Below, one piece after another: positions 1-64,000 of a stretch of 64,000 bases of DNA. The translations under genes were made by a program, and so were the position numbers. Each line of letters starts with the position of its first letter. The first letter of the stretch is position 1. The DNA comes from Amycolatopsis mediterranei (GTDB lineage Bacteria > Actinomycetota > Actinomycetes > Mycobacteriales > Pseudonocardiaceae), in NCBI RefSeq assembly GCF_026017845.1, contig NZ_CP100416.1, positions 5,576,887 through 5,640,886 on the forward strand, written 5' to 3'. The notes below the pieces were generated by a model. The model was given only the letters and a program-made list of their open reading frames with translations, had not been told where the DNA came from and made no database searches.

Positions 1-27
1 TATTTCGGCCGCCGACACGCCCAGCAC
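1..27 (-). CDS. possible 5' end of a downstream transport gene (partial)
   Basis: On the minus strand a GTG at 27-25 follows a GGAG box at a sensible distance and opens a reading frame that runs off the window edge after nine codons. A gene just downstream of a solute-binding lipoprotein is often a permease of the same ABC transporter, but nine codons cannot show this. The call rests on the start signal and position only. Confidence 0.2.
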
Positions 28-72
28 GGTCAACTCCAGCTCAACCTGCCGGAGACAACTTCGATACAGGCC

Positions 73-1392
73 CTAGTCGACCGCATACCCGGCCGCCTGT
101 GCCGCCTGCTTGAGCGCCTTCCCGAACGGCTCCAGCAACGAGCTCAGCGGCTTGCCCGCCACCAGCTCCGTGATCACGCTGGTGGACCAGACGGGCTGGT
201 CGGGGTAGGAGACCAGGTTCCAGCCCGGCCAGATCTGGTCGGCGGCGGCTTTGAGCGCCGGAGTCGGATCGGCGGCGTAGTAGGGGTTGGCGGCCTGTTG
301 CTCCAGCCACTTGGTGGCCAGCGGCGCGTAGGCCGGATAACCGGGCCGGGCGTCGGCACCGCTCGGGTTGAACACGGTCGTGGCCCAGGTGACGAAGTCC
401 GCCGCGGTCGTGAGGTTGGTGGAGTGCCGGGACATGATCCACGGCCCACCGCCGACCTGGCCGGTGGTCACCGGCGTGTCGGTCCCCCACTGCAGCGGCG
501 GCGCGGCCGTGATCTGCTTCGCCGGGACGTGCAGCGCCTGGTCGAAGACCGCCTGGGCGTACCACGACGGCCCCGGCATGAGCAGGACCTTGCTGTCGGC
601 GCCCCCGTACTTCTGGGCGAAGTCGGGGGTGAACACGCTCAGCGGCGGCACCGTGCCGTTCTTGATCAGCGGGTCGAGCAGACCGGCCACCCGCGTGCAG
701 TGCGAGTCCGTCGCGTCGATGTGCACGCTGGTGCCGTGCACCTGCTCGAGCGGGCACTGGTTGCCCCACAGGTAGATCCAGTGGCTGAACGAATCCCCGA
801 CGTTGCCGACGATGTAGCCCGGGTGTTCCGTGGCGACCTTCTCACCGAGGCTCGCCCACTCCTGCCAGGTCTTCGGCACCGCGTAGTGGAACCGGTCCAT
901 CAGCGTCTTGTTGACCCACAGCACGACCTGGGCGAGGTTGTCCTGCACGCAGTACTGCGTACCGTTGATCGTGCACTGGGCGGTCGAACTCGCCGGCCAC
1001 TGGCCGAGCACGTCCTGCTTGAGGAGATCCTTGACCGGCGCGGCGAATTCGAACGGCTTCTGCGCCATCCACACCGGATCGTTGACCTGCTCGCTGAAGA
1101 GCACATCCGGCCAGCCCTTGCCGGTCCGGTTCCACAGCTGGATCTTCGTCTGCAACGTGGTCGCCCCGTTGCCGTCGCCGTCGAAGGTGACGATGTTCGC
1201 GTGGACCTGGGGATGCGCCTTGGCATAGGCCTGCGCCACGGGCAGGCGCGCCGCGTCCACCCAGATGGTCAGATCACCCCCGACGGTCCCCGCGGAGTTC
1301 GACCCGCTCGGCGAGGTACCCGTGGAGGTAGAACACCCCGCCACCGCCATCGCCGCCACGATGACGACAAGCCACCGACGTCGCTGAATCAT
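73..1392 (-). CDS. ABC transporter solute-binding lipoprotein, sugar type
   Basis: A 439-residue extracellular solute-binding protein of the family 1 (MalE/UgpB-like) class. It should bind a sugar or oligosaccharide outside the membrane and hand it to an ABC permease. The N-terminus has positively charged residues, a hydrophobic stretch and a lipobox ending VAGC, with the lipidated Cys at residue 20, followed by a Ser/Thr/Gly-rich linker. The mature part begins with the usual DLTIWVD strand of this family, and the length is typical. A GGGAG box lies about 11 bases before the ATG. No permease or ATPase lies upstream, so partners are expected beyond the left edge. The ligand cannot be told from sequence. 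The tandem repeat at 1461-1480 is a likely operator. Confidence 0.85.
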   Translation of the reverse strand: MIQRRRWLVVIVAAMAVAGCSTSTGTSPSGSNSAGTVGGDLTIWVDAARLPVAQAYAKAHPQVHANIVTFDGDGNGATTLQTKIQLWNRTGKGWPDVLFSEQVNDPVWMAQKPFEFAAPVKDLLKQDVLGQWPASSTAQCTINGTQYCVQDNLAQVVLWVNKTLMDRFHYAVPKTWQEWASLGEKVATEHPGYIVGNVGDSFSHWIYLWGNQCPLEQVHGTSVHIDATDSHCTRVAGLLDPLIKNGTVPPLSVFTPDFAQKYGGADSKVLLMPGPSWYAQAVFDQALHVPAKQITAAPPLQWGTDTPVTTGQVGGGPWIMSRHSTNLTTAADFVTWATTVFNPSGADARPGYPAYAPLATKWLEQQAANPYYAADPTPALKAAADQIWPGWNLVSYPDQPVWSTSVITELVAGKPLSSLLEPFGKALKQAAQAAGYAVD

Positions 1393-1694
1393 CGCTGATC
1401 ACACTCCCGCACGGGGACTGTCCAGAGGGCTCCGTCGACCCTGGAATTCAAATAACGTAAGTCGTATGACGTCTTATGTCAATTGTCCGGGTTGGACGCG
1501 GCACGCCAGGAAGCCACGCGATCCGCGCGGGGAAAGAAAAGAACGTCCGGGCAAGAATGCCCTGTGCGGCAATTCGGCGAGAATGATCAAAATCGGTTGT
1601 CCTTCTCGATGCGCTGCACCGTACTGCGCTGACCCCGAGATGAGACGGGTCCTCCGCCGAGCAGAAAACCCGTCCACCTCACGGGAATCCGGGG
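1393..1694. other. intergenic region between the lipoprotein gene and the NRPS cluster
   Basis: About 300 bases without a convincing gene. It holds the promoter and operator region of the lipoprotein gene (see 1461-1480) and the 3' end of the mbtH transcript. The region near 1440-1490 is more AT-rich than its surroundings. I see no clear rho-independent hairpin. It may form the left border of the NRPS cluster. Confidence 0.5.
1461..1480. promoter_or_regulatory. tandem 10-bp repeat, candidate GntR-type operator
   Basis: Two adjacent copies, GTCGTATGAC and GTCTTATGTC, match at 8 of 10 positions. The first copy is itself an inverted repeat (GTC-GTAT-GAC). The pair lies 69-88 bases upstream of the lipoprotein start. 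GTC(N4)GAC-type cores are common for FCD-type GntR regulators of sugar-acid uptake. Regulator identity is inference; no regulator gene is in view on this side. Confidence 0.45.
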
Positions 1695-1898
1695 TCAGTG
1701 CGCTGCGGCCATGCGCTCGCGCAAGCTGCGCGGCCGCATGTCGGTCCACACCGCGTCGATGTGGGCCAGGCAGTCCTCCTGCGGCCCGGTCGTGCCCTCC
1801 GCGTGCCAGCCGGTGGGCAGGTCGCGGTCCGCGGGCCAGATCGAGTACTGCTCCTCGTCGTTGACGACGACCTGGAACGTGCCGGTGTTCTCGAACAT
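1695..1898 (-). CDS. MbtH-like protein
   Basis: A 67-residue MbtH-family protein. These bind NRPS adenylation domains and are often needed for their folding or activity. The family signature is clear: an N-terminal FEN start, [10 protein letters not shown] near residues 13-22, a GW pair near residue 30 and a C-terminal W-T-D-M-R-P segment. It is the last gene of the minus-strand operon sbnB-sbnA-A-T-mbtH and lies 28 bases after the A-T gene, so the A-T protein is its nearest partner. It may also serve the two larger NRPSs, as no other MbtH is in the window. Confidence 0.95.
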
Positions 1899-1926
1899 CG
1901 TGGGTGCCCTTTCGGTGTGCGGAAAT

Positions 1927-3705
1927 TCAGTGGACTTCGGCCAGGTCGGCCAGGAGGAGCTGTTCGATGCGCGCGGCCGTGTCCTGCACGGTCGGGTACT
2001 CGAAGATCAGCTTGATCGGCAGGTTCAGCTCGTACGCCTGCCGCAGCCGGCTGAGCACGCGCACCGCCAGCAGCGAGTGGCCGCCGGCGTCGAGGAAGTC
2101 CCGGTCGATGCTGACGCGGTCCAGGCCGAGCACCGCGCACCAGATCGCGGCGACCGTCTCCTCGGTGGTCGTCCGGGGCGCCAGGAACGCCGCCGGCTCC
2201 TCCTCCGGTGCGGTGGGGGCCACCGCCGTCAGCGCGTTGCGGTCGACCTTCCCGCTGGCCAGCAACGGCAAGGCGGCCACGAACGTGATCGTGCTGGGGA
2301 TCGCGTAGGAGGTGAGGTGGTCCCCGAGGTAGGCCCGCAGGTCGGCGCCGGTCGTCTTCGGTTCGGCCACCACGTAGGCGGCCAGCTGCTTGCCGCCCGC
2401 GATCGCGGGCACCGCCACCACGGCCGCGCCCAGCACGGCCGGGTGGGCCACCAGCGCGGCCTCGACCTCGCCCAGCTCGACGCGGACGCCGCGGATCTTC
2501 ACCTGGTTGTCGACGCGGCCGAGGAACGTGATCGTCCCGTCGGCGCGGCGGACCGCGCGGTCGCCGGTGCGGTAGACGCGCCGGCCGCCGGGAGCCGGCA
2601 CGAACGCCAGCGCGGTGCGGCGCGGGTCACCGAGGTAGCCGCGGGCCAGGCCTTCGCCGCCGATGCACAGCTCGCCGATCTCCCCGGCCGGGACCTCGTC
2701 GAGCCGCGCGTCGCGGACGCGCACCTCGCACGCGGTCATGTCGGTGCCGATCGGCACGCTCTCGTCGGCGGACAGGCCGTCCTCGGTCGTCACCCGGTGG
2801 TGGGTCGAGTCGATCGACGCCTCGGTCACCCCCCACGTGTTGTCCAGCTCGACGGTGTCGCCGAAGCGGGCCGAGAAGCGCCGGGCGGTGATCGGGCGCA
2901 GGGCTTCGCCGCTGCTCAACGCCGACCGCAGCGACGCCAGGCCCGCCATGTCGTCGTCGGTGAGCGCGTCCAGGAACAGGTCCAGCACGCTCGGCACGAA
3001 CTGCAGGTGCACCACCCGGTACTTGACGGCGGCGTCGATGATGGCCCGCGGGTCGCGGTGCGCGCCGGGCTCCAGCACGGCCACGCGGCCGCCGTGCATC
3101 AGCGGCCAGAACAGCTCCACGGCCGCGTCGTCGAAGGTGAGCGTGGTCTTGTGCAGGACGGTTTCGCCCGGCTGCAGGTCGTGGCGGTCCTGCATCCAGC
3201 GCATCCGGTTGATCCAGCCGGTGTGCGGGCACCCGACGCCCTTCGGCCGGCCGGTCGAACCGGACGTGCAGTAGACGGCCGCGAGGTTGTCCCCGCCGGT
3301 CGGCGCGGACACGGGCACGGGGGAGCCGGTGGCCGCCACGAGCACGGGCTGCTGGCCCAGCGACACCATCCGGTCCACACAGGACGGCTGGGTCAGGGTG
3401 ATCCGGGCCCCCGCGATGTCGAGGGTGTCGGCCACGCGCTGGTCCGGGGAGTCGGGCTCGACCGGCACGTAGGCGCCGCCGGCCCGCAGCACGGCGAGGA
3501 CGGCGACGACCATCTCCACCGCCCGGTCCATCACGACGCCGACGCGCACCTCGGGGCCGACGCCGAGCGCCTTGAGGCGGGCCGCGGTGGCGTTGGCCAG
3601 CTCGTCCAGCTCGCGGTAGGTCAGCGCCCGCCGCGCGTCGACGACGGCCTGCGCGTCCGGCGTGCGGGCCGCCTGCGCGGCGATCAGCCGGTCCAATGTG
3701 GTCAT
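1927..3705 (-). CDS. free-standing NRPS A-T didomain protein, probably Dap-activating
   Basis: A 592-residue adenylation plus carrier protein. The ATG at 3705 is chosen because AAGGAG sits just before it; the frame stays open upstream but that part is not protein-like. The A3 loop ([10 protein letters not shown]) is near residue 145, GKVDRNAL near 487 and the carrier Ser in GGHSL near 543. My by-eye specificity residues are D-D-V-Q-L-S-T-I-D. The alpha-amine-binding Asp is kept and the second half resembles serine pockets (L-S-x-I-D). Since the next two upstream genes make L-2,3-diaminopropionate, a Ser-sized amino-bearing residue, Dap is the likely substrate. There is no C domain; the C-terminal C domain of the 20.5-27.9 kb NRPS could use this carrier as acceptor. 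Module placement is inference. Confidence 0.9.
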
Positions 3706-3749
3706 GGTTTCTCCTTCGGTCCCAGTCGATCGGTCGGCGCGGCCACCGC

Positions 3750-4748
3750 TCACCCGACCGCGGTCATCGGCTCGGGGCGGCGGGTGCCTGCCCCCGGTTC
3801 GAGCACATCCGGGCCGTAGCCGGCCCGCAGCCATTCGTCGTCGTAGACGGTTTGCAGGTAGCGTTCGCCGAGGTCGGGCGAGATGGCGACGGCCGTGCCC
3901 GGTTGTCGCGCCGAGCCGGCCAGCCAGGCCAGCGCCCCGGCCACCACGGTGCCGGTGGAGCCGCCGAGCAGGAACCCCTGCCGGGCCAGCGCCCGGCAGG
4001 TCCGCGCGGTTTCGGCCTCGTCCACGAGCACCACGTCGTCCACATAGGACCGGTCGAGCAACGGCGGCCGGAACCCCATGCCCAGCCCCGGGATCAGCCG
4101 CCGCCCGGGCGGGCCGCCGAAGCTGACCGAGCCGTGGGTGTCGACCGCGATGATCAGTGCGCTGCTGCCGGTGTCACGCAGGTAGCGCGCGCACCCCATC
4201 AGGGTGCCGGTCGTGCCCGCGCCGACGAACAGCAGCTCGAGCTCCGGGAACCGGTGCAGGATGGCGGGGGCGGTCCGCCGGTAGTGCGCGGTCCAGTTCG
4301 CCGGGTTGGCGTACTGGTTGGTCCACACGCAACGGTCGTCCGCCGCGAGCAGTTCGCGGATCAGCGCCACCCGCGCACCGACCAGGCCGCCCGTGGGGTG
4401 CGGGGTGGTGACGACGTGGACGGTGGCGCCGAGCGCGCGCATCAGCGCGACGGTGGTCGGGTTGCACCGGCTGTCGGTGACGCAGACGAACCCGAGGCCG
4501 CGGTTGGCCGCGACCGCGCTCAACGCGACACCGAGGTTGCCCGACGAGGACTCGACCAGGATCGAATCCGGGCGCAGCACACCGCTGCGCTGCGCCCGGT
4601 CGACCATCTCGGCCGCGACCTTCAGCTTGACCGAGCCGCCGAAGTTGAAGCCCTCGCACTTGAGGTGCAGGCCCGGGTGGAACGTGGGGCCGAGGTCGAT
4701 GAAGAGATCGTCCTCCACGTACTGGTGTGGTCCGGTGATGACCGGCAT
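3750..4748 (-). CDS. sbnA: SbnA-like PLP enzyme for 2,3-diaminopropionate synthesis
   Basis: A 332-residue fold-type II PLP enzyme of the cysteine synthase superfamily. The closest functional type is SbnA of staphyloferrin B synthesis, which joins O-phospho-L-serine and L-glutamate into N-(1-amino-1-carboxy-2-ethyl)-glutamate. GGSVKLK near residues 37-43 carries the expected PLP lysine (K41), and SSSGNLG near 67-73 is the substrate-carboxylate loop. GAGTTGT, the PLP-phosphate loop, lies mid-protein. A GGAGG box precedes the ATG. It sits 34 bases after the sbnB-like gene, the diagnostic pairing for Dap biosynthesis, and just before the A-T gene. Plain cysteine synthase is unlikely given that neighbour. 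Confidence 0.9.
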   Translation of the reverse strand: MPVITGPHQYVEDDLFIDLGPTFHPGLHLKCEGFNFGGSVKLKVAAEMVDRAQRSGVLRPDSILVESSSGNLGVALSAVAANRGLGFVCVTDSRCNPTTVALMRALGATVHVVTTPHPTGGLVGARVALIRELLAADDRCVWTNQYANPANWTAHYRRTAPAILHRFPELELLFVGAGTTGTLMGCARYLRDTGSSALIIAVDTHGSVSFGGPPGRRLIPGLGMGFRPPLLDRSYVDDVVLVDEAETARTCRALARQGFLLGGSTGTVVAGALAWLAGSARQPGTAVAISPDLGERYLQTVYDDEWLRAGYGPDVLEPGAGTRRPEPMTAVG

Positions 4749-4782
4749 GACTGGTCGAACCTCCCGTCCGGCGCGCGGCCGC

Positions 4783-5829
4783 TCAGCCGTGCCGGCGCAG
4801 TTCGTGGAAGAACCCGTCGACGGTGATCGCTCCGGCGTCCTGCGCGCGGCCGTGGACGAGCTTGGCCACCGCGAGGTCGAGTACGCCGAGCCCGAAGGGG
4901 GAAAACACGATGGTGTCGGTCGCGGGTGGGGCGACGGCGCCGGTGAGCACGTCGTACAACGTGCCCGCCAGGAAGTTCCGGTTGCCCGTCTCCTGTTCGG
5001 TGAGGTGGACCGACGTGGCGGCCCGGAGGCAGTGGTCGGCGTCGTCGACGAAGTTGGCGGCCGCCCGGATCACCGACGGCGCCAGGTCGCGCAGCGAGAC
5101 GTGCAGCACCACCGGGTGGTGGTCGAACCACTCCGGCGCGTCGATGTGCGGGGTGGCGGCCACGGTGGCGAACACGATGAGGTCGCTGCCGCGCACGAGG
5201 CTCTCGGCATCCGGGTGCACCTCGGCGGGCACGCCGTCGCGCTCGATGCGCTCGCGCAGCCCGCCGGCGTGGTCGGTGGACAGGTCGTGGATGCCGATCC
5301 GCTCGAACTCCCAGCCGTCCGCCTGCAGGTACTCGTAGACGTAGCGGCTGATCAGCCCGGCCCCGACGATGCCGAGCCGGCGCGGTGCCGGCCGGCCCGC
5401 GGTGAGGGTGCGCGCGGCGAGCGCCGCGGACGCCGCGGTGCGGGCGGCGCTGATGATCGAGGCCTCCAGGCAGGCGGTCGGGTACCCGGTGCGCTGGTCG
5501 TTGAGGATCATCACCGCGGAGGCGCGCGGGAGCCCGCTGGCGATGTTTTCGGGGAAGCTGGAGATCCACTTGATCCCGTCCACCCCGATCGCGCCGCCCG
5601 CCGAGGCGGGCAGCGCGATGATGCGTGAGGCCGGCCGCTCCGGGAACCGCAGGAAGGAGGACGGCGGGTTGACCGTCGCCCCCGCGCCGTGGGTGCGGTA
5701 GGCCTCCTCGACGACGTCGATCACCTCGCGTCGCGCCCCGTCGAGCACCTGGTGCACCACGGCACCGGGCACCACGGTGAACGACGGCGCCGTCTGGGCC
5801 GCGTCCAGGTCCGTCACAGCGATGGTCAT
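4783..5829 (-). CDS. sbnB: SbnB-like NAD-dependent dehydrogenase for 2,3-diaminopropionate synthesis
   Basis: A 348-residue member of the ornithine cyclodeaminase/mu-crystallin family. SbnB oxidatively hydrolyses the SbnA product to L-Dap and 2-oxoglutarate with NAD+. An N-terminal substrate domain contains SSFLRFPE and a GVDGIKWISSFPEN segment; a Rossmann nucleotide site (GIVGAGLISRYV) lies near residue 150. The first gene of the minus-strand operon, its start faces the glutamate mutase operon across a 185-base divergent promoter region. A GGAG box lies before the ATG. Together with the sbnA-like gene it strongly predicts Dap as a building block. Confidence 0.92.
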   Translation of the reverse strand: MTIAVTDLDAAQTAPSFTVVPGAVVHQVLDGARREVIDVVEEAYRTHGAGATVNPPSSFLRFPERPASRIIALPASAGGAIGVDGIKWISSFPENIASGLPRASAVMILNDQRTGYPTACLEASIISAARTAASAALAARTLTAGRPAPRRLGIVGAGLISRYVYEYLQADGWEFERIGIHDLSTDHAGGLRERIERDGVPAEVHPDAESLVRGSDLIVFATVAATPHIDAPEWFDHHPVVLHVSLRDLAPSVIRAAANFVDDADHCLRAATSVHLTEQETGNRNFLAGTLYDVLTGAVAPPATDTIVFSPFGLGVLDLAVAKLVHGRAQDAGAITVDGFFHELRRHG

Positions 5830-6014
5830 CTGCAGCTCCGTCTTCTCGGCTCGGTCGATGCCAGCGATGACACCGGCGGCCGCCTTCGAGCCGCCTTCAC
5901 CGCGCCATCACCGGACGGCGGGCCGCCACCGGTCCGGTGAAGGCGCGGCGATACCGGCGGGGAGTCCGCTGTGCAGAGCCAATCCACGCGAACCGGCACG
6001 ACGGAAGGACCTGC
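5830..6014. promoter_or_regulatory. divergent promoter region of the two building-block operons
   Basis: The 185 bases between the starts of the sbnB-like gene (minus) and the glutamate mutase S gene (plus) must hold promoters for both operons. I could not pick out confident -35/-10 pairs by eye. A shared control region would let Dap and 3-methylaspartate supply be switched on together, for example by the SARP regulator near 28-29 kb. Confidence 0.45.
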
Positions 6015-6428
6015 ATGGCCCCGCAAAGACTCGTGATCCTCGGGGTCGCGGAGAGCGACGCCCACGCCGTGGCCAACCGGCTGATCGCCATGCACCTGAG
6101 CCAGGCCGGCTTCGAGGTGGTCAACCTGGGCACGTGCACACCGCTGGCGGACTTCGCCGCGGCGCTGCGCCGGCACCCCACCGCGGAAGCGGTGCTGATC
6201 GGCAGCCTGAACGGGCACGCGTACGCCGATCTGCGGGACTTGCCCGCGCTGCGCGCCGAAGGCGAGCTGCGGTGCCCGGTGGTCGTCGGCGGCAACCTCG
6301 CCGTCGGCGTCGACCGGTCCGCCGACGCCCGGCGCCGGCTGCTGGAGCTCGGCGTCGACCGCGTCCTGACCGACGCGGCCGAGCTGGTCCCGCTGCTGGA
6401 CTCGCTGCGGCCGAAGGTGGCGGTGTAG
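6015..6428 (+). CDS. glutamate mutase sigma (S) subunit, cobalamin-binding
   Basis: A 137-residue B12-binding subunit of coenzyme B12-dependent glutamate mutase, which interconverts L-glutamate and L-threo-3-methylaspartate. The cobalt-ligand motif reads D15-A-H17-A-V-A20: Asp and His of DxHxxG are kept but the Gly is Ala. The central SLNGHAYADL segment and GGNLAVG match the SLxGHGExD and GGN positions of the family. The ATG at 6015 is chosen for the GGAAGGAC box before it. It is two bases from the E subunit gene, the usual pairing in peptide clusters that use methylaspartate. Confidence 0.92.
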   Translation: MAPQRLVILGVAESDAHAVANRLIAMHLSQAGFEVVNLGTCTPLADFAAALRRHPTAEAVLIGSLNGHAYADLRDLPALRAEGELRCPVVVGGNLAVGVDRSADARRRLLELGVDRVLTDAAELVPLLDSLRPKVAV

Positions 6429-6430
6429 CC

Positions 6431-7825
<1,395 letters not shown>

Positions 7826-7827
7826 TC

Positions 7828-8532
7828 ATGCTGGGAGTGCTCGGCGGCATGGGGCCCGCCGCCACCGTCGATTTCCTGGACAAGCTCGTCCGGGCGACCG
7901 AGGCGGAGCGGGACCAGGACCACGTGCCGGTGGTCGTCTGGAACGACCCGAGGGTCCCCGACCGCACCGACGCGCTGTGCCACGGCGGGCCCGACCCGAC
8001 CCCGGCGCTGATCACCGGCGCGAGCGCGTTGCTGGCGATGGGCGCCTCGGTGCTGGTGGCCATCTGCAACACCGCGCACCTGTTCCTGCCCGTGGTCGCC
8101 GCGGTCACCGGGGCGCGCTTCCTCAGCATGGTCGACGCGACGGTGGCCGAGGTGACCGGCCTGCTGCCACCGGGCGTGCCCGTCGGCCTGCTCGCCGGTA
8201 CCGCGGCGGCGCAGAGCGACCTCTACGCCGCACCGTTCGCCGAGGCCGGGCGGCCGTTGCTGGTCCCGGCACCGCCGGACCAGGAAGAAGTGATGGCCGT
8301 GATCCGGGCGGTCAAGGCGGGTGACGTGTCCGAGCGGACCGCCGGCCGCCTGCGCGCCGTCACCACCGAACTCCGCGCGGCCGGAGCGGGCGCGGTGATC
8401 GCCGGCTGCACCGAGCTGCCGATCGTCTTCGCCCTCGACCCGCGGCCCGTGGTGCCGGTGATCGACCCGACCGCGGTGCTCGCCGCCGCCGCCGCACAGC
8501 TGTTCCGCCCGGTCCGCCTCGCCGTCGCCTGA
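7828..8532 (+). CDS. aspartate/glutamate racemase family protein
   Basis: A 234-residue cofactor-independent racemase of the Asp/Glu/hydantoin family. The N-terminal LGGMGPAATV loop is diagnostic, and both catalytic cysteines are present: C80 in ICNTAH and C194 in AGCTELP. It starts two bases after the glutamate mutase E gene behind a GGAGGAG box, so the three genes form one supply operon. It could racemise aspartate, glutamate or 3-methylaspartate. The NRPS already has an epimerization domain after its Asp-type module, so a D-amino acid for another step, such as the ATP-grasp ligase, is possible. The exact substrate is not visible. Confidence 0.88.
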   Translation: MLGVLGGMGPAATVDFLDKLVRATEAERDQDHVPVVVWNDPRVPDRTDALCHGGPDPTPALITGASALLAMGASVLVAICNTAHLFLPVVAAVTGARFLSMVDATVAEVTGLLPPGVPVGLLAGTAAAQSDLYAAPFAEAGRPLLVPAPPDQEEVMAVIRAVKAGDVSERTAGRLRAVTTELRAAGAGAVIAGCTELPIVFALDPRPVVPVIDPTAVLAAAAAQLFRPVRLAVA

Positions 8533-8570
8533 CCGGCCCACCCGCACCCCCTCCACCTGGGAAGGCAGCC

Positions 8571-11500
8571 ATGTCCACACCCACGATGTCCCCCGCGGTG
8601 CGCGAGGCGCTGAACCGGCGGCTGCGCGCGGCCCACGACCGCGCCACCGACGAGTCCCCGCCGCCCGCTGCCGGTCCGGCCGTCCTCTCCGAGCAGCAGC
8701 GGTGGGTGTGGACGGCCGACCAGCTGGCCGCGGGCACCCCGCTCTACAACATCCCGCGCGCCCTGCACGTCCGCGGCGCCCTCGACCCGGCCGCGGTGAT
8801 CACCGCGCTGCGGGCCGTGCTCGAGCGCCACCACGTGCTGCGGACCGTCTACCGCGACACCGACGGCACCCCGGTGCCGGTCGTGCTGGCCGCCGGCACC
8901 CAGGTCCCGGTGGTCGACCTGACCGGGGTGCCGGAGCCCGCGGAACAGGCGCTGACCTACGCCCGGCAGGAAGCGGCGAGGCCGTTCGACCTCGCGCACG
9001 ACGTCCCGGTCCGGATGTCGCTCGTGCGGTGCGCCGACGACGACTGGTACCTGGTCGCGGTGCTGCACCACATCGCGGTCGACGCGACGTCGCTCGGCGT
9101 GTTCTGGCGGGAGTTCGGCGCGGCTTACCGGGCGGCTCTCGCCCACCGCGCGCCGGAGTTCGCGCCGTTGCCGGGTCAGTACGCCGGCTACGCGGCCTGG
9201 CAACGAGAACTGCTCGCGGGCACCGGCGCGGACGCCGACCTCGCGTACTGGCGCACCCGGCTGGCCGCGCCGACGCCGTTGCAGCTGCCGGCCGACCACC
9301 CGCGGCCCGCGGTGCGCTCCGGCGAAGGCACACGCGTGCCGTTCGCCTTCCCGGCGGCGACCGCGCGGGCGGTGCGCGAATTCTGCGCCACGCACCGCGT
9401 GACGCCCTACGCCGTGCTGATGGCGGCCTTCACCGCCGTGCTCGCGCGGTGGACCGGGCAGGACGACGTGGCGGTGGGCACGCCGATCGCGTTGCGGCCG
9501 CAGGTGCGGTTCGAGCCGCTGATCGGGTTGTTCGTCAACACCTCCGTGCTGCGCCCGGCGCTGGCCGACGACCCGCCGTTCGTGACCCTGCTCGACCGCG
9601 TCCGCGAGGACACCTTCGCGGCCTACGACCACCAGGGCGTGCCGTTCACCCGGCTCGTGCAGGCCCTGCAGCCCGTGCGCGACGCCTCGCGCAACCCGTT
9701 GTTCGACGTGCTGTTCACCGTGCAGGGCGAGTCCGGCACGACGCTGGCCGCACCCGGGCTCACGACCTCGGAGCTCCCGCTCGCGAGCGCCACGGCCAAG
9801 GTCGACCTCGCGCTGACCGTGATCGACGGCGAGACCCTCTCGGGCACCCTCGAGTACGACTCGGCGCTGTTCACCGCGGCCACCGCCCACCGGTTCGCCG
9901 GCAGCTACCTGGCGTTGCTGCTCGACGCCGTCACCGCACCCGGTACGCGGGTCAGCGAGCTGGCCGTGCTCACCGGCCACGACGCCGCCGCGTTGGCCGC
10001 CCGCAACGAAACCACGGTCCGCTACGCGAGCTCCGCGACGATCCCCGAGCTGTTCGCCGTCGTCGCCCGCCGGCAGCCGGCCACCACCGCCGTCCGCTGC
10101 GGCAGCGAGCTGATGTCCTACGGCGAGCTGGACGTCGCGTCCGACGCGATCGCCGCGGTCCTGCGCGAACGCGGAGCCGGCCCCGACGCGCGGGTCGCGC
10201 TCTACGTCGGCCGGACCTGCTCGATGATCGCCGCGATGCTCGGCGTCCTCAAAGCAGGCGCCGCGTACGTGCCCGTGGACCCGCAGTACCCGGCGGCCCG
10301 CATCCGGCACATCCTCGGTGACGCGCGCGCCGCGCTCGTGCTGACCACCACGGACCTGCTGGACCGGCTGGACTTGCCGGCGGGCGTCACCGCGCTGTGC
10401 GTGGACGACCTGCCCGCGAGCGTGCCCGGTCCGCCGGCCGGTCCGAGCCCCGACGACCTGGCGTACGTGATCTACACGTCCGGGTCGACCGGCCGCCCCA
10501 AGGGCGTGATGGTGCCGCACCGGGGCGTGCTGAACCTGTCCGCGTCGATGATCCGCGATCTGGGCATCGGGCCGGGCGACACGGTCGCGGCGCTGGCCTC
10601 CTACGCCTTCGACATGTCGGTCCCGGAGCTGATCACGCCGCTGCTGGCGGGCGCGACGATCGCCGTGGTCCCGCGCGACACCGCCATGGACCCCGAGGCG
10701 CTGGCCGCGCTGATCGCCGAAGCCGGGGTCTCGGTGATGCAGGCGACGCCGACGACGTGGCGGATGCTGCTGGACACCGGGTTCACGGCCCCGCACCTGC
10801 GGGCCGTCGCGGGCGCCGAGGCGGTGCCGCCGGTGCTCGCCGCCGAGCTGGCCGCCAAGGTCGCGCAGCTGTGGAACTACTACGGCCCGACGGAAACCAC
10901 GGTCTGGTCGGTGCGCACGGCGATCGGCGACGCCGCACCCGACCGGCCGCTGCCGATCGGCACGCCGCTGGACAACACCACCGTGCACGTGCTCGACGCG
11001 CGGATGCGACCGGTGCCGCCCGGTGTCGTCGGCGAGATCTTCCTCGGCGGCGACGGCGTCACCCGCGGCTACCACGGCCGGCCCGGCCTGACCGCGCAGC
11101 GGTTCGTCCCCGACCCGGCCGGCTCGGCCGGGCGGCTCTACCGGACCTCGGACCTGGCGCGGTGGCGCGCCGACGGCACGCTCGAGTACCTGGGGCGCGC
11201 GGACTCCCAGGTGAAGGTCCGGGGCCACCGGATCGAACTGTCCGAAGTGGAGACCATCCTCGCCACGCACTCCGACGTCGCCCGTGCGGCGGCCACGGTG
11301 TTCGGCGGCGACGGCGACCGCCGGCTCACCGGGTACGTCGTCTGGCACGGCACCGGCGACCTCGACGCGGTCCGCGAGCACCTGCGGCGCCACCTGCCCG
11401 AGTACATGGTGCCCTCGGCCCTGGTCGAGCTGGAAACGTTGCCCCTCAACGCAAACGGCAAGGTGGACCGCGCCGCGCTGCCCGAGCCGAGCGTCCCGAC

Positions 11501-14500
11501 GGCAGGCGCGGGCTCGGTCGCGCCGCGCACTCCCTTGGAGCACGCGGTGGCCGGTGTCGTCGCCGACGTGCTGGGGCTGCCCTCGATCGGCGTGCACGAC
11601 GACTTCTTCGCCGTCGGCGGCCATTCGCTGCACGCCATCCGTGTCGTGACGCGGCTGCGCGCCCAGTACGGGGTCACGTTGCCGGTCCAGCGGCTGTTCA
11701 CCGGCCCGACCGTGGCCGGGCTGTGTGCCGTCCTGGCCGAAGCCGGGGCGGACGCGAGCGCCGAATCGGTCGGGCTCACCCGCCGTCCGGCCGGCACCGT
11801 GGCCCCGCTTTCGCCGACGCAGCGGCAGATGTGGTTCCTCGACCGGCTCGGGGAACGCGCGGGCGAGCTGAACGTGCACACCGTGCTGCGGCTGACCGGC
11901 GAGCTCGATCTGGCCGCGTTGCAGGCGGCGCTGACCACGGTGGCCGACCGGCACGAGGTGCTGCGCGCCCGGTTCGAGACCCACGACGGCGAGCCGGTGC
12001 AGGTGCCGCAGGCCGGCTGTCCGCGGGTCGAGGTGACGGACCTGACCGCGGTCGCCGAGACCGACCTGCCGGTCAAGGCCGACGCCGCCGTGGCCCAGGA
12101 GATCGCCACCCCGATCGACCTGACCGCGCCGCCGCTGCTGCGGATGCGCGTGGTGCGGTTGCGCCCGGACGAGCAGCTGCTCGTGGTCGTCGTGCACCAC
12201 GCGGCGATGGACGGCTGGTCGTGGACCGTGCTGCGCGAGGAACTGTCCACCGCCTATGCCGCGCATGTGGTCGGCCGGACGCCGGAGCTGCCGGAGCTGG
12301 CGCTGGGCTACGGCGACGTCGCCTACTGGCAGCACCACCGCGACGCCGGCGCCGTGGCGAACGACTTGGAATTCTGGCGGACGCAGCTCGCGGACGCGCC
12401 CAGCGGTGAGCTGGCCACGGACCACCCGAGGCCGCCGGTCCGTTCGGGCCGCGGGGCCGAGGTCCGCTGGGCGTTCCCGGCGGAGCTGACCGCCGCGATC
12501 CGCGCGTACGGCCGCGAGCACGGCACCACGGCGTTCCAGACCCTGCTGGGCGCCTTCCAGTACCTGCTCGCCGAATACACCCACGCCGGGGAGACCATCG
12601 TCGGCACGCCCGTCGCCGGTCGGGCCGACCCCGCCGTCGAGCGGCTCATCGGCTGCTTCATCAACTTCCTGGCCCTGCGGGCCGACGTCACCGGCGACCC
12701 GACGTTCGCCGAGCTGACCGGGCGCGCCCGGGACGGCCTGCTGGCCGCGCTCGACCACCAGGGCGTGCCGTTCGGGGACCTGGTCGCGCAGCTGCGCCCG
12801 GAGCGCGACGCCTCGCGCAACCCGTTCTTCCAGGTCCTGTTCACCATGGACGACGACTCGGTCGGGCACCTGGAGTTCGCGGGCACGACCGCCGAGCAGC
12901 TGCACCCGGCCGCGACGACCGCGAAGTTCGACCTGGTCGCGTCGCTGCTGGACCGGGGCACGCGGATCCACGGCTCGTTCGTCTACGCCACGGACTTGTT
13001 CGAGCACCGCACGGTCGAGCGGTTCGCGGCCGCGTTCCAGGCGCTGGTCGAGCAGGCGGTCGCCGCGCCGGACATCCCGCTCTCGCGGCTCACCCCGAGC
13101 ACGCCGGAGGAACTCCCCGCCGCGACGCCGGACGCCGCGGTGGCGCCGGTGCACGAGCAGGTCGCGGCGCAGGCCGCCGCCACCCCGGACGCGATCGCCG
13201 TGCGGTTCGGCGAAGAGCGGCTGAGCTACGCGGAGCTCGACGCCCGCGCCAACCGGCTGGCCCACTGGCTGCTCGGCCGCGGGGTGCGGGCCGACGAACC
13301 GGTCGGCATCGCCCAGCACCGCGGCCCGGCACTGGTCGTCTCGCTGCTGGGCGTGCTGAAGGCGGGCGGCGGCTACGTCGCCGTCGACCCGGCGCACCCG
13401 GCCGCGCACAACGCGGAAGTGTTGCGCCACTGCGGTTCCCGGCTCGTCCTGGCCGGCGCCGACCTGGCCGGGCCACTTGCGCAGCACACGCCGGCGGAAA
13501 GCTCGGTCGTGGACGTCGGCGCCGTGGACCTCGCGGCGCACCCGGCCACCGACCCGGGCGTCGGGGCCGACCTCGACCGGCTCGCCGCGATCTTCTACAC
13601 CTCCGGTTCCACCGGCACACCGAAGGGCATCGCGACCACGCACCGCGGGCCGGCGAACTACCTGCGGTACCTGCGGGCGGTCACCGCCCTGTCCGGGCAG
13701 GACATCGTGCCGCAGATCGCCGGCACCCGGTTCGACGCGTCCGTGCGCGAGATCTTCGGCACGCTCGGCCAGGGCGCGCAGCTGGTCGTGCTCACCGACG
13801 AGCAGGCCAAGGACCCGTACGCGATCACCCGGATCGTCACCGAACACCGGGTGACCGCGCTGATGAGCCTCGTGCCGTCCATGGTGTCCGCGCTGGCCAT
13901 CGGCGCGGGTGAACCGGGCTACGACGGGACGAGCCTGCGGCTGGCGATGGTCGGCGGCGAGGTGCTCGGGGCCCAGCACGTGCGCGACGCGGCCAAAATC
14001 GGACCGCGGATGCGGCTGGTCAACCACTACGGCCCGACCGAGTGCACGATGACCTCGACCTACCACACGCTCGAGGGCCGCGACGGGATCGACGGCGCGG
14101 CCCCGATCGGCCGGCCGATCCCCGGCGCCCGCGGGTACGTGCTCGGCCGCGAGGGCAGGCCGGTGCCGGCCGGCGCGGTCGGCGAGCTGTACCTGGCCAC
14201 CCCCGGGCTCGCCCGCGGGTACGCCGGCGCCGCCGGGGCGACCGCCGCGCGGTTCGTGCCCGATCCGTGGGGACCGGCCGGCGGGCGGATGTACCGGACC
14301 GGCGACCTCGTGCGCTGGGCCCCGGACGGCCGGCTGCGCTTCCACGGCCGGGTGGACCAGCAGCTCAAGCTGCGGGGCATCCGGATCGAGCCGGGCGAGA
14401 TCGAAGCCGCGATCACCGCGCTGCCCGGGGTCCGGGCCGCGGCGGTGGTGCCCCGCGGGGAGGCGCTGCAGCGGGAGCTGGTCGCGTTCCTGGTGCTCGA

Positions 14501-15743
14501 CACCGACGTCACCGACGTCGCGGCCATCGCCGCCCGGATGACCGCGCAGCTGCCGAGCCACCTCGTGCCGTCCCGCTTCGCCACGCTGGCGGAGCTGCCC
14601 CTGACCCCGACCGGCAAGGTCGACCGGCGGGCGCTGCTGGCCACCCCGGTCGACGATCTCGCCGCGCTCGGCGGGGAGGTCGTGGCGCCCCGCGACGCGG
14701 TGGAGCTGCGCATGGCGGGTGTCTGGGAGCGGTTGCTCGAACGCGGCCCGATCGGCGTGCACGACGACTTCTTCGCCGTCGGCGGGCACTCCCTCAAAGC
14801 GGTGCAGCTGGTCGACGCCATCAAGCAGGAGTTCGACGTGGTGCTGCCGCTGAACACGGTGTTCACCAGGCCCACGGTGGAAGGGCTCTGCACGGCGCTC
14901 GACGACGTCCCGGCCGGGCTGGTGGTGCCGCTGGCCCGCAGGGGCGGCACGGGCACGCCGTTGTTCCTGATCCACCCGCAGGGCGGCGACGTCTGCTGCT
15001 ACGCGGCGATGGCCCGGGAACTCGCCGACGACCGCGACGTCTACGGCATCGAGGCGGTCGGGCTGAACACCGACGAGCCACCGCTGGACCGGCTGGAGGA
15101 CATGGTCGAGCGGTACCTCGTCGAGCTGCGGCAGGTGCAGCCCCACGGGCCCTACGCACTGGCCGGCTGGTCCTACGGCGGCAACGTCGCCTACGCCATG
15201 GCGTTGCGGCTGGAGGCCGAGGGCGAGGAGATCGAGTTCCTCGGCCCGATCGACGCCCGCGTGTTCGGGCGCGACGGCGTCGAGCAGTGGTACCGGGACA
15301 AGTCCGACGCGGAACGGTTCCGCATCGGCGCCGAACTCGGCGCGGACGGCGTCGCCGACCTCGACGAGCAGGACTTCTTCGACGTGCTGTTGCGCGACGC
15401 GCACGCCAAGGGCCGGCTCGCGCCGCGCGCCGGCTCGGCCACGGTGCGCCGCATGATGCGGGTGTTCACCGCCAACGGCTACGCCGCGGAGAAGTACGCC
15501 AACACCGCCCGGGTGCGTGCCGACGTGCACCTGTTCCGGGCCCGGGACAAGCACCCGGCGCTGCCCAACCCGAAGGTCGACCCGCAGGGCTGGCAGGAGC
15601 GCACCGACGGGCGGCTGCACGTCGTCGAGCTCGCCGGCAACCACCACGACGTGGTCTACCCGCCGCGGGCCGCGGAGACCGCCCGTCACCTCAAGGCCGC
15701 GCTGAGCGCGGCCGCCGAATCTCGAGAAGGGAACCGGGTATGA
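8571..15743 (+). CDS. NRPS, C-A-T-C-A-T-TE (termination protein)
   Basis: A 2390-residue two-module NRPS with release domain. C1 about 38-480 (HHIAVDA, so the final Gly of HHxxxDG is Ala); A1 about 485-985 ([10 protein letters not shown] near 635, NGKVDR near 961); T1 Ser near 1016; C2 about 1080-1510 (HHAAMDGWS near 1209); A2 about 1520-2020 (TSGSTGTPKG near 1674); T2 Ser near 2071; TE about 2120-2385 with the GWSYGG nucleophile near 2198. By-eye pockets are D-M-P-Q-V-G-Y-V-W for A1 and D-A-R-S-M-G-H-M-T for A2; I cannot assign either confidently. It begins with a C domain, so it must receive a peptide from another protein. The stop overlaps the LanB-like gene (ATGA). Confidence 0.95.
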   Translation: MSTPTMSPAVREALNRRLRAAHDRATDESPPPAAGPAVLSEQQRWVWTADQLAAGTPLYNIPRALHVRGALDPAAVITALRAVLERHHVLRTVYRDTDGTPVPVVLAAGTQVPVVDLTGVPEPAEQALTYARQEAARPFDLAHDVPVRMSLVRCADDDWYLVAVLHHIAVDATSLGVFWREFGAAYRAALAHRAPEFAPLPGQYAGYAAWQRELLAGTGADADLAYWRTRLAAPTPLQLPADHPRPAVRSGEGTRVPFAFPAATARAVREFCATHRVTPYAVLMAAFTAVLARWTGQDDVAVGTPIALRPQVRFEPLIGLFVNTSVLRPALADDPPFVTLLDRVREDTFAAYDHQGVPFTRLVQALQPVRDASRNPLFDVLFTVQGESGTTLAAPGLTTSELPLASATAKVDLALTVIDGETLSGTLEYDSALFTAATAHRFAGSYLALLLDAVTAPGTRVSELAVLTGHDAAALAARNETTVRYASSATIPELFAVVARRQPATTAVRCGSELMSYGELDVASDAIAAVLRERGAGPDARVALYVGRTCSMIAAMLGVLKAGAAYVPVDPQYPAARIRHILGDARAALVLTTTDLLDRLDLPAGVTALCVDDLPASVPGPPAGPSPDDLAYVIYTSGSTGRPKGVMVPHRGVLNLSASMIRDLGIGPGDTVAALASYAFDMSVPELITPLLAGATIAVVPRDTAMDPEALAALIAEAGVSVMQATPTTWRMLLDTGFTAPHLRAVAGAEAVPPVLAAELAAKVAQLWNYYGPTETTVWSVRTAIGDAAPDRPLPIGTPLDNTTVHVLDARMRPVPPGVVGEIFLGGDGVTRGYHGRPGLTAQRFVPDPAGSAGRLYRTSDLARWRADGTLEYLGRADSQVKVRGHRIELSEVETILATHSDVARAAATVFGGDGDRRLTGYVVWHGTGDLDAVREHLRRHLPEYMVPSALVELETLPLNANGKVDRAALPEPSVPTAGAGSVAPRTPLEHAVAGVVADVLGLPSIGVHDDFFAVGGHSLHAIRVVTRLRAQYGVTLPVQRLFTGPTVAGLCAVLAEAGADASAESVGLTRRPAGTVAPLSPTQRQMWFLDRLGERAGELNVHTVLRLTGELDLAALQAALTTVADRHEVLRARFETHDGEPVQVPQAGCPRVEVTDLTAVAETDLPVKADAAVAQEIATPIDLTAPPLLRMRVVRLRPDEQLLVVVVHHAAMDGWSWTVLREELSTAYAAHVVGRTPELPELALGYGDVAYWQHHRDAGAVANDLEFWRTQLADAPSGELATDHPRPPVRSGRGAEVRWAFPAELTAAIRAYGREHGTTAFQTLLGAFQYLLAEYTHAGETIVGTPVAGRADPAVERLIGCFINFLALRADVTGDPTFAELTGRARDGLLAALDHQGVPFGDLVAQLRPERDASRNPFFQVLFTMDDDSVGHLEFAGTTAEQLHPAATTAKFDLVASLLDRGTRIHGSFVYATDLFEHRTVERFAAAFQALVEQAVAAPDIPLSRLTPSTPEELPAATPDAAVAPVHEQVAAQAAATPDAIAVRFGEERLSYAELDARANRLAHWLLGRGVRADEPVGIAQHRGPALVVSLLGVLKAGGGYVAVDPAHPAAHNAEVLRHCGSRLVLAGADLAGPLAQHTPAESSVVDVGAVDLAAHPATDPGVGADLDRLAAIFYTSGSTGTPKGIATTHRGPANYLRYLRAVTALSGQDIVPQIAGTRFDASVREIFGTLGQGAQLVVLTDEQAKDPYAITRIVTEHRVTALMSLVPSMVSALAIGAGEPGYDGTSLRLAMVGGEVLGAQHVRDAAKIGPRMRLVNHYGPTECTMTSTYHTLEGRDGIDGAAPIGRPIPGARGYVLGREGRPVPAGAVGELYLATPGLARGYAGAAGATAARFVPDPWGPAGGRMYRTGDLVRWAPDGRLRFHGRVDQQLKLRGIRIEPGEIEAAITALPGVRAAAVVPRGEALQRELVAFLVLDTDVTDVAAIAARMTAQLPSHLVPSRFATLAELPLTPTGKVDRRALLATPVDDLAALGGEVVAPRDAVELRMAGVWERLLERGPIGVHDDFFAVGGHSLKAVQLVDAIKQEFDVVLPLNTVFTRPTVEGLCTALDDVPAGLVVPLARRGGTGTPLFLIHPQGGDVCCYAAMARELADDRDVYGIEAVGLNTDEPPLDRLEDMVERYLVELRQVQPHGPYALAGWSYGGNVAYAMALRLEAEGEEIEFLGPIDARVFGRDGVEQWYRDKSDAERFRIGAELGADGVADLDEQDFFDVLLRDAHAKGRLAPRAGSATVRRMMRVFTANGYAAEKYANTARVRADVHLFRARDKHPALPNPKVDPQGWQERTDGRLHVVELAGNHHDVVYPPRAAETARHLKAALSAAAESREGNRV

Positions 15744-18001
15744 GCGCATGGAGCATGTCCTCGTGGGCCATGTTGCGTCGAGCGGGCTTCCCGTTCGACC
15801 TCCTCGCCCCGCTGCGCGACGACGAGTTCGCCGAGGAACTGCGCACGGCGGCCGCGGGCGGTGACTGGGCCGCGCTGCCCGACCGGTTCGACGACGTGCT
15901 GCGCGCGTCGGTCGGCGAGCTGGTCCGGGCCGGGCGCGACGAACGTGCCCTCGAGGCCGTCTACCTGTCCAGTCCGGAGGCCTACCAGCGGTTGCGGGAC
16001 TGGGTGCACGAAGACGTGCCCGCGACGCTCAACCACCGGGTGAAGCGGCGGGTGCAGCTGCTGACCATGTACCTGCAGCGGCTGTGCACGAAGAACGAGA
16101 CCTCGAGCTTCTTCGGGCCGCTGGCCTGGGTCCGCACCGGCACCCCGGACGAGCCGTTCGCCTTCGCCGGGCCGGGCGAGCTGCGCAACCGGGTGTTCTG
16201 GAGCAACTGGTCGGTGCAGCAGCTGGCCCGGCTGGTGTCGGCGGACCCTCAGGTGTGGCCCGCGCTGACGCCGAGACCGGCGACGCAGACGTTCCTCACC
16301 GACGGCGGCGCGCGGCGGGTCGACTTCGCCGGGCACCCGCCGCTGGTCGAGCCGGTGGCCGAACTGACCGGGCCGCCGCTGCGCGAGCTCTTCGCGCTGT
16401 GCGACGGGAAACGGACCATCGCCGACGTTGCCGCCGCGTCGGGCACCGATCCGGAGCGCCTGGCCGCGCAGCTCACCGAGCTGGTGGACTGCGCGGCGCT
16501 CGAAGTGGACATCACGATCCCCTCCGGGGCGCCCGAACCGTTCGCGTTCCTGCGGGAGCGCGTCGCCGCGCTGCCCGCCGCGCCGCGCGAGCGGTGGCTC
16601 ACCGAGCTGGACCGGCTGGACGCGCTGCGGCAGCGGGTGCAGGACGCCCGCGGCCTCCCGGCGCGGATCGCCGCGGTGGAAGCGCTGAACGAGGGCTACG
16701 CCGGGACCGGGGCCGGTGCTACCGCGCGGGACGGCGGCCAGATCGCCTCCGACCGCACGCTCTGGTACGAGGACTGCCGGCAGGACTGGGGGGCGGCGAC
16801 GTTGGCCGGTCCCGCCGCGGCCAGCCTGCGGGAGGAGTTCCCGCAGCTGCTGGAGCTGCTCTTCCAGCTGCCGCTGGCCCGGTTGCGGGCCCGGCGCGCG
16901 GAATGCCACCGGTGGTTCACCGAAACGTTCGGGGCCGGGTCGGTGGTCACCGTCGACCAGGCTCTCGCCGCGGCCGCCGACACGGACCTCTCGACCCGGT
17001 TGCAGGTGCTCGACGACAAGCAGCGCGCCGAGTACCCGGCGCCGCTGTCGGCCGTCCTGCACGCCAACCGGCACCGGTCCGAAGTGGTCCTGCCGCTGTC
17101 GTGGGTGCACGAGCACCTCGGCGACGCGCCGTTCGACGCCTGGGCGCTGTGCAGCGCGGACCTGCACCTGTCGGCCGCGGACGACGACGCCGTGCGGGCG
17201 GGCGAATTCACCTGGGTGCTGGGCGAGGTGCACGCCCTCCACGAGGTCCTCGCGAGCACGTTCGCCCTGCTGCACCCCGACCCCGGCTCGCTCGCCGAGG
17301 ACTGCGCGGCGCACCGCGAGGCGTTGAGCGACACGGTCATCTGCGAACCCCTCAAGGCCCACCGCGGCAAGATGTCCGTGCGGGTGCCCTTCGGCAGCCC
17401 GCAGATCGAGTTCTCCGCGCGCTCGGCCCAGCCCGAGCGGCTTCGGCTCACCCCGGACGAGCTGACCATCCGGGACCGGGGCCATCGCCTCGCGCTGCAC
17501 GGCGACCGGCACGGCGAGGTGGAGCTGGTGGTGGCGCCGCAGCAGTGGCTCGCCGACGAAACCGGGTCGCTGTTCGGGTGCTTCACCGGGGTGCGCGCCT
17601 ACCGGATGACCGACTTCCTCGGCGGCCCGGCGGCCGATCACCTGCCGCGGTTGCGGGTCGGGCGCTTCGTGCTCGCCCGGGAAACCTGGTGGATCGAGCC
17701 GGAGCCGGCCAAGCGCAAGATCTTCCAGTTCGACAACCAGCGCTTGGCCTGGCGGATCAAGCACGACCACGGCCTGCCCGACCAGGTGTTCGTGAGCTTC
17801 GAAGAGGAGCCGAAGCCGATCTTCGTCGACTTCCGCAACCCGTTGCTGGTGGAGATCTTCGTCAAGGGCGTGCAGTCCAGCACGCAGCCGTTCCGGGTCA
17901 CCGAGATGCTGCCCGGTGCCGGTGCCATGTGGCTGGACCACGGTCTGGGCGCGCACACCAACGAGTTCCGCATCGGCTTCTACCGGAAGGCGGACGAATG
18001 A
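15740..18001 (+). CDS. short LanB-like protein (lantibiotic dehydratase N-domain family)
   Basis: A 753-residue protein related to the glutamylation half of class I lantibiotic dehydratases, which use glutamyl-tRNA to esterify Ser/Thr; short relatives (PEARLs) instead add amino acids from aminoacyl-tRNA to a peptide C-terminus. The N-terminal RRAGFPFDLLAPL is typical. At residues 118-127, KNETSSFFGP replaces the RxTPFG-type segment of classical LanB, suggesting a distinct clade. No separate SpaB_C elimination domain is apparent, and there is no LanC, LanT or clear core peptide nearby. The ATG at 15740 overlaps the NRPS stop, and the gene overlaps the exporter gene downstream, so it is made with the assembly line. 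Acting on the NRPS product or carrier-bound peptide is my inference. Confidence 0.8.
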   Translation: MSAWSMSSWAMLRRAGFPFDLLAPLRDDEFAEELRTAAAGGDWAALPDRFDDVLRASVGELVRAGRDERALEAVYLSSPEAYQRLRDWVHEDVPATLNHRVKRRVQLLTMYLQRLCTKNETSSFFGPLAWVRTGTPDEPFAFAGPGELRNRVFWSNWSVQQLARLVSADPQVWPALTPRPATQTFLTDGGARRVDFAGHPPLVEPVAELTGPPLRELFALCDGKRTIADVAAASGTDPERLAAQLTELVDCAALEVDITIPSGAPEPFAFLRERVAALPAAPRERWLTELDRLDALRQRVQDARGLPARIAAVEALNEGYAGTGAGATARDGGQIASDRTLWYEDCRQDWGAATLAGPAAASLREEFPQLLELLFQLPLARLRARRAECHRWFTETFGAGSVVTVDQALAAAADTDLSTRLQVLDDKQRAEYPAPLSAVLHANRHRSEVVLPLSWVHEHLGDAPFDAWALCSADLHLSAADDDAVRAGEFTWVLGEVHALHEVLASTFALLHPDPGSLAEDCAAHREALSDTVICEPLKAHRGKMSVRVPFGSPQIEFSARSAQPERLRLTPDELTIRDRGHRLALHGDRHGEVELVVAPQQWLADETGSLFGCFTGVRAYRMTDFLGGPAADHLPRLRVGRFVLARETWWIEPEPAKRKIFQFDNQRLAWRIKHDHGLPDQVFVSFEEEPKPIFVDFRNPLLVEIFVKGVQSSTQPFRVTEMLPGAGAMWLDHGLGAHTNEFRIGFYRKADE

Positions 18002-19260
18002 GCCGGATGAACCGCGACCTGCTGACCCTCTCCACCGCGCAGACCTTCTCGGCTGTCGGCTCGCAGGTCACGATCGTGGCGCTGCCGCTCTCGGCGGTGC
18101 TGATGCTCGACGCGACCCCGGCGGAGATGGGCTTGCTCGCCGCGCTCGCGGTGCTGCCGTACCCGGTGCTCGCCCTGTGGGTCGGCGCGTGGGTGGACCG
18201 GTTGCGGCGACGGCGGATCCTGATCATCGCCGACTGGTGCCGCGCCGTGCTGCTCGGGTCGGTGCCGGTGGCCGCGCTGTTCGGGGTGCTGGGCATGACG
18301 CAGCTCTACCTGGTGGCCTGCCTGGCGGGGTGCGCGAGCGTGTGGTTCGACGTGGCCTACACCTCCTACATCCCGCAGGTGATCCCGAAGGAGCAGATCG
18401 TCGGTGCGAACTCGGCGGTGACGGTGGCGCGCTCCGGCGCCCAGGTCGCGGGTCCCGGCCTCGGCGGCGTCACCGTGCAGGCGTTCACCGCGCCGATCGC
18501 GATCGCGATCGACGCCGTGTCGTTCGTGGTCTCGGCGGTGCTGTTGTCCCGCATCAAGGACGACCCGCCCTGCGAGCCCGGGCCGAAGCGGCGGATCCTC
18601 GCCGACGTCGTCGAGGGCACGCGGTACCTGCTGCGCACGCCGGTGCTGGCCATGCCCGCGTTCGCGATGAGCCTGGTCAACCTGTTCAACTTCGTGCTGC
18701 TGGCGGTCTTCGCGCTCTACGTGGTCGAGGTCCTGCACATCGGCGCGGCCCTCTACGGCACCATCCTGCTGCTGGGCGGGCTCGGTGCGGTGGTCGGCGG
18801 CGTGTTCGCCGGCACCGTCGCCAAGCGGCTCGGCACCGGCCGCGCGGTCATCGTGGGCACGGCGTTGTTCGGCCTGGCCCCGGTTCTGGTCGCTTCGGCG
18901 GGCGGCGACGTGCTCGCCGTGGTGCTGATGCTCGTGGCCGCGCAGTTCCTCACCACCCTGGGCCTGTCGGTGCTGGACGTCAACCTGGTGAGCCTGCGCC
19001 AGACCACCACGCCGGTGCGCATCCAAGGCCGGGTCGGCGCCACGATCCGGATGGTCAACTGGTCGATGAAGCCGCTGGGCGCGGTGCTCGGTGGTGTGCT
19101 CGGCGAGCAGATCGGGCTGCGGCCCACGATCTGGGTCGCGGTCGCCGGCGGTGCCGCGGGTGCCCTCTGGATGCTCCTGTCCCCCATCCGTCGCGTCCGC
19201 ACCGATCGCGACGTCACCACCGAACCCATCCCCGATCCTGTTCCGGAGGCCGTGTCATGA
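17998..19260 (+). CDS. MFS transporter, probable product exporter
   Basis: A 420-residue polytopic protein of the major facilitator superfamily, MFS_3/enterobactin-exporter-like type. It shows repeated hydrophobic segments (about 10-12), a WVDRLRRRR loop between helices 2 and 3, and a charged loop near the middle (KDDPPCEPGPKRR). It overlaps the LanB-like gene by ATGA at its start and the ATP-grasp gene by ATGA at its end. Placed inside the biosynthetic operon, it most likely exports the peptide and may give self-resistance. No other transporter is present in the cluster. Confidence 0.88.
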   Translation: MSRMNRDLLTLSTAQTFSAVGSQVTIVALPLSAVLMLDATPAEMGLLAALAVLPYPVLALWVGAWVDRLRRRRILIIADWCRAVLLGSVPVAALFGVLGMTQLYLVACLAGCASVWFDVAYTSYIPQVIPKEQIVGANSAVTVARSGAQVAGPGLGGVTVQAFTAPIAIAIDAVSFVVSAVLLSRIKDDPPCEPGPKRRILADVVEGTRYLLRTPVLAMPAFAMSLVNLFNFVLLAVFALYVVEVLHIGAALYGTILLLGGLGAVVGGVFAGTVAKRLGTGRAVIVGTALFGLAPVLVASAGGDVLAVVLMLVAAQFLTTLGLSVLDVNLVSLRQTTTPVRIQGRVGATIRMVNWSMKPLGAVLGGVLGEQIGLRPTIWVAVAGGAAGALWMLLSPIRRVRTDRDVTTEPIPDPVPEAVS

Positions 19261-20465
19261 GCGTGCTCGTCATCAACAGCCACCCCTACGGCGAACTGTT
19301 CTTCCAGGGTGCGTGCCGGGTGCCGGTGGCGCCGGCCGAGCGGCAGCTCGTGTCCACGGAGTACAACGGCGCGCTCGGCGGCCACGACCCGGCCGACTTC
19401 CCGCACGTGGCCGCCTGCACGGACATCTACGACGAGGAGCACGTGCGCAAGGCGGTCTACGAACTGGCCGCCACCACCCGGCCGGACCGGATCGTGACCA
19501 TCAGCGAGCAGCTGATGGTGGTGGCCGCCGAGCTGCGCGAGGAGCTGGGCCTGCCGGGCCAGGACGTGGACTCGGCGCTGCGGTTCCGGGACAAGGTCGT
19601 GATGAAACGCGCGCTGCGCGACGCCGGCTGCCCGGGCGTGCCCCGGTTCGTCGAGGTGGACCGGGATCTCACCGAGCTGCCGTGGGCGACGGAGCGGTAC
19701 GTGGTGAAGTCCCGGATGGGCATGGGGTCCACCACCGTGCGGATCGTGTCCACAGTGGACGAGGTGAACGCGGCCCGCCGGGAGCTGCTCGCGCTGGACC
19801 CCAGCGGGGTCGAGGTCGAGGAGTTCGTCGCCGGCGTGATGTACCACTGCGACGGCGTCGTCGAGAACGGCGAGGCGGTGTTCGGGTCGGTTTCGCGCTA
19901 CCTCACCCAGCCCGGCGACTTCCGCTCGTCGGGCGTCCAGGGCAGCGTCACCCTGCAGGACTGCGAGCTCAGCAGGCGCATCGGCGAGTACCACGCCGAG
20001 GTCGTGCGGCACCTGGGCCTCGGCGAAGGCGTCACGCACCTGGAGGTGTTCCACACCGCCGACGACCGGATCGTCTTCTGCGAGATCGCGGCGCGGCCGG
20101 GTGGCGGGGGCATCGCCTACATCGTCCGGCAGGCGCACGGCGTCGACCTGATCTCGGCGGCGCTGCGTGCGCAGTCGGGGGTGGAGCCGTTGACGCCGGC
20201 GCCGTCGGACGGCCTGGGCCGGGTCTGGGGGCTGGTCGGGTTCTACTCGCGGCCGGACGCGGTCGCGGTGCCCTTCGACGCCGGGTCGCTGCCGCCGGAG
20301 CTGGGCGTGCACCTGTGCTTCGGCAGCAGGCGGGCGGGTCAGGTGGACAACTCCACCGACTTCGTGCACAAGTTCTTCCTGTCCGCGGCCGACGACGCGG
20401 AGTTCGAGCAGCGGTACGCTGCCCTGCGCGAGCTCGTCGCGGAGCGGGGCTGGGAGCCGGCGTGA
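19257..20465 (+). CDS. ATP-grasp carboxylate-amine ligase
   Basis: A 402-residue ATP-grasp enzyme. These activate a carboxylate as acyl phosphate and join it to an amine. A pre-ATP-grasp domain (about 1-105) is followed by RFRDKVVMKRAL near 114, a YVVKSRMGMGS nucleotide-loop region near 145-155, and a metal-binding segment with VFCEIAARPGGGG near 275-285, where E and N/A positions should hold Mg-ATP. It resembles stand-alone amino acid or peptide ligases of dipeptide-antibiotic pathways (BacD/DdaF type) more than primary biotin or purine enzymes. It is the last gene of the coupled operon NRPS - LanB-like - MFS - ligase. Substrates are unknown; joining an amino acid (perhaps Dap or a D-acid) to the peptide fits the context. 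Confidence 0.85.
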   Translation: MSVLVINSHPYGELFFQGACRVPVAPAERQLVSTEYNGALGGHDPADFPHVAACTDIYDEEHVRKAVYELAATTRPDRIVTISEQLMVVAAELREELGLPGQDVDSALRFRDKVVMKRALRDAGCPGVPRFVEVDRDLTELPWATERYVVKSRMGMGSTTVRIVSTVDEVNAARRELLALDPSGVEVEEFVAGVMYHCDGVVENGEAVFGSVSRYLTQPGDFRSSGVQGSVTLQDCELSRRIGEYHAEVVRHLGLGEGVTHLEVFHTADDRIVFCEIAARPGGGGIAYIVRQAHGVDLISAALRAQSGVEPLTPAPSDGLGRVWGLVGFYSRPDAVAVPFDAGSLPPELGVHLCFGSRRAGQVDNSTDFVHKFFLSAADDAEFEQRYAALRELVAERGWEPA

Positions 20466-20473
20466 GGCGAAAA

Positions 20474-20510
20474 CGGTGCCGCCCGCCGGGAGTCCCGGCG
20501 GGCGGCACCG
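20474..20510. terminator. strong bidirectional rho-independent-type hairpin
   Basis: Perfect 17-bp inverted repeat: left arm 20474-20490, 3-base loop AGT, right arm 20494-20510, almost all G/C. It lies in the 58-base gap between the convergent ATP-grasp gene (stop 20465) and the minus-strand NRPS (stop 20524), so it can end both transcripts. No long U-tract follows, which is usual in actinomycetes. Confidence 0.85.
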
Positions 20511-20523
20511 TCGTCGCGGGTGG

Positions 20524-23500
20524 TCAGGCCCGGCACAACCGCGCGAACGCGCGGACCGTGTCCTCGGCCAGGTCGCGGGCGAACGCCGGATCGCAGTCGG
20601 CCTGCTCGTAGAGCACCTGCACCCGGATCGGGTCGGCGTCGATCACGCCGAGGACGATCGGGTAGCCGGTGCGCTCGAACTCCCGCACGGCGGTCAGCGA
20701 CGCCTGCGGGCCCGCGATGACCGGCCGCGGGAAGTTCTCCACCACGAGGATGGTGTCGAACAACTGCTCGCCGGCCGGCACCGCGGTCAGCCGGTGGATG
20801 TCCGTGAGCGCGCTCGCCACGTGTTCCCGCAGCTCGGCGTGGCGCTCTTGCAGGTCGGCCAGCCAGGCGCGGGTGTCCGGCGCCGGAGCCAGGCGGACCC
20901 GGACCGGGAGCGTGGTGATCAGCGGCCCGACCATCCGGCCGACGTCGGCCAGTTCGCCGGGCCGGATCGCCACGGTGGCACCGAACACGACGTCGTCCCG
21001 GCCGGTGCGCTCGGCCAGCACGCTCGCCCACGCGCCCTGCGCCAGGGTCGCCAGCGTCAGGCCGGCCCGGGCGAGGAACCCGCGCACCGACTCGTGCAAC
21101 GCCGGTGACAGGTCCACGTCGACGGTGGCCGAGCTGGTGCCCGGCACCTGCGGCGGCTTGACCGGCAGCGGGGTCGCCTCGGTGAGGTCGCCCAAGGTCT
21201 GCCGCCAGTAGCCGCGCGTCTGCTCGGCGTCCGAGCGCGCGAGCCAGGCCACGAACTGCCCGAACGGCGGCGCGGGGGCCGGGCGGGCGGTGCTGCCCTC
21301 CAGCAGTGCCTGGTAGACCTCCATCACCTCGGAGACCACAGTGGACACGCTCCACCCGTCGACGATGATGTGGTGGTAGCTCAGCACCACGCGCACACTG
21401 TCGCCCTCGGGCCGCAGCGCGACCTCGATCGGCGGCGCCGCCGCGAGGTCGAACCCGCCGGTGCGCACCACGTCGGTCACCCGGATGCCGGCGTCGGCCC
21501 ACACGGCCTGGACCGGCTCCTGCAGCCCGTCCCAGACGATCGTGCTGCGCAGGATCGGGTGCCGGCGGCCGACCTCGCGCCAGGCTTGGGCGAACGCGCC
21601 GAGGTCGATCCGCCCGTCGAGGCGGTAGGTCCGCCGGCCGAGGTACATGTCGTCGTCGGGGTCGAGCAGGCTGTGGAACAGCAGTCCTTCCTGCATCGCG
21701 GTGAGCGGGTGGACGTCCTCGAGCGCCGAGCCGCCCGGGCCGCTCGCCGCCAGGTGGTCCACCTCGCGCTGGGTGAGCCGGGTCAGCGGGAAGTCCGACG
21801 GCGTGTGCCCGCCCGGGTTGGCGACGCAGTACGCGGTCAGCTCCCGCAGGTGGGCGAGGAACGCCTCGGCGAGGGTCCGCACGGTGTCCGCGCGCAGCCG
21901 GGTGGCCGGGTAGATCCACTCGACGTGCAGGACGCCGTCGCGGACGCCGGCCTCGATCTCGATCGGCCGGGGCCGCGGGTAGGCCGCGCTCTTCTCGGCA
22001 CCCAGCGGCGTCGCCGCCACGGTGAACGGGCCGGCATCGGGGATCGAGCGATCCACCCGGCCGTGGTAGTTGACCACGACCGGCGAGACCGGGCCGGTGC
22101 TGCCCACGGCGGGCAGGCCGCGCAGCACCTCCTTGACGTGGTGCAGTTCGGGCTCGTCGAACCGCACGGGCAGCACCTGGGTGAACCAGCCGACGGTGCG
22201 GGAGAGGTCGAGGTCCTCGGCGGCGCCGTCGCGGCCGTGGCGTTCGACGTCGAGCACCGCCGGGCCGCCGGACCACTGCGCCAGCGTCTTCGCCGCGGCG
22301 GTGACGACGAGGTCCTCGGCCCGGACGCGGTGCACCCGCGGCACGTCCCGCAGCAGCCGCTCGGTGTCCTCTTCGGACAGCCGCACGTGCACCGACGCCG
22401 CCGTGGCGACGGTGTCGGGCCCGTGGTCGTGGTCCACCGGCAACGCCGGGACCGCCCCGGGCCCGGCGGCGGCCACGTCGAGGGTGTCCAGTGCGGCGAT
22501 CCAGTCCTGGTAGGACGACGTCGGTGCGGCGAACGGCGTGCCTTCGTAGGCCGCGGCCAGGTCTTCGATCAGCGAACGCCACGACAAGGTGTCCACGACG
22601 AGGTGGTGCACCGCGAGCAGCAGCCGGTCCGGCCCGTCGCCGGTGCGGAACAGCCCGGCCCGCACCACCGGTCCGGCGACGATGTCCAATGAGGACTGGA
22701 CCGCGTCGGCCGCGGCGGTGAGCGCGCCGGCGTCCGCGCTCGCGAAGTCCCGGCACCACAGCAGGTCCGCGTCCTCGCGGTCCACCACCCGCTGCCGGAG
22801 CGCCCCGAGGTCGAACCGGGTGCGCAACGCCGGGCTGTGCGCCACCAGGGCCCGCAGCGCGGCCGCCATCCGGCCGGGGTCGGCGTCGTCGAGGGTGAGC
22901 ACGACCGACTGGTTGTAGTGGTGGTGGTCCGGCAGGTCCCGCTCGGCGAACGCCCGCTGGATCGGCGCGAGCGGGAACCACTCGCCGGTCTTCGCCGCGG
23001 CCCGGTGCGGGGTCGCGGTGGTGATCGGGGTGGCCTGCGGGGCCAGCTGCGCGACGGTCGGGTACCGGAAGATCAGCTTCGGGCTGATCCGCAGGCCCGC
23101 CTGCCTGGCCCCCGCGACGACCTGCAGCGTCATGATGGAGTCGCCGCCGAGCTCGAAGAAGTTGTCGTGCACGCCGACGCGCTCCACCCGCAGCACGTGC
23201 GCCCAGCATTCGGCGAGCATCCGCTCGGTGTCGCCGCGCGGGGCCGCGTACTCCCGTTGCACCGCGCGGTCGATCGCTTCCGGCACCGGCAGCGCCGTGC
23301 GGTCGACCTTGCCGTTGGCGGTCAGCGGCAGCTCGTCGAGCACCAGGTAGGTGGCCGGCACCAGGTACGGCGGGAGCCGGTCACCGAGCCAGGACCGCAG
23401 CTCGGCCGGGGCCGGGGCGTGGGCGGCGGCCACGACGTAGGCGATCAGGCGCTGCCGGCCGGTGTCGTCGGCCGGCGCGGTCACCACCACCCCGCGCAGG

Positions 23501-26500
23501 TCCGGGTGCCCGGACAGGGCGCGCTCGATCTCGCCGAGTTCGACCCGGTAGCCGCGGATCTTGACCTGCCCGTCGCGCCGGCCGAGGAACAGGAGGTCCC
23601 CGCCCGGCAGCCGGACCGCGCGGTCGCCGGTGCGGTACATCCGGGCGCCGGGCACCGGCCGGAAGGGGTCGGGCACGAACTTCCCGGCGGTCAGGCCCGG
23701 CCGGTCGAGGTAACCGCGGGCGTTGCCGACGCCACCGACGCAGATTTCGCCGGGCACCCCGACCGGCACCGGCCGCAGCCGCTCGTCGAGCAGGTAGGTG
23801 CTCTGGTTCCGGTGCGGGCGGCCGATGGGCACGAGCGTGGTCCCGGCGGGCTCGGCTCCGGTGCGGAACGACGAGCAGCCGACCGACACCTCGGTGGGGC
23901 CGTAGTGGTTGACGATCGCCGTGTCCGGCGCGAGGCGGTGCCAGCGTGCCCGCACCCGGTCGGGGAACGCTTCGCCACCGACCAGCAGCACCCGCGCGAG
24001 GCGGGCCGCGCGTTCCGGGGACAGGTGTTCGGCGAGCAGCTCCAGCAATCCGGGCGTGAGCTTGACGAAGCTGTACGGCGCGCCCTCGGCGAGCTGGTCC
24101 GCGAGTTCGCCGGCGTCGAGCCCGTCGGGCAGCAGCCGCACCGGCTGCCCGGCGAGCAGCGGCGCGTACAGCGACGGCACGATGAGGTCGAAGCCGTAGG
24201 AGGAGAAGACCGGCGCGCCGCCGCGCGCGTCTTCCGGCAGCTGCGCGAGGCACCACCGCAGGTGGTTGACCACCCCGCGGTGGGTGACCGCGACGCCCTT
24301 GGGCTTGCCCGTCGACCCGGACGTGTAGATCACGTACGCCAGGTTGTCCGGAGTGGACAGTGGCACCGGATCGCGGTCGTCGGTGCCGCTGCCGGGGGCG
24401 ATCAGCTCGGCGCCGGACCCGGCGACCAGCTCGCGCAGGTCGTCGTCGACGATCAGGTAGCGCAGGCCGGCGTCGGCGATGATGGTGGCGAGCCGCTCGG
24501 CGGGGTTGTCCGGGGCGAGCGGCAGGTACGCTCCGCCGGCCTTGAGCACGGCCAGCAACGACACCAGCAGCTCCGGCGTGCGGTGTGCGCAGACGCCGAT
24601 CAGCGTCTCGGGACCGGCCCCGCGCTCGCGCAGGTGGTGGGCCAGCCGGTTGGCGCGGGTGTTCAGCTCGGCGAAGGTCAGCTCGTGGTCGCGCCCGCGG
24701 ACCGCGACGGCGCCGGGCACCCGGTGCGCCGTGGCCTCGACGAGCCCGTGGATCGTGGCCCCGGCGACGGGTTCGGGTACCTGCGCCCCGAAGACCGGCC
24801 AGGAAGCGGACTCCTCGGCGGTGATCAGCTCGACGTCGCCGAGCCGGCGGCCCGGATCGGCGGCGAACGCGGCCAGTGCCGCGTCGAGGTGCCCGGCGAT
24901 GCGCCGCACCGCGGCCTCGTCGAAGCGGGACCGCTGGTAGCGCAGCAGCAGCTCGATTCGCTCGCCGTGCTCCTCGACCAGCAGCACCAGCGGGTAGCCG
25001 GTCTTGGTGACGGTGTCGTGCGAGCTGATCGACAGCCCGGTCGCCGGGTCGTGCGCCTGCGGGGCGGGCTGGTTCTGCCCGATCACGATCGTGTCGAACA
25101 GCGCCTGGCCGGCGGGCACGCCGCTCCAGGCCCGGATGTCGGGCAGCGAGCAGTGCTGGTAGTCCTGCAGCTGAAGCAGGTTCCACTGCACCTCGCGCAG
25201 CCACTGCGCCAGCTCTGCGCCGGGCGGCACCGGCAGCCGCACCGGCAGCGTGGTGATGAACAGGCCGACGGTGGTGTCGACCTCGGCCAGTTCCGGCGGG
25301 CGGCCGGAGAACGTCGAGCCGAACACGACGTCCTGCCGCTCGCCGTAGCGTGCCAGCAGCAGTCCCCACAGGCCGTGCACCACCGAGTTCAGGGTCAGGC
25401 CCTCGGCGCGGGCCCGGTCACGCAGGGCGAGGGCCCGCGCCCCGGCGAGGCGCACCGGAATCTCGCCGACGCCGCCGGGCGCGTCGTCGTGCCCGGCGTT
25501 CCCGGGCAGCGGTGACGGACCCGCAGACCCGCGCAACCGGTCGCGCCAGAAACTCGCGGCCCGCTCCCGGTCCTGCCGGTCGATCCAGTCGACGTAGCGG
25601 CGGAACGCCGGCCCCGCGGTGACTTCCGCGGGCTCGCCCAGGGCGTGCTCGCGGTAGCGCTGCACCAGTTCCCGCACGACCAGCGCCATGCTCCAGCCGT
25701 CGAGGACGAGGTGGTGGTGGCTGAGCACGACCGCCCAGTCCCGCTCGCCGAGGCACACTGCGGTCAGCCGCAGCGGTGGCGCCGCGGCCGGGTCGAAGCC
25801 CACCTGCCGGTCCTCGGCGACCACGCGGTCGAGGTCGGCCGCCTCGACCACCGTGACCGACGTGCGCACGGCGTGCTCGACGACCTGCACCGGCCGGTCG
25901 AGCCCGGCCCAGGCGACCCGCGAGCGCAGCGCCGGGTGGCGGCCCGCCACGTCCCGCCAGGCGGCGGCGAACACGCCGGGGTCGAACGGGCCGCTCACCC
26001 GCAGCACGGACTGCTGGAAGTAGTCGGTGGCGTCGTCGTTGTACTGGCTGTGGAACAGCATCCCCGCCTGCAGCGGGGTGAGCGGGTAGACGTCGGCCAC
26101 GTCGTCGAGGGCCGCGATGGCGGCCACGGCGCCGGCGTCGCGACCGGGCGCGGCCACGGCCGCACCGGAGTCGTCCGGCGCGGTCACCGCTTCGGCGAGT
26201 CCGGCGACCGCGCGGATCGTGCGGTGGCGCAGGATGTGCTCGGCGGTGATCCGCAGGCCGGCGGCGCGCGCCCGGGCGACCAGGGTGAGGGCGACGATGG
26301 AGTCGCCGCCGAGGTCGAGGAAGTCGTCGTCGGGTCCGGCGCCGGCCAGCACGCCGCGCCAGATCTCGACCAGGGTGCGTTCGACGTCCGTGCTCGCCGC
26401 GGTGTCCGGTGCGGCGACCCGGTCGTCGGGCGCGGGCAGCTGCTTGCGGTCGATTTTCCCGTTGAGGCTCAACGGGATCTCCTCGATCGTCAGGCAGCGC

Positions 26501-27945
26501 GCGGGGATCATGTGCGCGGGCAGCGTCCGGCTCAGGAACTCGCGCAGCTCGGCCGGGCGGGGGCACTCGCGGTCGCCGGCGAGCACGAGGTAGCCGAGCA
26601 GCTGCTGGTGCCCGGCCGGGGTCGTGTGTGCGACCACGACGGCGTCGTGCACGGCGGGGTGGGTGCGCAGCGCGACGCCGATCTCGTCGAGCTCGATCCG
26701 GAACCCGTTGATCTTGACCTGGTGGTCGGTGCGGCCGAGGTACTCGATTTCGCCGTCCGGGCGCCGCGTCGCGATGTCGCCGGTGCGGTAGAGCCGCCCA
26801 CCCGAGCCGAACGGGTCGGGTACGAAGCGCTGCGCGGTCAGGCCCGGGCGCCGGTGGTAGCCGCGGGCGAGCTGGATGCCGCCGAGGTAGAGCTCGCCCG
26901 CTTCGCCGTCGGCGGCCACCGAGAAGTCGTCGGTGAGCACGTGCAGCCCGGTGTTGGCGACCGGGCGGCCGATCGGCACGGTGGTGGTGTCGGCCACCGG
27001 GTCGCACCGGTGGTAGGACACGTCGACCGACGCTTCGGTGGGGCCGTAGAGGTTTTCGAGGGTGCCGGGCAGCAGTTCCATCGCTCGCTGCGCGACGTCG
27101 GAGGGCAGTGCCTCCCCGCTGCACACGACGTGGCGCAGGCTGGTGATGCCGCGGACCGCGGGTTCCTGCAGGAACTGCGCGAGCATCGACGGCACGAAGT
27201 GCACGACGGTGATCTCGTGCTCGCGGATGGTGGCGGCGAGGTACGCGGCGTCGCGGTGCCCGCCGGGCTCGGCCATGACGAGCCGGGCGCCGGTCATCAG
27301 GGCCCAGAAGAGCTCCCACACCGACACGTCGAAGCTGAACGGCGTCTTCTGCAGCACCGCGTCGCCGGGGCCGATCGGGTACTCCCGCTGCATCCACAGC
27401 AGCCGGTTGACCACCCCGGCGTGGGCGAGGCAGGCGCCCTTCGGCCGCCCGGTCGAGCCCGAGGTGTAGATGACGTAGGCGAGGTTGTCCGGCTTCGCGG
27501 CCGGCGCCTCGTCGTCGGCGGCCGGGAGCGGGGTGTCGATGTCGACGGTCGCGGCGCAGCCGAGGGCACGGGCCGCGGCCGCGGTCGGCTCGTGCACGAG
27601 CAGCAGCTCGGCTCGGGCGTCGCCGAGCATGTAGGAGAGCCGGTCCGCCGGGTACTCCGGGTCCAGCGGGAGGTAGGCACCGCCGGCGCGCAGGATCGCC
27701 AGTACGCCGACGATCATGGCTGCGCCGCGCACCGCGCAGATGCCCACGACGGTCTCCGGCCCGACGCCGAGCGTCCGCAGGTGCGCGGCCAGGGCCCGCA
27801 CGCGCCCGGCCAGCTCGGCGTAGGTCAGCGGGCCGTCCGCGGTCACCACGGCGACGGCCTCCGGGGTGCGGGCCGTCTGCTCGTCGATCAGGCCGGTCAG
27901 CGTGGACCGGAGGGAAACTTCCAGGAGAGCCGGATCCGTGCTCAC
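20524..27945 (-). CDS. NRPS, A-T-C-A-T-E-C (initiation and second module)
   Basis: A 2473-residue NRPS. The GTG at 27945 is chosen because it overlaps the SARP stop (GTGA). A1 near 20-520 ([10 protein letters not shown] about 163); T1 Ser about 546; C1 HHHLVLDGWS about 743; A2 TSGSTGKPKG about 1205; T2 Ser in GGDSI about 1603; E domain with HHLVVDTLSW about 1781, ERHGRD and RTVGWFT; C2 with HHIIVDGWS about 2193, then the end. By-eye pockets: A1 D-V-W-H-V-S-L-V-D, close to the serine code; A2 D-L-P-K-L-G-H-V-G, close to the aspartate code with its Lys at 278. With glutamate mutase in the cluster, A2 likely takes 3-methylaspartate, then epimerised. No starter C domain, so no lipid cap. The last C has no own A-T and should work with the free A-T protein. 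Confidence 0.95.
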   Translation of the reverse strand: MSTDPALLEVSLRSTLTGLIDEQTARTPEAVAVVTADGPLTYAELAGRVRALAAHLRTLGVGPETVVGICAVRGAAMIVGVLAILRAGGAYLPLDPEYPADRLSYMLGDARAELLLVHEPTAAAARALGCAATVDIDTPLPAADDEAPAAKPDNLAYVIYTSGSTGRPKGACLAHAGVVNRLLWMQREYPIGPGDAVLQKTPFSFDVSVWELFWALMTGARLVMAEPGGHRDAAYLAATIREHEITVVHFVPSMLAQFLQEPAVRGITSLRHVVCSGEALPSDVAQRAMELLPGTLENLYGPTEASVDVSYHRCDPVADTTTVPIGRPVANTGLHVLTDDFSVAADGEAGELYLGGIQLARGYHRRPGLTAQRFVPDPFGSGGRLYRTGDIATRRPDGEIEYLGRTDHQVKINGFRIELDEIGVALRTHPAVHDAVVVAHTTPAGHQQLLGYLVLAGDRECPRPAELREFLSRTLPAHMIPARCLTIEEIPLSLNGKIDRKQLPAPDDRVAAPDTAASTDVERTLVEIWRGVLAGAGPDDDFLDLGGDSIVALTLVARARAAGLRITAEHILRHRTIRAVAGLAEAVTAPDDSGAAVAAPGRDAGAVAAIAALDDVADVYPLTPLQAGMLFHSQYNDDATDYFQQSVLRVSGPFDPGVFAAAWRDVAGRHPALRSRVAWAGLDRPVQVVEHAVRTSVTVVEAADLDRVVAEDRQVGFDPAAAPPLRLTAVCLGERDWAVVLSHHHLVLDGWSMALVVRELVQRYREHALGEPAEVTAGPAFRRYVDWIDRQDRERAASFWRDRLRGSAGPSPLPGNAGHDDAPGGVGEIPVRLAGARALALRDRARAEGLTLNSVVHGLWGLLLARYGERQDVVFGSTFSGRPPELAEVDTTVGLFITTLPVRLPVPPGAELAQWLREVQWNLLQLQDYQHCSLPDIRAWSGVPAGQALFDTIVIGQNQPAPQAHDPATGLSISSHDTVTKTGYPLVLLVEEHGERIELLLRYQRSRFDEAAVRRIAGHLDAALAAFAADPGRRLGDVELITAEESASWPVFGAQVPEPVAGATIHGLVEATAHRVPGAVAVRGRDHELTFAELNTRANRLAHHLRERGAGPETLIGVCAHRTPELLVSLLAVLKAGGAYLPLAPDNPAERLATIIADAGLRYLIVDDDLRELVAGSGAELIAPGSGTDDRDPVPLSTPDNLAYVIYTSGSTGKPKGVAVTHRGVVNHLRWCLAQLPEDARGGAPVFSSYGFDLIVPSLYAPLLAGQPVRLLPDGLDAGELADQLAEGAPYSFVKLTPGLLELLAEHLSPERAARLARVLLVGGEAFPDRVRARWHRLAPDTAIVNHYGPTEVSVGCSSFRTGAEPAGTTLVPIGRPHRNQSTYLLDERLRPVPVGVPGEICVGGVGNARGYLDRPGLTAGKFVPDPFRPVPGARMYRTGDRAVRLPGGDLLFLGRRDGQVKIRGYRVELGEIERALSGHPDLRGVVVTAPADDTGRQRLIAYVVAAAHAPAPAELRSWLGDRLPPYLVPATYLVLDELPLTANGKVDRTALPVPEAIDRAVQREYAAPRGDTERMLAECWAHVLRVERVGVHDNFFELGGDSIMTLQVVAGARQAGLRISPKLIFRYPTVAQLAPQATPITTATPHRAAAKTGEWFPLAPIQRAFAERDLPDHHHYNQSVVLTLDDADPGRMAAALRALVAHSPALRTRFDLGALRQRVVDREDADLLWCRDFASADAGALTAAADAVQSSLDIVAGPVVRAGLFRTGDGPDRLLLAVHHLVVDTLSWRSLIEDLAAAYEGTPFAAPTSSYQDWIAALDTLDVAAAGPGAVPALPVDHDHGPDTVATAASVHVRLSEEDTERLLRDVPRVHRVRAEDLVVTAAAKTLAQWSGGPAVLDVERHGRDGAAEDLDLSRTVGWFTQVLPVRFDEPELHHVKEVLRGLPAVGSTGPVSPVVVNYHGRVDRSIPDAGPFTVAATPLGAEKSAAYPRPRPIEIEAGVRDGVLHVEWIYPATRLRADTVRTLAEAFLAHLRELTAYCVANPGGHTPSDFPLTRLTQREVDHLAASGPGGSALEDVHPLTAMQEGLLFHSLLDPDDDMYLGRRTYRLDGRIDLGAFAQAWREVGRRHPILRSTIVWDGLQEPVQAVWADAGIRVTDVVRTGGFDLAAAPPIEVALRPEGDSVRVVLSYHHIIVDGWSVSTVVSEVMEVYQALLEGSTARPAPAPPFGQFVAWLARSDAEQTRGYWRQTLGDLTEATPLPVKPPQVPGTSSATVDVDLSPALHESVRGFLARAGLTLATLAQGAWASVLAERTGRDDVVFGATVAIRPGELADVGRMVGPLITTLPVRVRLAPAPDTRAWLADLQERHAELREHVASALTDIHRLTAVPAGEQLFDTILVVENFPRPVIAGPQASLTAVREFERTGYPIVLGVIDADPIRVQVLYEQADCDPAFARDLAEDTVRAFARLCRA

Positions 27946-29060
27946 GTCGCCACCTTCAAGGGGTTGTTTTCCGTCAAAGCCCTGCGTTTCCACGTCCGCA
28001 GCTCGATGTGGGCCTCACCGAGCGCGGTGGTCAGTTCCGCCACCCGGGCGGACAGCTCCGGGTCCCGCCGGGGGCCGGTGTCGGCCAGGCCGGCCCGGCC
28101 GCCGTCGAGGAATTGCCGTTGCCACAGCTCGATGTCCGGTTCGGGCTGGTGGTACTTGCGGGCCGCTTCCGCCACGGTGAGCGCACCCGACAGCAGCCCC
28201 AGCACGAGCAGGGCCTTGTCCTCGCCGGACAACCGCACCGGCCGGCCGGTGACCGGGTCGCGCGCCGGCCCGGACCGCGACGCGGACAGCCGGACCCGGT
28301 GGTGCGCCGGCCGTCGCGGCTTCGGCTCGTCGGCGATGATGTGCTGCTGCAGCTGGCGCAGTTCCTCACCGGGTTCGATGCCGAGCTCGTCGACGAGCAC
28401 CTCGCGCCCGGCGCGGTAGGTGTCCAGGGCTTCGGCCCGGCGGCCGGTGCGGTGCAGCGCCCGCATCAGCAGGCCGCGCAACCGTTCCCGCAGCGGGTGC
28501 AGCGCGACCAGGTCCAGCAGAACCGGGACCAGGCCGTCCGGCTCGCCGACGTCGAGGCGGACCGCGGCCCACTCCTCGATCGCCGTCAGCCGCTGCTCGG
28601 CCATCCGCACGGCCACGGCGTCGAGCACCTGGCTTCCGCCGGGCGGGTTCCCCGTCGCCGGCCACATGCCGACCGCGGCGTGGAAGTCGCGTTCCGCCTG
28701 CTCGGGCTGCCCGGCGTCGAGTGCCCGGCGGGCGGCGGCGACCAGGTTCTCGAAGACCAGCAGGTCGACTTCGGCGGGATCGACTTCGAGCGCGTAGCCC
28801 ACCGGCCCGGTGACGATGGAGGCGGCCACGCCCTCCTGGCCGAACCGCTTGCGCAGCATCGACACGCAGATCTGGATCTGGTCGCGCGCGGTCGGCGGCG
28901 GCGACTCGTCCCAGATGGCCTGGGCCAGCCGCTCGACGGCCACCTCGCGGTTGGCCGCCAGCACCAGCATCACGACCGCCGCCCGTTGCCGGTGCGAGGT
29001 CAGGGACAACGGCCCGCCGGCCCCCTCGACCTTCAGATCCCCCAGGATGCGAAACTTCAT
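27942..29060 (-). CDS. SARP-family regulator with C-terminal transposase-like HTH region
   Basis: A 372-residue Streptomyces antibiotic regulatory protein. An OmpR-type winged helix (about 1-90; FRILGDLKV start, QIQICVSMLRKRF segment) is followed by a bacterial transcriptional activation domain (about 95-255). The remaining 100 residues are not usual for SARPs: after a VTGRPVRLSGEDK link they show a helix-turn-helix with TVAEAARKY, an elected W-x-x-x-F-L-x-G-G turn and a charged helix, like IS3-family OrfA proteins. The ATG at 29060 follows GGGGAG. Its stop overlaps the NRPS start, so regulator and NRPS share a transcript. It is the likely pathway activator, acting at direct repeats near -35 boxes that I did not locate. 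Confidence 0.9.
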   Translation of the reverse strand: MKFRILGDLKVEGAGGPLSLTSHRQRAAVVMLVLAANREVAVERLAQAIWDESPPPTARDQIQICVSMLRKRFGQEGVAASIVTGPVGYALEVDPAEVDLLVFENLVAAARRALDAGQPEQAERDFHAAVGMWPATGNPPGGSQVLDAVAVRMAEQRLTAIEEWAAVRLDVGEPDGLVPVLLDLVALHPLRERLRGLLMRALHRTGRRAEALDTYRAGREVLVDELGIEPGEELRQLQQHIIADEPKPRRPAHHRVRLSASRSGPARDPVTGRPVRLSGEDKALLVLGLLSGALTVAEAARKYHQPEPDIELWQRQFLDGGRAGLADTGPRRDPELSARVAELTTALGEAHIELRTWKRRALTENNPLKVAT

Positions 29061-29322
29061 TCTCTCCCCTTCCAAGGCCCGGGAAACGGCAGGGCCACCA
29101 GACCGGTGAGACCATCTCGCGGCATTCCGCTATCCCCGCGTTATCGCTGGGTTAAGCCAGGGCAAAAGTCCGGCCGAAACGGTCGTGCCGACGGGATTTC
29201 CGCAGCTCGGAGGCGGGCAAGGGCGGGGATAAGGGCGAGATAGCGCCGGGATTCGAGGCGTCCATAACGTTCATCTCGTCGCCGGGAAAACCCCGGAAAT
29301 CCCCGATCACGGAGGTTCGGTC
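29061..29322. promoter_or_regulatory. divergent promoter region between SARP and small-peptide genes
   Basis: These 262 bases separate the SARP/NRPS transcript (minus) from the small secreted-peptide gene (plus). They are somewhat more AT-rich than the coding DNA and must carry both promoters. The GGAGG box of the peptide gene is at 29311-29315. No clear SARP heptamer repeat could be fixed by eye. Confidence 0.4.
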
Positions 29323-29502
29323 ATGGCCCGCACGCTCACCGCCCGCATCGCCACCACCGCCGCTCTCGCCGCCGCGGCGTTCGCCATCGCGGCCGGTTCG
29401 ATGCACCCGGGTGCCGGCCACGCCGCGGCCGGCACCGGTCAGCAGACCCAGGTCGTCCGGATCGCCCAGGACCTGCCGACCGACGGCAACCCGTGGGACT
29501 GA
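29323..29502 (+). CDS. small secreted peptide, 59 residues, candidate signal peptide
   Basis: A short gene with a good start: GGAGG, 7 bases, then ATG. The product opens MARTLTARIATTAALAAAAF, a basic N-terminus followed by an Ala-rich hydrophobic core, then a likely cleavage region near GSMHPGAGHAAA and a hydrophilic tail ending QDLPTDGNPWD. So it looks exported, leaving a mature peptide of about 20-25 residues. It is alone on the plus strand between the SARP gene and the AfsR-like gene, 16 bases from the latter's stop. TPR-containing regulators elsewhere sense small exported peptides, so a signalling role for the tail is a reasonable guess. A RiPP precursor for the LanB-like enzyme is less likely, given the Sec-type signal. 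No family recognised. Confidence 0.6.
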   Translation: MARTLTARIATTAALAAAAFAIAAGSMHPGAGHAAAGTGQQTQVVRIAQDLPTDGNPWD

Positions 29503-29518
29503 GCTCGGGACGCGGCTC

Positions 29519-32464
29519 TCAGCGACCGGCGCCGGAATCCGTCTCCGCCACGGCGAGCTCGGCGAACCCCGTGACCGCCTCGCCGGGCAGCGGCCCGGTG
29601 CCGACGGGCCGGCCGAGCCGCCCCAGCACCACCGCGAGGTCCGCGCGCACGGCGGCCATGCCCTGGTGGTCCATGATCGTCTCGCGCACCGCGAGCGCTT
29701 GTTCGAAGTACCCGCGAGCAGCATCCAGGCGGCCCGCGGCGGCGCACACCTCGCCGAGGTTGTGCAGCAGGTGGCCTTCGCCGATCACGTCGCGGCTGTC
29801 GCGGACCATGGCCAGCACCTCCGACAGCGTTCCGACCGCGGCGTCGTGCTCCCCCGCGCGCGACTGCACCTGACCGACCCGGCGCATGGCGTGCGTGATG
29901 CCGCCCGCGTACTTCAGTTCGCGATAGATGCCGAGCGCCTCGGCCAGATCTCCTTGCGCGGCCTCGATCCGGTGCCGCCGCGCCAGCACGTGCGCCCGCT
30001 GGGTGAGCACGGTCGCCCGGCCGACCACGTCGCCGGCGCGGTCGAAGTCCCGCAGCGACCGCGAGTACAGCTCCATCGCCAGGTCTTCGTCCCCGGTGCG
30101 CCGGGCCAGCAACGCCAGGTCGCGGCGGCACAGCCCCAGGCCGACGGGTTCGCCGAGCTCGACGAACAGCGCCAGGGCCTCGGTCAGCAGCTCGTGGGCG
30201 CGGGCCGCCCGGCCGGTCGTGAGGTGCTGCGTGCCGAGTGAACTGAGCAGCACCGCGGTGCCCCGGGTGTTGCCGGCCGCGCGGGTGGCGGTCAACGCGG
30301 CGGTGTGCGTGCGTTCCCAGTCGTCCAGCAGCCCGCGGGCCTCGAACAACGTGGCCGACGTGACGGCGAGGTCCCAGGCCAGTTCGTCCAGTCCTGCCGC
30401 GGCGGCCTGCAGGACCGCGGCGCACAGGTTCTCCTGTTCGTCGGCCAGCCAGCCGAGCGGATCGGCGAGCAGCTGCTCGACGTGGTCGGGGTCCGGCCGC
30501 CAGCGGGGCGCCCGCCCGTGCACGACCGTGTAGTCGCCGCCGTAGATCCGCCGGTGCGCGTCCTCGGCCAGCGCCAGCCAGCCGCCGAGCACCCGGTCCA
30601 GCGCGGCCGCGCGGCCGTTCGCCTCGACCTCGGCGAGCTTCTCCCGCGCGAACAACCGCACCATGTCCTGGTACCGGTAGGCGAACTCGCCGCCGGGGCC
30701 CATCCCGGCGACGTCGAGCATCTGCACGTCCACCAACGGTTCCAGCAGGTCCGAGGGGTGGCGGCGGTCGTCGTCGAGCGCGGCGCCCGCCACCCACCCG
30801 GACAGCGACGGCGCCTCCGGCAGGCTCAGCAGCCCGAACAGCCGGCGCGAGCGCGGGTCCAGCCCGTCGTGGGTCAGCGACAGGCTCGCGCGGATGGTCA
30901 TCTCGCCGTGCGCGAGCTCGTCGAGGCGGTGGCGCTCGCTGGCCAGCCGCTGCACCATGGACGCGAGTGTCCAATGTGGACGAGCGGCGAGCCGGGCCGC
31001 GATGATCCGCAGCGCCAGCGGAAGCCCGCCGACGGTGCGCACCAAGGCACCGGCCGCTTCCCGCTCCCGGTCGGTGCGGTCGTGGCCGATCACCCGGCCG
31101 ATCAGCTCCAGCGATTCTTCGGGGCGCAGCACGTCCAGCTCGACGCGGCGGGCGCCCGGCACGCCGGCGAGCCGCGAACGGCTGGTGACGAGCACCGCGC
31201 AGCGCGGGTTGCCGGGCAGCAGCGGCAGCACCTGCTGTTCGCTGACCGCGTCGTCGAGCACGACCAGCACCCGCCGGTCGGCGAGCAGGGTGCGGTACAT
31301 GTCGGCGCGCCCCGCGAGGCCCTCGGGCAACATCGGGCCCGGGATGCCGAGGGCCACCAGGAACCGGCCGATCACCTCGGCCGCGCCGCTGGGTTCGGCG
31401 CGGGTGCCGCGCAGGTCGCAGTAGAGCTGCCCGTCCGGGAAGTGCTGCTCGCCCAGCCGGTGCCCGAGCAGCGCCGCCACCGTGCTCTTGCCGACGCCCG
31501 GCCGCCCGACGACCACCAGCACACCCAGCGCCGTGCTGTCCGGGCCGCGGGTCAGGATGCCGGTCGCTTCGGCGAGGACATCGTCGTGTCCGACGAAGTC
31601 CGCGGTGGCGGCGGGCAGCTGGCGGGGCACCCGGACCCGCGGCGTCGCGGGCTCCGGGGTGTCCCCTTCGGGTTCCGGCGGGTGGTAGCGCAGCTCGGGC
31701 GCACCCGCCAGGATCGCCGCCTCCAGGCCCCGCAGGTCCGGCCCCGGTTCCAGGCCGAGCTCGTCGATCAGCAGGTCGCGGCCGACGCGGTAGGTCTCGA
31801 GCGCCTCGGCTTGGCGGCCGGAGCGGTAGAGCGCGACCATCAGCAGCGCCCGCAACCGCTCCCGCAGCGGGTGCTCGCGCACCAGCCGGGCCGTCTCGCC
31901 GACCACCTGGCGGTGCTTGCCGAGCCCGAGTTCCAGTTCGAGGTAGTCCTCGGTCGCGGTGAGGTGATCCTCGTCCAGGCGCAGCGCCCGCGTGCGCAGC
32001 GTGGGACTGGAGAGCCCGCTCAGGCACGGGCCGCGCCAGAGCGCGACGGCCGCGCGCAACGTCGCCGCCGCCTGGGCCGCCCGGCCCTCCTTGATCAGCG
32101 TGCGGGCCCGGGCGACCAGCCCGGTGAAGACCTGGGCGTCGATCCGCCGGGGCTCGACCCGCAGCCGGTAGCCCGGCGGCCGCGTCTCGATGGTGACGCC
32201 GACCCCACCGTCGGTCAGGTTGCGGCGCAACCGGGACACGCAGATCTGCACCTGCGTCCGCGCCGTGTCCGGCGGGTTTTCCTCCCACAGCGCGTCCACC
32301 AGGCTGTCGATGCTGACGACCTGGTTGGCCTCCATCAGCAGGAACGCCAGCACCGCCTGCTGGCGGCCGGGTGGGACGTGGACCGCCCCCGTGGGCCCTT
32401 CCACTTCGATCGGACCGAGGATGCGCAGCGTTGCGTCGGCCGTCTCGGTTGTCGTCACTGCCAT
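29519..32464 (-). CDS. AfsR-type regulator: SARP domain, NB-ARC ATPase, TPR
   Basis: A 981-residue regulator. OmpR-type winged helix about 10-95 (LRILGPIEV; QVQICVSRLRRNL), activation domain about 100-250, a STAND/NB-ARC ATPase from about 285 with the P-loop GRPGVGKST near 321 and LVVLDDA Walker B, then tetratricopeptide repeats from about 690 to 960. This is the AfsR layout; such proteins bind promoters after ATP-dependent, often signal-controlled, assembly. The start is either ATG 32464 or GTG 32458; the GTG has the better spaced GAGGA box. It reads toward the small-peptide gene (opposite strand, end to end) and lies divergent from the SnoaL-like gene. It is probably a second regulator of the NRPS cluster, but could be global. 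Confidence 0.9.
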   Translation of the reverse strand: MAVTTTETADATLRILGPIEVEGPTGAVHVPPGRQQAVLAFLLMEANQVVSIDSLVDALWEENPPDTARTQVQICVSRLRRNLTDGGVGVTIETRPPGYRLRVEPRRIDAQVFTGLVARARTLIKEGRAAQAAATLRAAVALWRGPCLSGLSSPTLRTRALRLDEDHLTATEDYLELELGLGKHRQVVGETARLVREHPLRERLRALLMVALYRSGRQAEALETYRVGRDLLIDELGLEPGPDLRGLEAAILAGAPELRYHPPEPEGDTPEPATPRVRVPRQLPAATADFVGHDDVLAEATGILTRGPDSTALGVLVVVGRPGVGKSTVAALLGHRLGEQHFPDGQLYCDLRGTRAEPSGAAEVIGRFLVALGIPGPMLPEGLAGRADMYRTLLADRRVLVVLDDAVSEQQVLPLLPGNPRCAVLVTSRSRLAGVPGARRVELDVLRPEESLELIGRVIGHDRTDREREAAGALVRTVGGLPLALRIIAARLAARPHWTLASMVQRLASERHRLDELAHGEMTIRASLSLTHDGLDPRSRRLFGLLSLPEAPSLSGWVAGAALDDDRRHPSDLLEPLVDVQMLDVAGMGPGGEFAYRYQDMVRLFAREKLAEVEANGRAAALDRVLGGWLALAEDAHRRIYGGDYTVVHGRAPRWRPDPDHVEQLLADPLGWLADEQENLCAAVLQAAAAGLDELAWDLAVTSATLFEARGLLDDWERTHTAALTATRAAGNTRGTAVLLSSLGTQHLTTGRAARAHELLTEALALFVELGEPVGLGLCRRDLALLARRTGDEDLAMELYSRSLRDFDRAGDVVGRATVLTQRAHVLARRHRIEAAQGDLAEALGIYRELKYAGGITHAMRRVGQVQSRAGEHDAAVGTLSEVLAMVRDSRDVIGEGHLLHNLGEVCAAAGRLDAARGYFEQALAVRETIMDHQGMAAVRADLAVVLGRLGRPVGTGPLPGEAVTGFAELAVAETDSGAGR

Positions 32465-32699
32465 CCTCGTCGTGTTCGTACCCCAGCGCCCTCGTCGGCT
32501 CTGTCCCGGACAGACCGGTCTGGCGACCCCCGATGTTCGAATGTAGGGGGTGGTGTCACACACGACCATCTCTGCACCGGCATATCGCCCGACTGCCGCA
32601 GCGGACGTGGCCGTGCCGCCGGTGATAGCGCCGTGATTGCGGCGGAATGCGCGAATCCGCCAAAGTCGATGCCGACAGCACCGTCCCCAAGGAGCGATC
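32465..32699. promoter_or_regulatory. divergent promoter region, AfsR-like / SnoaL-like genes
   Basis: The 235 bases hold promoters for the AfsR-like gene (minus) and the SnoaL-like gene (plus). The stretch around 32540-32680 is richer in A/T than the flanking genes. No convincing operator was found by eye. Confidence 0.35.
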
Positions 32700-33095
32700 A
32701 TGGTCGGTGACCTCCCCAGCCTGACCGCCAGCGCGGCGACCACGCCGTGCGGCGTCGATCACGTACGGCTGCTCTACCGGTACCTCGACACGGGCGAGTT
32801 CGACGGCTACGCGTCGTTGCTGGACGAGAACGTGCAGATCCGCGGAGTCGGCGCGGCGCCGGCGTACGGGCGCGAAGCAGCGGCGGAAGCCGCCCGCGCG
32901 GCCCCGCCGGCGTTGCACGAGCTGTACAAGATCATCGCCGCGGCCGACAGCGTCGTGGTGACCGGCCGCCGCCTCGCTCGCGACCCGGGCACCGGCCGCG
33001 CGGAGTTCGACTTCGCCGACGTGTTCACCCTTTCCGACGACGCGCTGGTGCTCAGCCAGCGGCGGTTCCACTACCTGGCGGAGCTCGCCGGCTGA
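32700..33095 (+). CDS. SnoaL-like / NTF2-fold protein
   Basis: A 131-residue single-domain protein of the SnoaL/NTF2 cone fold. The typical N-terminal helix pair (RLLYRYLDTGEFDGYASLL) is followed by DENVQIRG and a C-terminal strand set ending FHYLAEL. Such proteins are cyclases, isomerases or binding proteins in aromatic and other secondary pathways, and many have no known reaction. AAGGAG precedes the ATG. It is divergent from the AfsR-like gene and convergent with the MerR-HEAT gene, so it stands alone. I cannot say whether it belongs to the NRPS cluster. Confidence 0.75.
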   Translation: MVGDLPSLTASAATTPCGVDHVRLLYRYLDTGEFDGYASLLDENVQIRGVGAAPAYGREAAAEAARAAPPALHELYKIIAAADSVVVTGRRLARDPGTGRAEFDFADVFTLSDDALVLSQRRFHYLAELAG

Positions 33096-33192
33096 GCTGT
33101 CTCCGGCGTGACCGGCAGTTGCCCCGCAGGCGATCCGGATGGGCGCGATCGTCCTGCCCGCCGGCGCCGCTAGAGCCGATCCGGCAGCGCGC

Positions 33193-34203
33193 TCAGCCGC
33201 CGGACGCTTCGAGTGCTTCCAGGAGCGCCGAGGCGACGCGGGCGACGGCGTGGTCCTCGTCGCGGCCCAGTTGCCGCAGGACATCGCGGGCGGCGCTTCC
33301 CGGCAGCTCGGTCAGCGCCTGGGCCAGGCGGATCCGCACCGCGGAATCCCCGGGGTGCGCGGCGAGCTCGCCGGCCAGCACTTCGGTGATCCGGTCCGCG
33401 TGCCCGTCGTCGAGCGACAGCGTGCCCAGCACCTCGGCCGCCTCGACGTCGTTCGTGCCTTCGACCACCATGCCGGCCAGTACCGGCACGGCGGCCATCG
33501 CGCCGCGCCGGCCCGAGGCCAGCGCGGCGAGCCGGCGCACTGCCGGGTCGGGGTCGCCGAGCGCCTCGGTGAGCACCGCGTCCGCCTCGGCGCCGGGCAG
33601 CTCGGCGATCGCCCGCAGCGCGCGCCGCCGGGTCTCGGCGTCGCCGGAACGCAGGCCGGCCGCGACGCTGCCGACCCCGTCACCACCCGCCCGGGCGAGG
33701 GCCCACCGCAGAGCCCCGGCGACGTACGGATCGGCTTCGGCGAGGATCGCCTTGGCCAGCGGGTCGACGGGAACGGGCGCGTCCTCGGCCGGCGCCAGGA
33801 CCGCCTGCTGCCGGCGGGCGGCACTGGGCGAGCCGAGGCCGCGCAGGAGCTCGACCACGCGCAGGACGTCCTGCCAGCCCGACGGCGCCGAGGCGTCGAT
33901 CGCCCGGAGGCGCTCGAGCAGTTCCCGCTCCCGGTGCAGCCGGTCTTCGGTCCGCCGGACGAGGTCGCCGACCATGGCGGCCGGGGTGAAGGCCGGATCC
34001 TCCAGAGCGCGGCCGATCTGCCGCAGCGACATGCCGAGCGACCGCAGGCCTTCGACGTGGAAGATCCGGCGGATGTCCGCCGCGGAGTACTCGCGGTAGC
34101 CACCCACGGTGCGCCCGGTCGGCCGCACCAGCCCGAGGGACTCGTAGTGCCGGAGCATGCGGGTGCTCACCCCGCAGCGGCGGGCCACCTCGCCGATCAG
34201 CAC
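33193..34203 (-). CDS. MerR-family regulator fused to HEAT repeats
   Basis: A 336-residue protein with an N-terminal MerR winged helix (LIGEVARRCGVSTRMLRHYE at about 2-21, then GYREYSAADIRRI) and a coiled linker, followed from about residue 115 by repeated helical pairs rich in A/L/D with DPAVRRLAALAS-type motifs, as in HEAT repeats. MerR proteins twist long-spacer promoters; the sensing part here would be a HEAT solenoid, an uncommon ligand-binding module suggesting protein-protein sensing. The GTG at 34203 overlaps the upstream HEAT gene by 7 bases, so the two are co-translated. The near-palindrome at 34904-34926 upstream of the pair is its probable target. Confidence 0.82.
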   Translation of the reverse strand: MLIGEVARRCGVSTRMLRHYESLGLVRPTGRTVGGYREYSAADIRRIFHVEGLRSLGMSLRQIGRALEDPAFTPAAMVGDLVRRTEDRLHRERELLERLRAIDASAPSGWQDVLRVVELLRGLGSPSAARRQQAVLAPAEDAPVPVDPLAKAILAEADPYVAGALRWALARAGGDGVGSVAAGLRSGDAETRRRALRAIAELPGAEADAVLTEALGDPDPAVRRLAALASGRRGAMAAVPVLAGMVVEGTNDVEAAEVLGTLSLDDGHADRITEVLAGELAAHPGDSAVRIRLAQALTELPGSAARDVLRQLGRDEDHAVARVASALLEALEASGG

Positions 34204-34877
34204 CCGGCGCCCCCGGTCCGCTCCGGGCCGAGCGCGACGATCCGGTCCGCCTCGTCGACGGCCAGGTCGAAACCGGCGTCGGGGTCGTGCAGCAGCCGTT
34301 CGGTGGCGCGGGCGTGTGCCCGCACCGCCGGGTCGGCACTGGCCAGTCCTGCCTGCAGGGCCGGTTCGCACTCCGCACCGAGGGCGACGAGCGCGCGGCT
34401 GAGGCTCAGCTGCACGGTCCGGTCGCCGCGGCCGAGCTGCCCGGCCAGTTCGGCGGCCAGCGCCGGCCGCTCTCCGGCGGGCACCAGCACGACGGCGGCA
34501 CGCCACGCGCTGCGCGCGACCTCGTCGTCGGCGTCGTGCAGCAACGACCTGGTGATGGCGGGCCACGTCGTCCGGTCGCCGATCTTGGACAGCGTGTGCA
34601 GTGCCTGGCTCCGGGCCTGGGCTCGCCCGGAGCCGAGCTGGGCGAGCAGCACGGGCACCGTGGTCTCCGCCGGGAGCCGGGTCAACGCCCACGTGAGCAT
34701 GTCGCGCACGAAGAAGTCCGGCTCGATCGCGCACCGGGCGACGAGGGCGTCGGTGAGAGCCGGGTCGGCACGCGTGCCTGCCGCGAGCGCGGCCTGCAGA
34801 CGTGTGGACGAGTTCCCGCCGCCGAGCGCGGCGAGCAAGCGGTCGTGGTTCTGGGCGTCCGTGTGGGCCGGGTTCAT
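34197..34877 (-). CDS. HEAT-repeat protein
   Basis: A 226-residue soluble protein built of HEAT-like helical repeats (for example DPALTDALVARC, DFFVRDMLTWAL, DDEVARSAWRAA, DPAVRAHARATE). The ATG at 34877 has a near-ideal GGAGGTGATCCC box. No catalytic motif or membrane segment is present. It is the first gene of a two-gene operon and overlaps the MerR-HEAT gene. A direct complex between the two solenoids, for example this protein modulating the regulator, is plausible but unproven. Confidence 0.8.
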   Translation of the reverse strand: MNPAHTDAQNHDRLLAALGGGNSSTRLQAALAAGTRADPALTDALVARCAIEPDFFVRDMLTWALTRLPAETTVPVLLAQLGSGRAQARSQALHTLSKIGDRTTWPAITRSLLHDADDEVARSAWRAAVVLVPAGERPALAAELAGQLGRGDRTVQLSLSRALVALGAECEPALQAGLASADPAVRAHARATERLLHDPDAGFDLAVDEADRIVALGPERTGGAGC

Positions 34878-34903
34878 CGGGATCACCTCCTCCACGCAGT
34901 GAA

Positions 34904-34926
34904 GACCTTGTCACAGTGTCAAGGTC
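34904..34926. promoter_or_regulatory. MerR-type operator, near-perfect 23-bp palindrome
   Basis: GACCTTG-T-CAC-A-GTG-T-CAAGGTC is symmetric except for the T/T positions and the central base. The CTTGACAC/GTGTCAAG core is the classic arrangement of MerR-family operators lying between -35 and -10. It lies 27-49 bases before the HEAT-protein ATG and so fits autoregulation of the HEAT/MerR-HEAT operon. Confidence 0.75.
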
Positions 34927-35050
34927 AAGCGTGGGAGGGCCGGCTCACTCTCCCCGGCGGCCGAACCGGTCCGCCGGCAGCGCGATCGCCGACGCGGGCC
35001 CGTGTATCACCGTCCTCTCCGGCTGCTCTGCACGCCGAGGAGGAAACCCG

Positions 35051-35692
35051 ATGAACCTGTTCCGAACGCGCCGGCCCGCCCTGGCGATCGTGGCGCTGAC
35101 CCTGGGGGTGGCCGGCTGCTCGACCCCGGCCGGCCCCGATGCGCCGCGCAGCACCGACCAGAACACCACCACCGCCGATGCCACCACCGCCGAAACTCCA
35201 CCTTCGAACCCCGGCACCGAACCGACCGGTCCGGAGAGCCCCCGAACGGGTGACCACGGGGTCGCGATCTCGATCCCCGAACTGCCGATCGGCGGGAACG
35301 CCAACCCCGCCGGTCACGAAAAACTGTGTGCGGACGCGAGCTGGCTGCAGCCGGAAACGCTGCCCGCGGGCGGCGTCAAGGTCAGCCGGATCCAGGCCGA
35401 CCCGCCGACCGGCTTCCACGTGGGCGGCAAGTGCGGCCGCCTGCCCAGCTGCGCCTCGTTCACCTTCCACACCGGCAAGGACCACTGTTCGGTCGAGGTC
35501 ACCGGACCCGGGACCGCGCAGGGCGCACAGCTGAAGTTCACCGGCGGGTTCACCTGCCCGCCCGGGCAGGAGAGCTCGTGCCGGGAGCTGACGGCCCGGA
35601 TGAACCCGGGAGCGATCGGCTTGTCCCGGCCGGAGACGGCCACCGAGCCGGAATCGCCGGCGACCGAGGCCCCGCCGAGCTCGAGCCGGTGA
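35051..35692 (+). CDS. secreted lipoprotein of unknown function
   Basis: A 213-residue lipoprotein. Signal sequence with lipobox GVAGC (Cys near residue 23), then a Thr/Pro/Glu-rich linker of about 45 residues and a compact domain with several Cys residues (KLCADASW, GGKCGRLPSC, HCSVEV, FTCPPGQESSC) that could form disulfides, and a final Pro/Ser/Glu-rich tail. The GGAGGAAA box precedes the ATG. Four bases separate its stop from the next gene, a membrane protein, suggesting a joint envelope role. I do not recognise the family. Confidence 0.75.
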   Translation: MNLFRTRRPALAIVALTLGVAGCSTPAGPDAPRSTDQNTTTADATTAETPPSNPGTEPTGPESPRTGDHGVAISIPELPIGGNANPAGHEKLCADASWLQPETLPAGGVKVSRIQADPPTGFHVGGKCGRLPSCASFTFHTGKDHCSVEVTGPGTAQGAQLKFTGGFTCPPGQESSCRELTARMNPGAIGLSRPETATEPESPATEAPPSSSR

Positions 35693-35696
35693 CGCG

Positions 35697-36590
35697 GTGG
35701 CCGAGGACAGCACCCCGTCGGGCCGGCTCGAACGCCTCGTCGAGGCGGGCAAGGCCGTCATCCCGCCGCTGACGCTGCTCAGCGCGCTGCTGTTCTACTT
35801 CGGCTACGTCTCGGCGCGTTCGCAGTACGAATACTTCGGTGTCGACGTCGACACGATCGGGCTGGGCACGCAGGACTACATCATGCGCAGCCCGCAGCCG
35901 CTGTTGACGCCGTTGCTGGTGTACGCCGCGGCCGGGGCCGGCTCGGTCGCGGTGCACGCCGCCGTCCGGCGGCGCATCCACCCCGAGGCCGCCGCCCGGA
36001 CGGTCCGCCGGATGCGCCGGCTCGGCCGCGGCGGGCAGGTGGCCGGGCTGGCCGCCCTGACCAGCGGTCTCCTGCTGCTCCTCGGATACCCGTTCCTGCG
36101 TGACTGGCGGCCCTACGGGCTGATGACCCCGCTGTTGATCGCGGCGGGCAGCACGCTGTTCGGCTCCGGGGCGGCCGTCGGCCGGCTCCTCCGGTCCCCG
36201 GCGCCCGCGACACCGCTGCGCCGGACCTCGACGGCGTTCGTGTACCTCGTCGTCGCCGTCAGCGCGTTCTGGATGACCGCCACACTGGCGCAGTGGTCGG
36301 GCCGGGGACTCGCGATGGACCGGGCGAATCGCCTCGACGAACTGCCGAGCGTCATCCTCGACACCAAAGAAAGCCTGTTCCTGCGGAGTCCCGGCGTCCA
36401 GGAAACGAAACTCCCGGCCTCCGAAGGACAGACGTTCCACTACCGGTACCGGCACCTGCGCCTGCTCATCCACGGCAAGGACCGGATGTTCCTGGTGGCC
36501 GACAAGTGGTCGGCGAGCAATTCGACGATCATCGTCCCCCTGGACGACTCGGTGCGCGTCCAGTTCCAGTTCCAGAACCAACCGCCGTGA
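35697..36590 (+). CDS. membrane protein of unknown function
   Basis: A 297-residue protein with about four transmembrane segments (near 22-42, 70-90, 115-135 and 180-205, plus a weaker one near 145) and a soluble C-terminal part of about 85 residues with a FHYRYRHLRLLIHGKDRMFL strand set. It begins at GTG, four bases after the lipoprotein stop; the ribosome site is weak, consistent with translational coupling. No enzyme motif is visible. Confidence 0.75.
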   Translation: MAEDSTPSGRLERLVEAGKAVIPPLTLLSALLFYFGYVSARSQYEYFGVDVDTIGLGTQDYIMRSPQPLLTPLLVYAAAGAGSVAVHAAVRRRIHPEAAARTVRRMRRLGRGGQVAGLAALTSGLLLLLGYPFLRDWRPYGLMTPLLIAAGSTLFGSGAAVGRLLRSPAPATPLRRTSTAFVYLVVAVSAFWMTATLAQWSGRGLAMDRANRLDELPSVILDTKESLFLRSPGVQETKLPASEGQTFHYRYRHLRLLIHGKDRMFLVADKWSASNSTIIVPLDDSVRVQFQFQNQPP

Positions 36591-36705
36591 CCCGGGAGCG
36601 CATTCACACCGGTGTATCAAGCGGTGGCCTGCCTCCTCCGGCTTCGACAAGACCCTGTGGGACGACATCGCCCACCTGAAGATGCATTCGAGCTGTTGAA
36701 GCACG

Positions 36706-36739
36706 CGTGGCCGGTTCCGCCACCGCGGAACCGGCCACG
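36706..36739. terminator. bidirectional terminator hairpin
   Basis: Perfect 15-bp stem (36706-36720 with 36725-36739) around a CACC loop. It sits between the convergent membrane-protein gene (stop 36590) and metalloprotease gene (stop 36752). The remaining 115 bases before it carry no convincing gene. Confidence 0.8.
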
Positions 36740-36751
36740 AATCTCGAGCGG

Positions 36752-37588
36752 TCAGCCGCGCACGGCCTGCCGGGGAAGCTCCACCGGAGCCGGCGTGACC
36801 GCCAGGGCGTGCACCGCCACGCCCGCGGCCGTCAGCGCCACCTCGGCGGCGGGCAGCTCGTAGGAGTCCGCCGCGTCGACGTCGACCTGGTAGCCGAGGT
36901 CGCCGAGGGAGGCGGCGGTGATCCGGCTGAGCGGATTCGGGGCGTGGCCGACGAAACCGGTCATCAGCTCGTTGCCGAAGGTGCGCTCCCGCCAGTGCAC
37001 GTCCCGGGTCCCCGGCCCGCCGGTGTCCTCCACCGGCACCCGCACCAGGTCGCCGGAGCCGCGCAGCTTGTGATACTCGGCCATCGCCGCCGGCCCGGTG
37101 AACGCCGGATCGCTGGTGCCCTTGCCGACCAGCAGTCCCTTGGGGCCCCAGAGCGAGCCGACGCCGAGGACGTGGCCCATCTCGTGGGTGATGACGTCGC
37201 CGAGGATGCCGGTCGCTTCCATCTTGACCAGGTCGGCCTTGTCGAACGTCATCTCGCCCCGCACCGGCAGCAGGGCCCACCGCTCGGGGCCGGCCGGCCG
37301 CACGTGGGTGATGTGCGCCTGGCCGAGGATGTGGCCGACCCCGTCGATGTCGGCGCCCTTCGCGACGATCAGCACGTCGTCGATCGGTTCCCCGTCGAGG
37401 ACGACGTCCGGCAGGTCGCCGACGATCACCGTCGCCCACCGGTCGGCGGCCGCGGCAAAGGCGTCCTGCTGTACCCGGGTCAGTCCACCGGCGAACCGGA
37501 CGGTGATGGTGAACGGCGACGTGGTGCCCGTCAGCAGCCGGGCGCGTTCGGCGTCGGCGCGGGCGTGGTAGGTCTGCGAATCCGGCAT
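36752..37588 (-). CDS. leishmanolysin-like zinc metalloprotease
   Basis: A 278-residue protein with the zinc-binding motif HEMGHVLGVGSLW near 133-145 and a downstream NELMTG Met-turn-like segment, as in bacterial leishmanolysin-related (M8-like) peptidases. The C-terminal NPLSRITAASLGDLGYQVD stretch is also shared with that group. The ATG at 37588 follows GGAAGGA. There is no obvious signal peptide, which is odd for a family often secreted; the protein may act inside or leave by another route. It is a single-gene unit. Confidence 0.82.
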   Translation of the reverse strand: MPDSQTYHARADAERARLLTGTTSPFTITVRFAGGLTRVQQDAFAAAADRWATVIVGDLPDVVLDGEPIDDVLIVAKGADIDGVGHILGQAHITHVRPAGPERWALLPVRGEMTFDKADLVKMEATGILGDVITHEMGHVLGVGSLWGPKGLLVGKGTSDPAFTGPAAMAEYHKLRGSGDLVRVPVEDTGGPGTRDVHWRERTFGNELMTGFVGHAPNPLSRITAASLGDLGYQVDVDAADSYELPAAEVALTAAGVAVHALAVTPAPVELPRQAVRG

Positions 37589-37727
37589 GGTCGGTCCTTC
37601 CGCTGTGGGAGCTGTGCCGGTCAGAGTCCGGAAGCGCCGGGGGAGATACACCCGCGCCTCGTCCCGGAACCCGGCGTATTTCCGGGACTGCTCGCGTCTC
37701 CGAGTCGGTGAGGGAAGGGGAGAAACC

Positions 37728-39002
37728 GTGAGCCTCGCGCTGATCGTTCTCGCGCTGACACTGGTGGTCGTCCTGCTGCTCATGCGCCGCCGCCGGCGCG
37801 CGCAGCGGCCCGCGGCGCTGCTGGCCGGACCGCCGGGTGGGGTGCCCACGTTCCGGATCGTGACGCTCGGGCTGCAGGGCTCGGGCAAGACGCTGCTGCT
37901 GACCGGGATCTACCGGCGGCTGCAGGTCCCGGGCGACCGCGGCTTCTACCTGCGGGTGCCGCACGAGCAGCTGATCGAGCTGAACCGGTGGTACCGCAAG
38001 GCCGCCGACGTCCACGAAGAGTGGCCGCGCGGCACGACCCGCGGTGAACTGCGCGAATTCGAGTTCAGCGTGATGGCCGACGTCGGCGGGGCGGCCGAAC
38101 CCGTCGTCAAGCTCGGCTACCTCGAATACCCGGGTGAGCTGCTGACCGACCCGGACGCGCCGGGGTCGACCGCGCAGGCGACGCTGCTGGAGGCGATCGC
38201 CGGTGCCGACGCGCTGGTCGGCATCATCGACGGCTTCCGCCTGCTGCAGGCCGAACAGGGCGACCAGCGTGGCGAGCTGATGCTCGAGGCGTCCCTCGAC
38301 GCGATGATCAACGCGATGCTGCCGGTGCGCAGCCCGATCGTCTTCGTCATCACCAAGTGGGACCTGCTCGACCACCTGCACCCGGACGAGAACGAGCGGC
38401 TGCGGATCGTCCGCGACCGGCTGATGGCGACGCCCGGGTTCGCCGACCTGGTCAAGGTGCACAGCGCCCGGCGGGTCGTGCGGCTGATCCCGGTGACCGC
38501 GGTCGGGCACGACTTCGCCGTCTTCTCCGGTGGCACGGTCCGGAAGAAGCCCGACGGCCGGTTCCGGCCCGGGAACGTCGAAGCCGCGTTGTCGGTGGTG
38601 GTGCCCGACATCCTGCGCCAGACCGAACTCGCCCTCGACCGGGCGACCCGCGCGGAGCTGCTCGCGGCCGCGCAACGGCGGCTGCGGATGGGCCCGGCCG
38701 AGGCGCTGCGGACGCTCGGCAGCTACTTCACGGCCCACGCGGCACGGGTGCTGGCGTCGGCGATCGGCGCGGGCGTGATCGCCCAGTCCGGCCTGATGCT
38801 GCTGCTCGACACGTTGCCCCCGCACGACGACGCGGCCGACCGCGGCGCCCGGCTGGCCCGGCTCGGCGAGGCCGACCGGCTGGCGGAGCACTACGTCCAG
38901 GCCCGCCGGCGCGTGGTCGGCGAGCTGCAGCGGCAGGTCGCGGTGCTCGAGGCGAAACTGCCCGTCTCCCGCCTCGGCGGCGACCGCTGGGGTGACTGGT
39001 GA
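37728..39002 (+). CDS. membrane-anchored P-loop GTPase-like protein
   Basis: A 424-residue protein with one N-terminal transmembrane helix (SLALIVLALTLVVVLLL) and a P-loop NTPase domain: Walker A GLQGSGKT at about 47-54 and a G4-like TKWD near 208. The FRIVTLG strand and LEYPGELL region fit a TRAFAC-type GTPase acting in envelope or traffic functions. The C-terminal third is helical with a weaker hydrophobic patch. The GTG start follows GGGAAGGGGAG. It overlaps the next gene by GTGA, pointing to a two-protein unit. Confidence 0.75.
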   Translation: MSLALIVLALTLVVVLLLMRRRRRAQRPAALLAGPPGGVPTFRIVTLGLQGSGKTLLLTGIYRRLQVPGDRGFYLRVPHEQLIELNRWYRKAADVHEEWPRGTTRGELREFEFSVMADVGGAAEPVVKLGYLEYPGELLTDPDAPGSTAQATLLEAIAGADALVGIIDGFRLLQAEQGDQRGELMLEASLDAMINAMLPVRSPIVFVITKWDLLDHLHPDENERLRIVRDRLMATPGFADLVKVHSARRVVRLIPVTAVGHDFAVFSGGTVRKKPDGRFRPGNVEAALSVVVPDILRQTELALDRATRAELLAAAQRRLRMGPAEALRTLGSYFTAHAARVLASAIGAGVIAQSGLMLLLDTLPPHDDAADRGARLARLGEADRLAEHYVQARRRVVGELQRQVAVLEAKLPVSRLGGDRWGDW

Positions 39003-39676
39003 CGGGCCGGGCGTGGCCGTTCCTGATCGCCCGCGGACGGCGGCGCGGCTACTCGGCCCTGCTGGTCCCCGGCTTCCTGCGGGAGCACGGATTCCTCGAA
39101 GCCACGGCGACGCCGCTGGACGACGTGCCCTCGCGCGCCGCGGCGACGCCGCACGGTGTGCTCGTCTGGGCCGAGCACACCGTGACCGCGGCGGAAGCCC
39201 GCGGCGAACCGCGGGACGAATACGGTCGCCCGCTCGTGCTGCTGCACGGATTCCTGTGCCCGGACGGCGATCCCGCGCCGGCCGCGGCCGCGTTGACCCG
39301 GACGAGGACCACCGCCCTCGCCGTGTACGACCGGTTCCTCGCCGACGAAGAGGGTTTCCGCACGGAGCGGTCGGAGCCGTTCGCGATCGAGGTCACCGAG
39401 ATCACCGAGGTGGTCCGCCCGCGGGTCTCGCCGCCGGATACGCCGGTGCGGCCGGTGCGCGGCCTCGCGTGGGCCGGGGCCGGCGTGCTGGTCGTGGCGG
39501 CGGCGGTGGCCGCGGTGGTGGGATTCGCCTCGGCGGGGAACGACGCCCCGCCGCCACCGGAGTGCGGTCCCGACGTCGTGGCGCCGTCGGTCGCGCCGGC
39601 CGTCTCGGCGGCGACCTGCGTGCGCGGTGGCACGACCGTGACCTACTCGGCCCCGCCGTCCCGCCACCCGGCGTGA
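38999..39676 (+). CDS. single-span membrane protein coupled to the GTPase
   Basis: A 225-residue protein with a soluble N-terminal domain of about 150 residues (GYSALLVPGFLREHGF; VLLHGFLCPDG), one transmembrane helix near 155-178 (GLAWAGAGVLVVAAAVAAVV) and a short external tail. The start GTG overlaps the GTPase stop. It is likely a membrane partner or effector of that GTPase. No known family recognised. Confidence 0.7.
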   Translation: MTGRAWPFLIARGRRRGYSALLVPGFLREHGFLEATATPLDDVPSRAAATPHGVLVWAEHTVTAAEARGEPRDEYGRPLVLLHGFLCPDGDPAPAAAALTRTRTTALAVYDRFLADEEGFRTERSEPFAIEVTEITEVVRPRVSPPDTPVRPVRGLAWAGAGVLVVAAAVAAVVGFASAGNDAPPPPECGPDVVAPSVAPAVSAATCVRGGTTVTYSAPPSRHPA

Positions 39677-39683
39677 ACCGGGG

Positions 39684-40679
39684 TCAGGACGTCACGGCGA
39701 GGCCCTCCGGTTCGCTGCCGACGGGCACGGTCGCGACGACCGCGTTCGTCGCGATGTCGATCACCGACATCGAGCCCGACGCCGAGTTCGTGACGAAGAC
39801 GTAGCTGCTGTCGGGCGCCGCCGCCACGCCTTCGGGCTCGTCCTGGACCGGGATCGTCACCGGCGGGTTCCGGCCCAGCAGGGACACCGTGTCCGAACCG
39901 GCGTTGGCGACGTAGACCTGACCGCGCGGGGTGACCGCGACCCCCATCGGCACCTCCCCCACCGGTTGCGTGGTCATCAGCGTCGGGCCGGCGGCGCTGA
40001 TGGCGTTGACGCTGTTCGCGCCGGTCGCCGCCACGTAGACGCGGTCGCCCGCCGGGCTGGTCGCGATCCCGGCCGGGAAGCGGCCCACCGGCAGCGTGGC
40101 CACGACCTGGTCGGACGCGACGTCGATGACCGAAACGGTGGCCGCGCCGTTGTTGGTCACGTACACCCGGCGCCCGTCCGGACCGGCCGCCGGGGTGTGC
40201 GGGAACCGGCCCACCGCGATCTGCCGCACGACCTTGTTCGTCGTGGTGTCGATCACGGAAACGGTGTCGGCCCCGAAGTTCGTCACGTAGGCGTGGGAGC
40301 CGGCCACCGCGACACCGAACGGGTGCAGGCCCACCGGAACCGTGGCCAGGGTGGAGTACGTGCGGGCGTCGATCACCGAAACGGTGTCGGAGAGCTCGTT
40401 GGTGACGTAGACCCGATCCCCGCCGGGTGCCGCGCCCACGCCCACCGGCGACCGGCCGACCCGGACGGTGGCGACCACCTCCTGCATCCGGGTGTCGTAC
40501 ACGGTGACGTTGTCCGAACCGCTGTTCGCCACGAACACCTGCACCCGCGGCGGGTAGGCGTGCGCGACCGGGCAGGCCGAGGCCAGCGCCAGGAACAGCA
40601 CCGCCAGCACCCCGCCGGCGCGCCCGGTGCGGGGCCGCCGCGAGCGCGGATTCGTCGTCGCGCCATTGCCGAATGACAT
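39684..40679 (-). CDS. secreted YVTN-repeat beta-propeller protein
   Basis: A 331-residue extracytoplasmic protein. Signal peptide of about 40 residues ending VAHA, then seven to eight about-42-residue repeats of the YVTN type (VYVTNELSDTVSVIDARTY and similar), forming a beta-propeller. Such proteins bind ligands or act as lactonase-like or surface scaffolds; no catalytic set stands out. The ATG at 40679 follows GAGAAGGAC. It is monocistronic, with a convergent neighbour 7 bases away. Confidence 0.85.
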   Translation of the reverse strand: MSFGNGATTNPRSRRPRTGRAGGVLAVLFLALASACPVAHAYPPRVQVFVANSGSDNVTVYDTRMQEVVATVRVGRSPVGVGAAPGGDRVYVTNELSDTVSVIDARTYSTLATVPVGLHPFGVAVAGSHAYVTNFGADTVSVIDTTTNKVVRQIAVGRFPHTPAAGPDGRRVYVTNNGAATVSVIDVASDQVVATLPVGRFPAGIATSPAGDRVYVAATGANSVNAISAAGPTLMTTQPVGEVPMGVAVTPRGQVYVANAGSDTVSLLGRNPPVTIPVQDEPEGVAAAPDSSYVFVTNSASGSMSVIDIATNAVVATVPVGSEPEGLAVTS

Positions 40680-41039
40680 GTCCTTCTCCGGTTCAGCAGC
40701 CAACCCTGCCGTGATCGAAAATGAAGGCTCTTCGGATCCGCTGATCGGACGCCTTCGGGGAAGCCGGTCGGCGAAGCGCTTGTGGCGCGCCGTTTCCCGG
40801 GCCGGGATCACGCTAACCGACGGCTCGGCGAAGCTGCCACCGGAACAAGATCATGATCGCCTTGACGAGTGAACACGACCCCGAACCCCACCGATTTCCC
40901 ATAAACCTTTTCAACCCGTCCGGGTGTCACCAAAAGCATTGCAATTCCCGGTGAATTCGGCGCGAAAGGGCCCGCAGGACGAAGAGGGGCCCCGGCCGTG
41001 GTCGGCCGGGGCCCCTCTTCTCGACAGTCGTTCAGGCGA
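40680..41039. other. intergenic region, YVTN gene promoter and GH62 terminator
   Basis: The 360 bases hold the upstream region of the YVTN protein gene, including a more AT-rich stretch at about 40870-40970, and the terminator of the GH62 gene at 40981-41020. Nothing else gene-like was seen. Confidence 0.5.
40981..41020. terminator. strong hairpin terminator of the GH62 gene
   Basis: Perfect 17-bp stem (40981-40997 with 41004-41020) around GTGGTC. Read on the minus strand it follows the arabinofuranosidase stop at 41040 by 20 bases. Confidence 0.85.
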
Positions 41040-42776
<1,737 letters not shown>

Positions 42777-43829
42777 TCAGCGGCCGACCTTGCGGTTCGC
42801 CCAGTCGATCACGGCCCGGAAGTAGTCGGGCGCGTTGGGCGCGTAGTTGATCGCGTGCCCGTAACCCGGCAGCGCATACGTCGTCAGGTCCACCCCGGCA
42901 CCGTAATACGGCGTCTCCGAAGTCTTGATCCCGACCGCGGACGAACAGTTGGTCGCCAGCAGCCCGCAGAAGACCGTGTCCTGGCCCAGCACGATCATCA
43001 CCGGCCGGTCGATCAGCAGCGAGTACGGCGCGATGATGCCGATCGGGAACAGGTCGGCCGCCTGCTCGTACGCCGAGGTGTCCTTAGTCGCCTCGTCGAA
43101 GGCGATCGCCCCGTCCACCTTCGGCCCGGGCGAATGGAAGATCGAGTACCGGGTACCCGGCAGCGTCGTCAGATACCCCGGGTCATACCCGGCGGCGGCG
43201 AACCGCGGATCGAGCAAAGCCGGGTAGGTGGCAGCGAAGACCGCCGCCGTCCCGGTGAGGTTCAACCGGTGGGCCAGCCCGGTCACGAGCACGGCGTCGA
43301 CGTCGTGGAACGTCGCCGCCTCGATGCTGGCGGTACCGGAGCCGAACGAATGCCCCGCGAGGATCACCTTGCCGAAGCGCGGCCCCTGCGCACCCGACCG
43401 GACGGCCTGGATCACCTGGTGCACCACGGCGGCTTCGGTGATCGTCGTCAGCACCGCACTCGGCGGCGTCGTGCTGCCCCCGGTACCCAGCCGGTCGAGC
43501 GCCAACGTGGCGTACCCGGCGTTGTTCATCGCCAGCCGGTAGGACCGGACCTCCGGCTGGTACCCGATGTCCCAGTAGGAACTGTTGTACGTACCGCCGG
43601 GAATCAGCACCTGCACCGTGCCCGCGCCACCGGCCGGCACACACAGGGTGCCGTGCATCGTCTGCGGGAGCGCCACGAGCGTCACCGGGAAGTACAGCTC
43701 CCGGCAGCTTGCACCCTCCGCCCTGGCGGACACCGGCACCACCAGGAAGCCGAGCGCCACCAGCACGAGCACGGTGGCCCGCCGCCGACGCCCGGCGACG
43801 CGCTTCATCCCACCACGGAATCCGAACAC
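42777..43829 (-). CDS. secreted alpha/beta-hydrolase
   Basis: A 350-residue exported alpha/beta-hydrolase. An arginine-rich start and hydrophobic core (ATVLVLVALGFLVVPVSARA) form the signal peptide. The nucleophile elbow is GHSFGSG near 165, and late Asp and His (LPGYGHAINY) can complete the triad. Four Cys residues in the mature protein may form disulfides. The GTG at 43829 has an ideal GGAGGTAA box 8 bases upstream. Esterase or lipase activity is likely; the substrate is unknown. Confidence 0.83.
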   Translation of the reverse strand: MFGFRGGMKRVAGRRRRATVLVLVALGFLVVPVSARAEGASCRELYFPVTLVALPQTMHGTLCVPAGGAGTVQVLIPGGTYNSSYWDIGYQPEVRSYRLAMNNAGYATLALDRLGTGGSTTPPSAVLTTITEAAVVHQVIQAVRSGAQGPRFGKVILAGHSFGSGTASIEAATFHDVDAVLVTGLAHRLNLTGTAAVFAATYPALLDPRFAAAGYDPGYLTTLPGTRYSIFHSPGPKVDGAIAFDEATKDTSAYEQAADLFPIGIIAPYSLLIDRPVMIVLGQDTVFCGLLATNCSSAVGIKTSETPYYGAGVDLTTYALPGYGHAINYAPNAPDYFRAVIDWANRKVGR

Positions 43830-43949
43830 GGAAAATTACCTCCGAAAGAGAACAGTACCGAACAAAACGATCAAGAAAGCCATGCAGATCAAGAAACTGC
43901 GTCGATCAAAAAGCCGATCACCACAAAGGTGATCGATTTCCGGTGCCGC

Positions 43950-45281
43950 TCAAGCCGCCCGCCGCGGAACCACGGTCATCGGCATCCGGTCCGGATAAGC
44001 CGCCGAAGTGACCGACAGGCGCACCGGCACCCCCGGCACCGGGAACAACTCCCACCCGGCCAGCACCGACGCCGCCACCAAAGTGATCTCGGTGTGCGCG
44101 AAAGCCTGCCCGATGCATTGCCGCCCACCCGCGCCGAACGGGACATACGCACCCTTCGGAATGCGCGCCGCCCGCTCGGGCAACCAGCGATCGGGATCGA
44201 ACCGCTCCGGAGCTTCGTGGAACCGCGGATCGAAGTGCAGCGAAAACGGACTGAACATGACCTCCGTACCGGCGGGCAGCCGCACCCCGCCGAGTTCGAC
44301 GTCCCGCAGGGCTCGCCGCATGAGGATCCAAATCGGATACATCCGCAAAACCTCGCTGACGATCCGGCGCAGGTACGCCAGCTTCGCCACGTCGCCGAAA
44401 GTGGCCGCACGGCCGGCCAGCACCGCGTCCACCTCCGCCCGCGCCCGCCGCCCGACCTCCGGGTGCCGGGCCAGCTCGTGGAAGAGCCACGTCAGCGCGA
44501 CCGCACTGGTCTCACTGCCCGCCGTCAGCAGCGTGATCACCTCGTCGTAGACCTGATCGTCGGTCATCCCCTCACCGGTGCCGGGATCCCGGGCCAGCAT
44601 CAGCATGGACAGCAGATCACCGTGATCCTCCCCCGCCGCACGCCACCCGACGATAACCTCCTGCACGATCCGCCGGAGCCGCTCGACGGCCCGGTCGAAC
44701 CGCCGGTTGGCCGGAATCACCGGAACTCGTTCGAGGAACCGCGGCGACAGCGCCCGGATCATCCCCGCCTTCAGCACCACCGGGATCGACCGGCGTGCCT
44801 CCGCGACCGCCCGCCGCCCCAGTTCGGTGGCGAAGAGCGTCTCCCCGACGACCGTGATGGCCAGCCGCTGCATGTCCGCGTCCAGCCGGCGGACCTCGCC
44901 CGCCCGCCAGGTCCCGGTCAGCTCCCCGGTGACCCGCACCATCGTGTCCGCGTACGCGGCGAGCCGGGCACCGTGGAACGCCGGCTGCATCAACCGGCGC
45001 TGCCGCAGGTGGAACGCACCCTCCGACATGACGAGCCCGTTTCCCATGAACGGCCGGAAACGATCGAAGATGATCCCTTTCGAGAAGCTCGACCCCTCGG
45101 CGACGAGAACGTGATTGACCAACTCCGGGCTCGTCAGGAAATACGTCTCCAGCGGACCCAGGAAGAGCCGCACGATATCGCCGTGCACCCGCAACGAAGA
45201 CGTGAAACCGACCCGCTGCCGCAACAACGACGGCGTGTGTCCCAGCAGGATCCGACGGCCGGGCGCGACCGGGACGTCCAT
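43950..45281 (-). CDS. cytochrome P450
   Basis: A 443-residue soluble bacterial P450. The I-helix shows AGSETSA, the K-helix EVLRMYP (ExxR), and the haem loop FGAGGRQCIGQ carries the Cys ligand near residue 389. The size and motifs fit class I bacterial P450s, including terpene and fatty-acid oxidases. The ATG at 45281 follows AAGGAGAGGAA. No ferredoxin gene is adjacent. It is divergent from a SAM methyltransferase across a 161-base region; a joint pathway is possible but not shown. The substrate is unknown. Confidence 0.93.
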   Translation of the reverse strand: MDVPVAPGRRILLGHTPSLLRQRVGFTSSLRVHGDIVRLFLGPLETYFLTSPELVNHVLVAEGSSFSKGIIFDRFRPFMGNGLVMSEGAFHLRQRRLMQPAFHGARLAAYADTMVRVTGELTGTWRAGEVRRLDADMQRLAITVVGETLFATELGRRAVAEARRSIPVVLKAGMIRALSPRFLERVPVIPANRRFDRAVERLRRIVQEVIVGWRAAGEDHGDLLSMLMLARDPGTGEGMTDDQVYDEVITLLTAGSETSAVALTWLFHELARHPEVGRRARAEVDAVLAGRAATFGDVAKLAYLRRIVSEVLRMYPIWILMRRALRDVELGGVRLPAGTEVMFSPFSLHFDPRFHEAPERFDPDRWLPERAARIPKGAYVPFGAGGRQCIGQAFAHTEITLVAASVLAGWELFPVPGVPVRLSVTSAAYPDRMPMTVVPRRAA

Positions 45282-45442
45282 TTCCTCTCCTTGGCTGTCC
45301 GGAAGGAGGACTGCCACCCTAGGCCCGATCGGCCGCAGGCGACAGCACCCATCGGCTGAATTGCCATCACACCGATGGCGTAATCAGGACCGCCGCGGGA
45401 GTGAGTATGTTCTTCGTTCGACAGCGAACGAGGGTGGACACG
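45282..45442. promoter_or_regulatory. divergent P450 / methyltransferase promoter region
   Basis: The gap contains an inverted repeat GCCATC-acacc-GATGGC at 45363-45379, 82-98 bases from the P450 start and 64-80 bases from the methyltransferase start. It may be an operator for one or both genes. No regulator lies next to it. Confidence 0.4.
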
Positions 45443-46270
45443 ATGACACAACACCGGCAAGAGGAATGGGTTCCTCCGGGTATCGACACGACGAAACCCA
45501 GCAGTTCCCGCACCTACGACTATCTTCTGGGCGGCGCGCACAATTTCCAGGCCGACCGGGAGGCCGCCGAACAGGCCGAGAAGGTCATGCCCGGCATCCG
45601 CGACGTCGCCCGGCTCAACCGCGCGTTCCTCGGCCGCGTCGTCCGCACGCTGATGAGCCTCGGTATCCGGCAGTTCCTCGACATCGGCTCCGGCATCCCC
45701 ACCGTGGGCAACGTCCACCAGATCGCCGGCGAAATCGACCCGCGGTGCCGGGTCGTCTACGTCGACCGCGACCCCATCGCCGTCGCACACAGCAAGATGC
45801 TGCTGCGCACCAGCGAACACGCCACGATCGCACACGGCGACTTCACGAACCCGAACGGGGTCTTCGCCGACCCGGAGGTGCGCCGGCTCGACTTCGGCGA
45901 ACCGATCGGCCTGCTGATGGTGGCGATGCTGCACTGGATCCCGGACGCCGCCGAGCCGCACGCGCTGCTCGACGAGTACCGCCGCCGCCTTCCGGCCGGC
46001 AGCTACCTGGCGATCTCGCACATGGTCAGCGACCAGGAAGGCAACCGGATGAACAGCCTCGTGGGCACGTTCAACCAGGCCAGGGGCCAAGACCAGGCCA
46101 CCACCCGCACCTACGGCGAAGTCGAGACGATGTTCGGCGACTTCCAGCTGATCGAACCGGGCCTGGTCGGCTGCGCACTGTGGCGCCCGGGCGGCCCGGG
46201 CGACGTCTCGGACGACCCGTACACCAACACGCAGCTCTACGGCGGGGTGGCCCGGAAGGTCACCGGCTGA
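45443..46270 (+). CDS. SAM-dependent methyltransferase, DUF574 type
   Basis: A 275-residue protein of the actinomycete S-adenosyl methyltransferase group formerly DUF574. The marker SRTYDYLLGGAHNFQADRE sits near residue 25, the SAM loop FLDIGSGIPTVGN near 80, and acidic YVDRDPIAVAHS follows. The ATG at 45443 is chosen for the GAGGGTGG box; codons upstream in frame are not conserved in type. Substrates of this group are largely unknown. It is a single gene on this strand. Confidence 0.88.
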   Translation: MTQHRQEEWVPPGIDTTKPSSSRTYDYLLGGAHNFQADREAAEQAEKVMPGIRDVARLNRAFLGRVVRTLMSLGIRQFLDIGSGIPTVGNVHQIAGEIDPRCRVVYVDRDPIAVAHSKMLLRTSEHATIAHGDFTNPNGVFADPEVRRLDFGEPIGLLMVAMLHWIPDAAEPHALLDEYRRRLPAGSYLAISHMVSDQEGNRMNSLVGTFNQARGQDQATTRTYGEVETMFGDFQLIEPGLVGCALWRPGGPGDVSDDPYTNTQLYGGVARKVTG

Positions 46271-46425
46271 CCGCCCGGGGCGGTCGATGCGGTTTGGTCA
46301 GTGCTTTTGGTCATGAATTTCGCTGAATCACCCGCACCGTATATGACGTTATACATTTTTCTTAGTACTCGGCGAAGTCGCTGACGCCTCCGAACTCTCC
46401 TCCGTCCGGCTCGTCGCCGACCGGT

Positions 46426-46848
46426 CTAAGCGGTCGGGTCCGGTCCCAAAGCGCGGTCCAACAGCTCCCCCAGCTGGTCGAGCTCGGCCTGCGAGAGGTC
46501 GCGGAACGACGACTCGGCGATGCCGTCGACGAGGTCCTGGCCTTCGGCGCGCAGCCGCGCGCCTTCCGGTGTCAGCCGGTGCCGGACCGCGCGGCCCGGG
46601 CCGGGGACGCGTTCGATGAGGCCGCGCTCGGCCATCCGGGTCGCGAGCGAACCGAAGGACTGGTCGGTCTGGAAGGTCAGCACCGCGAGTTCGTGCAGCG
46701 AAGCGTCCGGACGGCGGTGCAGGTGGCGCAGGGTGTCCCACTGCACGAGTGAAAGCCCCAGTGGCGCGAGCGCGCGGCTCAGCGCGCGGTGGTGGCGGTA
46801 CTGCAGGCGTTTGACGGCCAGGGAGACGTCGCCGGGACGGTACTTCAT
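46426..46848 (-). CDS. MarR-family transcriptional regulator
   Basis: A 140-residue MarR-type winged-helix dimer. LSLVQWDTLRHLHRRPDASLHELAVLT, QSFGSLATRMAERGLIERV and the wing RHRLTPEGARL match the family. It is divergent from the hydrolase operon. The 16-bp perfect palindrome in the gap is the likely operator for both, so it probably represses its own gene and the three-gene operon until a small phenolic or quinone-like ligand binds. The ligand is unknown. Confidence 0.9.
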   Translation of the reverse strand: MKYRPGDVSLAVKRLQYRHHRALSRALAPLGLSLVQWDTLRHLHRRPDASLHELAVLTFQTDQSFGSLATRMAERGLIERVPGPGRAVRHRLTPEGARLRAEGQDLVDGIAESSFRDLSQAELDQLGELLDRALGPDPTA

Positions 46849-46890
46849 GGCGTCACCCTAACTCATCGAGGTCAGCTTGCTTATCTAAAC

Positions 46891-46906
46891 AACCTTATAT
46901 AAGGTT
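46891..46906. promoter_or_regulatory. MarR operator, perfect 16-bp palindrome
   Basis: AACCTTATATAAGGTT is fully symmetric and lies in the 92-base gap between the MarR gene and the hydrolase operon, where it could cover both promoters. Size and AT-rich centre are typical for MarR sites. Confidence 0.75.
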
Positions 46907-46940
46907 CCTTAGGTACCAACACCGAGACCGAGAAGGAACC

Positions 46941-47729
46941 ATGACGACACTCCCCGCGGCCGGCTCGCTCCGGCCCACCCGTACCGAAACCCGCACCCTC
47001 GGCCCCGTCGAGGTGACCCTCCAGGACCGCGACCGCACCCGGCCCTTCCTGCTGCTCCACGGAGGCGGCGGCGTCGCGACGATGGCCGGTTTCGCCGACC
47101 TGCTCGCCGAACGCACCCACTCGCGGGTGCTGCTGCCCACGCACCCGGGCTTCGCCGGCACCCCGAAGGCCGACACCCTGACCGGCGTGACCGAACTGGC
47201 CCGGCTGTACGTCGACCTGCTGGATCAGCTCGACCTCACCGACGTCACGGTGCTCGGCAACTCCTTCGGCGGCTGGCTGGCCGCCGAGATCGCCCTCCAG
47301 AAGAGCCCGCGGGTCAGCGGCGCGGTGATCGTCGACGGGATCGGCATCGAAGCCGAAGGGCACCCGCTGACCGACATCAGCACCATGACCCTGCCGGAAA
47401 TCCGGGCCCTGTCCTACCACGACCCGAGCAAGGCTCCGGTGCCGCCGGCGGGCGGGGGTACCGGGCCGAGCCCGGACGTGCAGGCCCTGATCGGCTACAC
47501 CGGCCCGGCCATGGCCGACCCGACGCTCGCCAAGCGGCTCGGCGAGCTCGACCTCCCCGTGCACGTGATCTGGGGCGAAAGCGACGGCATCGCCGGACCG
47601 GGGTACGGAAAGGCCTTCGCCGACGCCATTCCGCTGTCGACGTTCACCCTGCTCCCCCGCACCGGCCACCTGCCGCAGATGGAGACGCCCGAGGAACTGC
47701 TCGGCGCCCTGCTCGACCTCGGCAACTGA
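46941..47729 (+). CDS. alpha/beta-fold hydrolase
   Basis: A 262-residue cytoplasmic alpha/beta-hydrolase. The oxyanion strand LLLHGGGG is near residue 34, the nucleophile elbow GNSFGG near 114, acid GESD near 215 and His in RTGHLPQME near 240. No signal peptide. The AGAAGGAA box precedes the ATG. First gene of a three-gene operon with an MBL-fold protein and a small monooxygenase under MarR control; a role in breaking down or detoxifying an aromatic or ester compound is likely. Confidence 0.88.
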   Translation: MTTLPAAGSLRPTRTETRTLGPVEVTLQDRDRTRPFLLLHGGGGVATMAGFADLLAERTHSRVLLPTHPGFAGTPKADTLTGVTELARLYVDLLDQLDLTDVTVLGNSFGGWLAAEIALQKSPRVSGAVIVDGIGIEAEGHPLTDISTMTLPEIRALSYHDPSKAPVPPAGGGTGPSPDVQALIGYTGPAMADPTLAKRLGELDLPVHVIWGESDGIAGPGYGKAFADAIPLSTFTLLPRTGHLPQMETPEELLGALLDLGN

Positions 47730-47744
47730 CACAGGAGAACCAGC

Positions 47745-48500
47745 ATGCCCACTTCGTTGAGCGTGACCCGCATCGGGCACGCCTGCCAGCTGATCGAAAT
47801 CGGCGGGATCCGCGTCCTGACCGACCCGTGGTTCACCCAGGCCCCGACCTACTACCAAGGGGAACCGGTCGCCTCGACCGTCGCCGGCCTGGGCTCTGTC
47901 GACGCGGTCGTGGTCAGCCACGAGCACTACGACCACTGCGACCTCGACGGCCTCGTCGACGGCGGCTTCGACCTCGGCACCCCGTTGATCGGGCCGGGCA
48001 CGGTGGCGGCCATCGCGCGGGACAAGGGTTTCCGCGACGTCCGCGTCGTCGAAGCGTGGGAAGCCGCGACGGTCGGCGACCTCACGGTGACGGCCACGCC
48101 GGGCAAGCACGGCGTCCACGAGGTCACGTTCGTCATCCAGGCCGGCGGCCGCACGGTCTTCTTCGGCGGCGACTCGCTGCGGGTCCCGGAGCTCGACACG
48201 ATCCCGGACCGGTTCGGCCCCGTCGACCTGGCCATCCTGCCGACGAACGGCCTGTGCATCCGGCCGATGCACCTCGAGCAGGTGGTGATGGACGCCGAGG
48301 AGGCGGCCGGCCTGACCGCGGCGCTGAAGCCGGCGTTGGCGGTACCGCACCACTACGCCTTCCACAGCGGCCGCCTGGGCGACCGGATGATCACCAAGGG
48401 CGACCAGGACCCGCGCCACTACGCCGACGCGGTGGCCCGCATCGCCCCGGAGATCCCCGTCCGGCTGGCGTTGCCCGGAACGCCGGTCGTGGTCCCGTGA
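47745..48500 (+). CDS. MBL-fold metal-dependent hydrolase
   Basis: A 251-residue metallo-beta-lactamase-fold protein of the UlaG-like group. The metal motif SHEHYDHCD (HxHxDH) is near residues 59-67, with further ligands in KHGVHE, FGGDS and PHHYAFHS. It starts 15 bases after the hydrolase stop and ends in a GTGA overlap with the next gene. It probably cleaves a lactone or phosphate ester in the same pathway as its neighbours. Confidence 0.88.
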   Translation: MPTSLSVTRIGHACQLIEIGGIRVLTDPWFTQAPTYYQGEPVASTVAGLGSVDAVVVSHEHYDHCDLDGLVDGGFDLGTPLIGPGTVAAIARDKGFRDVRVVEAWEAATVGDLTVTATPGKHGVHEVTFVIQAGGRTVFFGGDSLRVPELDTIPDRFGPVDLAILPTNGLCIRPMHLEQVVMDAEEAAGLTAALKPALAVPHHYAFHSGRLGDRMITKGDQDPRHYADAVARIAPEIPVRLALPGTPVVVP

Positions 48501-48871
48501 GCACCGGCGACCGGCGGTTCATGCCCGACGTCGGCGACGACCTGCCGCCCGGGGAACGGCCGATGGTGGCCGTCGTCCGGGCGATCCCCGGCCACGAGGA
48601 GCAGCTGGCCGCCGCCATCGCGACCCTGACCGCCGCGGTGCGGCGCGAGCCCGGCTGCCGGGAGTTCCGGTCGTTCCGCGAGGCCGCCGAGCCGGGGACC
48701 TTTCACCTCTACGAGATCTACGACGACACCGACGCCTTCCGGGCGCACCTGGCGACCGGCCACGTGGCCCGGTTCTTCACCGAACTGGTCCGGCACAGCA
48801 CGGCCGACGCCGGTGCCGTTACCCAGCTCGTCGAGCTCCCCGTGTCCGGCCCCGCCGAGATCCGCGGGTGA
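48497..48871 (+). CDS. antibiotic-biosynthesis-monooxygenase (ABM) domain protein
   Basis: A 124-residue ferredoxin-like alpha/beta-barrel protein of the ABM family. MVAVVRAIPGHEEQLAAAI, REPGCREFRSFR and YEIYDDTDAFRAHLAT are the standard strands and helices. Members are cofactor-free oxygenases for quinol-type substrates or mere binding proteins. The GTG overlaps the MBL gene stop, so it is co-translated and ends the MarR-linked operon. Confidence 0.85.
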   Translation: MSTGDRRFMPDVGDDLPPGERPMVAVVRAIPGHEEQLAAAIATLTAAVRREPGCREFRSFREAAEPGTFHLYEIYDDTDAFRAHLATGHVARFFTELVRHSTADAGAVTQLVELPVSGPAEIRG

Positions 48872-49304
48872 ACGGCGGGCTCCCCCGGCCCGCGAAACAG
48901 CAGGAGAAACGAAACGGCCACCCGGCCCTGTTGCCATACCGCCAATTGTCCGCCGTCTTCTGCTCCATCCGCCGTGCGACTTCCCGAAAGTGCAGCGTCC
49001 CGGCTTTGTCGAATTTCCACCGGTTCCCCGCGCAGTTCATGAATGGTTTTTGACGGCCCGCCGGCACTGGGCCAACCGGATCATCACGTGGACCTGCACC
49101 GTTACGAGCGTTTCCGCATCGGGACCATACCGTGACCTGTGGCGACGGTTCGGAATGAAACGCCGGGGCAGGATGCGGCGATTAGTACAGCGGGTGACCA
49201 TCCCGCTACGCGAAATGGAGCAGCCGGCTGGGCTACCCGCACGAGAGCTGGTACCCCGGTTCGCGAAAGGGGGTTCCGGACCATTTCTGGCGGACGGGGA
49301 GAAC
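48872..49304. other. intergenic stretch before the histidine kinase gene
   Basis: About 430 bases of more mixed base composition than the flanking genes. The kinase frame stays open upstream, and an ATG at 49155 is a possible earlier start, but the encoded sequence does not look like a sensor or membrane domain. I see no RNA gene or terminator. It should contain the promoter of the two-component pair. Confidence 0.45.
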
Positions 49305-49982
49305 ATGCGCCGGACATTCGTGGTCGCCGACGTCGGTCGACCCGCGGGGTACGAAGACCGGCTGAAACGGGTGCTCCACGATCTGCACGACGGTCTCGGG
49401 CCGACGCTCACCGCCGCCGTGCTGGGGCTGCGCGCCGCCCGGGACCTGATCGGGCGGGACCGGGCAGCCACCGAGCACCTGCTGGCCCGGCTCGAAGACG
49501 AGCTCTACGGCGCGATCACCGACCTGCGGCGGATCGTGGCCGACGCGCGGCCGCCTGCCCTCGACGAGGCCGGGCTGGTCCTGGCCGTGCGGCGGTACGC
49601 CGCCACGCTGACCGGGCGGGTGCCCGCCGAACACGGGCCGCTGCGGGTCGGGGTCGAGGTGCGCGGCGAGCTGCCGCCGCTGTCGGCGGAGGTCGAGGTC
49701 ACCGCCTACCGGATCATCCGCGAGGCGCTGGTGAACGTCGCCCGCCACTCCGGGGCGCGGGAGTGCACCGTGCACCTCTGGCCGCTGGACGGCGACCTGC
49801 ACGTGGAGATCGTCGACGACGGCGTCGGCACCGACGGCGGGGCGTTGCCCGACGTCGGCGGGAGCGGGCTGCGGTCGATGCGGGAACGCGCCGGCGACCT
49901 CGGCGGCGGCTGCCGGGTCGAGCCGGTTTCCTCCGGTGGCACGCGGATCGCCGCCTGGCTGCCGCTCGCCGCGGGGAAGTGA
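49305..49982 (+). CDS. short sensor histidine kinase, no sensor domain
   Basis: A 225-residue NarL-partner kinase. The phosphoacceptor region LKRVLHDLHDGLGPTL (HisKA_3) lies near residues 20-35, then an HATPase with REALVNVARHSGA N-box near 138, DDGVG and GSGLRSMRERA. The ATG at 49305 follows GGGGAG. There is no membrane or sensory domain, so input must come from a partner or from inside the cell. It is 4 bases from the response regulator gene. Confidence 0.85.
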   Translation: MRRTFVVADVGRPAGYEDRLKRVLHDLHDGLGPTLTAAVLGLRAARDLIGRDRAATEHLLARLEDELYGAITDLRRIVADARPPALDEAGLVLAVRRYAATLTGRVPAEHGPLRVGVEVRGELPPLSAEVEVTAYRIIREALVNVARHSGARECTVHLWPLDGDLHVEIVDDGVGTDGGALPDVGGSGLRSMRERAGDLGGGCRVEPVSSGGTRIAAWLPLAAGK

Positions 49983-49986
49983 GGCG

Positions 49987-50637
49987 GTGTTCGGTTCCCT
50001 GCGTGTCCTCGTGGTGGACGACCACCCCGTCTTCCGCGCGGCGCTCTGCGCGATGCTCGACGCCACCGACGGCATGGAGGTCGCCGGCGAGGCGGCCGAC
50101 GGCCTGACCGCGGTCACCGACGCCGGCCGGCTGGAACCCGACGTCGTCCTGATGGACCTGAACCTCCCGGACCTGGACGGGATCGAGGCGACGCGGCGGA
50201 TCGTGAGCGCGAGCCCGCACACCGGCGTGCTCATGCTGACCATGTTCGAGAACGAGGCCGCGGTGTTCGCCGCGATGCGCGCGGGCGCCCGCGGCTACCT
50301 GCTCAAGGGCGCGCGCAACGAGCAGATCATCCGCGCGGTCCGGGTGATCGGTGACGGCGAAGCCATCTTCAGCCCGGCGATCGCGACCCGGGTGCTGTCG
50401 CTGCTGGGGACGGCGACCCCGCGCGACGAGTCGTTCCCGCGGCTCACCCTGCGCGAGCAGGAGATCTTGCGGCTCGTCGCGCGGGGCATGGGCAACGCCT
50501 CGATCGCCGAAGAGCTGGTGCTGAGCCAGAAGACCGTGCGCAACCACGTGTCCCACATCTTCCGCAAGCTCCGGGTCACCGACCGGAGCCAGGCCATCGC
50601 CAAGGCCAAAGAGGCCGGCATTGCCCGATCGGAGTAA
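49987..50637 (+). CDS. NarL-family response regulator
   Basis: A 216-residue regulator with a normal receiver (VVDDHPVF near 10; phosphoacceptor Asp in VVLMDLNLPDLDG near 57) and a LuxR-type HTH (LTLREQEILRLVARGMGNASIAEELVLS region, then KTVRNHVSHIFRKL). The GTG at 49987 follows the kinase stop by 4 bases; the pair is surely cognate. Its position beside the injection-system locus makes that locus a candidate target. Confidence 0.9.
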   Translation: MFGSLRVLVVDDHPVFRAALCAMLDATDGMEVAGEAADGLTAVTDAGRLEPDVVLMDLNLPDLDGIEATRRIVSASPHTGVLMLTMFENEAAVFAAMRAGARGYLLKGARNEQIIRAVRVIGDGEAIFSPAIATRVLSLLGTATPRDESFPRLTLREQEILRLVARGMGNASIAEELVLSQKTVRNHVSHIFRKLRVTDRSQAIAKAKEAGIARSE

Positions 50638-50644
50638 GGAAAGC

Positions 50645-50669
50645 GGGACAGGTCGGGACTCCATGTCCC
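50645..50669. promoter_or_regulatory. inverted repeat upstream of the LuxR-type gene
   Basis: GGGACA at 50645-50650 pairs with TGTCCC at 50664-50669, and GGGAC at 50655-50659 also pairs with GTCCC at 50665-50669 over a 5-base gap. The inner form resembles, with one extra base, the GGGAC(N4)GTCCC boxes of DevR/DosR-type NarL regulators. It lies between the response regulator and the next LuxR-type gene. Confidence 0.35.
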
Positions 50670-50742
50670 TGTTCGGCGGGCGTCCGCACCGCGATCCTTG
50701 GGGGTGGAACGATCCGACGTCGTTCGAGGGAGGGCCTCACCG

Positions 50743-51369
50743 ATGATCACCGACCAGGTTCCCGTGCTGTTGCACGCCACCGACACCATCACCCACGCGG
50801 GCGTCACGGCCGCACTGCGGTCACGTCCCGAAATCCGCTTCGCCGACGAGGACTCCGGCGAGCCCGCCGTGGTGCTGGTCATCGTGGAGCGGCTGAACGA
50901 ACAAGCCCGCCAGCTGCTGCGCAGCCTCCAGTGCGCCGGCCACACGGGCGTCGTCCTGGTCGCCGGGGAGGTGGAGGACTCGGAGCTGCTGGACGTCGTG
51001 GGCAACGGCGTGTCGGCGATCATCCGCCGGGCCGACGCCACCCCGGACACGCTGGTGCGGCTGGTCAAAGCCGCGGCCGTCGGCGAAGGCGCGCTGCCGC
51101 CCGACCTGCTGGGCCGCCTGCTGTCGCGGGTGTCCCGGCTGCAGCGGGACGTGCTGCGCCCGAACGGCTGGGACCTCGCCGGGATGTCCCAGCGGGAAAC
51201 CCGGGTGCTGCGGCTGGTCGCCGACGGCTTCGAGACCAAGGAGATCGCCGACCAGCTGAGCTACTCGGAGCGGACGGTGAAGTCGATCCTGCACGACATC
51301 ACCAACCGCTTCCAGCTCCGCAACCGCGCCCACGCGGTGGCGTTCGCCATGCGCGAAGGGCTGATCTAG
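50743..51369 (+). CDS. LuxR-type regulator with degenerate receiver
   Basis: A 208-residue protein with a C-terminal LuxR HTH (MSQRETRVLRLVADGFETKE, then SERTVKSILHDITNRF). The N-terminal 110 residues have receiver-like alternation but lack the acidic pocket and the phosphoacceptor Asp, where VVLVIVERL is found. So it is likely phosphorylation-independent. The ATG at 50743 follows GGGAGG. It converges on the Ig-like membrane protein gene, only 6 bases apart, and may control the injection locus. Confidence 0.8.
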   Translation: MITDQVPVLLHATDTITHAGVTAALRSRPEIRFADEDSGEPAVVLVIVERLNEQARQLLRSLQCAGHTGVVLVAGEVEDSELLDVVGNGVSAIIRRADATPDTLVRLVKAAAVGEGALPPDLLGRLLSRVSRLQRDVLRPNGWDLAGMSQRETRVLRLVADGFETKEIADQLSYSERTVKSILHDITNRFQLRNRAHAVAFAMREGLI

Positions 51370-51375
51370 CACGGC

Positions 51376-52710
51376 TCACTCGACCCGGCCGGAGAAGGAG
51401 ACCGACGGGGTGCAGTGGCCCCGGTCGGCCGGGTTCTGGCAGCTGACCGCGAGCACGATCTTGTCACCCGGCTGGAAGCGCCAGGCCTGCAGCCAGTGGT
51501 GGTCGAGGTCGCGGAAGTTCGAGAGCCCCACCTCCAGCAGCACGGTCTTGGTGCCGCCGGAATCCCGCAGCAGCCGCAGGGTTCCGGCGTCACCGCGCGG
51601 GTTCTGCAGGATGAGGTCGGTGATCACCAGCGTCTTGGTGGCGTCCGGCAGGGTGTAGGGGAATTCGGCGAACCGGTTGACGTTCGAGTCGGTCTTCGCG
51701 TCCGCGGCCACCCGGAAGTCCGTCGGTGTCCCGTCGGCCGCGGCGTTCGAGACGCGGGTCGGGGGTGGCGTCCCGGGACCGGCGCCGGTGCCGGGAGCCG
51801 CCGACGCGTCACCCGGTGGGGTCAGGCCGACGGCTTTCATCGCCTGTTCGGAGTTCTGCTTGGCCTGGTCGGCGTTCTTCTTCGCCTGGTCCGCCCCGGC
51901 GCCGGCGTCCTGCGCCGCCTTCACGATCTCGTGGTTCTGCTCTTCGGCAGCCTCGCGGGCGGCCGACTTGACCGCGGGCCGCAGCACGGTGAACCACAGC
52001 GTCACCAGCGCGAGCAGCAGGATGAGCAACGCGGCGAGCACGGGCAGCAGCCACTTCGGCAGCAGCTGCCGCTGCACCATGGTGCCCTCGGTCTTGAGCG
52101 GCTCGGCCCCGTCGGCGACGACGAACACCTGGAAGCGGTGCCGGACGGGTTGCCCGCGCAGGAAGCGCTTCCGCGGCCGGGTGCGCATCCGGATGAACGC
52201 GGCGGTGCCCGGCGCCAGCTCGGCCCGGTCGCGCTCGAGCCGGAAGTCGAGTTCGTCTTCGGGGTCCAGCGGGCTCAGCTCGACCGCCACCGGCCGGTTG
52301 CCGCGGTTGTCGACGGCGACCTCGAAGTCGGCCTTGGAGCTGCCCTCCACCTTGGCCGGCACGATCTCGGCGGTCACCTCGGTGAAGGCGCCGAGCTCGA
52401 CGGTGCCCTCCTCGACGACCGAGCCGGCGGGGTCCTCGCTCGAGAACACCCGCACCCCGAAGGGGATCGTCCCGGCGGGGACGTCGGAGGACCGCGGCGG
52501 CGCGAACCGCACGGTGACCGTCCCGGTCTCCCCCGGCATCAGGTTGACCGTCGCGGGTTCCGCAGTGGCCCAGCCACTCGCGTCGCCGACCACGTCGATC
52601 GCGAACTGGTCGACGACCTGCCCGGCGTTCCGGACGGTCACCGTGCAGCTGGTCTCCTGGCCGGGTTCCGCGACCAGGCCGGCCTCGGACAGCGTCGCCG
52701 TTGCTCCCAT
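51376..52710 (-). CDS. Ig-like membrane protein of the eCIS locus
   Basis: A 444-residue protein with two to three N-terminal immunoglobulin-like/NEW-type beta domains (about 1-215; TVTVRNAGQVVDQF, FEVAVDNRGNRPVAV), a single transmembrane helix near 225-245, a coiled-coil Ala/Gln/Lys segment (QAKKNADQAKQNSEQAMK), a Pro/Gly linker and a C-terminal beta domain of about 110 residues. Similar proteins accompany actinobacterial contractile-injection loci, but their function is not known to me. The ATG follows GGGAG. It is the last gene of the minus-strand eCIS group. Confidence 0.75.
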   Translation of the reverse strand: MGATATLSEAGLVAEPGQETSCTVTVRNAGQVVDQFAIDVVGDASGWATAEPATVNLMPGETGTVTVRFAPPRSSDVPAGTIPFGVRVFSSEDPAGSVVEEGTVELGAFTEVTAEIVPAKVEGSSKADFEVAVDNRGNRPVAVELSPLDPEDELDFRLERDRAELAPGTAAFIRMRTRPRKRFLRGQPVRHRFQVFVVADGAEPLKTEGTMVQRQLLPKWLLPVLAALLILLLALVTLWFTVLRPAVKSAAREAAEEQNHEIVKAAQDAGAGADQAKKNADQAKQNSEQAMKAVGLTPPGDASAAPGTGAGPGTPPPTRVSNAAADGTPTDFRVAADAKTDSNVNRFAEFPYTLPDATKTLVITDLILQNPRGDAGTLRLLRDSGGTKTVLLEVGLSNFRDLDHHWLQAWRFQPGDKIVLAVSCQNPADRGHCTPSVSFSGRVE

Positions 52711-52806
52711 GCGCCGAAGTCTCCCTTTCGTGGTGCGGATCCGGCACCAGCGGACGGGTGTGCGGCCGTGCGCCGGTGGTTGCCCCTACGGGCAGCGGTC
52801 CCGAAC

Positions 52807-52859
52807 GCAGTGAATGACTCATTCCTGGCGTCGGACGCCAGGAATGAGTCATTCACTGC
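52807..52859. repeat. 26-bp perfect inverted repeat
   Basis: Left arm 52807-52832 and right arm 52834-52859 are exact complements with a single base between them, centred on GCGTCGGACGC. The arms contain TGAATGACTCATTC. It lies 15 bases past the stop of the PD40/VWA gene and about 100 bases before the Ig-like gene, so it can act as terminator or attenuator. Its size and low-GC arms differ from other terminators here, more like a dispersed repeat. Confidence 0.75.
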
Positions 52860-52873
52860 AGCGCGACCGTGGC

Positions 52874-55800
52874 TCAGCCGCGCGTGATGAACGGGGGTTG
52901 TTCGGTGCGCAGGACCACCAGGATCGGGTTCGACTGTGCCGTCCCGAACTTCGGCCCGCTCACCGAGGTCACCGACACCGTCCGCGGCCCGGTCAGGTCG
53001 TGGTGGAAGATCAGGAACTGCGCCTCGAACTTCCCGTCGACACCCACGGTCGCCAGGCCCGGGGTCTCGGAGATCCCGGCCGACCACGCCAGCCCGACGG
53101 TCGCGCCCGGCGGGAAGTCCGTGCCCGTCACGCGCGGGACCGAGCCCAGCGGGCCGACGCCCGGGTCCACGGTGACCACCGGCTGGCGGATCACCACTCG
53201 CGCGGAGGCCGTGTTGTCGCGGGGGTCGGTGTCCGGCCCGCTGGTGCTGACCGTGCCGGCCACCGGGGTGTCCGCCGCGGCCTTGGCCGCCAGCGCGATC
53301 CGGATCTCGACGGTCTGGCCGGGCGCCAGCGTCCCGAGCGCACAGCTGCCGCCGCCCGGCGCGCACCCCGGCGACACGGAGGTCGCGGGCAGCTGCGGTG
53401 GCAGCTGGGTGACCAGGCGGACGTCCGGCATCGGTGCCCCGGATCCGTTGTGCACCAGGAAGGTCAGCACGACGTCGTCACCGCCGACGAACAGCGGCAC
53501 CGCCGACACCGCCAGGCCCACCGACAGCGATCCCTGCGTGACCGGCGGCACCGGCTTCTCGCCGACGGTGACCACGGCCGTGGCGGAGTTGTCCCGCGCG
53601 TCGGCGTCCTGGCCCGCCGTGGTGACCGTGCCGGTCGCGGCCTGCGGCCCGGGTTCGGCGCCGGTGGCGCTGAACCGCACCCGCGCCTGCGCACCCGGCG
53701 CGAGCGTGCCCAAGGCGCAGACGAGGTCCGGCGTGCAGGTGCCCGCGCTGGTGATCGGCGCCTGCGGCCGCAACCCGGCGGTCAGCCGCACGAACAGGCC
53801 GACCCCGGGCGCCGCGGCGACGCCGTGGTTGGTGACCACGAACTCGAACGTCGTGAGCCCGGAGAACGGGATGGCGGCCGGGACGGCGGTGGCGGTCACC
53901 CCGACGTCGGCGACCCGCTGGAACGCCGGTTGCCCGGCACCGCCCGGTCCGTCGATCAGCGGCCTCGGGGTGCCCCCGGCCGACGGCACGATCAGGATGC
54001 TCGGCACCGATTCGGAGAACGCGCTGTCGTAGGCGACCAGCGTGCCGTCCGGTGACCAGGCGGGATCGTTCAAGGATTCGCCCTCGTCGCCGGACTGCAC
54101 CAGGACCCGGGCGCGGCCGCCGTCGGCGGGTGCCACGCAGAGCTGGCTGCGGTCGTTCTGGAACACGAGCGCGGCGCCGTCCGGCGAAACGTCCGCCGAA
54201 CCCTGCCGTCCCACGCCGCACGGCGTTCCGAACGACGGCGAAAGGTTCCGCTGGGTGCCGGGGACCACGCTGTCCGGCCCGGCGGCGAGCGCGACCTGCC
54301 ACAGCTCCTGCCGGTACTCCCCGCCGGGGTCGACCGACACCACGGCGGACTCGGTGGCCGTGCCGCCCCGCCCGGTCGCGGTGCAGGTCACGGTCGTCGC
54401 ACCGACCGGGAAGAGGCTGCCGGACGACGGTGAGCAGAACGGTGTGAGCCGGGTTTCGCGGTCGGCGTCGATCGCGGTCACGGGGTATTCGACGACCGTG
54501 GGCGCGGTGCCGGTGACGGTCTTGTCGTGCAGGGTGATCAGCGGCAGCCGCGGGTCCTTGACCCGGACGGTGACGTCCTCGGTGTAGCCGGCCCGCACGG
54601 TGGACTCGCCCGCCAGCCGGAACTCGACCCGGCAGTGCAGGAAGGCCCCGAGTGGCGCGGTGGGCGCGACGGCCGCGAATTCGGTGAAGTTCGCGGTCGT
54701 CCCGCCCGGCACCTGCTGCGTTCCTTCGGGGGTGAACGTCAGGGTCAGCCCCGGGTCGCAGAACGGCACCGGCTGCACCTTCACCCGCAGGTCGCCGATC
54801 TTCTCGGTGATCACGGCGCTGATGTTGGCCGGGTCCGTGCTGGCCAGCACGCCGTCGGTCGCGGTCGTCACCTGGGTCGCCTGGTGGGCCGGGTCGCTGT
54901 CCAGGCCACCGCCGCTGCCCGCGGCCGACACCCCGACCACCCGGATGCCCTGCGCCTTCAGGTGCTCGATCGCCTGGGTGAGCGTCACGCCCTGGTCGTG
55001 GTGCAGGTGGTCGCCACTCGGGTCGTGGCTGGGTGCGTCGCCGACCAGCACGATGATCCGGCTGCTGTCCGGCCGGAAGGTGACCGCGCCGGTGGCGAGG
55101 CGGTCCAGGGCGTAGATCCAGTCCTCCGGGGTGTCGATCCCGCCGCCGATGGTGATGTTCTCGAAGGCCTTCGTGATCGCGGCCTGGTCCTTCGTCAGGT
55201 CCCGCTGCACCTGGAACAGACGGCCGTTGGGGTTGTTCTTGTCGGCCACGTCGTCGCGGTCGCCGAACGCCACGGCGGCGTACTGGGCGTCCGGCTGCGC
55301 CGTGCTGATGGTGGTCATGACCTGGGTCAGGCTCGCCTTCATGGCCGCCAGCGCGTCGCCCATCGAGCTGGTCTGGTCCATCAGCAGCACGATGTCCGGC
55401 TTGGCAGGCACCTTGTCGGTCGGCACCTTCTTTTCGATCGCCGCCGACGAGCCCTGCCCCACCGGGATGTCGACCACCGACGGGTCCACCCGGCCCGGCG
55501 GCGGCGGCGCGATCCGCGAGGCCGCCCGCGTCAGCGTGACCTTCGTGCCGTCGGCCGACCACACCGGCTGCGAGTCGTTGCCGGACAGGTACGGCGGGAT
55601 CGGGATTTCGCCCAGGATGCGGCCGTCCGCGACGCGGGCGATCCGGACGACGTCCCGGCTGCTTTCGCCGCCGCCCACGGTGACGGTGAACGCGATCGCG
55701 GTGGCGTCCGGCGACCAGGCGGGGTGCCGCTCGCGCTTGGTCCCGTCCGTCGGGCCGGTCAGGGGTCGGGGTCCGCTGCCGTCGGCGTTCGCCACGATGA

Positions 55801-56902
55801 TCTCGGTCGCCACCGAATCGCCGCGACCGCCCTGGGTGTAGGCCAGCTGCGAGCCGTCGGCGGAAAACGCGGGGTCGAACTCGTCGGCGCCCGGCCGGTT
55901 CGTGAGGTCCCGGCGGTCGCCGCCGGCCGCGTCCGCGCTCCAGATGTCCGTGGTGCCGCTCGCCCGCAGCTCGGTGAACACCGGACGGCCGTCCGAGCGG
56001 AAGGTCGGCTCGGTCTCGCCGATGTCCTTCAGCGCCGAGATGTCCGTCACCGTCTCGCCCACGATCTGCCTGACGTCACCGGAGGGGTCCTTGGCGCGGG
56101 TCGTGAAGGCCAGGCGGCCGTCGGGCGACCACGCCGGCTCGGACGAATCCCCGGGGTCGGGGACGGCCCGGGTGACCGCGCCGCCCGCTTCGGCCATCAG
56201 CACCACGTCGCCGGCCGGGTGGAAGCGGGTCGTGGTGAACGCGATCCGCGCCGGGCCCCACGCGGGCTGGGTGTCGGCGGCCGGGTCGGTGGTCAGCCGC
56301 GCCGGTGTCCCGCCGTCGACTCCGACGGTGTAGATGTCCCCGGCCGGGTCGTCGCGGGTGCTGCTGAAGGCCAGGCGGGTGCCGTCGGGCGACCAGCTCG
56401 GCGAGTCGTCGGTGGCCGGGCCGGACGTCACCTGGCGGAGGCCGCGGCCGTCCACGCCGATCACGAAGAGCTTCCGGCTGCCGGTGCGTTCGGAGGCGAA
56501 CGCAACCGTGCGGCCGTCCGGCGAGAGCGCCGGGTGGAGGTCGACGGCGTCGTCGTTAGTCAGCTGCAGCGCCGTCGGGGCGCCGTCGCGGAGGAACCAC
56601 AGCTCGCCGTCCCGCTCGGCGCCACCGGCGGCCGCGGCGCGGTGGCTCACCCACACGATGCCCCCGGTGCCCGCGGACGCGTCGGAGTCGACGCCGCCGA
56701 CGGCACGGGGCAGCGCCGGTTCCGCACCTTCGCCGGTCGCCTGGTACAGGCCGGTGGTGGCCTCGCTGACGTACCCGACGCGGTACGGCGAGGCCACCGG
56801 TGCCGGCGCCTGTGCCTCGGTCGGCGCGAGCGCTCCGCTGAGCGCCCAGCCGCCGAGCACCGCGACGACCGCGATGCCCGCCACCGCTCGGTTCGCGCGC
56901 AT
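52874..56902 (-). CDS. large surface protein: PD40 propeller, VWA, CARDB-like repeats
   Basis: A 1342-residue exported protein. After an N-terminal signal/anchor (AVAGIAVVAVLGGWALSGAL) come TolB/PD40 repeats (PALSPDGRTVAFASER, PSWSPDGTRLAFSSTR and more; about 110-480), a von Willebrand A domain with MIDAS-like LLMDQTSSMGD near 530, an HYR-type beta domain (about 770-860), more PD40 repeats (about 900-990) and two CARDB/DUF11-type domains (about 1000-1240). It sits inside the eCIS locus between the zinc-ribbon and Ig-like membrane proteins, so it may display or receive the particle at the cell surface. No protease or hydrolase motif is evident. Confidence 0.8.
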   Translation of the reverse strand: MRANRAVAGIAVVAVLGGWALSGALAPTEAQAPAPVASPYRVGYVSEATTGLYQATGEGAEPALPRAVGGVDSDASAGTGGIVWVSHRAAAAGGAERDGELWFLRDGAPTALQLTNDDAVDLHPALSPDGRTVAFASERTGSRKLFVIGVDGRGLRQVTSGPATDDSPSWSPDGTRLAFSSTRDDPAGDIYTVGVDGGTPARLTTDPAADTQPAWGPARIAFTTTRFHPAGDVVLMAEAGGAVTRAVPDPGDSSEPAWSPDGRLAFTTRAKDPSGDVRQIVGETVTDISALKDIGETEPTFRSDGRPVFTELRASGTTDIWSADAAGGDRRDLTNRPGADEFDPAFSADGSQLAYTQGGRGDSVATEIIVANADGSGPRPLTGPTDGTKRERHPAWSPDATAIAFTVTVGGGESSRDVVRIARVADGRILGEIPIPPYLSGNDSQPVWSADGTKVTLTRAASRIAPPPPGRVDPSVVDIPVGQGSSAAIEKKVPTDKVPAKPDIVLLMDQTSSMGDALAAMKASLTQVMTTISTAQPDAQYAAVAFGDRDDVADKNNPNGRLFQVQRDLTKDQAAITKAFENITIGGGIDTPEDWIYALDRLATGAVTFRPDSSRIIVLVGDAPSHDPSGDHLHHDQGVTLTQAIEHLKAQGIRVVGVSAAGSGGGLDSDPAHQATQVTTATDGVLASTDPANISAVITEKIGDLRVKVQPVPFCDPGLTLTFTPEGTQQVPGGTTANFTEFAAVAPTAPLGAFLHCRVEFRLAGESTVRAGYTEDVTVRVKDPRLPLITLHDKTVTGTAPTVVEYPVTAIDADRETRLTPFCSPSSGSLFPVGATTVTCTATGRGGTATESAVVSVDPGGEYRQELWQVALAAGPDSVVPGTQRNLSPSFGTPCGVGRQGSADVSPDGAALVFQNDRSQLCVAPADGGRARVLVQSGDEGESLNDPAWSPDGTLVAYDSAFSESVPSILIVPSAGGTPRPLIDGPGGAGQPAFQRVADVGVTATAVPAAIPFSGLTTFEFVVTNHGVAAAPGVGLFVRLTAGLRPQAPITSAGTCTPDLVCALGTLAPGAQARVRFSATGAEPGPQAATGTVTTAGQDADARDNSATAVVTVGEKPVPPVTQGSLSVGLAVSAVPLFVGGDDVVLTFLVHNGSGAPMPDVRLVTQLPPQLPATSVSPGCAPGGGSCALGTLAPGQTVEIRIALAAKAAADTPVAGTVSTSGPDTDPRDNTASARVVIRQPVVTVDPGVGPLGSVPRVTGTDFPPGATVGLAWSAGISETPGLATVGVDGKFEAQFLIFHHDLTGPRTVSVTSVSGPKFGTAQSNPILVVLRTEQPPFITRG

Positions 56903-56935
56903 GGTCGGTCCTCCCCAAAAAATGACTTCGGTGAC

Positions 56936-57931
56936 TCAGCCGGCTTCGAACAGCTCGATCTCGGAGATCGCGACGTCCGTGCCGTTGAGCGAGCGGTACA
57001 GCCCGGTCACGTGCAGCTCGACGCTCGTGGCGCCGGCGCTGTTCTCGATCGGGACTTCCTGGGCGTCCGGCGTGTCGGCCAGCACCATGTCGTAGGTCTT
57101 GCCGGTGGAGAACACCAGGTGCAGCTTCTGCGGCCGGTGCGCGGCCGGGAAGTTCGCCGCGTCACCGGAGTACACGATCGCCTTCCGCAGGTCGGCCGGG
57201 TGGTCGAAGGTGAACACCAGCACCTGTTCCCGGTCGCCGGGGGCCGACCAGAACGTGTTCTTGGCGTTGTCGGTCACCAGCGGTGCCGCGTGGCCGTTCG
57301 ATTGCGCGGTCGCGGTCACCTTGATCGGGTGGATCGGGTTCAGCTTCGCCTCGAAGATGCCGGTGACCTGGCTCCACAGCCCCACCGCCGCGGTGTTGAT
57401 CGCGCCGCGGAACGGCTGGTACAGCGCGTAGATCAGCGCCGAGAAGATCAGCGCCATCGCGATGGCCCGGCGGAGCACCTTGCCCACGGTCCGGCGCGCG
57501 GCCCCGGTCCGGCCGGTCCGGCGGCGGACGCCGTCCTTGCCGGGCCGCGCCCCCGCCTTGAGCTCCTTCGGCTTGCGGCCGAACAACCGCCGCCACCACG
57601 ACGTCTTGACGACCTCGGACTCGGCCAGGGACGCCCCGCAGCGACTGCAGAAGTTCCGGGCCGGCGCGTTGCCCTTGCCGCACCGGCCGCAGATCAGGTC
57701 ACCCGGGTTGAGGATTTGCTCCTCCACGGTCTGCTGCACCGGCTGCCGGACCGGGGCGATCGGCTCGGCGGGCTGCACGACCTGCTGCTGTTGCTGCTGC
57801 TGTTGCTGCACCACCGGCTGCGACCGCACCGCGACCGGGCCGTCGTCGTCCCACTTCAGGTAGCGGCCGCATTCGCCGCAGAACTCGACGTCGGCGGGCC
57901 CCTGGTGCCCGCACTCCGCGTAGATGACCAT
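56936..57931 (-). CDS. zinc-ribbon membrane protein with discoidin-like domain, eCIS locus
   Basis: A 331-residue protein with two zinc ribbons (CGHQGPADVEFCGECG at about 7-22; CGRCGKGNAPARNFCSRCG near 82), a poly-Gln tract (nine Gln) near 43-51, a basic segment, one transmembrane helix near 158-175 and an external jelly-roll domain (about 190-331) like NADase-type glycan-binding/discoidin folds. Its ribosome site lies in the end of the tail-protein gene four bases upstream. Related zinc-ribbon membrane proteins accompany actinobacterial eCIS loci; a role in anchoring or triggering is inference. Confidence 0.75.
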   Translation of the reverse strand: MVIYAECGHQGPADVEFCGECGRYLKWDDDGPVAVRSQPVVQQQQQQQQQVVQPAEPIAPVRQPVQQTVEEQILNPGDLICGRCGKGNAPARNFCSRCGASLAESEVVKTSWWRRLFGRKPKELKAGARPGKDGVRRRTGRTGAARRTVGKVLRRAIAMALIFSALIYALYQPFRGAINTAAVGLWSQVTGIFEAKLNPIHPIKVTATAQSNGHAAPLVTDNAKNTFWSAPGDREQVLVFTFDHPADLRKAIVYSGDAANFPAAHRPQKLHLVFSTGKTYDMVLADTPDAQEVPIENSAGATSVELHVTGLYRSLNGTDVAISEIELFEAG

Positions 57932-57934
57932 CCG

Positions 57935-58474
57935 CTAGCCCTCCAGCACTTCCACCGTGACCCGCACGTGGGCGGGCACCGCATCCACGACCGTCGCCGT
58001 CAGCCGGCGCACGTCGACCCGGGCCGGGTCCGGCACCCGCACGCGCACCTGCACCCACGGCGGTCCCGGATCCGGCAGCGGCGCGCCCGGTTGCGGGTCG
58101 GCGACGACCCCGCCGCTGTCGGTCACTTCGACCGCGCCGCCGGTCAGCAGCCGCACGTGCTCGGTGAGGCCGCGGCGCGTGCCGCGCCACCGGTGCAGCT
58201 CGACCGAGCGGGTGACCAGCTGCCGCAGCTGGTCCGGGTGCCAGCTCTCGTCGACGCCCAGCGCGACCCAGTGGGCCAGCCAGCCGACGAAGTCGGCGGG
58301 CGCCACACCCGGGTCGAGGTAGCCCGAAAAATTGTCCAAAGTGGAGATGACCGGGGCGAGGACTTCGTCGAGCGCGCCGGTGAAGCCCTGCACGAACCGG
58401 TCCTCGGCGTACACCGAGGGCAGCTGCTCGCCGATCGGGTGCGGGCTCGGCAGCCCCGGGATCCCCGTCCTCAT
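57935..58474 (-). CDS. phage tail protein I-like baseplate component (eCIS)
   Basis: A 179-residue protein of the tail protein I / TIGR02242-like group. Key segments are LPSVYAEDRFVQGFTGALDEVL near 19-40, LDNFSGYLDPGVAPADFVGWLAHW near 46-69 and LHRWRGTRRGLTEHVRLLTGG near 92-112. Such proteins attach to the baseplate wedge. Its ATG overlaps the baseplate J stop (ATGA), and codes in the frame opposite to nothing else convincing. Confidence 0.85.
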   Translation of the reverse strand: MRTGIPGLPSPHPIGEQLPSVYAEDRFVQGFTGALDEVLAPVISTLDNFSGYLDPGVAPADFVGWLAHWVALGVDESWHPDQLRQLVTRSVELHRWRGTRRGLTEHVRLLTGGAVEVTDSGGVVADPQPGAPLPDPGPPWVQVRVRVPDPARVDVRRLTATVVDAVPAHVRVTVEVLEG

Positions 58475-60435
58475 GCGCCCGCCTCCCGGACCCGGACCTG
58501 GTGCCCGAACGAGAACGCCAGCGCGTTGGGCGGCAGGTCGAGCCGGTCGACCTGCTCGCCGCGTTCGCGGGTGATCGGGTTCGCGGCGAACAGACGCACG
58601 TCCTCCACCAGCTCGACCCCGGGAAGCCGCTGCAGCACCGCGAACACCTCCCCCGACTGCACCGGGCGCCCGAACGGCCAGCCGTCGCCGTCCGGGCCGC
58701 CGCTGATCGGGTTGAAGTAGTCGTAGAGGGCCTGGCTCGCCCGGGCGCCCAGCGTGCCGGCCGTCGTCCGGCGCCGGGCCCGCAGCCGCGCGACCACCGT
58801 GACGCCCTGGTAGAACGGCGGTTCCACGGACACGAGCGCACCCACGCAGCGGCGTTCGCCGAGGTGGCGCTCGATGCGGCCGCGCATGCCGGCTTCGAGC
58901 ATCAGGGTGGCGAAGGCGAGTTCGCCGGTGTCGGGCACCGCCGGGACGACGAGGACCCGGATCGCGCCGGTCTCGCGGCCGTCGGCGCCGTGCGCCGGGA
59001 TGCACCGCACCCGGGCGGCTTCCGGTGCCGCTTCGCGCGCGAGCTGCTCGTAGTCCTCGGCGGTGACCGCGCGGTCGCGGGTGCGCAGCAGCAGCGGGCC
59101 GCGGACCGCCGCGTCCTGCACCGACTCGCCGTCCACCCCGCCGATCGCGGGACGGCGGTTCACCACGCTGCTGACGAACGGGATCGGGTCCCGCTGCACC
59201 TCGAGGACCTCGCGGGCGACGTTGCCGCGCCGCCCGCCCCCGGACCGGTATTCGGGCACCCGGATCGCGGCGGACTTGGGCGGGAACGCCCCGTAGTACC
59301 GGAGCCCGCCCTCGGGCTGGCGCACCGCGGGCCCGAACGCGACCTGCCCGCCGACGCGGTCGAGCATGACGTGCCGGTCGTCCGGGCCGGAGTCGGCGAA
59401 GGAGCGGACCTCCGTCCACTGCTGCCAGCCGTCCGGGCCCGAGACCTCGACGACCAGCTCGCCGTCCCCGACGACCACCGGCGGACGGCCGAGCGGGAAC
59501 CGCTGGCCGGGGGTGCCGTCGGAGGTCCCGACGATCTCGTTGCGGACGATCTCGGCGTGCACGGCGGCCACCGTGCCGCCGATGGTCGAGGCCTCGACCG
59601 CGTGCAGCCGCGGCGAGCGCTGGTAGAACGGCTGGTTCCGGTTGGCCTCGACCAGGCGGCAGCGCAGCCAGCCGGCCCGCTGCCGGGCGAGCACCGACAT
59701 CGCGTGCCCGGGCGGGACGTGCACGACGATGTCGCCGGACCGGTTGAACGCGGCGGTGCTGTCCCGGTCGACCTCGCACGCCGCCCAGCCGGTGCCGTCC
59801 CAGGCCTCCCACAGCCACGGCGGGTCGCGCGGGTCGACGCCCTGGCCCTCGACTTCGCAGTCCAGCCGCAGCAGCACCGCGCAGCCGGGGACGGCGTCCG
59901 ACAGTCCGAACAGGACCGCGTCGCCGGGGGCCGGGGTCTCGCCGAAGGCCGCCGGGCCGCCGCCGACCAGCAGTTCGTCGGTGCGGTCGACCGGTGGCTG
60001 GCCGGTGTCGGCCGTGCTGGTCGCCAGGTGCGCGAACGAGCACGGCACGATGTTCAGCGTGCGCTCCACGGTGAAGACCACCGGGTCCTCGACCTCGTTG
60101 CGCACGCTCGCGACCTGCTTGCCGGCCGCGACGACGACCGGAACGTCGCGGGCGGCCGAGAGCCAGAACGTCACGTCCGTCCGCGCCGCGGCGGGCGGGA
60201 ACAGCCGGACCCCGATCAGGTCGAGGAAGCGCAGGTAGTGCAGGTCGGGCACCCGGTTGAGCCGGTAGAGCAGCTGGTCGACCATCTGCGCGAACGTCTC
60301 GATCAGCGTGACGCCGGGGTCGGAGACGTTGTGGTCGGTCCACTCCGGACAGTTGCGCTGGACCAGGTACTTGGCTTCGTCGACCAGGTCCTGGAACCGG
60401 CGGTCGTCGAGGTTGGGCATCGGGAGGGTCATCAC
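58471..60435 (-). CDS. baseplate J-like protein (eCIS)
   Basis: A 654-residue putative baseplate assembly protein (gpJ/TIGR02243-like, Afp11 counterpart). The N-terminus LDDRRFQDLVDEAK and WTDHNVSDPGVTLIETFAQM are the standard opening; later RNEVVGTS-type strands, GNVAREVL, RDRAVTAEDYEQLA and a gpJ C-terminal region follow. It would form the wedge of the contractile baseplate. It starts at GTG overlapping the gp25 stop (GTGA), and is the largest baseplate gene in view. Confidence 0.9.
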   Translation of the reverse strand: MMTLPMPNLDDRRFQDLVDEAKYLVQRNCPEWTDHNVSDPGVTLIETFAQMVDQLLYRLNRVPDLHYLRFLDLIGVRLFPPAAARTDVTFWLSAARDVPVVVAAGKQVASVRNEVEDPVVFTVERTLNIVPCSFAHLATSTADTGQPPVDRTDELLVGGGPAAFGETPAPGDAVLFGLSDAVPGCAVLLRLDCEVEGQGVDPRDPPWLWEAWDGTGWAACEVDRDSTAAFNRSGDIVVHVPPGHAMSVLARQRAGWLRCRLVEANRNQPFYQRSPRLHAVEASTIGGTVAAVHAEIVRNEIVGTSDGTPGQRFPLGRPPVVVGDGELVVEVSGPDGWQQWTEVRSFADSGPDDRHVMLDRVGGQVAFGPAVRQPEGGLRYYGAFPPKSAAIRVPEYRSGGGRRGNVAREVLEVQRDPIPFVSSVVNRRPAIGGVDGESVQDAAVRGPLLLRTRDRAVTAEDYEQLAREAAPEAARVRCIPAHGADGRETGAIRVLVVPAVPDTGELAFATLMLEAGMRGRIERHLGERRCVGALVSVEPPFYQGVTVVARLRARRRTTAGTLGARASQALYDYFNPISGGPDGDGWPFGRPVQSGEVFAVLQRLPGVELVEDVRLFAANPITRERGEQVDRLDLPPNALAFSFGHQVRVREAGA

Positions 60436-60872
60436 GCACCGTCCGCTTGGGAATCGAGCGCGGCGGACTCGTGCGGCGGGATGACGTAGAAGGGAAAGAC
60501 GAGGTTGCGCGGGTCGTTGGTACCGCGCAGGCGGTAGCGGATGTCGATCAGCAGGGTGCCCCGGTCGGCCTGGTCGAAGCTGACGACGACGTCGTCGAGG
60601 GTGATCCGCGGCTCCCAGCGCTCCAGCGAGGTGCGCACCTCGTAGGCGATCTGCCCGGCGGTCGCCGCGTCGGCGGGGGCGAACACGAGGTCGTGCACCG
60701 CGCAGCCGAACTCGGGGCGCATCGGGCGTTCGCCCGGCGAGGTCGCCAGGATCAGCCGGATGCTCTCGACGACCTCGCGCTCGCCGCCGACCAGCGCGAT
60801 CGAGCCAGTCGCGTCGGTGTGCAGCGGGAACGCCAGCCCCCGGCCGAGGAAGTCTTTCCCGGTCACACTCAC
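60432..60872 (-). CDS. GPW/gp25-family baseplate protein (eCIS)
   Basis: A 146-residue gp25-like protein (Afp9 counterpart) with GSIALVGGEREVVESIRLIL, TSPGERPMRPEFGC and a C-terminal IDIRYRLRGTNDPRNLVFPF. gp25 starts sheath assembly from the baseplate. It begins two bases after the PAAR gene and overlaps the baseplate J gene. Confidence 0.92.
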   Translation of the reverse strand: MSVTGKDFLGRGLAFPLHTDATGSIALVGGEREVVESIRLILATSPGERPMRPEFGCAVHDLVFAPADAATAGQIAYEVRTSLERWEPRITLDDVVVSFDQADRGTLLIDIRYRLRGTNDPRNLVFPFYVIPPHESAALDSQADGA

Positions 60873-60873
60873 A

Positions 60874-61155
60874 TCAGCCTCCGATCAGGACGGTCGGGCA
60901 GCCCATGACGATCGGGGCGCCGCAGGTGGCCATGTCCCCCATCCGGGCCGCCGGCATGCCGCCGATCAGCACCGTCGGGCAGCCCGGCGGCGCGATCGGC
61001 GTCGGCGGGTGCACCGCGGGCGGCGGGAACGAGCACGTGTGCAGCGTCCCGACGTTCGCGGCGGGCAGCCCGCCGATCAGCACGGTCGGCACCCCGGGCC
61101 CGGCGATGACGCCCGGGTGCCCGGTCGGGTCGCCGACCCTCGCGGCTGGTGGCAT
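60874..61155 (-). CDS. PAAR-domain spike tip (eCIS)
   Basis: A 93-residue PAAR protein (Afp10 counterpart). It shows the paired PTVLIGGLPAANVGTLHTC and PTVLIGGMPAARMGDMATC repeats with Cys/His zinc ligands. It should sharpen the tip of the VgrG-like spike. GGGGGAG lies before the ATG. Confidence 0.93.
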   Translation of the reverse strand: MPPAARVGDPTGHPGVIAGPGVPTVLIGGLPAANVGTLHTCSFPPPAVHPPTPIAPPGCPTVLIGGMPAARMGDMATCGAPIVMGCPTVLIGG

Positions 61156-61167
61156 GTCGCTCCCCCG

Positions 61168-62991
61168 TCAGTTGATCTTGACCACGCTGCCGCGCACGGT
61201 GACGACACCGCTGGCGGTCAGCTCCGTCTGGCCCTGGCCGGCGACCGAAACGGTGGCGCCCTCGACCTTCACACCCGCCGTCCCGTTCAGCTTCAGCTGG
61301 CTGCTCGCCTCGATGCTGGCGTCGGTCTGGGACTTCACGGACACCTTCTGGCCCTTGAGCTCCAGCGGCCCGCTGCCCGCGTCGATGCTCACGCCGTTCT
61401 GCGCCTTGACCGTGACGCTCTTGCCGCTGGTCACCTCGATGACCTGGTTCTTCTGGTCGATCTTGACCACGAACTTCGCGTCCCCGGAGGACAGGATGAT
61501 CCCGTCGTCCTCGGCGAATTCGAGCTTGTGGCCCTTCCGCGAGACGAACCCGCGCAACGCCACCTCCCCGCTGTTGCCGTCGACGACCGCCTTGGTGAAC
61601 TTCGACGGCGCGGTGTCCTTGCTGTTGTAGAGGCCGCCGAGCACGTAGGGCGCTTCGAAGTCGCCGTGTTCGAAGCCCACCAGGACCTCGTCCCCGACTT
61701 CGGGCAGCACCAGCGCGCCGCGGTCCTTGCCCGCCCCCGGCTGGACCGTGCGCGCCCAGGTGCTCGTGAACTCCTTGTCCAGCCACGGGAACGTGAGCTT
61801 GACGCGGCCGAGTTTCGCCGGGTCCTTGAGGTCGGTCACCTGCGCGGGGACGACACCCGGCCACGACGAGGGCTTCGCCCCGCCCGCGACCAAGCCGTAC
61901 AGCGAGCGTTCCTGGCGCCCCGACACGGCGAACTCGGTGGTGTAGCCGACTTCGTCGTTGAACAGGTGGCGGGTGCTGGTCAGCGTGTACTTGCCCGAGA
62001 AGGGCTGGCCGACGCCGGTGAGCGTGACGGCGGCGCCCGCACGCAGCTTCGGGTTGCCCTTCGCGACGCCGTCGAGCTCGGTGCAGGCACTGCCGAACCG
62101 GTCGGCCAGCGCCTTGGCGGTCGCGTCCGCCTCGCCCTGGGTGCGCCGGGGCGCGGCGGCGTCGAGGAAGGGCGGGCTCGCGAACTTGCCCGCCAGCGCG
62201 ACCGGGTCCACGCCCGGCACGTCCGTGCCCGCGTTCTTCGGGGTCGCGGTGGCGGTGATCGGCTGCTTGTTCTCGTAGTCCCAGCCGTTGACCCGCACCT
62301 CGGGGACCTGCTCGGCCGCGGTGACGCTGGCGCGCAGGCTGAGCAGCGTCCCGTGGGCCTCGAGGACCAGCGGGTCGGCGGTCGCCTTGGTGGTCGGCGA
62401 GGGTGCGCCGGACGGCTTCTCCGGGAGCTCGAAGTTCAGCTTCCCGTCCCGGACGGCGATCTGCGCGCCCACCACGTCGGCCAGCCGGGACAGGAACTCC
62501 CAGTCGCTGACGTTGTCCTGGCTCAGCTGGGCGTTCGGCCGGCCGCCGACGCCCTTGACGTCGTCGATCTTCCCGGCCGGCAGGTTCGCGCGCCGGGCGA
62601 CCTTGCGCACGACGTCGGCGATCGTCATGTTCGGGTACGCCGCGACCCGGCGGCCGCGGAACAGCCGGTGCGCGTGGTCGTACCCGCGGACCTCGGTGAA
62701 CGTGCCGTGCGGGTCCAGGTCGACGGCGACCGCGGTGACCTCGCCCGAAAGCAGGTCCTGCGGGCCCTCGGGGTCGGACGTCTGGACCTTGAGCTTGATC
62801 TTCGCCCCGACCTTGAACTTGCCCTTCTCCAGCACGACGGCACCGGGGTCGCGGAAGCGCAGCACGAAGGTGTCCGGCAGGTTCCGGCTGTCGTCGACGT
62901 AGGCGTAGCCGAGCATCACCCGGACGTCGTCGGGCAGCGCGGTGCCTTCGACCTCGACCACGAGGGTGTTCGTGAAGGTTTCGTTAGCCAT
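61168..62991 (-). CDS. VgrG/gp27-gp5-like spike protein (eCIS)
   Basis: A 607-residue spike. The gp27-like N-terminal part (about 1-360) includes LPDTFVLRFRDP and LSQDNVSDWEFLSRLAD; then an OB-fold (PGVVPAQVTDLKDPAKLGRV near 372-391) and the gp5 C-terminal beta-helix (EFAEDDGIILSSGDAKFVVK near 480 and following repeats). Afp8 counterpart. Its start overlaps the LysM gene by 8 bases with the ribosome site inside it. Any effector fused at the C-terminus is absent: it ends in the beta-helix. Confidence 0.93.
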   Translation of the reverse strand: MANETFTNTLVVEVEGTALPDDVRVMLGYAYVDDSRNLPDTFVLRFRDPGAVVLEKGKFKVGAKIKLKVQTSDPEGPQDLLSGEVTAVAVDLDPHGTFTEVRGYDHAHRLFRGRRVAAYPNMTIADVVRKVARRANLPAGKIDDVKGVGGRPNAQLSQDNVSDWEFLSRLADVVGAQIAVRDGKLNFELPEKPSGAPSPTTKATADPLVLEAHGTLLSLRASVTAAEQVPEVRVNGWDYENKQPITATATPKNAGTDVPGVDPVALAGKFASPPFLDAAAPRRTQGEADATAKALADRFGSACTELDGVAKGNPKLRAGAAVTLTGVGQPFSGKYTLTSTRHLFNDEVGYTTEFAVSGRQERSLYGLVAGGAKPSSWPGVVPAQVTDLKDPAKLGRVKLTFPWLDKEFTSTWARTVQPGAGKDRGALVLPEVGDEVLVGFEHGDFEAPYVLGGLYNSKDTAPSKFTKAVVDGNSGEVALRGFVSRKGHKLEFAEDDGIILSSGDAKFVVKIDQKNQVIEVTSGKSVTVKAQNGVSIDAGSGPLELKGQKVSVKSQTDASIEASSQLKLNGTAGVKVEGATVSVAGQGQTELTASGVVTVRGSVVKIN

Positions 62992-63745
62992 CGAGCTCCT
63001 CCAGCGCCGGCACCAGGAGCCGGGTGCCGGGCCGCAGCCGCATCGGGTCGTCGATGTCGTTGGCGTCGGCGATCTCGCGCCACCTCCCGGCGTCGCCGTA
63101 GGCGCGGAACGCCACCGAGGGCAGGGAGTCCCCGGCGACGAGCACGTGCGTGTCCCGGGCGGCGAGCGCGCCGGACGTCGGGTTCTGGCCCCCCAGCTCG
63201 CCCGAGATCTCCTCGAGGTTCACCGTGCAGATCGCGCGCACCGGCGTCCCCGCCGGCGTGAACAGCGTGTACTTCGCCGTGACACTGGCGACGTAGGCGG
63301 GGAAGCCGGTCATCCCGCCCCACTTGAAGATCACCCACGGCGGCGAGGGCTTCTTGTGCTGACGGCTGTCCTCGGTGGCCACGCAGCAGGTGAACAGCTG
63401 CTCGACCTTCTTGACGACGGCGTCGTTCATCTTGTCGGTGGCGTCGATGAACATCTCCAGCGAGAGCTTCGCCGGATCGGACCCCTTGAACTGCGGCGGC
63501 GCGCTCTTCTTGGCGTTGGGCTGGGCGTCCCGGCCCCATTTGGCGTTCTTGCTGACCGAGAATTCCTTGGGGTTGAACTGGAACTCGATGTCGAACATCC
63601 AGTCGCCGGGCGGCTGCCCGGTCCCGCCGGACTGGGGCGGCTTGTGGACTTTCAGCACCGCGCGCTGGAGGTTGCTGGGCGCGCCTGAACTGTAGGCCGC
63701 CGTGGACTGGGAGCCGGCCGAGGTGAAGGTGACGGGCGAGGGCAT
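62984..63745 (-). CDS. LysM-domain tail protein (eCIS)
   Basis: A 253-residue protein of the eCIS Afp7/CIS7 type. The N-terminal part (RAVLKVHKPP; IEFQFNPKEFSVSKNAKWG) resembles phage gp53/tail terminator-hub proteins; a LysM domain lies near 195-247 (DTHVLVAGDSLPSVAFRAYGD; RPGTRLLVPAL). It would join tube and spike. It lies 3 bases after the tube gene and overlaps the spike gene. Confidence 0.9.
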   Translation of the reverse strand: MPSPVTFTSAGSQSTAAYSSGAPSNLQRAVLKVHKPPQSGGTGQPPGDWMFDIEFQFNPKEFSVSKNAKWGRDAQPNAKKSAPPQFKGSDPAKLSLEMFIDATDKMNDAVVKKVEQLFTCCVATEDSRQHKKPSPPWVIFKWGGMTGFPAYVASVTAKYTLFTPAGTPVRAICTVNLEEISGELGGQNPTSGALAARDTHVLVAGDSLPSVAFRAYGDAGRWREIADANDIDDPMRLRPGTRLLVPALEELDG

Positions 63746-63748
63746 CGG

Positions 63749-64000
63749 TCAGCCTTTCTTCGCCGGGCTGAGGAAGCCGTGGTGGGCCAGTTCGAGGGTC
63801 TCGGTGGCGACCTTCGGCGAGTCGGGCGAGAGCTGCGGCCCGCTCCACCGCACCGGGACGACGCCTTCGAGGGCCCAGCTGGCGATCACCTTGCCTTCGA
63901 GGGTGCGCGCCTCGATGGTGGCGGTCTTGCGTTCGATCCCGCCGGCCAGGCTGGCGAACCACTTGGTGATCTGCGAGCTGGCCTCGGTGACCGGGCGCGA
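63749..64000 (-). CDS. T4 gp19-like tail tube protein, C-terminal part (eCIS)
   Basis: The 83 C-terminal residues of a tail tube protein run off the right edge. They contain ITKWFASLAGG, ASWALEGVVPVRWSGP and SPKVATETLELAHHGFL, the conserved C-terminus of gp19-like tube proteins of eCIS particles. The stop is at 63749-63751. The N-terminus, sheath, ATPase and any effector genes should lie to the right of the window. Confidence 0.9.
   Translation of the reverse strand, partial: SRPVTEASSQITKWFASLAGGIERKTATIEARTLEGKVIASWALEGVVPVRWSGPQLSPDSPKVATETLELAHHGFLSPAKKG

Follow-up and report, generated by a model that had tools for sequence, protein, structure and literature searches.

LanB-like enzymes of the PEARL type, that is, ATP- and aminoacyl-tRNA-dependent amide ligases, were reported in association with NRPSs in 2024, and that work (PMC11212132) describes SnaE and puts the number of NRPS/PKS clusters that contain genes of this type at about 2000. 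According to the same paper, SnaE is needed for the addition of Thr in the threopeptin (sna) pathway, and this first NRPS-linked PEARL is explained by a reversal of the chain, with a carboxylate that lies beyond NRPS chemistry (PMC11212132). An earlier note on the DNA studied here had described a hybrid NRPS/aminoacyl-tRNA pathway as one that it did not recognize; since SnaE-type PEARLs are in print, such a hybrid is a published idea (PMC11212132).

The window, i.e., the whole stretch of 64,000 nucleotides that was analyzed, contains a compact cluster that is conserved across two genera (Table 1). The earlier observation is confirmed: the NRPS, LanB-like, MFS, and ATP-grasp genes are found where the note had placed them, each neighboring pair overlapping by ATGA, and all three overlaps recur in Amycolatopsis sp. 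CA-126428 and Actinokineospora diospyrosa. The dN/dS of the LanB-like gene between the window and the Actinokineospora copy is 0.21, the lowest among the four genes measured, which argues for a constrained protein rather than a chance frame. Between 5937 and the convergent NRPS at 20524, no intergenic gap exceeds 58 nt, so a precursor gene does not fit between the genes there, and the idea of one inside the LanB operon was rejected for lack of room. In a limited literature search (few terms, few subscription journals covered) the cluster was named nowhere; the genome paper of CA-126428 (PMC5859366), the strain with the orthologous cluster, may list it under another name.

Table 1. Features of the cluster, with positions in the window, strand, and basis of assignment
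Feature	Position	Strand	Basis
MbtH-like protein	1695–1898	-	PF03621 1e-21
Stand-alone A-T protein, likely module 3; true start probably near 3705	1927–3834	-	Pfam; code DDVQLSTIDK
SbnA-type enzyme for 2,3-diaminopropionate	3750–4748	-	TIGR03945 over cut-off
SbnB-type enzyme for 2,3-diaminopropionate	4783–5829	-	TIGR03944 over cut-off
Methylaspartate (glutamate) mutase small subunit, B12-binding	5937–6428	+	NF002612 9e-27, below cut-off; PF02310
Methylaspartate mutase E chain	6422–7825	+	PF06368 5.5e-104
Asp/Glu-type racemase	7828–8532	+	PF01177; TIGR00035 (amino acid racemase) and NF052483 ("cysteate racemase"), both over cut-off
NRPS C-A-T-C-A-T-TE (modules 4 and 5)	8571–15743	+	Pfam domains; ATGA overlap with LanB-like gene
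LanB-like protein, PEARL type, 753 aa; predicted ATP-/aminoacyl-tRNA-dependent amide ligase	15740–18001	+	PF04738; residues R13, Y111, R114, D474, E496, E742, R744
MFS exporter (predicted); ATGA overlap with LanB-like gene	17998–19260	+	PF07690/PF05977
ATP-grasp ligase, 402 aa, L-amino-acid ligase/NikS kind	19257–20465	+	PF18130, PF13535; PDB 4wd3; NikS-annotated relatives
Hairpin, 25-nt arms, between convergent units; probable end of LanB operon	20467–20517		RNA fold z -6.3
NRPS A-T-C-A-T-E-C (modules 1 and 2, and C for module 3)	20524–27993	-	Pfam: 2 A, 2 T, 3 condensation stretches
Two SARP/BTAD-type regulators	27942–29075, 29519–32743	-	PF03704 in both

In the Pfam search, PF04738 covers residues 67–706 of the LanB-like protein at 5e-35, and no other family is matched at 0.001. 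At an E of 0.001 this protein is the only PF04738 match of the whole genome (one contig), which has no match to the PF14028 elimination domain. The sole LanC-like match of the genome is located about 88 kb away, within a 1049-aa frame. A single-sequence phmmer search of the LanB-like protein against the PDB gave no match at 0.01, and a 12-row profile of its clade matched best, at 3.5e-24, the entry 6ec7, a TbtB-type split glutamylation enzyme.

The segment KNETSSFFGP, residues 118–127, had been read as the sign of a separate LanB clade, and the alignment agrees with this: the pattern K[NAS][ED][TS]xxxFGP is present in 27 of 27 near rows, versus RxTP in 20 of 20 lanthipeptide rows. An E-x-R motif near the C-terminus occurs in all 27 near relatives, in none of 11 TbtB-like proteins, and in none of 20 lanthipeptide LanBs. 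Counterparts of the window residues in BhaBC-Trp were assigned through the numbering and spacing in print rather than by aligning a proven PEARL. On the numbering in PMC11962472, the putative tRNA-CCA residues Y111 and R114 correspond to Tyr205 and Arg208 (the same spacing of three), R13 to Arg34, and the putative ATP/phosphorylation residues E742-x-R744 and D474/E496 to Glu813-x-Arg815 and Asp558/Glu575. On the same numbering, Gln201 has no counterpart in the LanB-like protein (L107 is found there), the column of Arg197 (R103 in the window) varies within the clade, and the counterpart of Arg429 was not located.

R114, D474, E742, and R744 are present in all 41 PEARL-like rows (window included), position 496 is acidic in all of them (38 Glu and 3 Asp), and position 111 is Tyr in 40. 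R13, Y111, and R114 are also found in 20 of 20 lanthipeptide LanB rows, and the tRNA-side pair Y111/R114 is consequently not discriminating. Among the lanthipeptide LanBs, all 20 rows carry an acidic residue no more than three positions from column 474, and 19 of the 20 carry a Glu equally close to column 742, so that the absence of D474 and E742 from these exact columns depends on the alignment. As judged from the aligned rows, R744 is a firm difference from the lanthipeptide LanBs, and the protein looks like a PEARL and not like a dehydratase. Structure prediction for the window protein and two orthologues gave a mean pLDDT of 33 and a pTM of 0.22, too poor for use, and the putative tRNA pocket is therefore judged from the alignment instead of a structure.

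In the trees, which were built without L085 (a 503-aa frame), the window LanB lies on a branch apart from a large NRPS-linked clade. Neighborhoods were counted with the window domains as phmmer queries (>25 bits) in 20 of the 28 non-orthologous near loci; the eight 5-kb loci left out (G083, G090, G168, G133, G303, G232, G175, and G256) include three with an A domain. The lanthipeptide control consists of 20 of the 30 best-scoring PF04738 loci, two of which end at about 14 kb, at contig ends. An A domain is found within about 10 kb of the LanB in 18 of 20 near loci versus 0 of 20 lanthipeptide loci (Fisher 3e-9), and a C or E domain in 15 versus 0; the latter count is the stricter one, as weak A calls (L077, L083) may correspond to other adenylating enzymes. 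The query for the elimination domain, a single lanthipeptide domain that may miss divergent partners, matches in all 20 control loci and in none of 20 "mid" loci, a set picked by weaker Pfam score, not at random, in which 7 loci lack a LanB row longer than 450 aa. For the near loci a PF14028 search agrees with this query, as nothing matched closer than 40 kb to the LanB considered.

The interpretation in the earlier note is supported in part: an aminoacyl-tRNA-type LanB relative is tied to an NRPS. NRPS linkage is strong in the wider clade, with the qualification that the branch of the window itself is mixed. The window orthologues and L148, which make up two lineages, lie in TE-NRPS clusters; in five related loci of the sub-branch, neither an NRPS C domain nor a T domain is seen, and no A match exceeds 27 bits. 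One of these five, L127, has LanB, MFS, and PGM1-type ATP-grasp genes in the order of the window. At L071 and L080, C-A-T-LanB and TE-LanB, respectively, are encoded in one open frame. L148, the nearest outgroup, is located in a C-A-T-C-A-T-TE cluster, and its TE is the best match of the window TE outside the orthologues among the fetched loci (244 bits; next 65). The two clusters resemble each other best at the TE and module 5 and differ in the front modules. Two genes lie between TE and LanB at L148, and no relative of the window ATP-grasp was found at this locus.

The condensation-type motifs of the cluster are LHHIAVDA and VHHAAMDG, both in the C domains of the TE-bearing NRPS, together with SHHHLVLDG-type, VHHLVVDT, and YHHIIVDG. 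One of the three condensation stretches in the NRPS at 20524–27993 is read as an E domain from its motif. The ureido C motif EHHxxHDG is absent from the C domains of the cluster, and ureido-type chain reversal was rejected on this basis. Nor does the exact motif occur in the 20 near loci, although a C or E domain is present in 15 of them; L083 has a near-miss, EHHGVHDA, but its frame runs antisense to an A-like match. The A codes of the NRPS at 20524–27993, obtained with an anchored script, are DVWHVSLVDK and DLPKLGHVGK, Ser-like and Asp-like, respectively. That diaminopropionate is loaded at module 5 would be a guess. Neither a KS motif nor a PKS domain turned up in the cluster genes scanned. 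In the ATP-grasp protein, residues 50–332 match PDB 4wd3, an "L-amino acid ligase", at 5e-19, plasmid relatives with 31–33% identity are annotated as NikS protein, and no NCBIfam equivalog is matched over its cut-off.

We consider it likely that the NRPS pathway has recruited the 753-aa protein as a PEARL-type ligase, which would add a tRNA-borne residue; the substrate, order, amino acid, and product are those that we infer as follows. The assembly line would run from the NRPS at 20524–27993 through the stand-alone A-T protein to the NRPS at 8571–15743 and would yield a linear pentapeptide starting with Ser-D-(methyl)Asp, to be released by the terminal TE. The LanB-like enzyme would then use ATP to phosphorylate a free carboxylate, for which the C-terminus exposed by the TE is the most likely candidate and an Asp-type side chain a less likely one. 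Condensation of the activated carboxylate with the amino group that an aminoacyl-tRNA provides would lengthen the chain by one amino acid not loaded by any NRPS module. A further amide may be made by the ATP-grasp ligase, with diaminopropionate or some other amine as a conceivable partner, and export of the product would fall to the MFS protein. In favor of this reading are the residues matched to BhaBC-Trp, the distribution of E-x-R, the lack of PF14028 in the genome, the NRPS linkage of the wider clade, the single frames of L071 and L080, the TE-NRPS cluster of L148 with its similar TE, the ATGA coupling kept across genera with the low dN/dS, and the precedent of SnaE.

Several points weigh against this PEARL-ligase reading. 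The TE could cyclize the chain and leave no C-terminus, the match to BhaBC-Trp is incomplete at Gln201, Arg197, and Arg429, five loci of the same sub-branch lack an NRPS, the ureido C domain on which the known NRPS-linked case depends is absent here, and L148 has two genes between TE and LanB and no ATP-grasp relative that could be found. The weaker discrimination by D474 and E742 further lowers our confidence in it. We put forward more tentatively, as somewhat doubtful, that the cluster represents a second NRPS-PEARL lineage, recruited separately, in which the ligase acts after or with the terminal TE on an ordinary C-terminus, in a relay of NRPS, tRNA ligase, and ATP-grasp enzyme giving a hybrid peptide with residues that the A domains do not predict; the alignment check on D474/E742 and the two intervening genes at L148 have lowered its probability.

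Alternatively, the PEARL could act before the TE on the carrier-bound chain, adding the tRNA-borne amino acid to the side-chain carboxylate of (methyl)Asp. In its favor, the single frame of L071 suggests that the substrates are T-bound, and the cluster offers both the Asp-like code of module 2 and genes for a methylaspartate mutase, but the LanB gene is coupled to the TE-bearing NRPS, not to the Asp-loading one, and the similarity of the L148 cluster is highest at TE and module 5, not in the front modules; we regard this alternative as unlikely. It is quite unlikely, in our estimate, that the LanB-like and ATP-grasp enzymes act on a free amino acid or another small acid building block instead of an NRPS peptide. 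The five related loci without NRPS, L127 with its identical gene order included, speak for such a role, and against it stand the tight coupling to the TE-NRPS kept in two genera and the recurrence of a TE-NRPS cluster at L148. Glutamyl-tRNA-dependent dehydration of Ser on the nonribosomal chain, in the lanthipeptide style, would agree with the PF04738 match and the Ser-like first module, but we judge it highly improbable in view of the E-x-R motif, which the lanthipeptide and TbtB-like rows lack. Canonical dehydration was rejected because the genome itself has no PF14028 match, and Ser glutamylation, the Ser option of the earlier note, is left unsupported by this absence together with the retention of the PEARL-type E-x-R.

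On the preferred PEARL-ligase reading, the published trick of tRNA-dependent addition most likely appears here in a differently built setting. As neither the cluster nor the 20 near loci contain the exact ureido motif, chain reversal is probably no requirement for the tRNA-dependent extension of nonribosomal peptides, and products predicted solely from A domains would then lack residues.

Among known systems, the class I lanthipeptide dehydratases LanB, of the NisB and MibB kind, have PF04738 in common with the window protein, as well as R13, Y111, and R114 on the tRNA side; the window protein differs from them in the lack of PF14028, the presence of E-x-R, and the replacement of RxTP by KNETSSFFGP. 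TbtB-type enzymes are alike in providing the best PDB match of the clade profile, whereas in the 11 TbtB-like rows neither the Arg of the E-x-R motif nor an acidic residue at position 496 is present. The ATP-grasp protein appears related to L-amino-acid ligases and NikS through similarity over the ATP-grasp fold. With the RiPP PEARLs TglB, BhaB, and AmmB, the LanB-like protein shares predicted tRNA-CCA and ATP/phosphorylation residues; those enzymes extend ribosomal carrier peptides (PMC11962472, PMC12945691), and here no carrier gene fits between the genes of 5937–20524. SnaE is likewise a LanB-like protein that stands alone and lacks an elimination domain; it belongs to an actinobacterial NRPS cluster with no known precursor peptide and is likewise proposed to form an amide on a nonribosomal substrate with ATP and aminoacyl-tRNA (PMC11212132). 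The sna system is described there as an A-T-C(urea)-A-T NRPS with a PKS module and a separate thioesterase, in which the reversed ureido end is extended (PMC11212132). Compared by this description, the window NRPS differs in ending in a TE, in being accompanied by an ATP-grasp ligase, and in having no EHHxxHDG C domain that could be found, and its cluster also carries genes for diaminopropionate and 3-methylaspartate.

The ATGA overlaps at 15740, 17998 and 19257 join NRPS1, the LanB-like gene, the MFS gene and the ATP-grasp gene, and all three are also present in Amycolatopsis sp. CA-126428, the source of the closest named relative of the LanB-like protein (99% identity), and in Actinokineospora diospyrosa. 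The coupling described in the earlier note is therefore correct. Over the 22 kb compared, the cluster is collinear with CA-126428 at 96% DNA identity and with A. diospyrosa at about 82%, and the dN/dS of the LanB-like gene is 0.21, compared with 0.28 to 0.38 for three neighbour genes. The cluster is rare, since a profile search finds full-strength orthologues in only three of 390 family genomes (G118, G756 and the own genome, G000, a single contig of 10.6 Mb).

The order NRPS2, stand-alone A-T protein, NRPS1 is the sole collinear one giving each C domain a partner, and would yield a pentapeptide. The A-domain codes are, in order, DVWHVSLVDK, DLPKLGHVGK, DDVQLSTIDK, DMPQVGYVWK and DARSMGHMTK, of which we take the first to resemble a Ser code and the second an Asp code. 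No tRNA genes were found in the window by ARAGORN.

Features of the cluster, of related LanB loci (L numbers) and of the own genome
Feature	Location	Content
Stand-alone protein	1927-3834	A-T
NRPS1	8571-15743 (+)	C-A-T-C-A-T-TE
Strong hairpin	20467-20517	between convergent genes
NRPS2	20524-27993 (-)	A-T-C-A-T-E-C (E assigned by motif)
SbnA and SbnB enzymes		diaminopropionate; encoded in cluster
Methylaspartate mutase		both subunits encoded in cluster
Asp/Glu-type racemase		encoded in cluster
MbtH protein		encoded in cluster
L070	G077:C12:122000-141999, 6928-19079	two LanB-like genes, SAH hydrolase, radical SAM/B12 enzyme, PHP-domain protein, two ABC exporters
L127	G579:C18:11100-31099, 8686-13932	LanB-like, MFS, PGM1-type ATP-grasp (PF18604, PF18105); gene order as in window
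L144		Trp-dioxygenase-like, FAD hydroxylase
L146		dehydrogenase, TPP enzyme, MFS
L150		TauD
L152	G796:C31:48000-67999, 2230-19100	five-gene LanB-like array, two TldD/PmbA-type peptidase genes, one MFS gene
LanC-like domain	G000:C1:5503612-5504676	in 1049-aa frame, about 88 kb from LanB gene

The own genome has one PF04738 match and none to the elimination domain, PF14028. All 20 lanthipeptide-type control loci carry the elimination domain and none has NRPS A or C domains; among 20 loci of near LanB relatives (near loci) the elimination domain is found in none, A domains in 18 and C/E domains in 15 (Fisher 3e-9 for A-domain linkage), and a PF14028 search of their genomes gave no match near the LanBs in question. 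The Ser glutamylation offered as one option in the earlier note is unlikely. The LanC-like frame of the own genome is possibly a class III/IV lanthipeptide synthetase. A third set, made up of 20 loci with weaker PF04738 matches, has A domains in 5 and C/E domains in 2; on the tree, 11 of its 14 usable rows form a single group, here labeled TbtB-like, whose KTSPFS-like motif resembles KTSPYS of PDB 6ec7.

PMC11962472 names Arg34, Tyr205, Arg208, Asp558, Glu575 and Glu813-x-Arg815 in the RiPP PEARL BhaBC-Trp, several of them probed by mutation there or in TglB. Their window counterparts, R13, Y111, R114, D474, E496 and E742-x-R744, fit in order and spacing. Across 41 PEARL-like rows, including the window, R114, D474, E742 and R744 are invariant, position 496 is always acidic, and R13 and Y111 are each kept in 40. 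R13, Y111 and R114 are common to lanthipeptide LanBs as well. D474 and E742 are absent from all 20 lanthipeptide rows in the exact columns, but a slack of ±3 residues recovers an acidic residue at 474 in 20/20 and Glu at 742 in 19/20, so neither column firmly discriminates. Judged from sequence, the Arg of the E-x-R does discriminate (C-terminal-region E-x-R in 27/27 near, 0/11 TbtB-like and 0/20 lanthipeptide rows), and the acid at 496 largely does (lanthipeptide rows 0/20 exactly, 6/20 within 3 residues). Of other BhaBC-Trp residues, Gln201 has no counterpart in the window protein (L107 there), Arg197 falls in a variable column (R103), and a counterpart of Arg429 was not located.

The altered KNETSSFFGP segment, taken in the earlier note as a sign of a separate clade, is the window's version of a group-wide motif, K[NAS][ED][TS]xxxFGP, present in 27/27 near rows, whereas 20/20 lanthipeptide rows have RxTP. 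In a quick maximum-likelihood tree (SH-aLRT support only), the window and A. diospyrosa group with locus L148 (support 100) within a 9-row set (support 95), outside the 27-row clade that holds most NRPS links. The remaining loci of this set (L070, L127, L144, L146 and L150) have no C or T domain, and an A match of at most 27 bits, in the 30 to 45 kb round each. Either NRPS use has more than one origin or it was lost several times. L070 gave no NRPS match and, among the short ORFs listed, no convincing precursor. L127, with no NRPS match in the 45 kb fetched, is possibly a minimal PEARL plus ATP-grasp set, and L152, where no NRPS domains were seen, looks like a multi-PEARL pathway.

The L148 cluster is C-A-T-C-A-T-TE. 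Its TE and LanB are separated by two genes, one for a dehydrogenase of Ldh_2 type and one resembling Asp/Arg hydroxylases, and LanB is followed by an SbnB-like match (374 bits) and a weaker one of SbnA type (128 bits). Among the fetched loci, L148 gives the best non-orthologous match to both the window TE (244 bits, next 65) and A5 (358 bits, next 303). SbnB-like genes recur near LanB-like genes in the NRPS-linked loci L076, L078, L079 and L148 (228 to 401 bits) and, weakly, L074 (30 bits).

As to which carboxylate is extended, PMC11212132 proposes that SnaE, the PEARL of the threopeptin pathway, extends a nonribosomal chain starting with a bare carboxylate left by a ureido C domain. In the window, by contrast, no C domain has EHHxxHDG and NRPS2 begins with a plain A domain; the peptide N-terminus should therefore be an amine, which a PEARL could not extend. 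Free carboxylates would be expected at the C-terminus, once the TE has hydrolysed the chain off, and on side chains of Asp type. We favour action of the LanB-like ligase at the C-terminal end, supported by its coupling to the TE-bearing NRPS gene, by the TE shared with L148, and by one-frame fusions in L080 (TE-LanB) and L071 (C-A-T-LanB, Pfam-confirmed). Single open frames with A, T and LanB plus a C motif, followed by more C-A-T modules, are seen in L071, L072, L075 and L081, Pfam confirming C-A-T-LanB among these for L071 only. The ATP-grasp protein, whose nearest PDB matches are L-amino-acid ligases, would make an additional amide.

The earlier interpretation was half right: the glutamyl option is unlikely and the biochemical class is not unrecognised, and the branch is a distinct one. 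NRPS-linked PEARLs are a biochemical class known since 2024, and TE or T domain fusions of such LanB-like proteins are already reported in PMC11212132; new here, besides that branch, are a TE-linked setting without a ureido C domain and an ATP-grasp ligase as partner.
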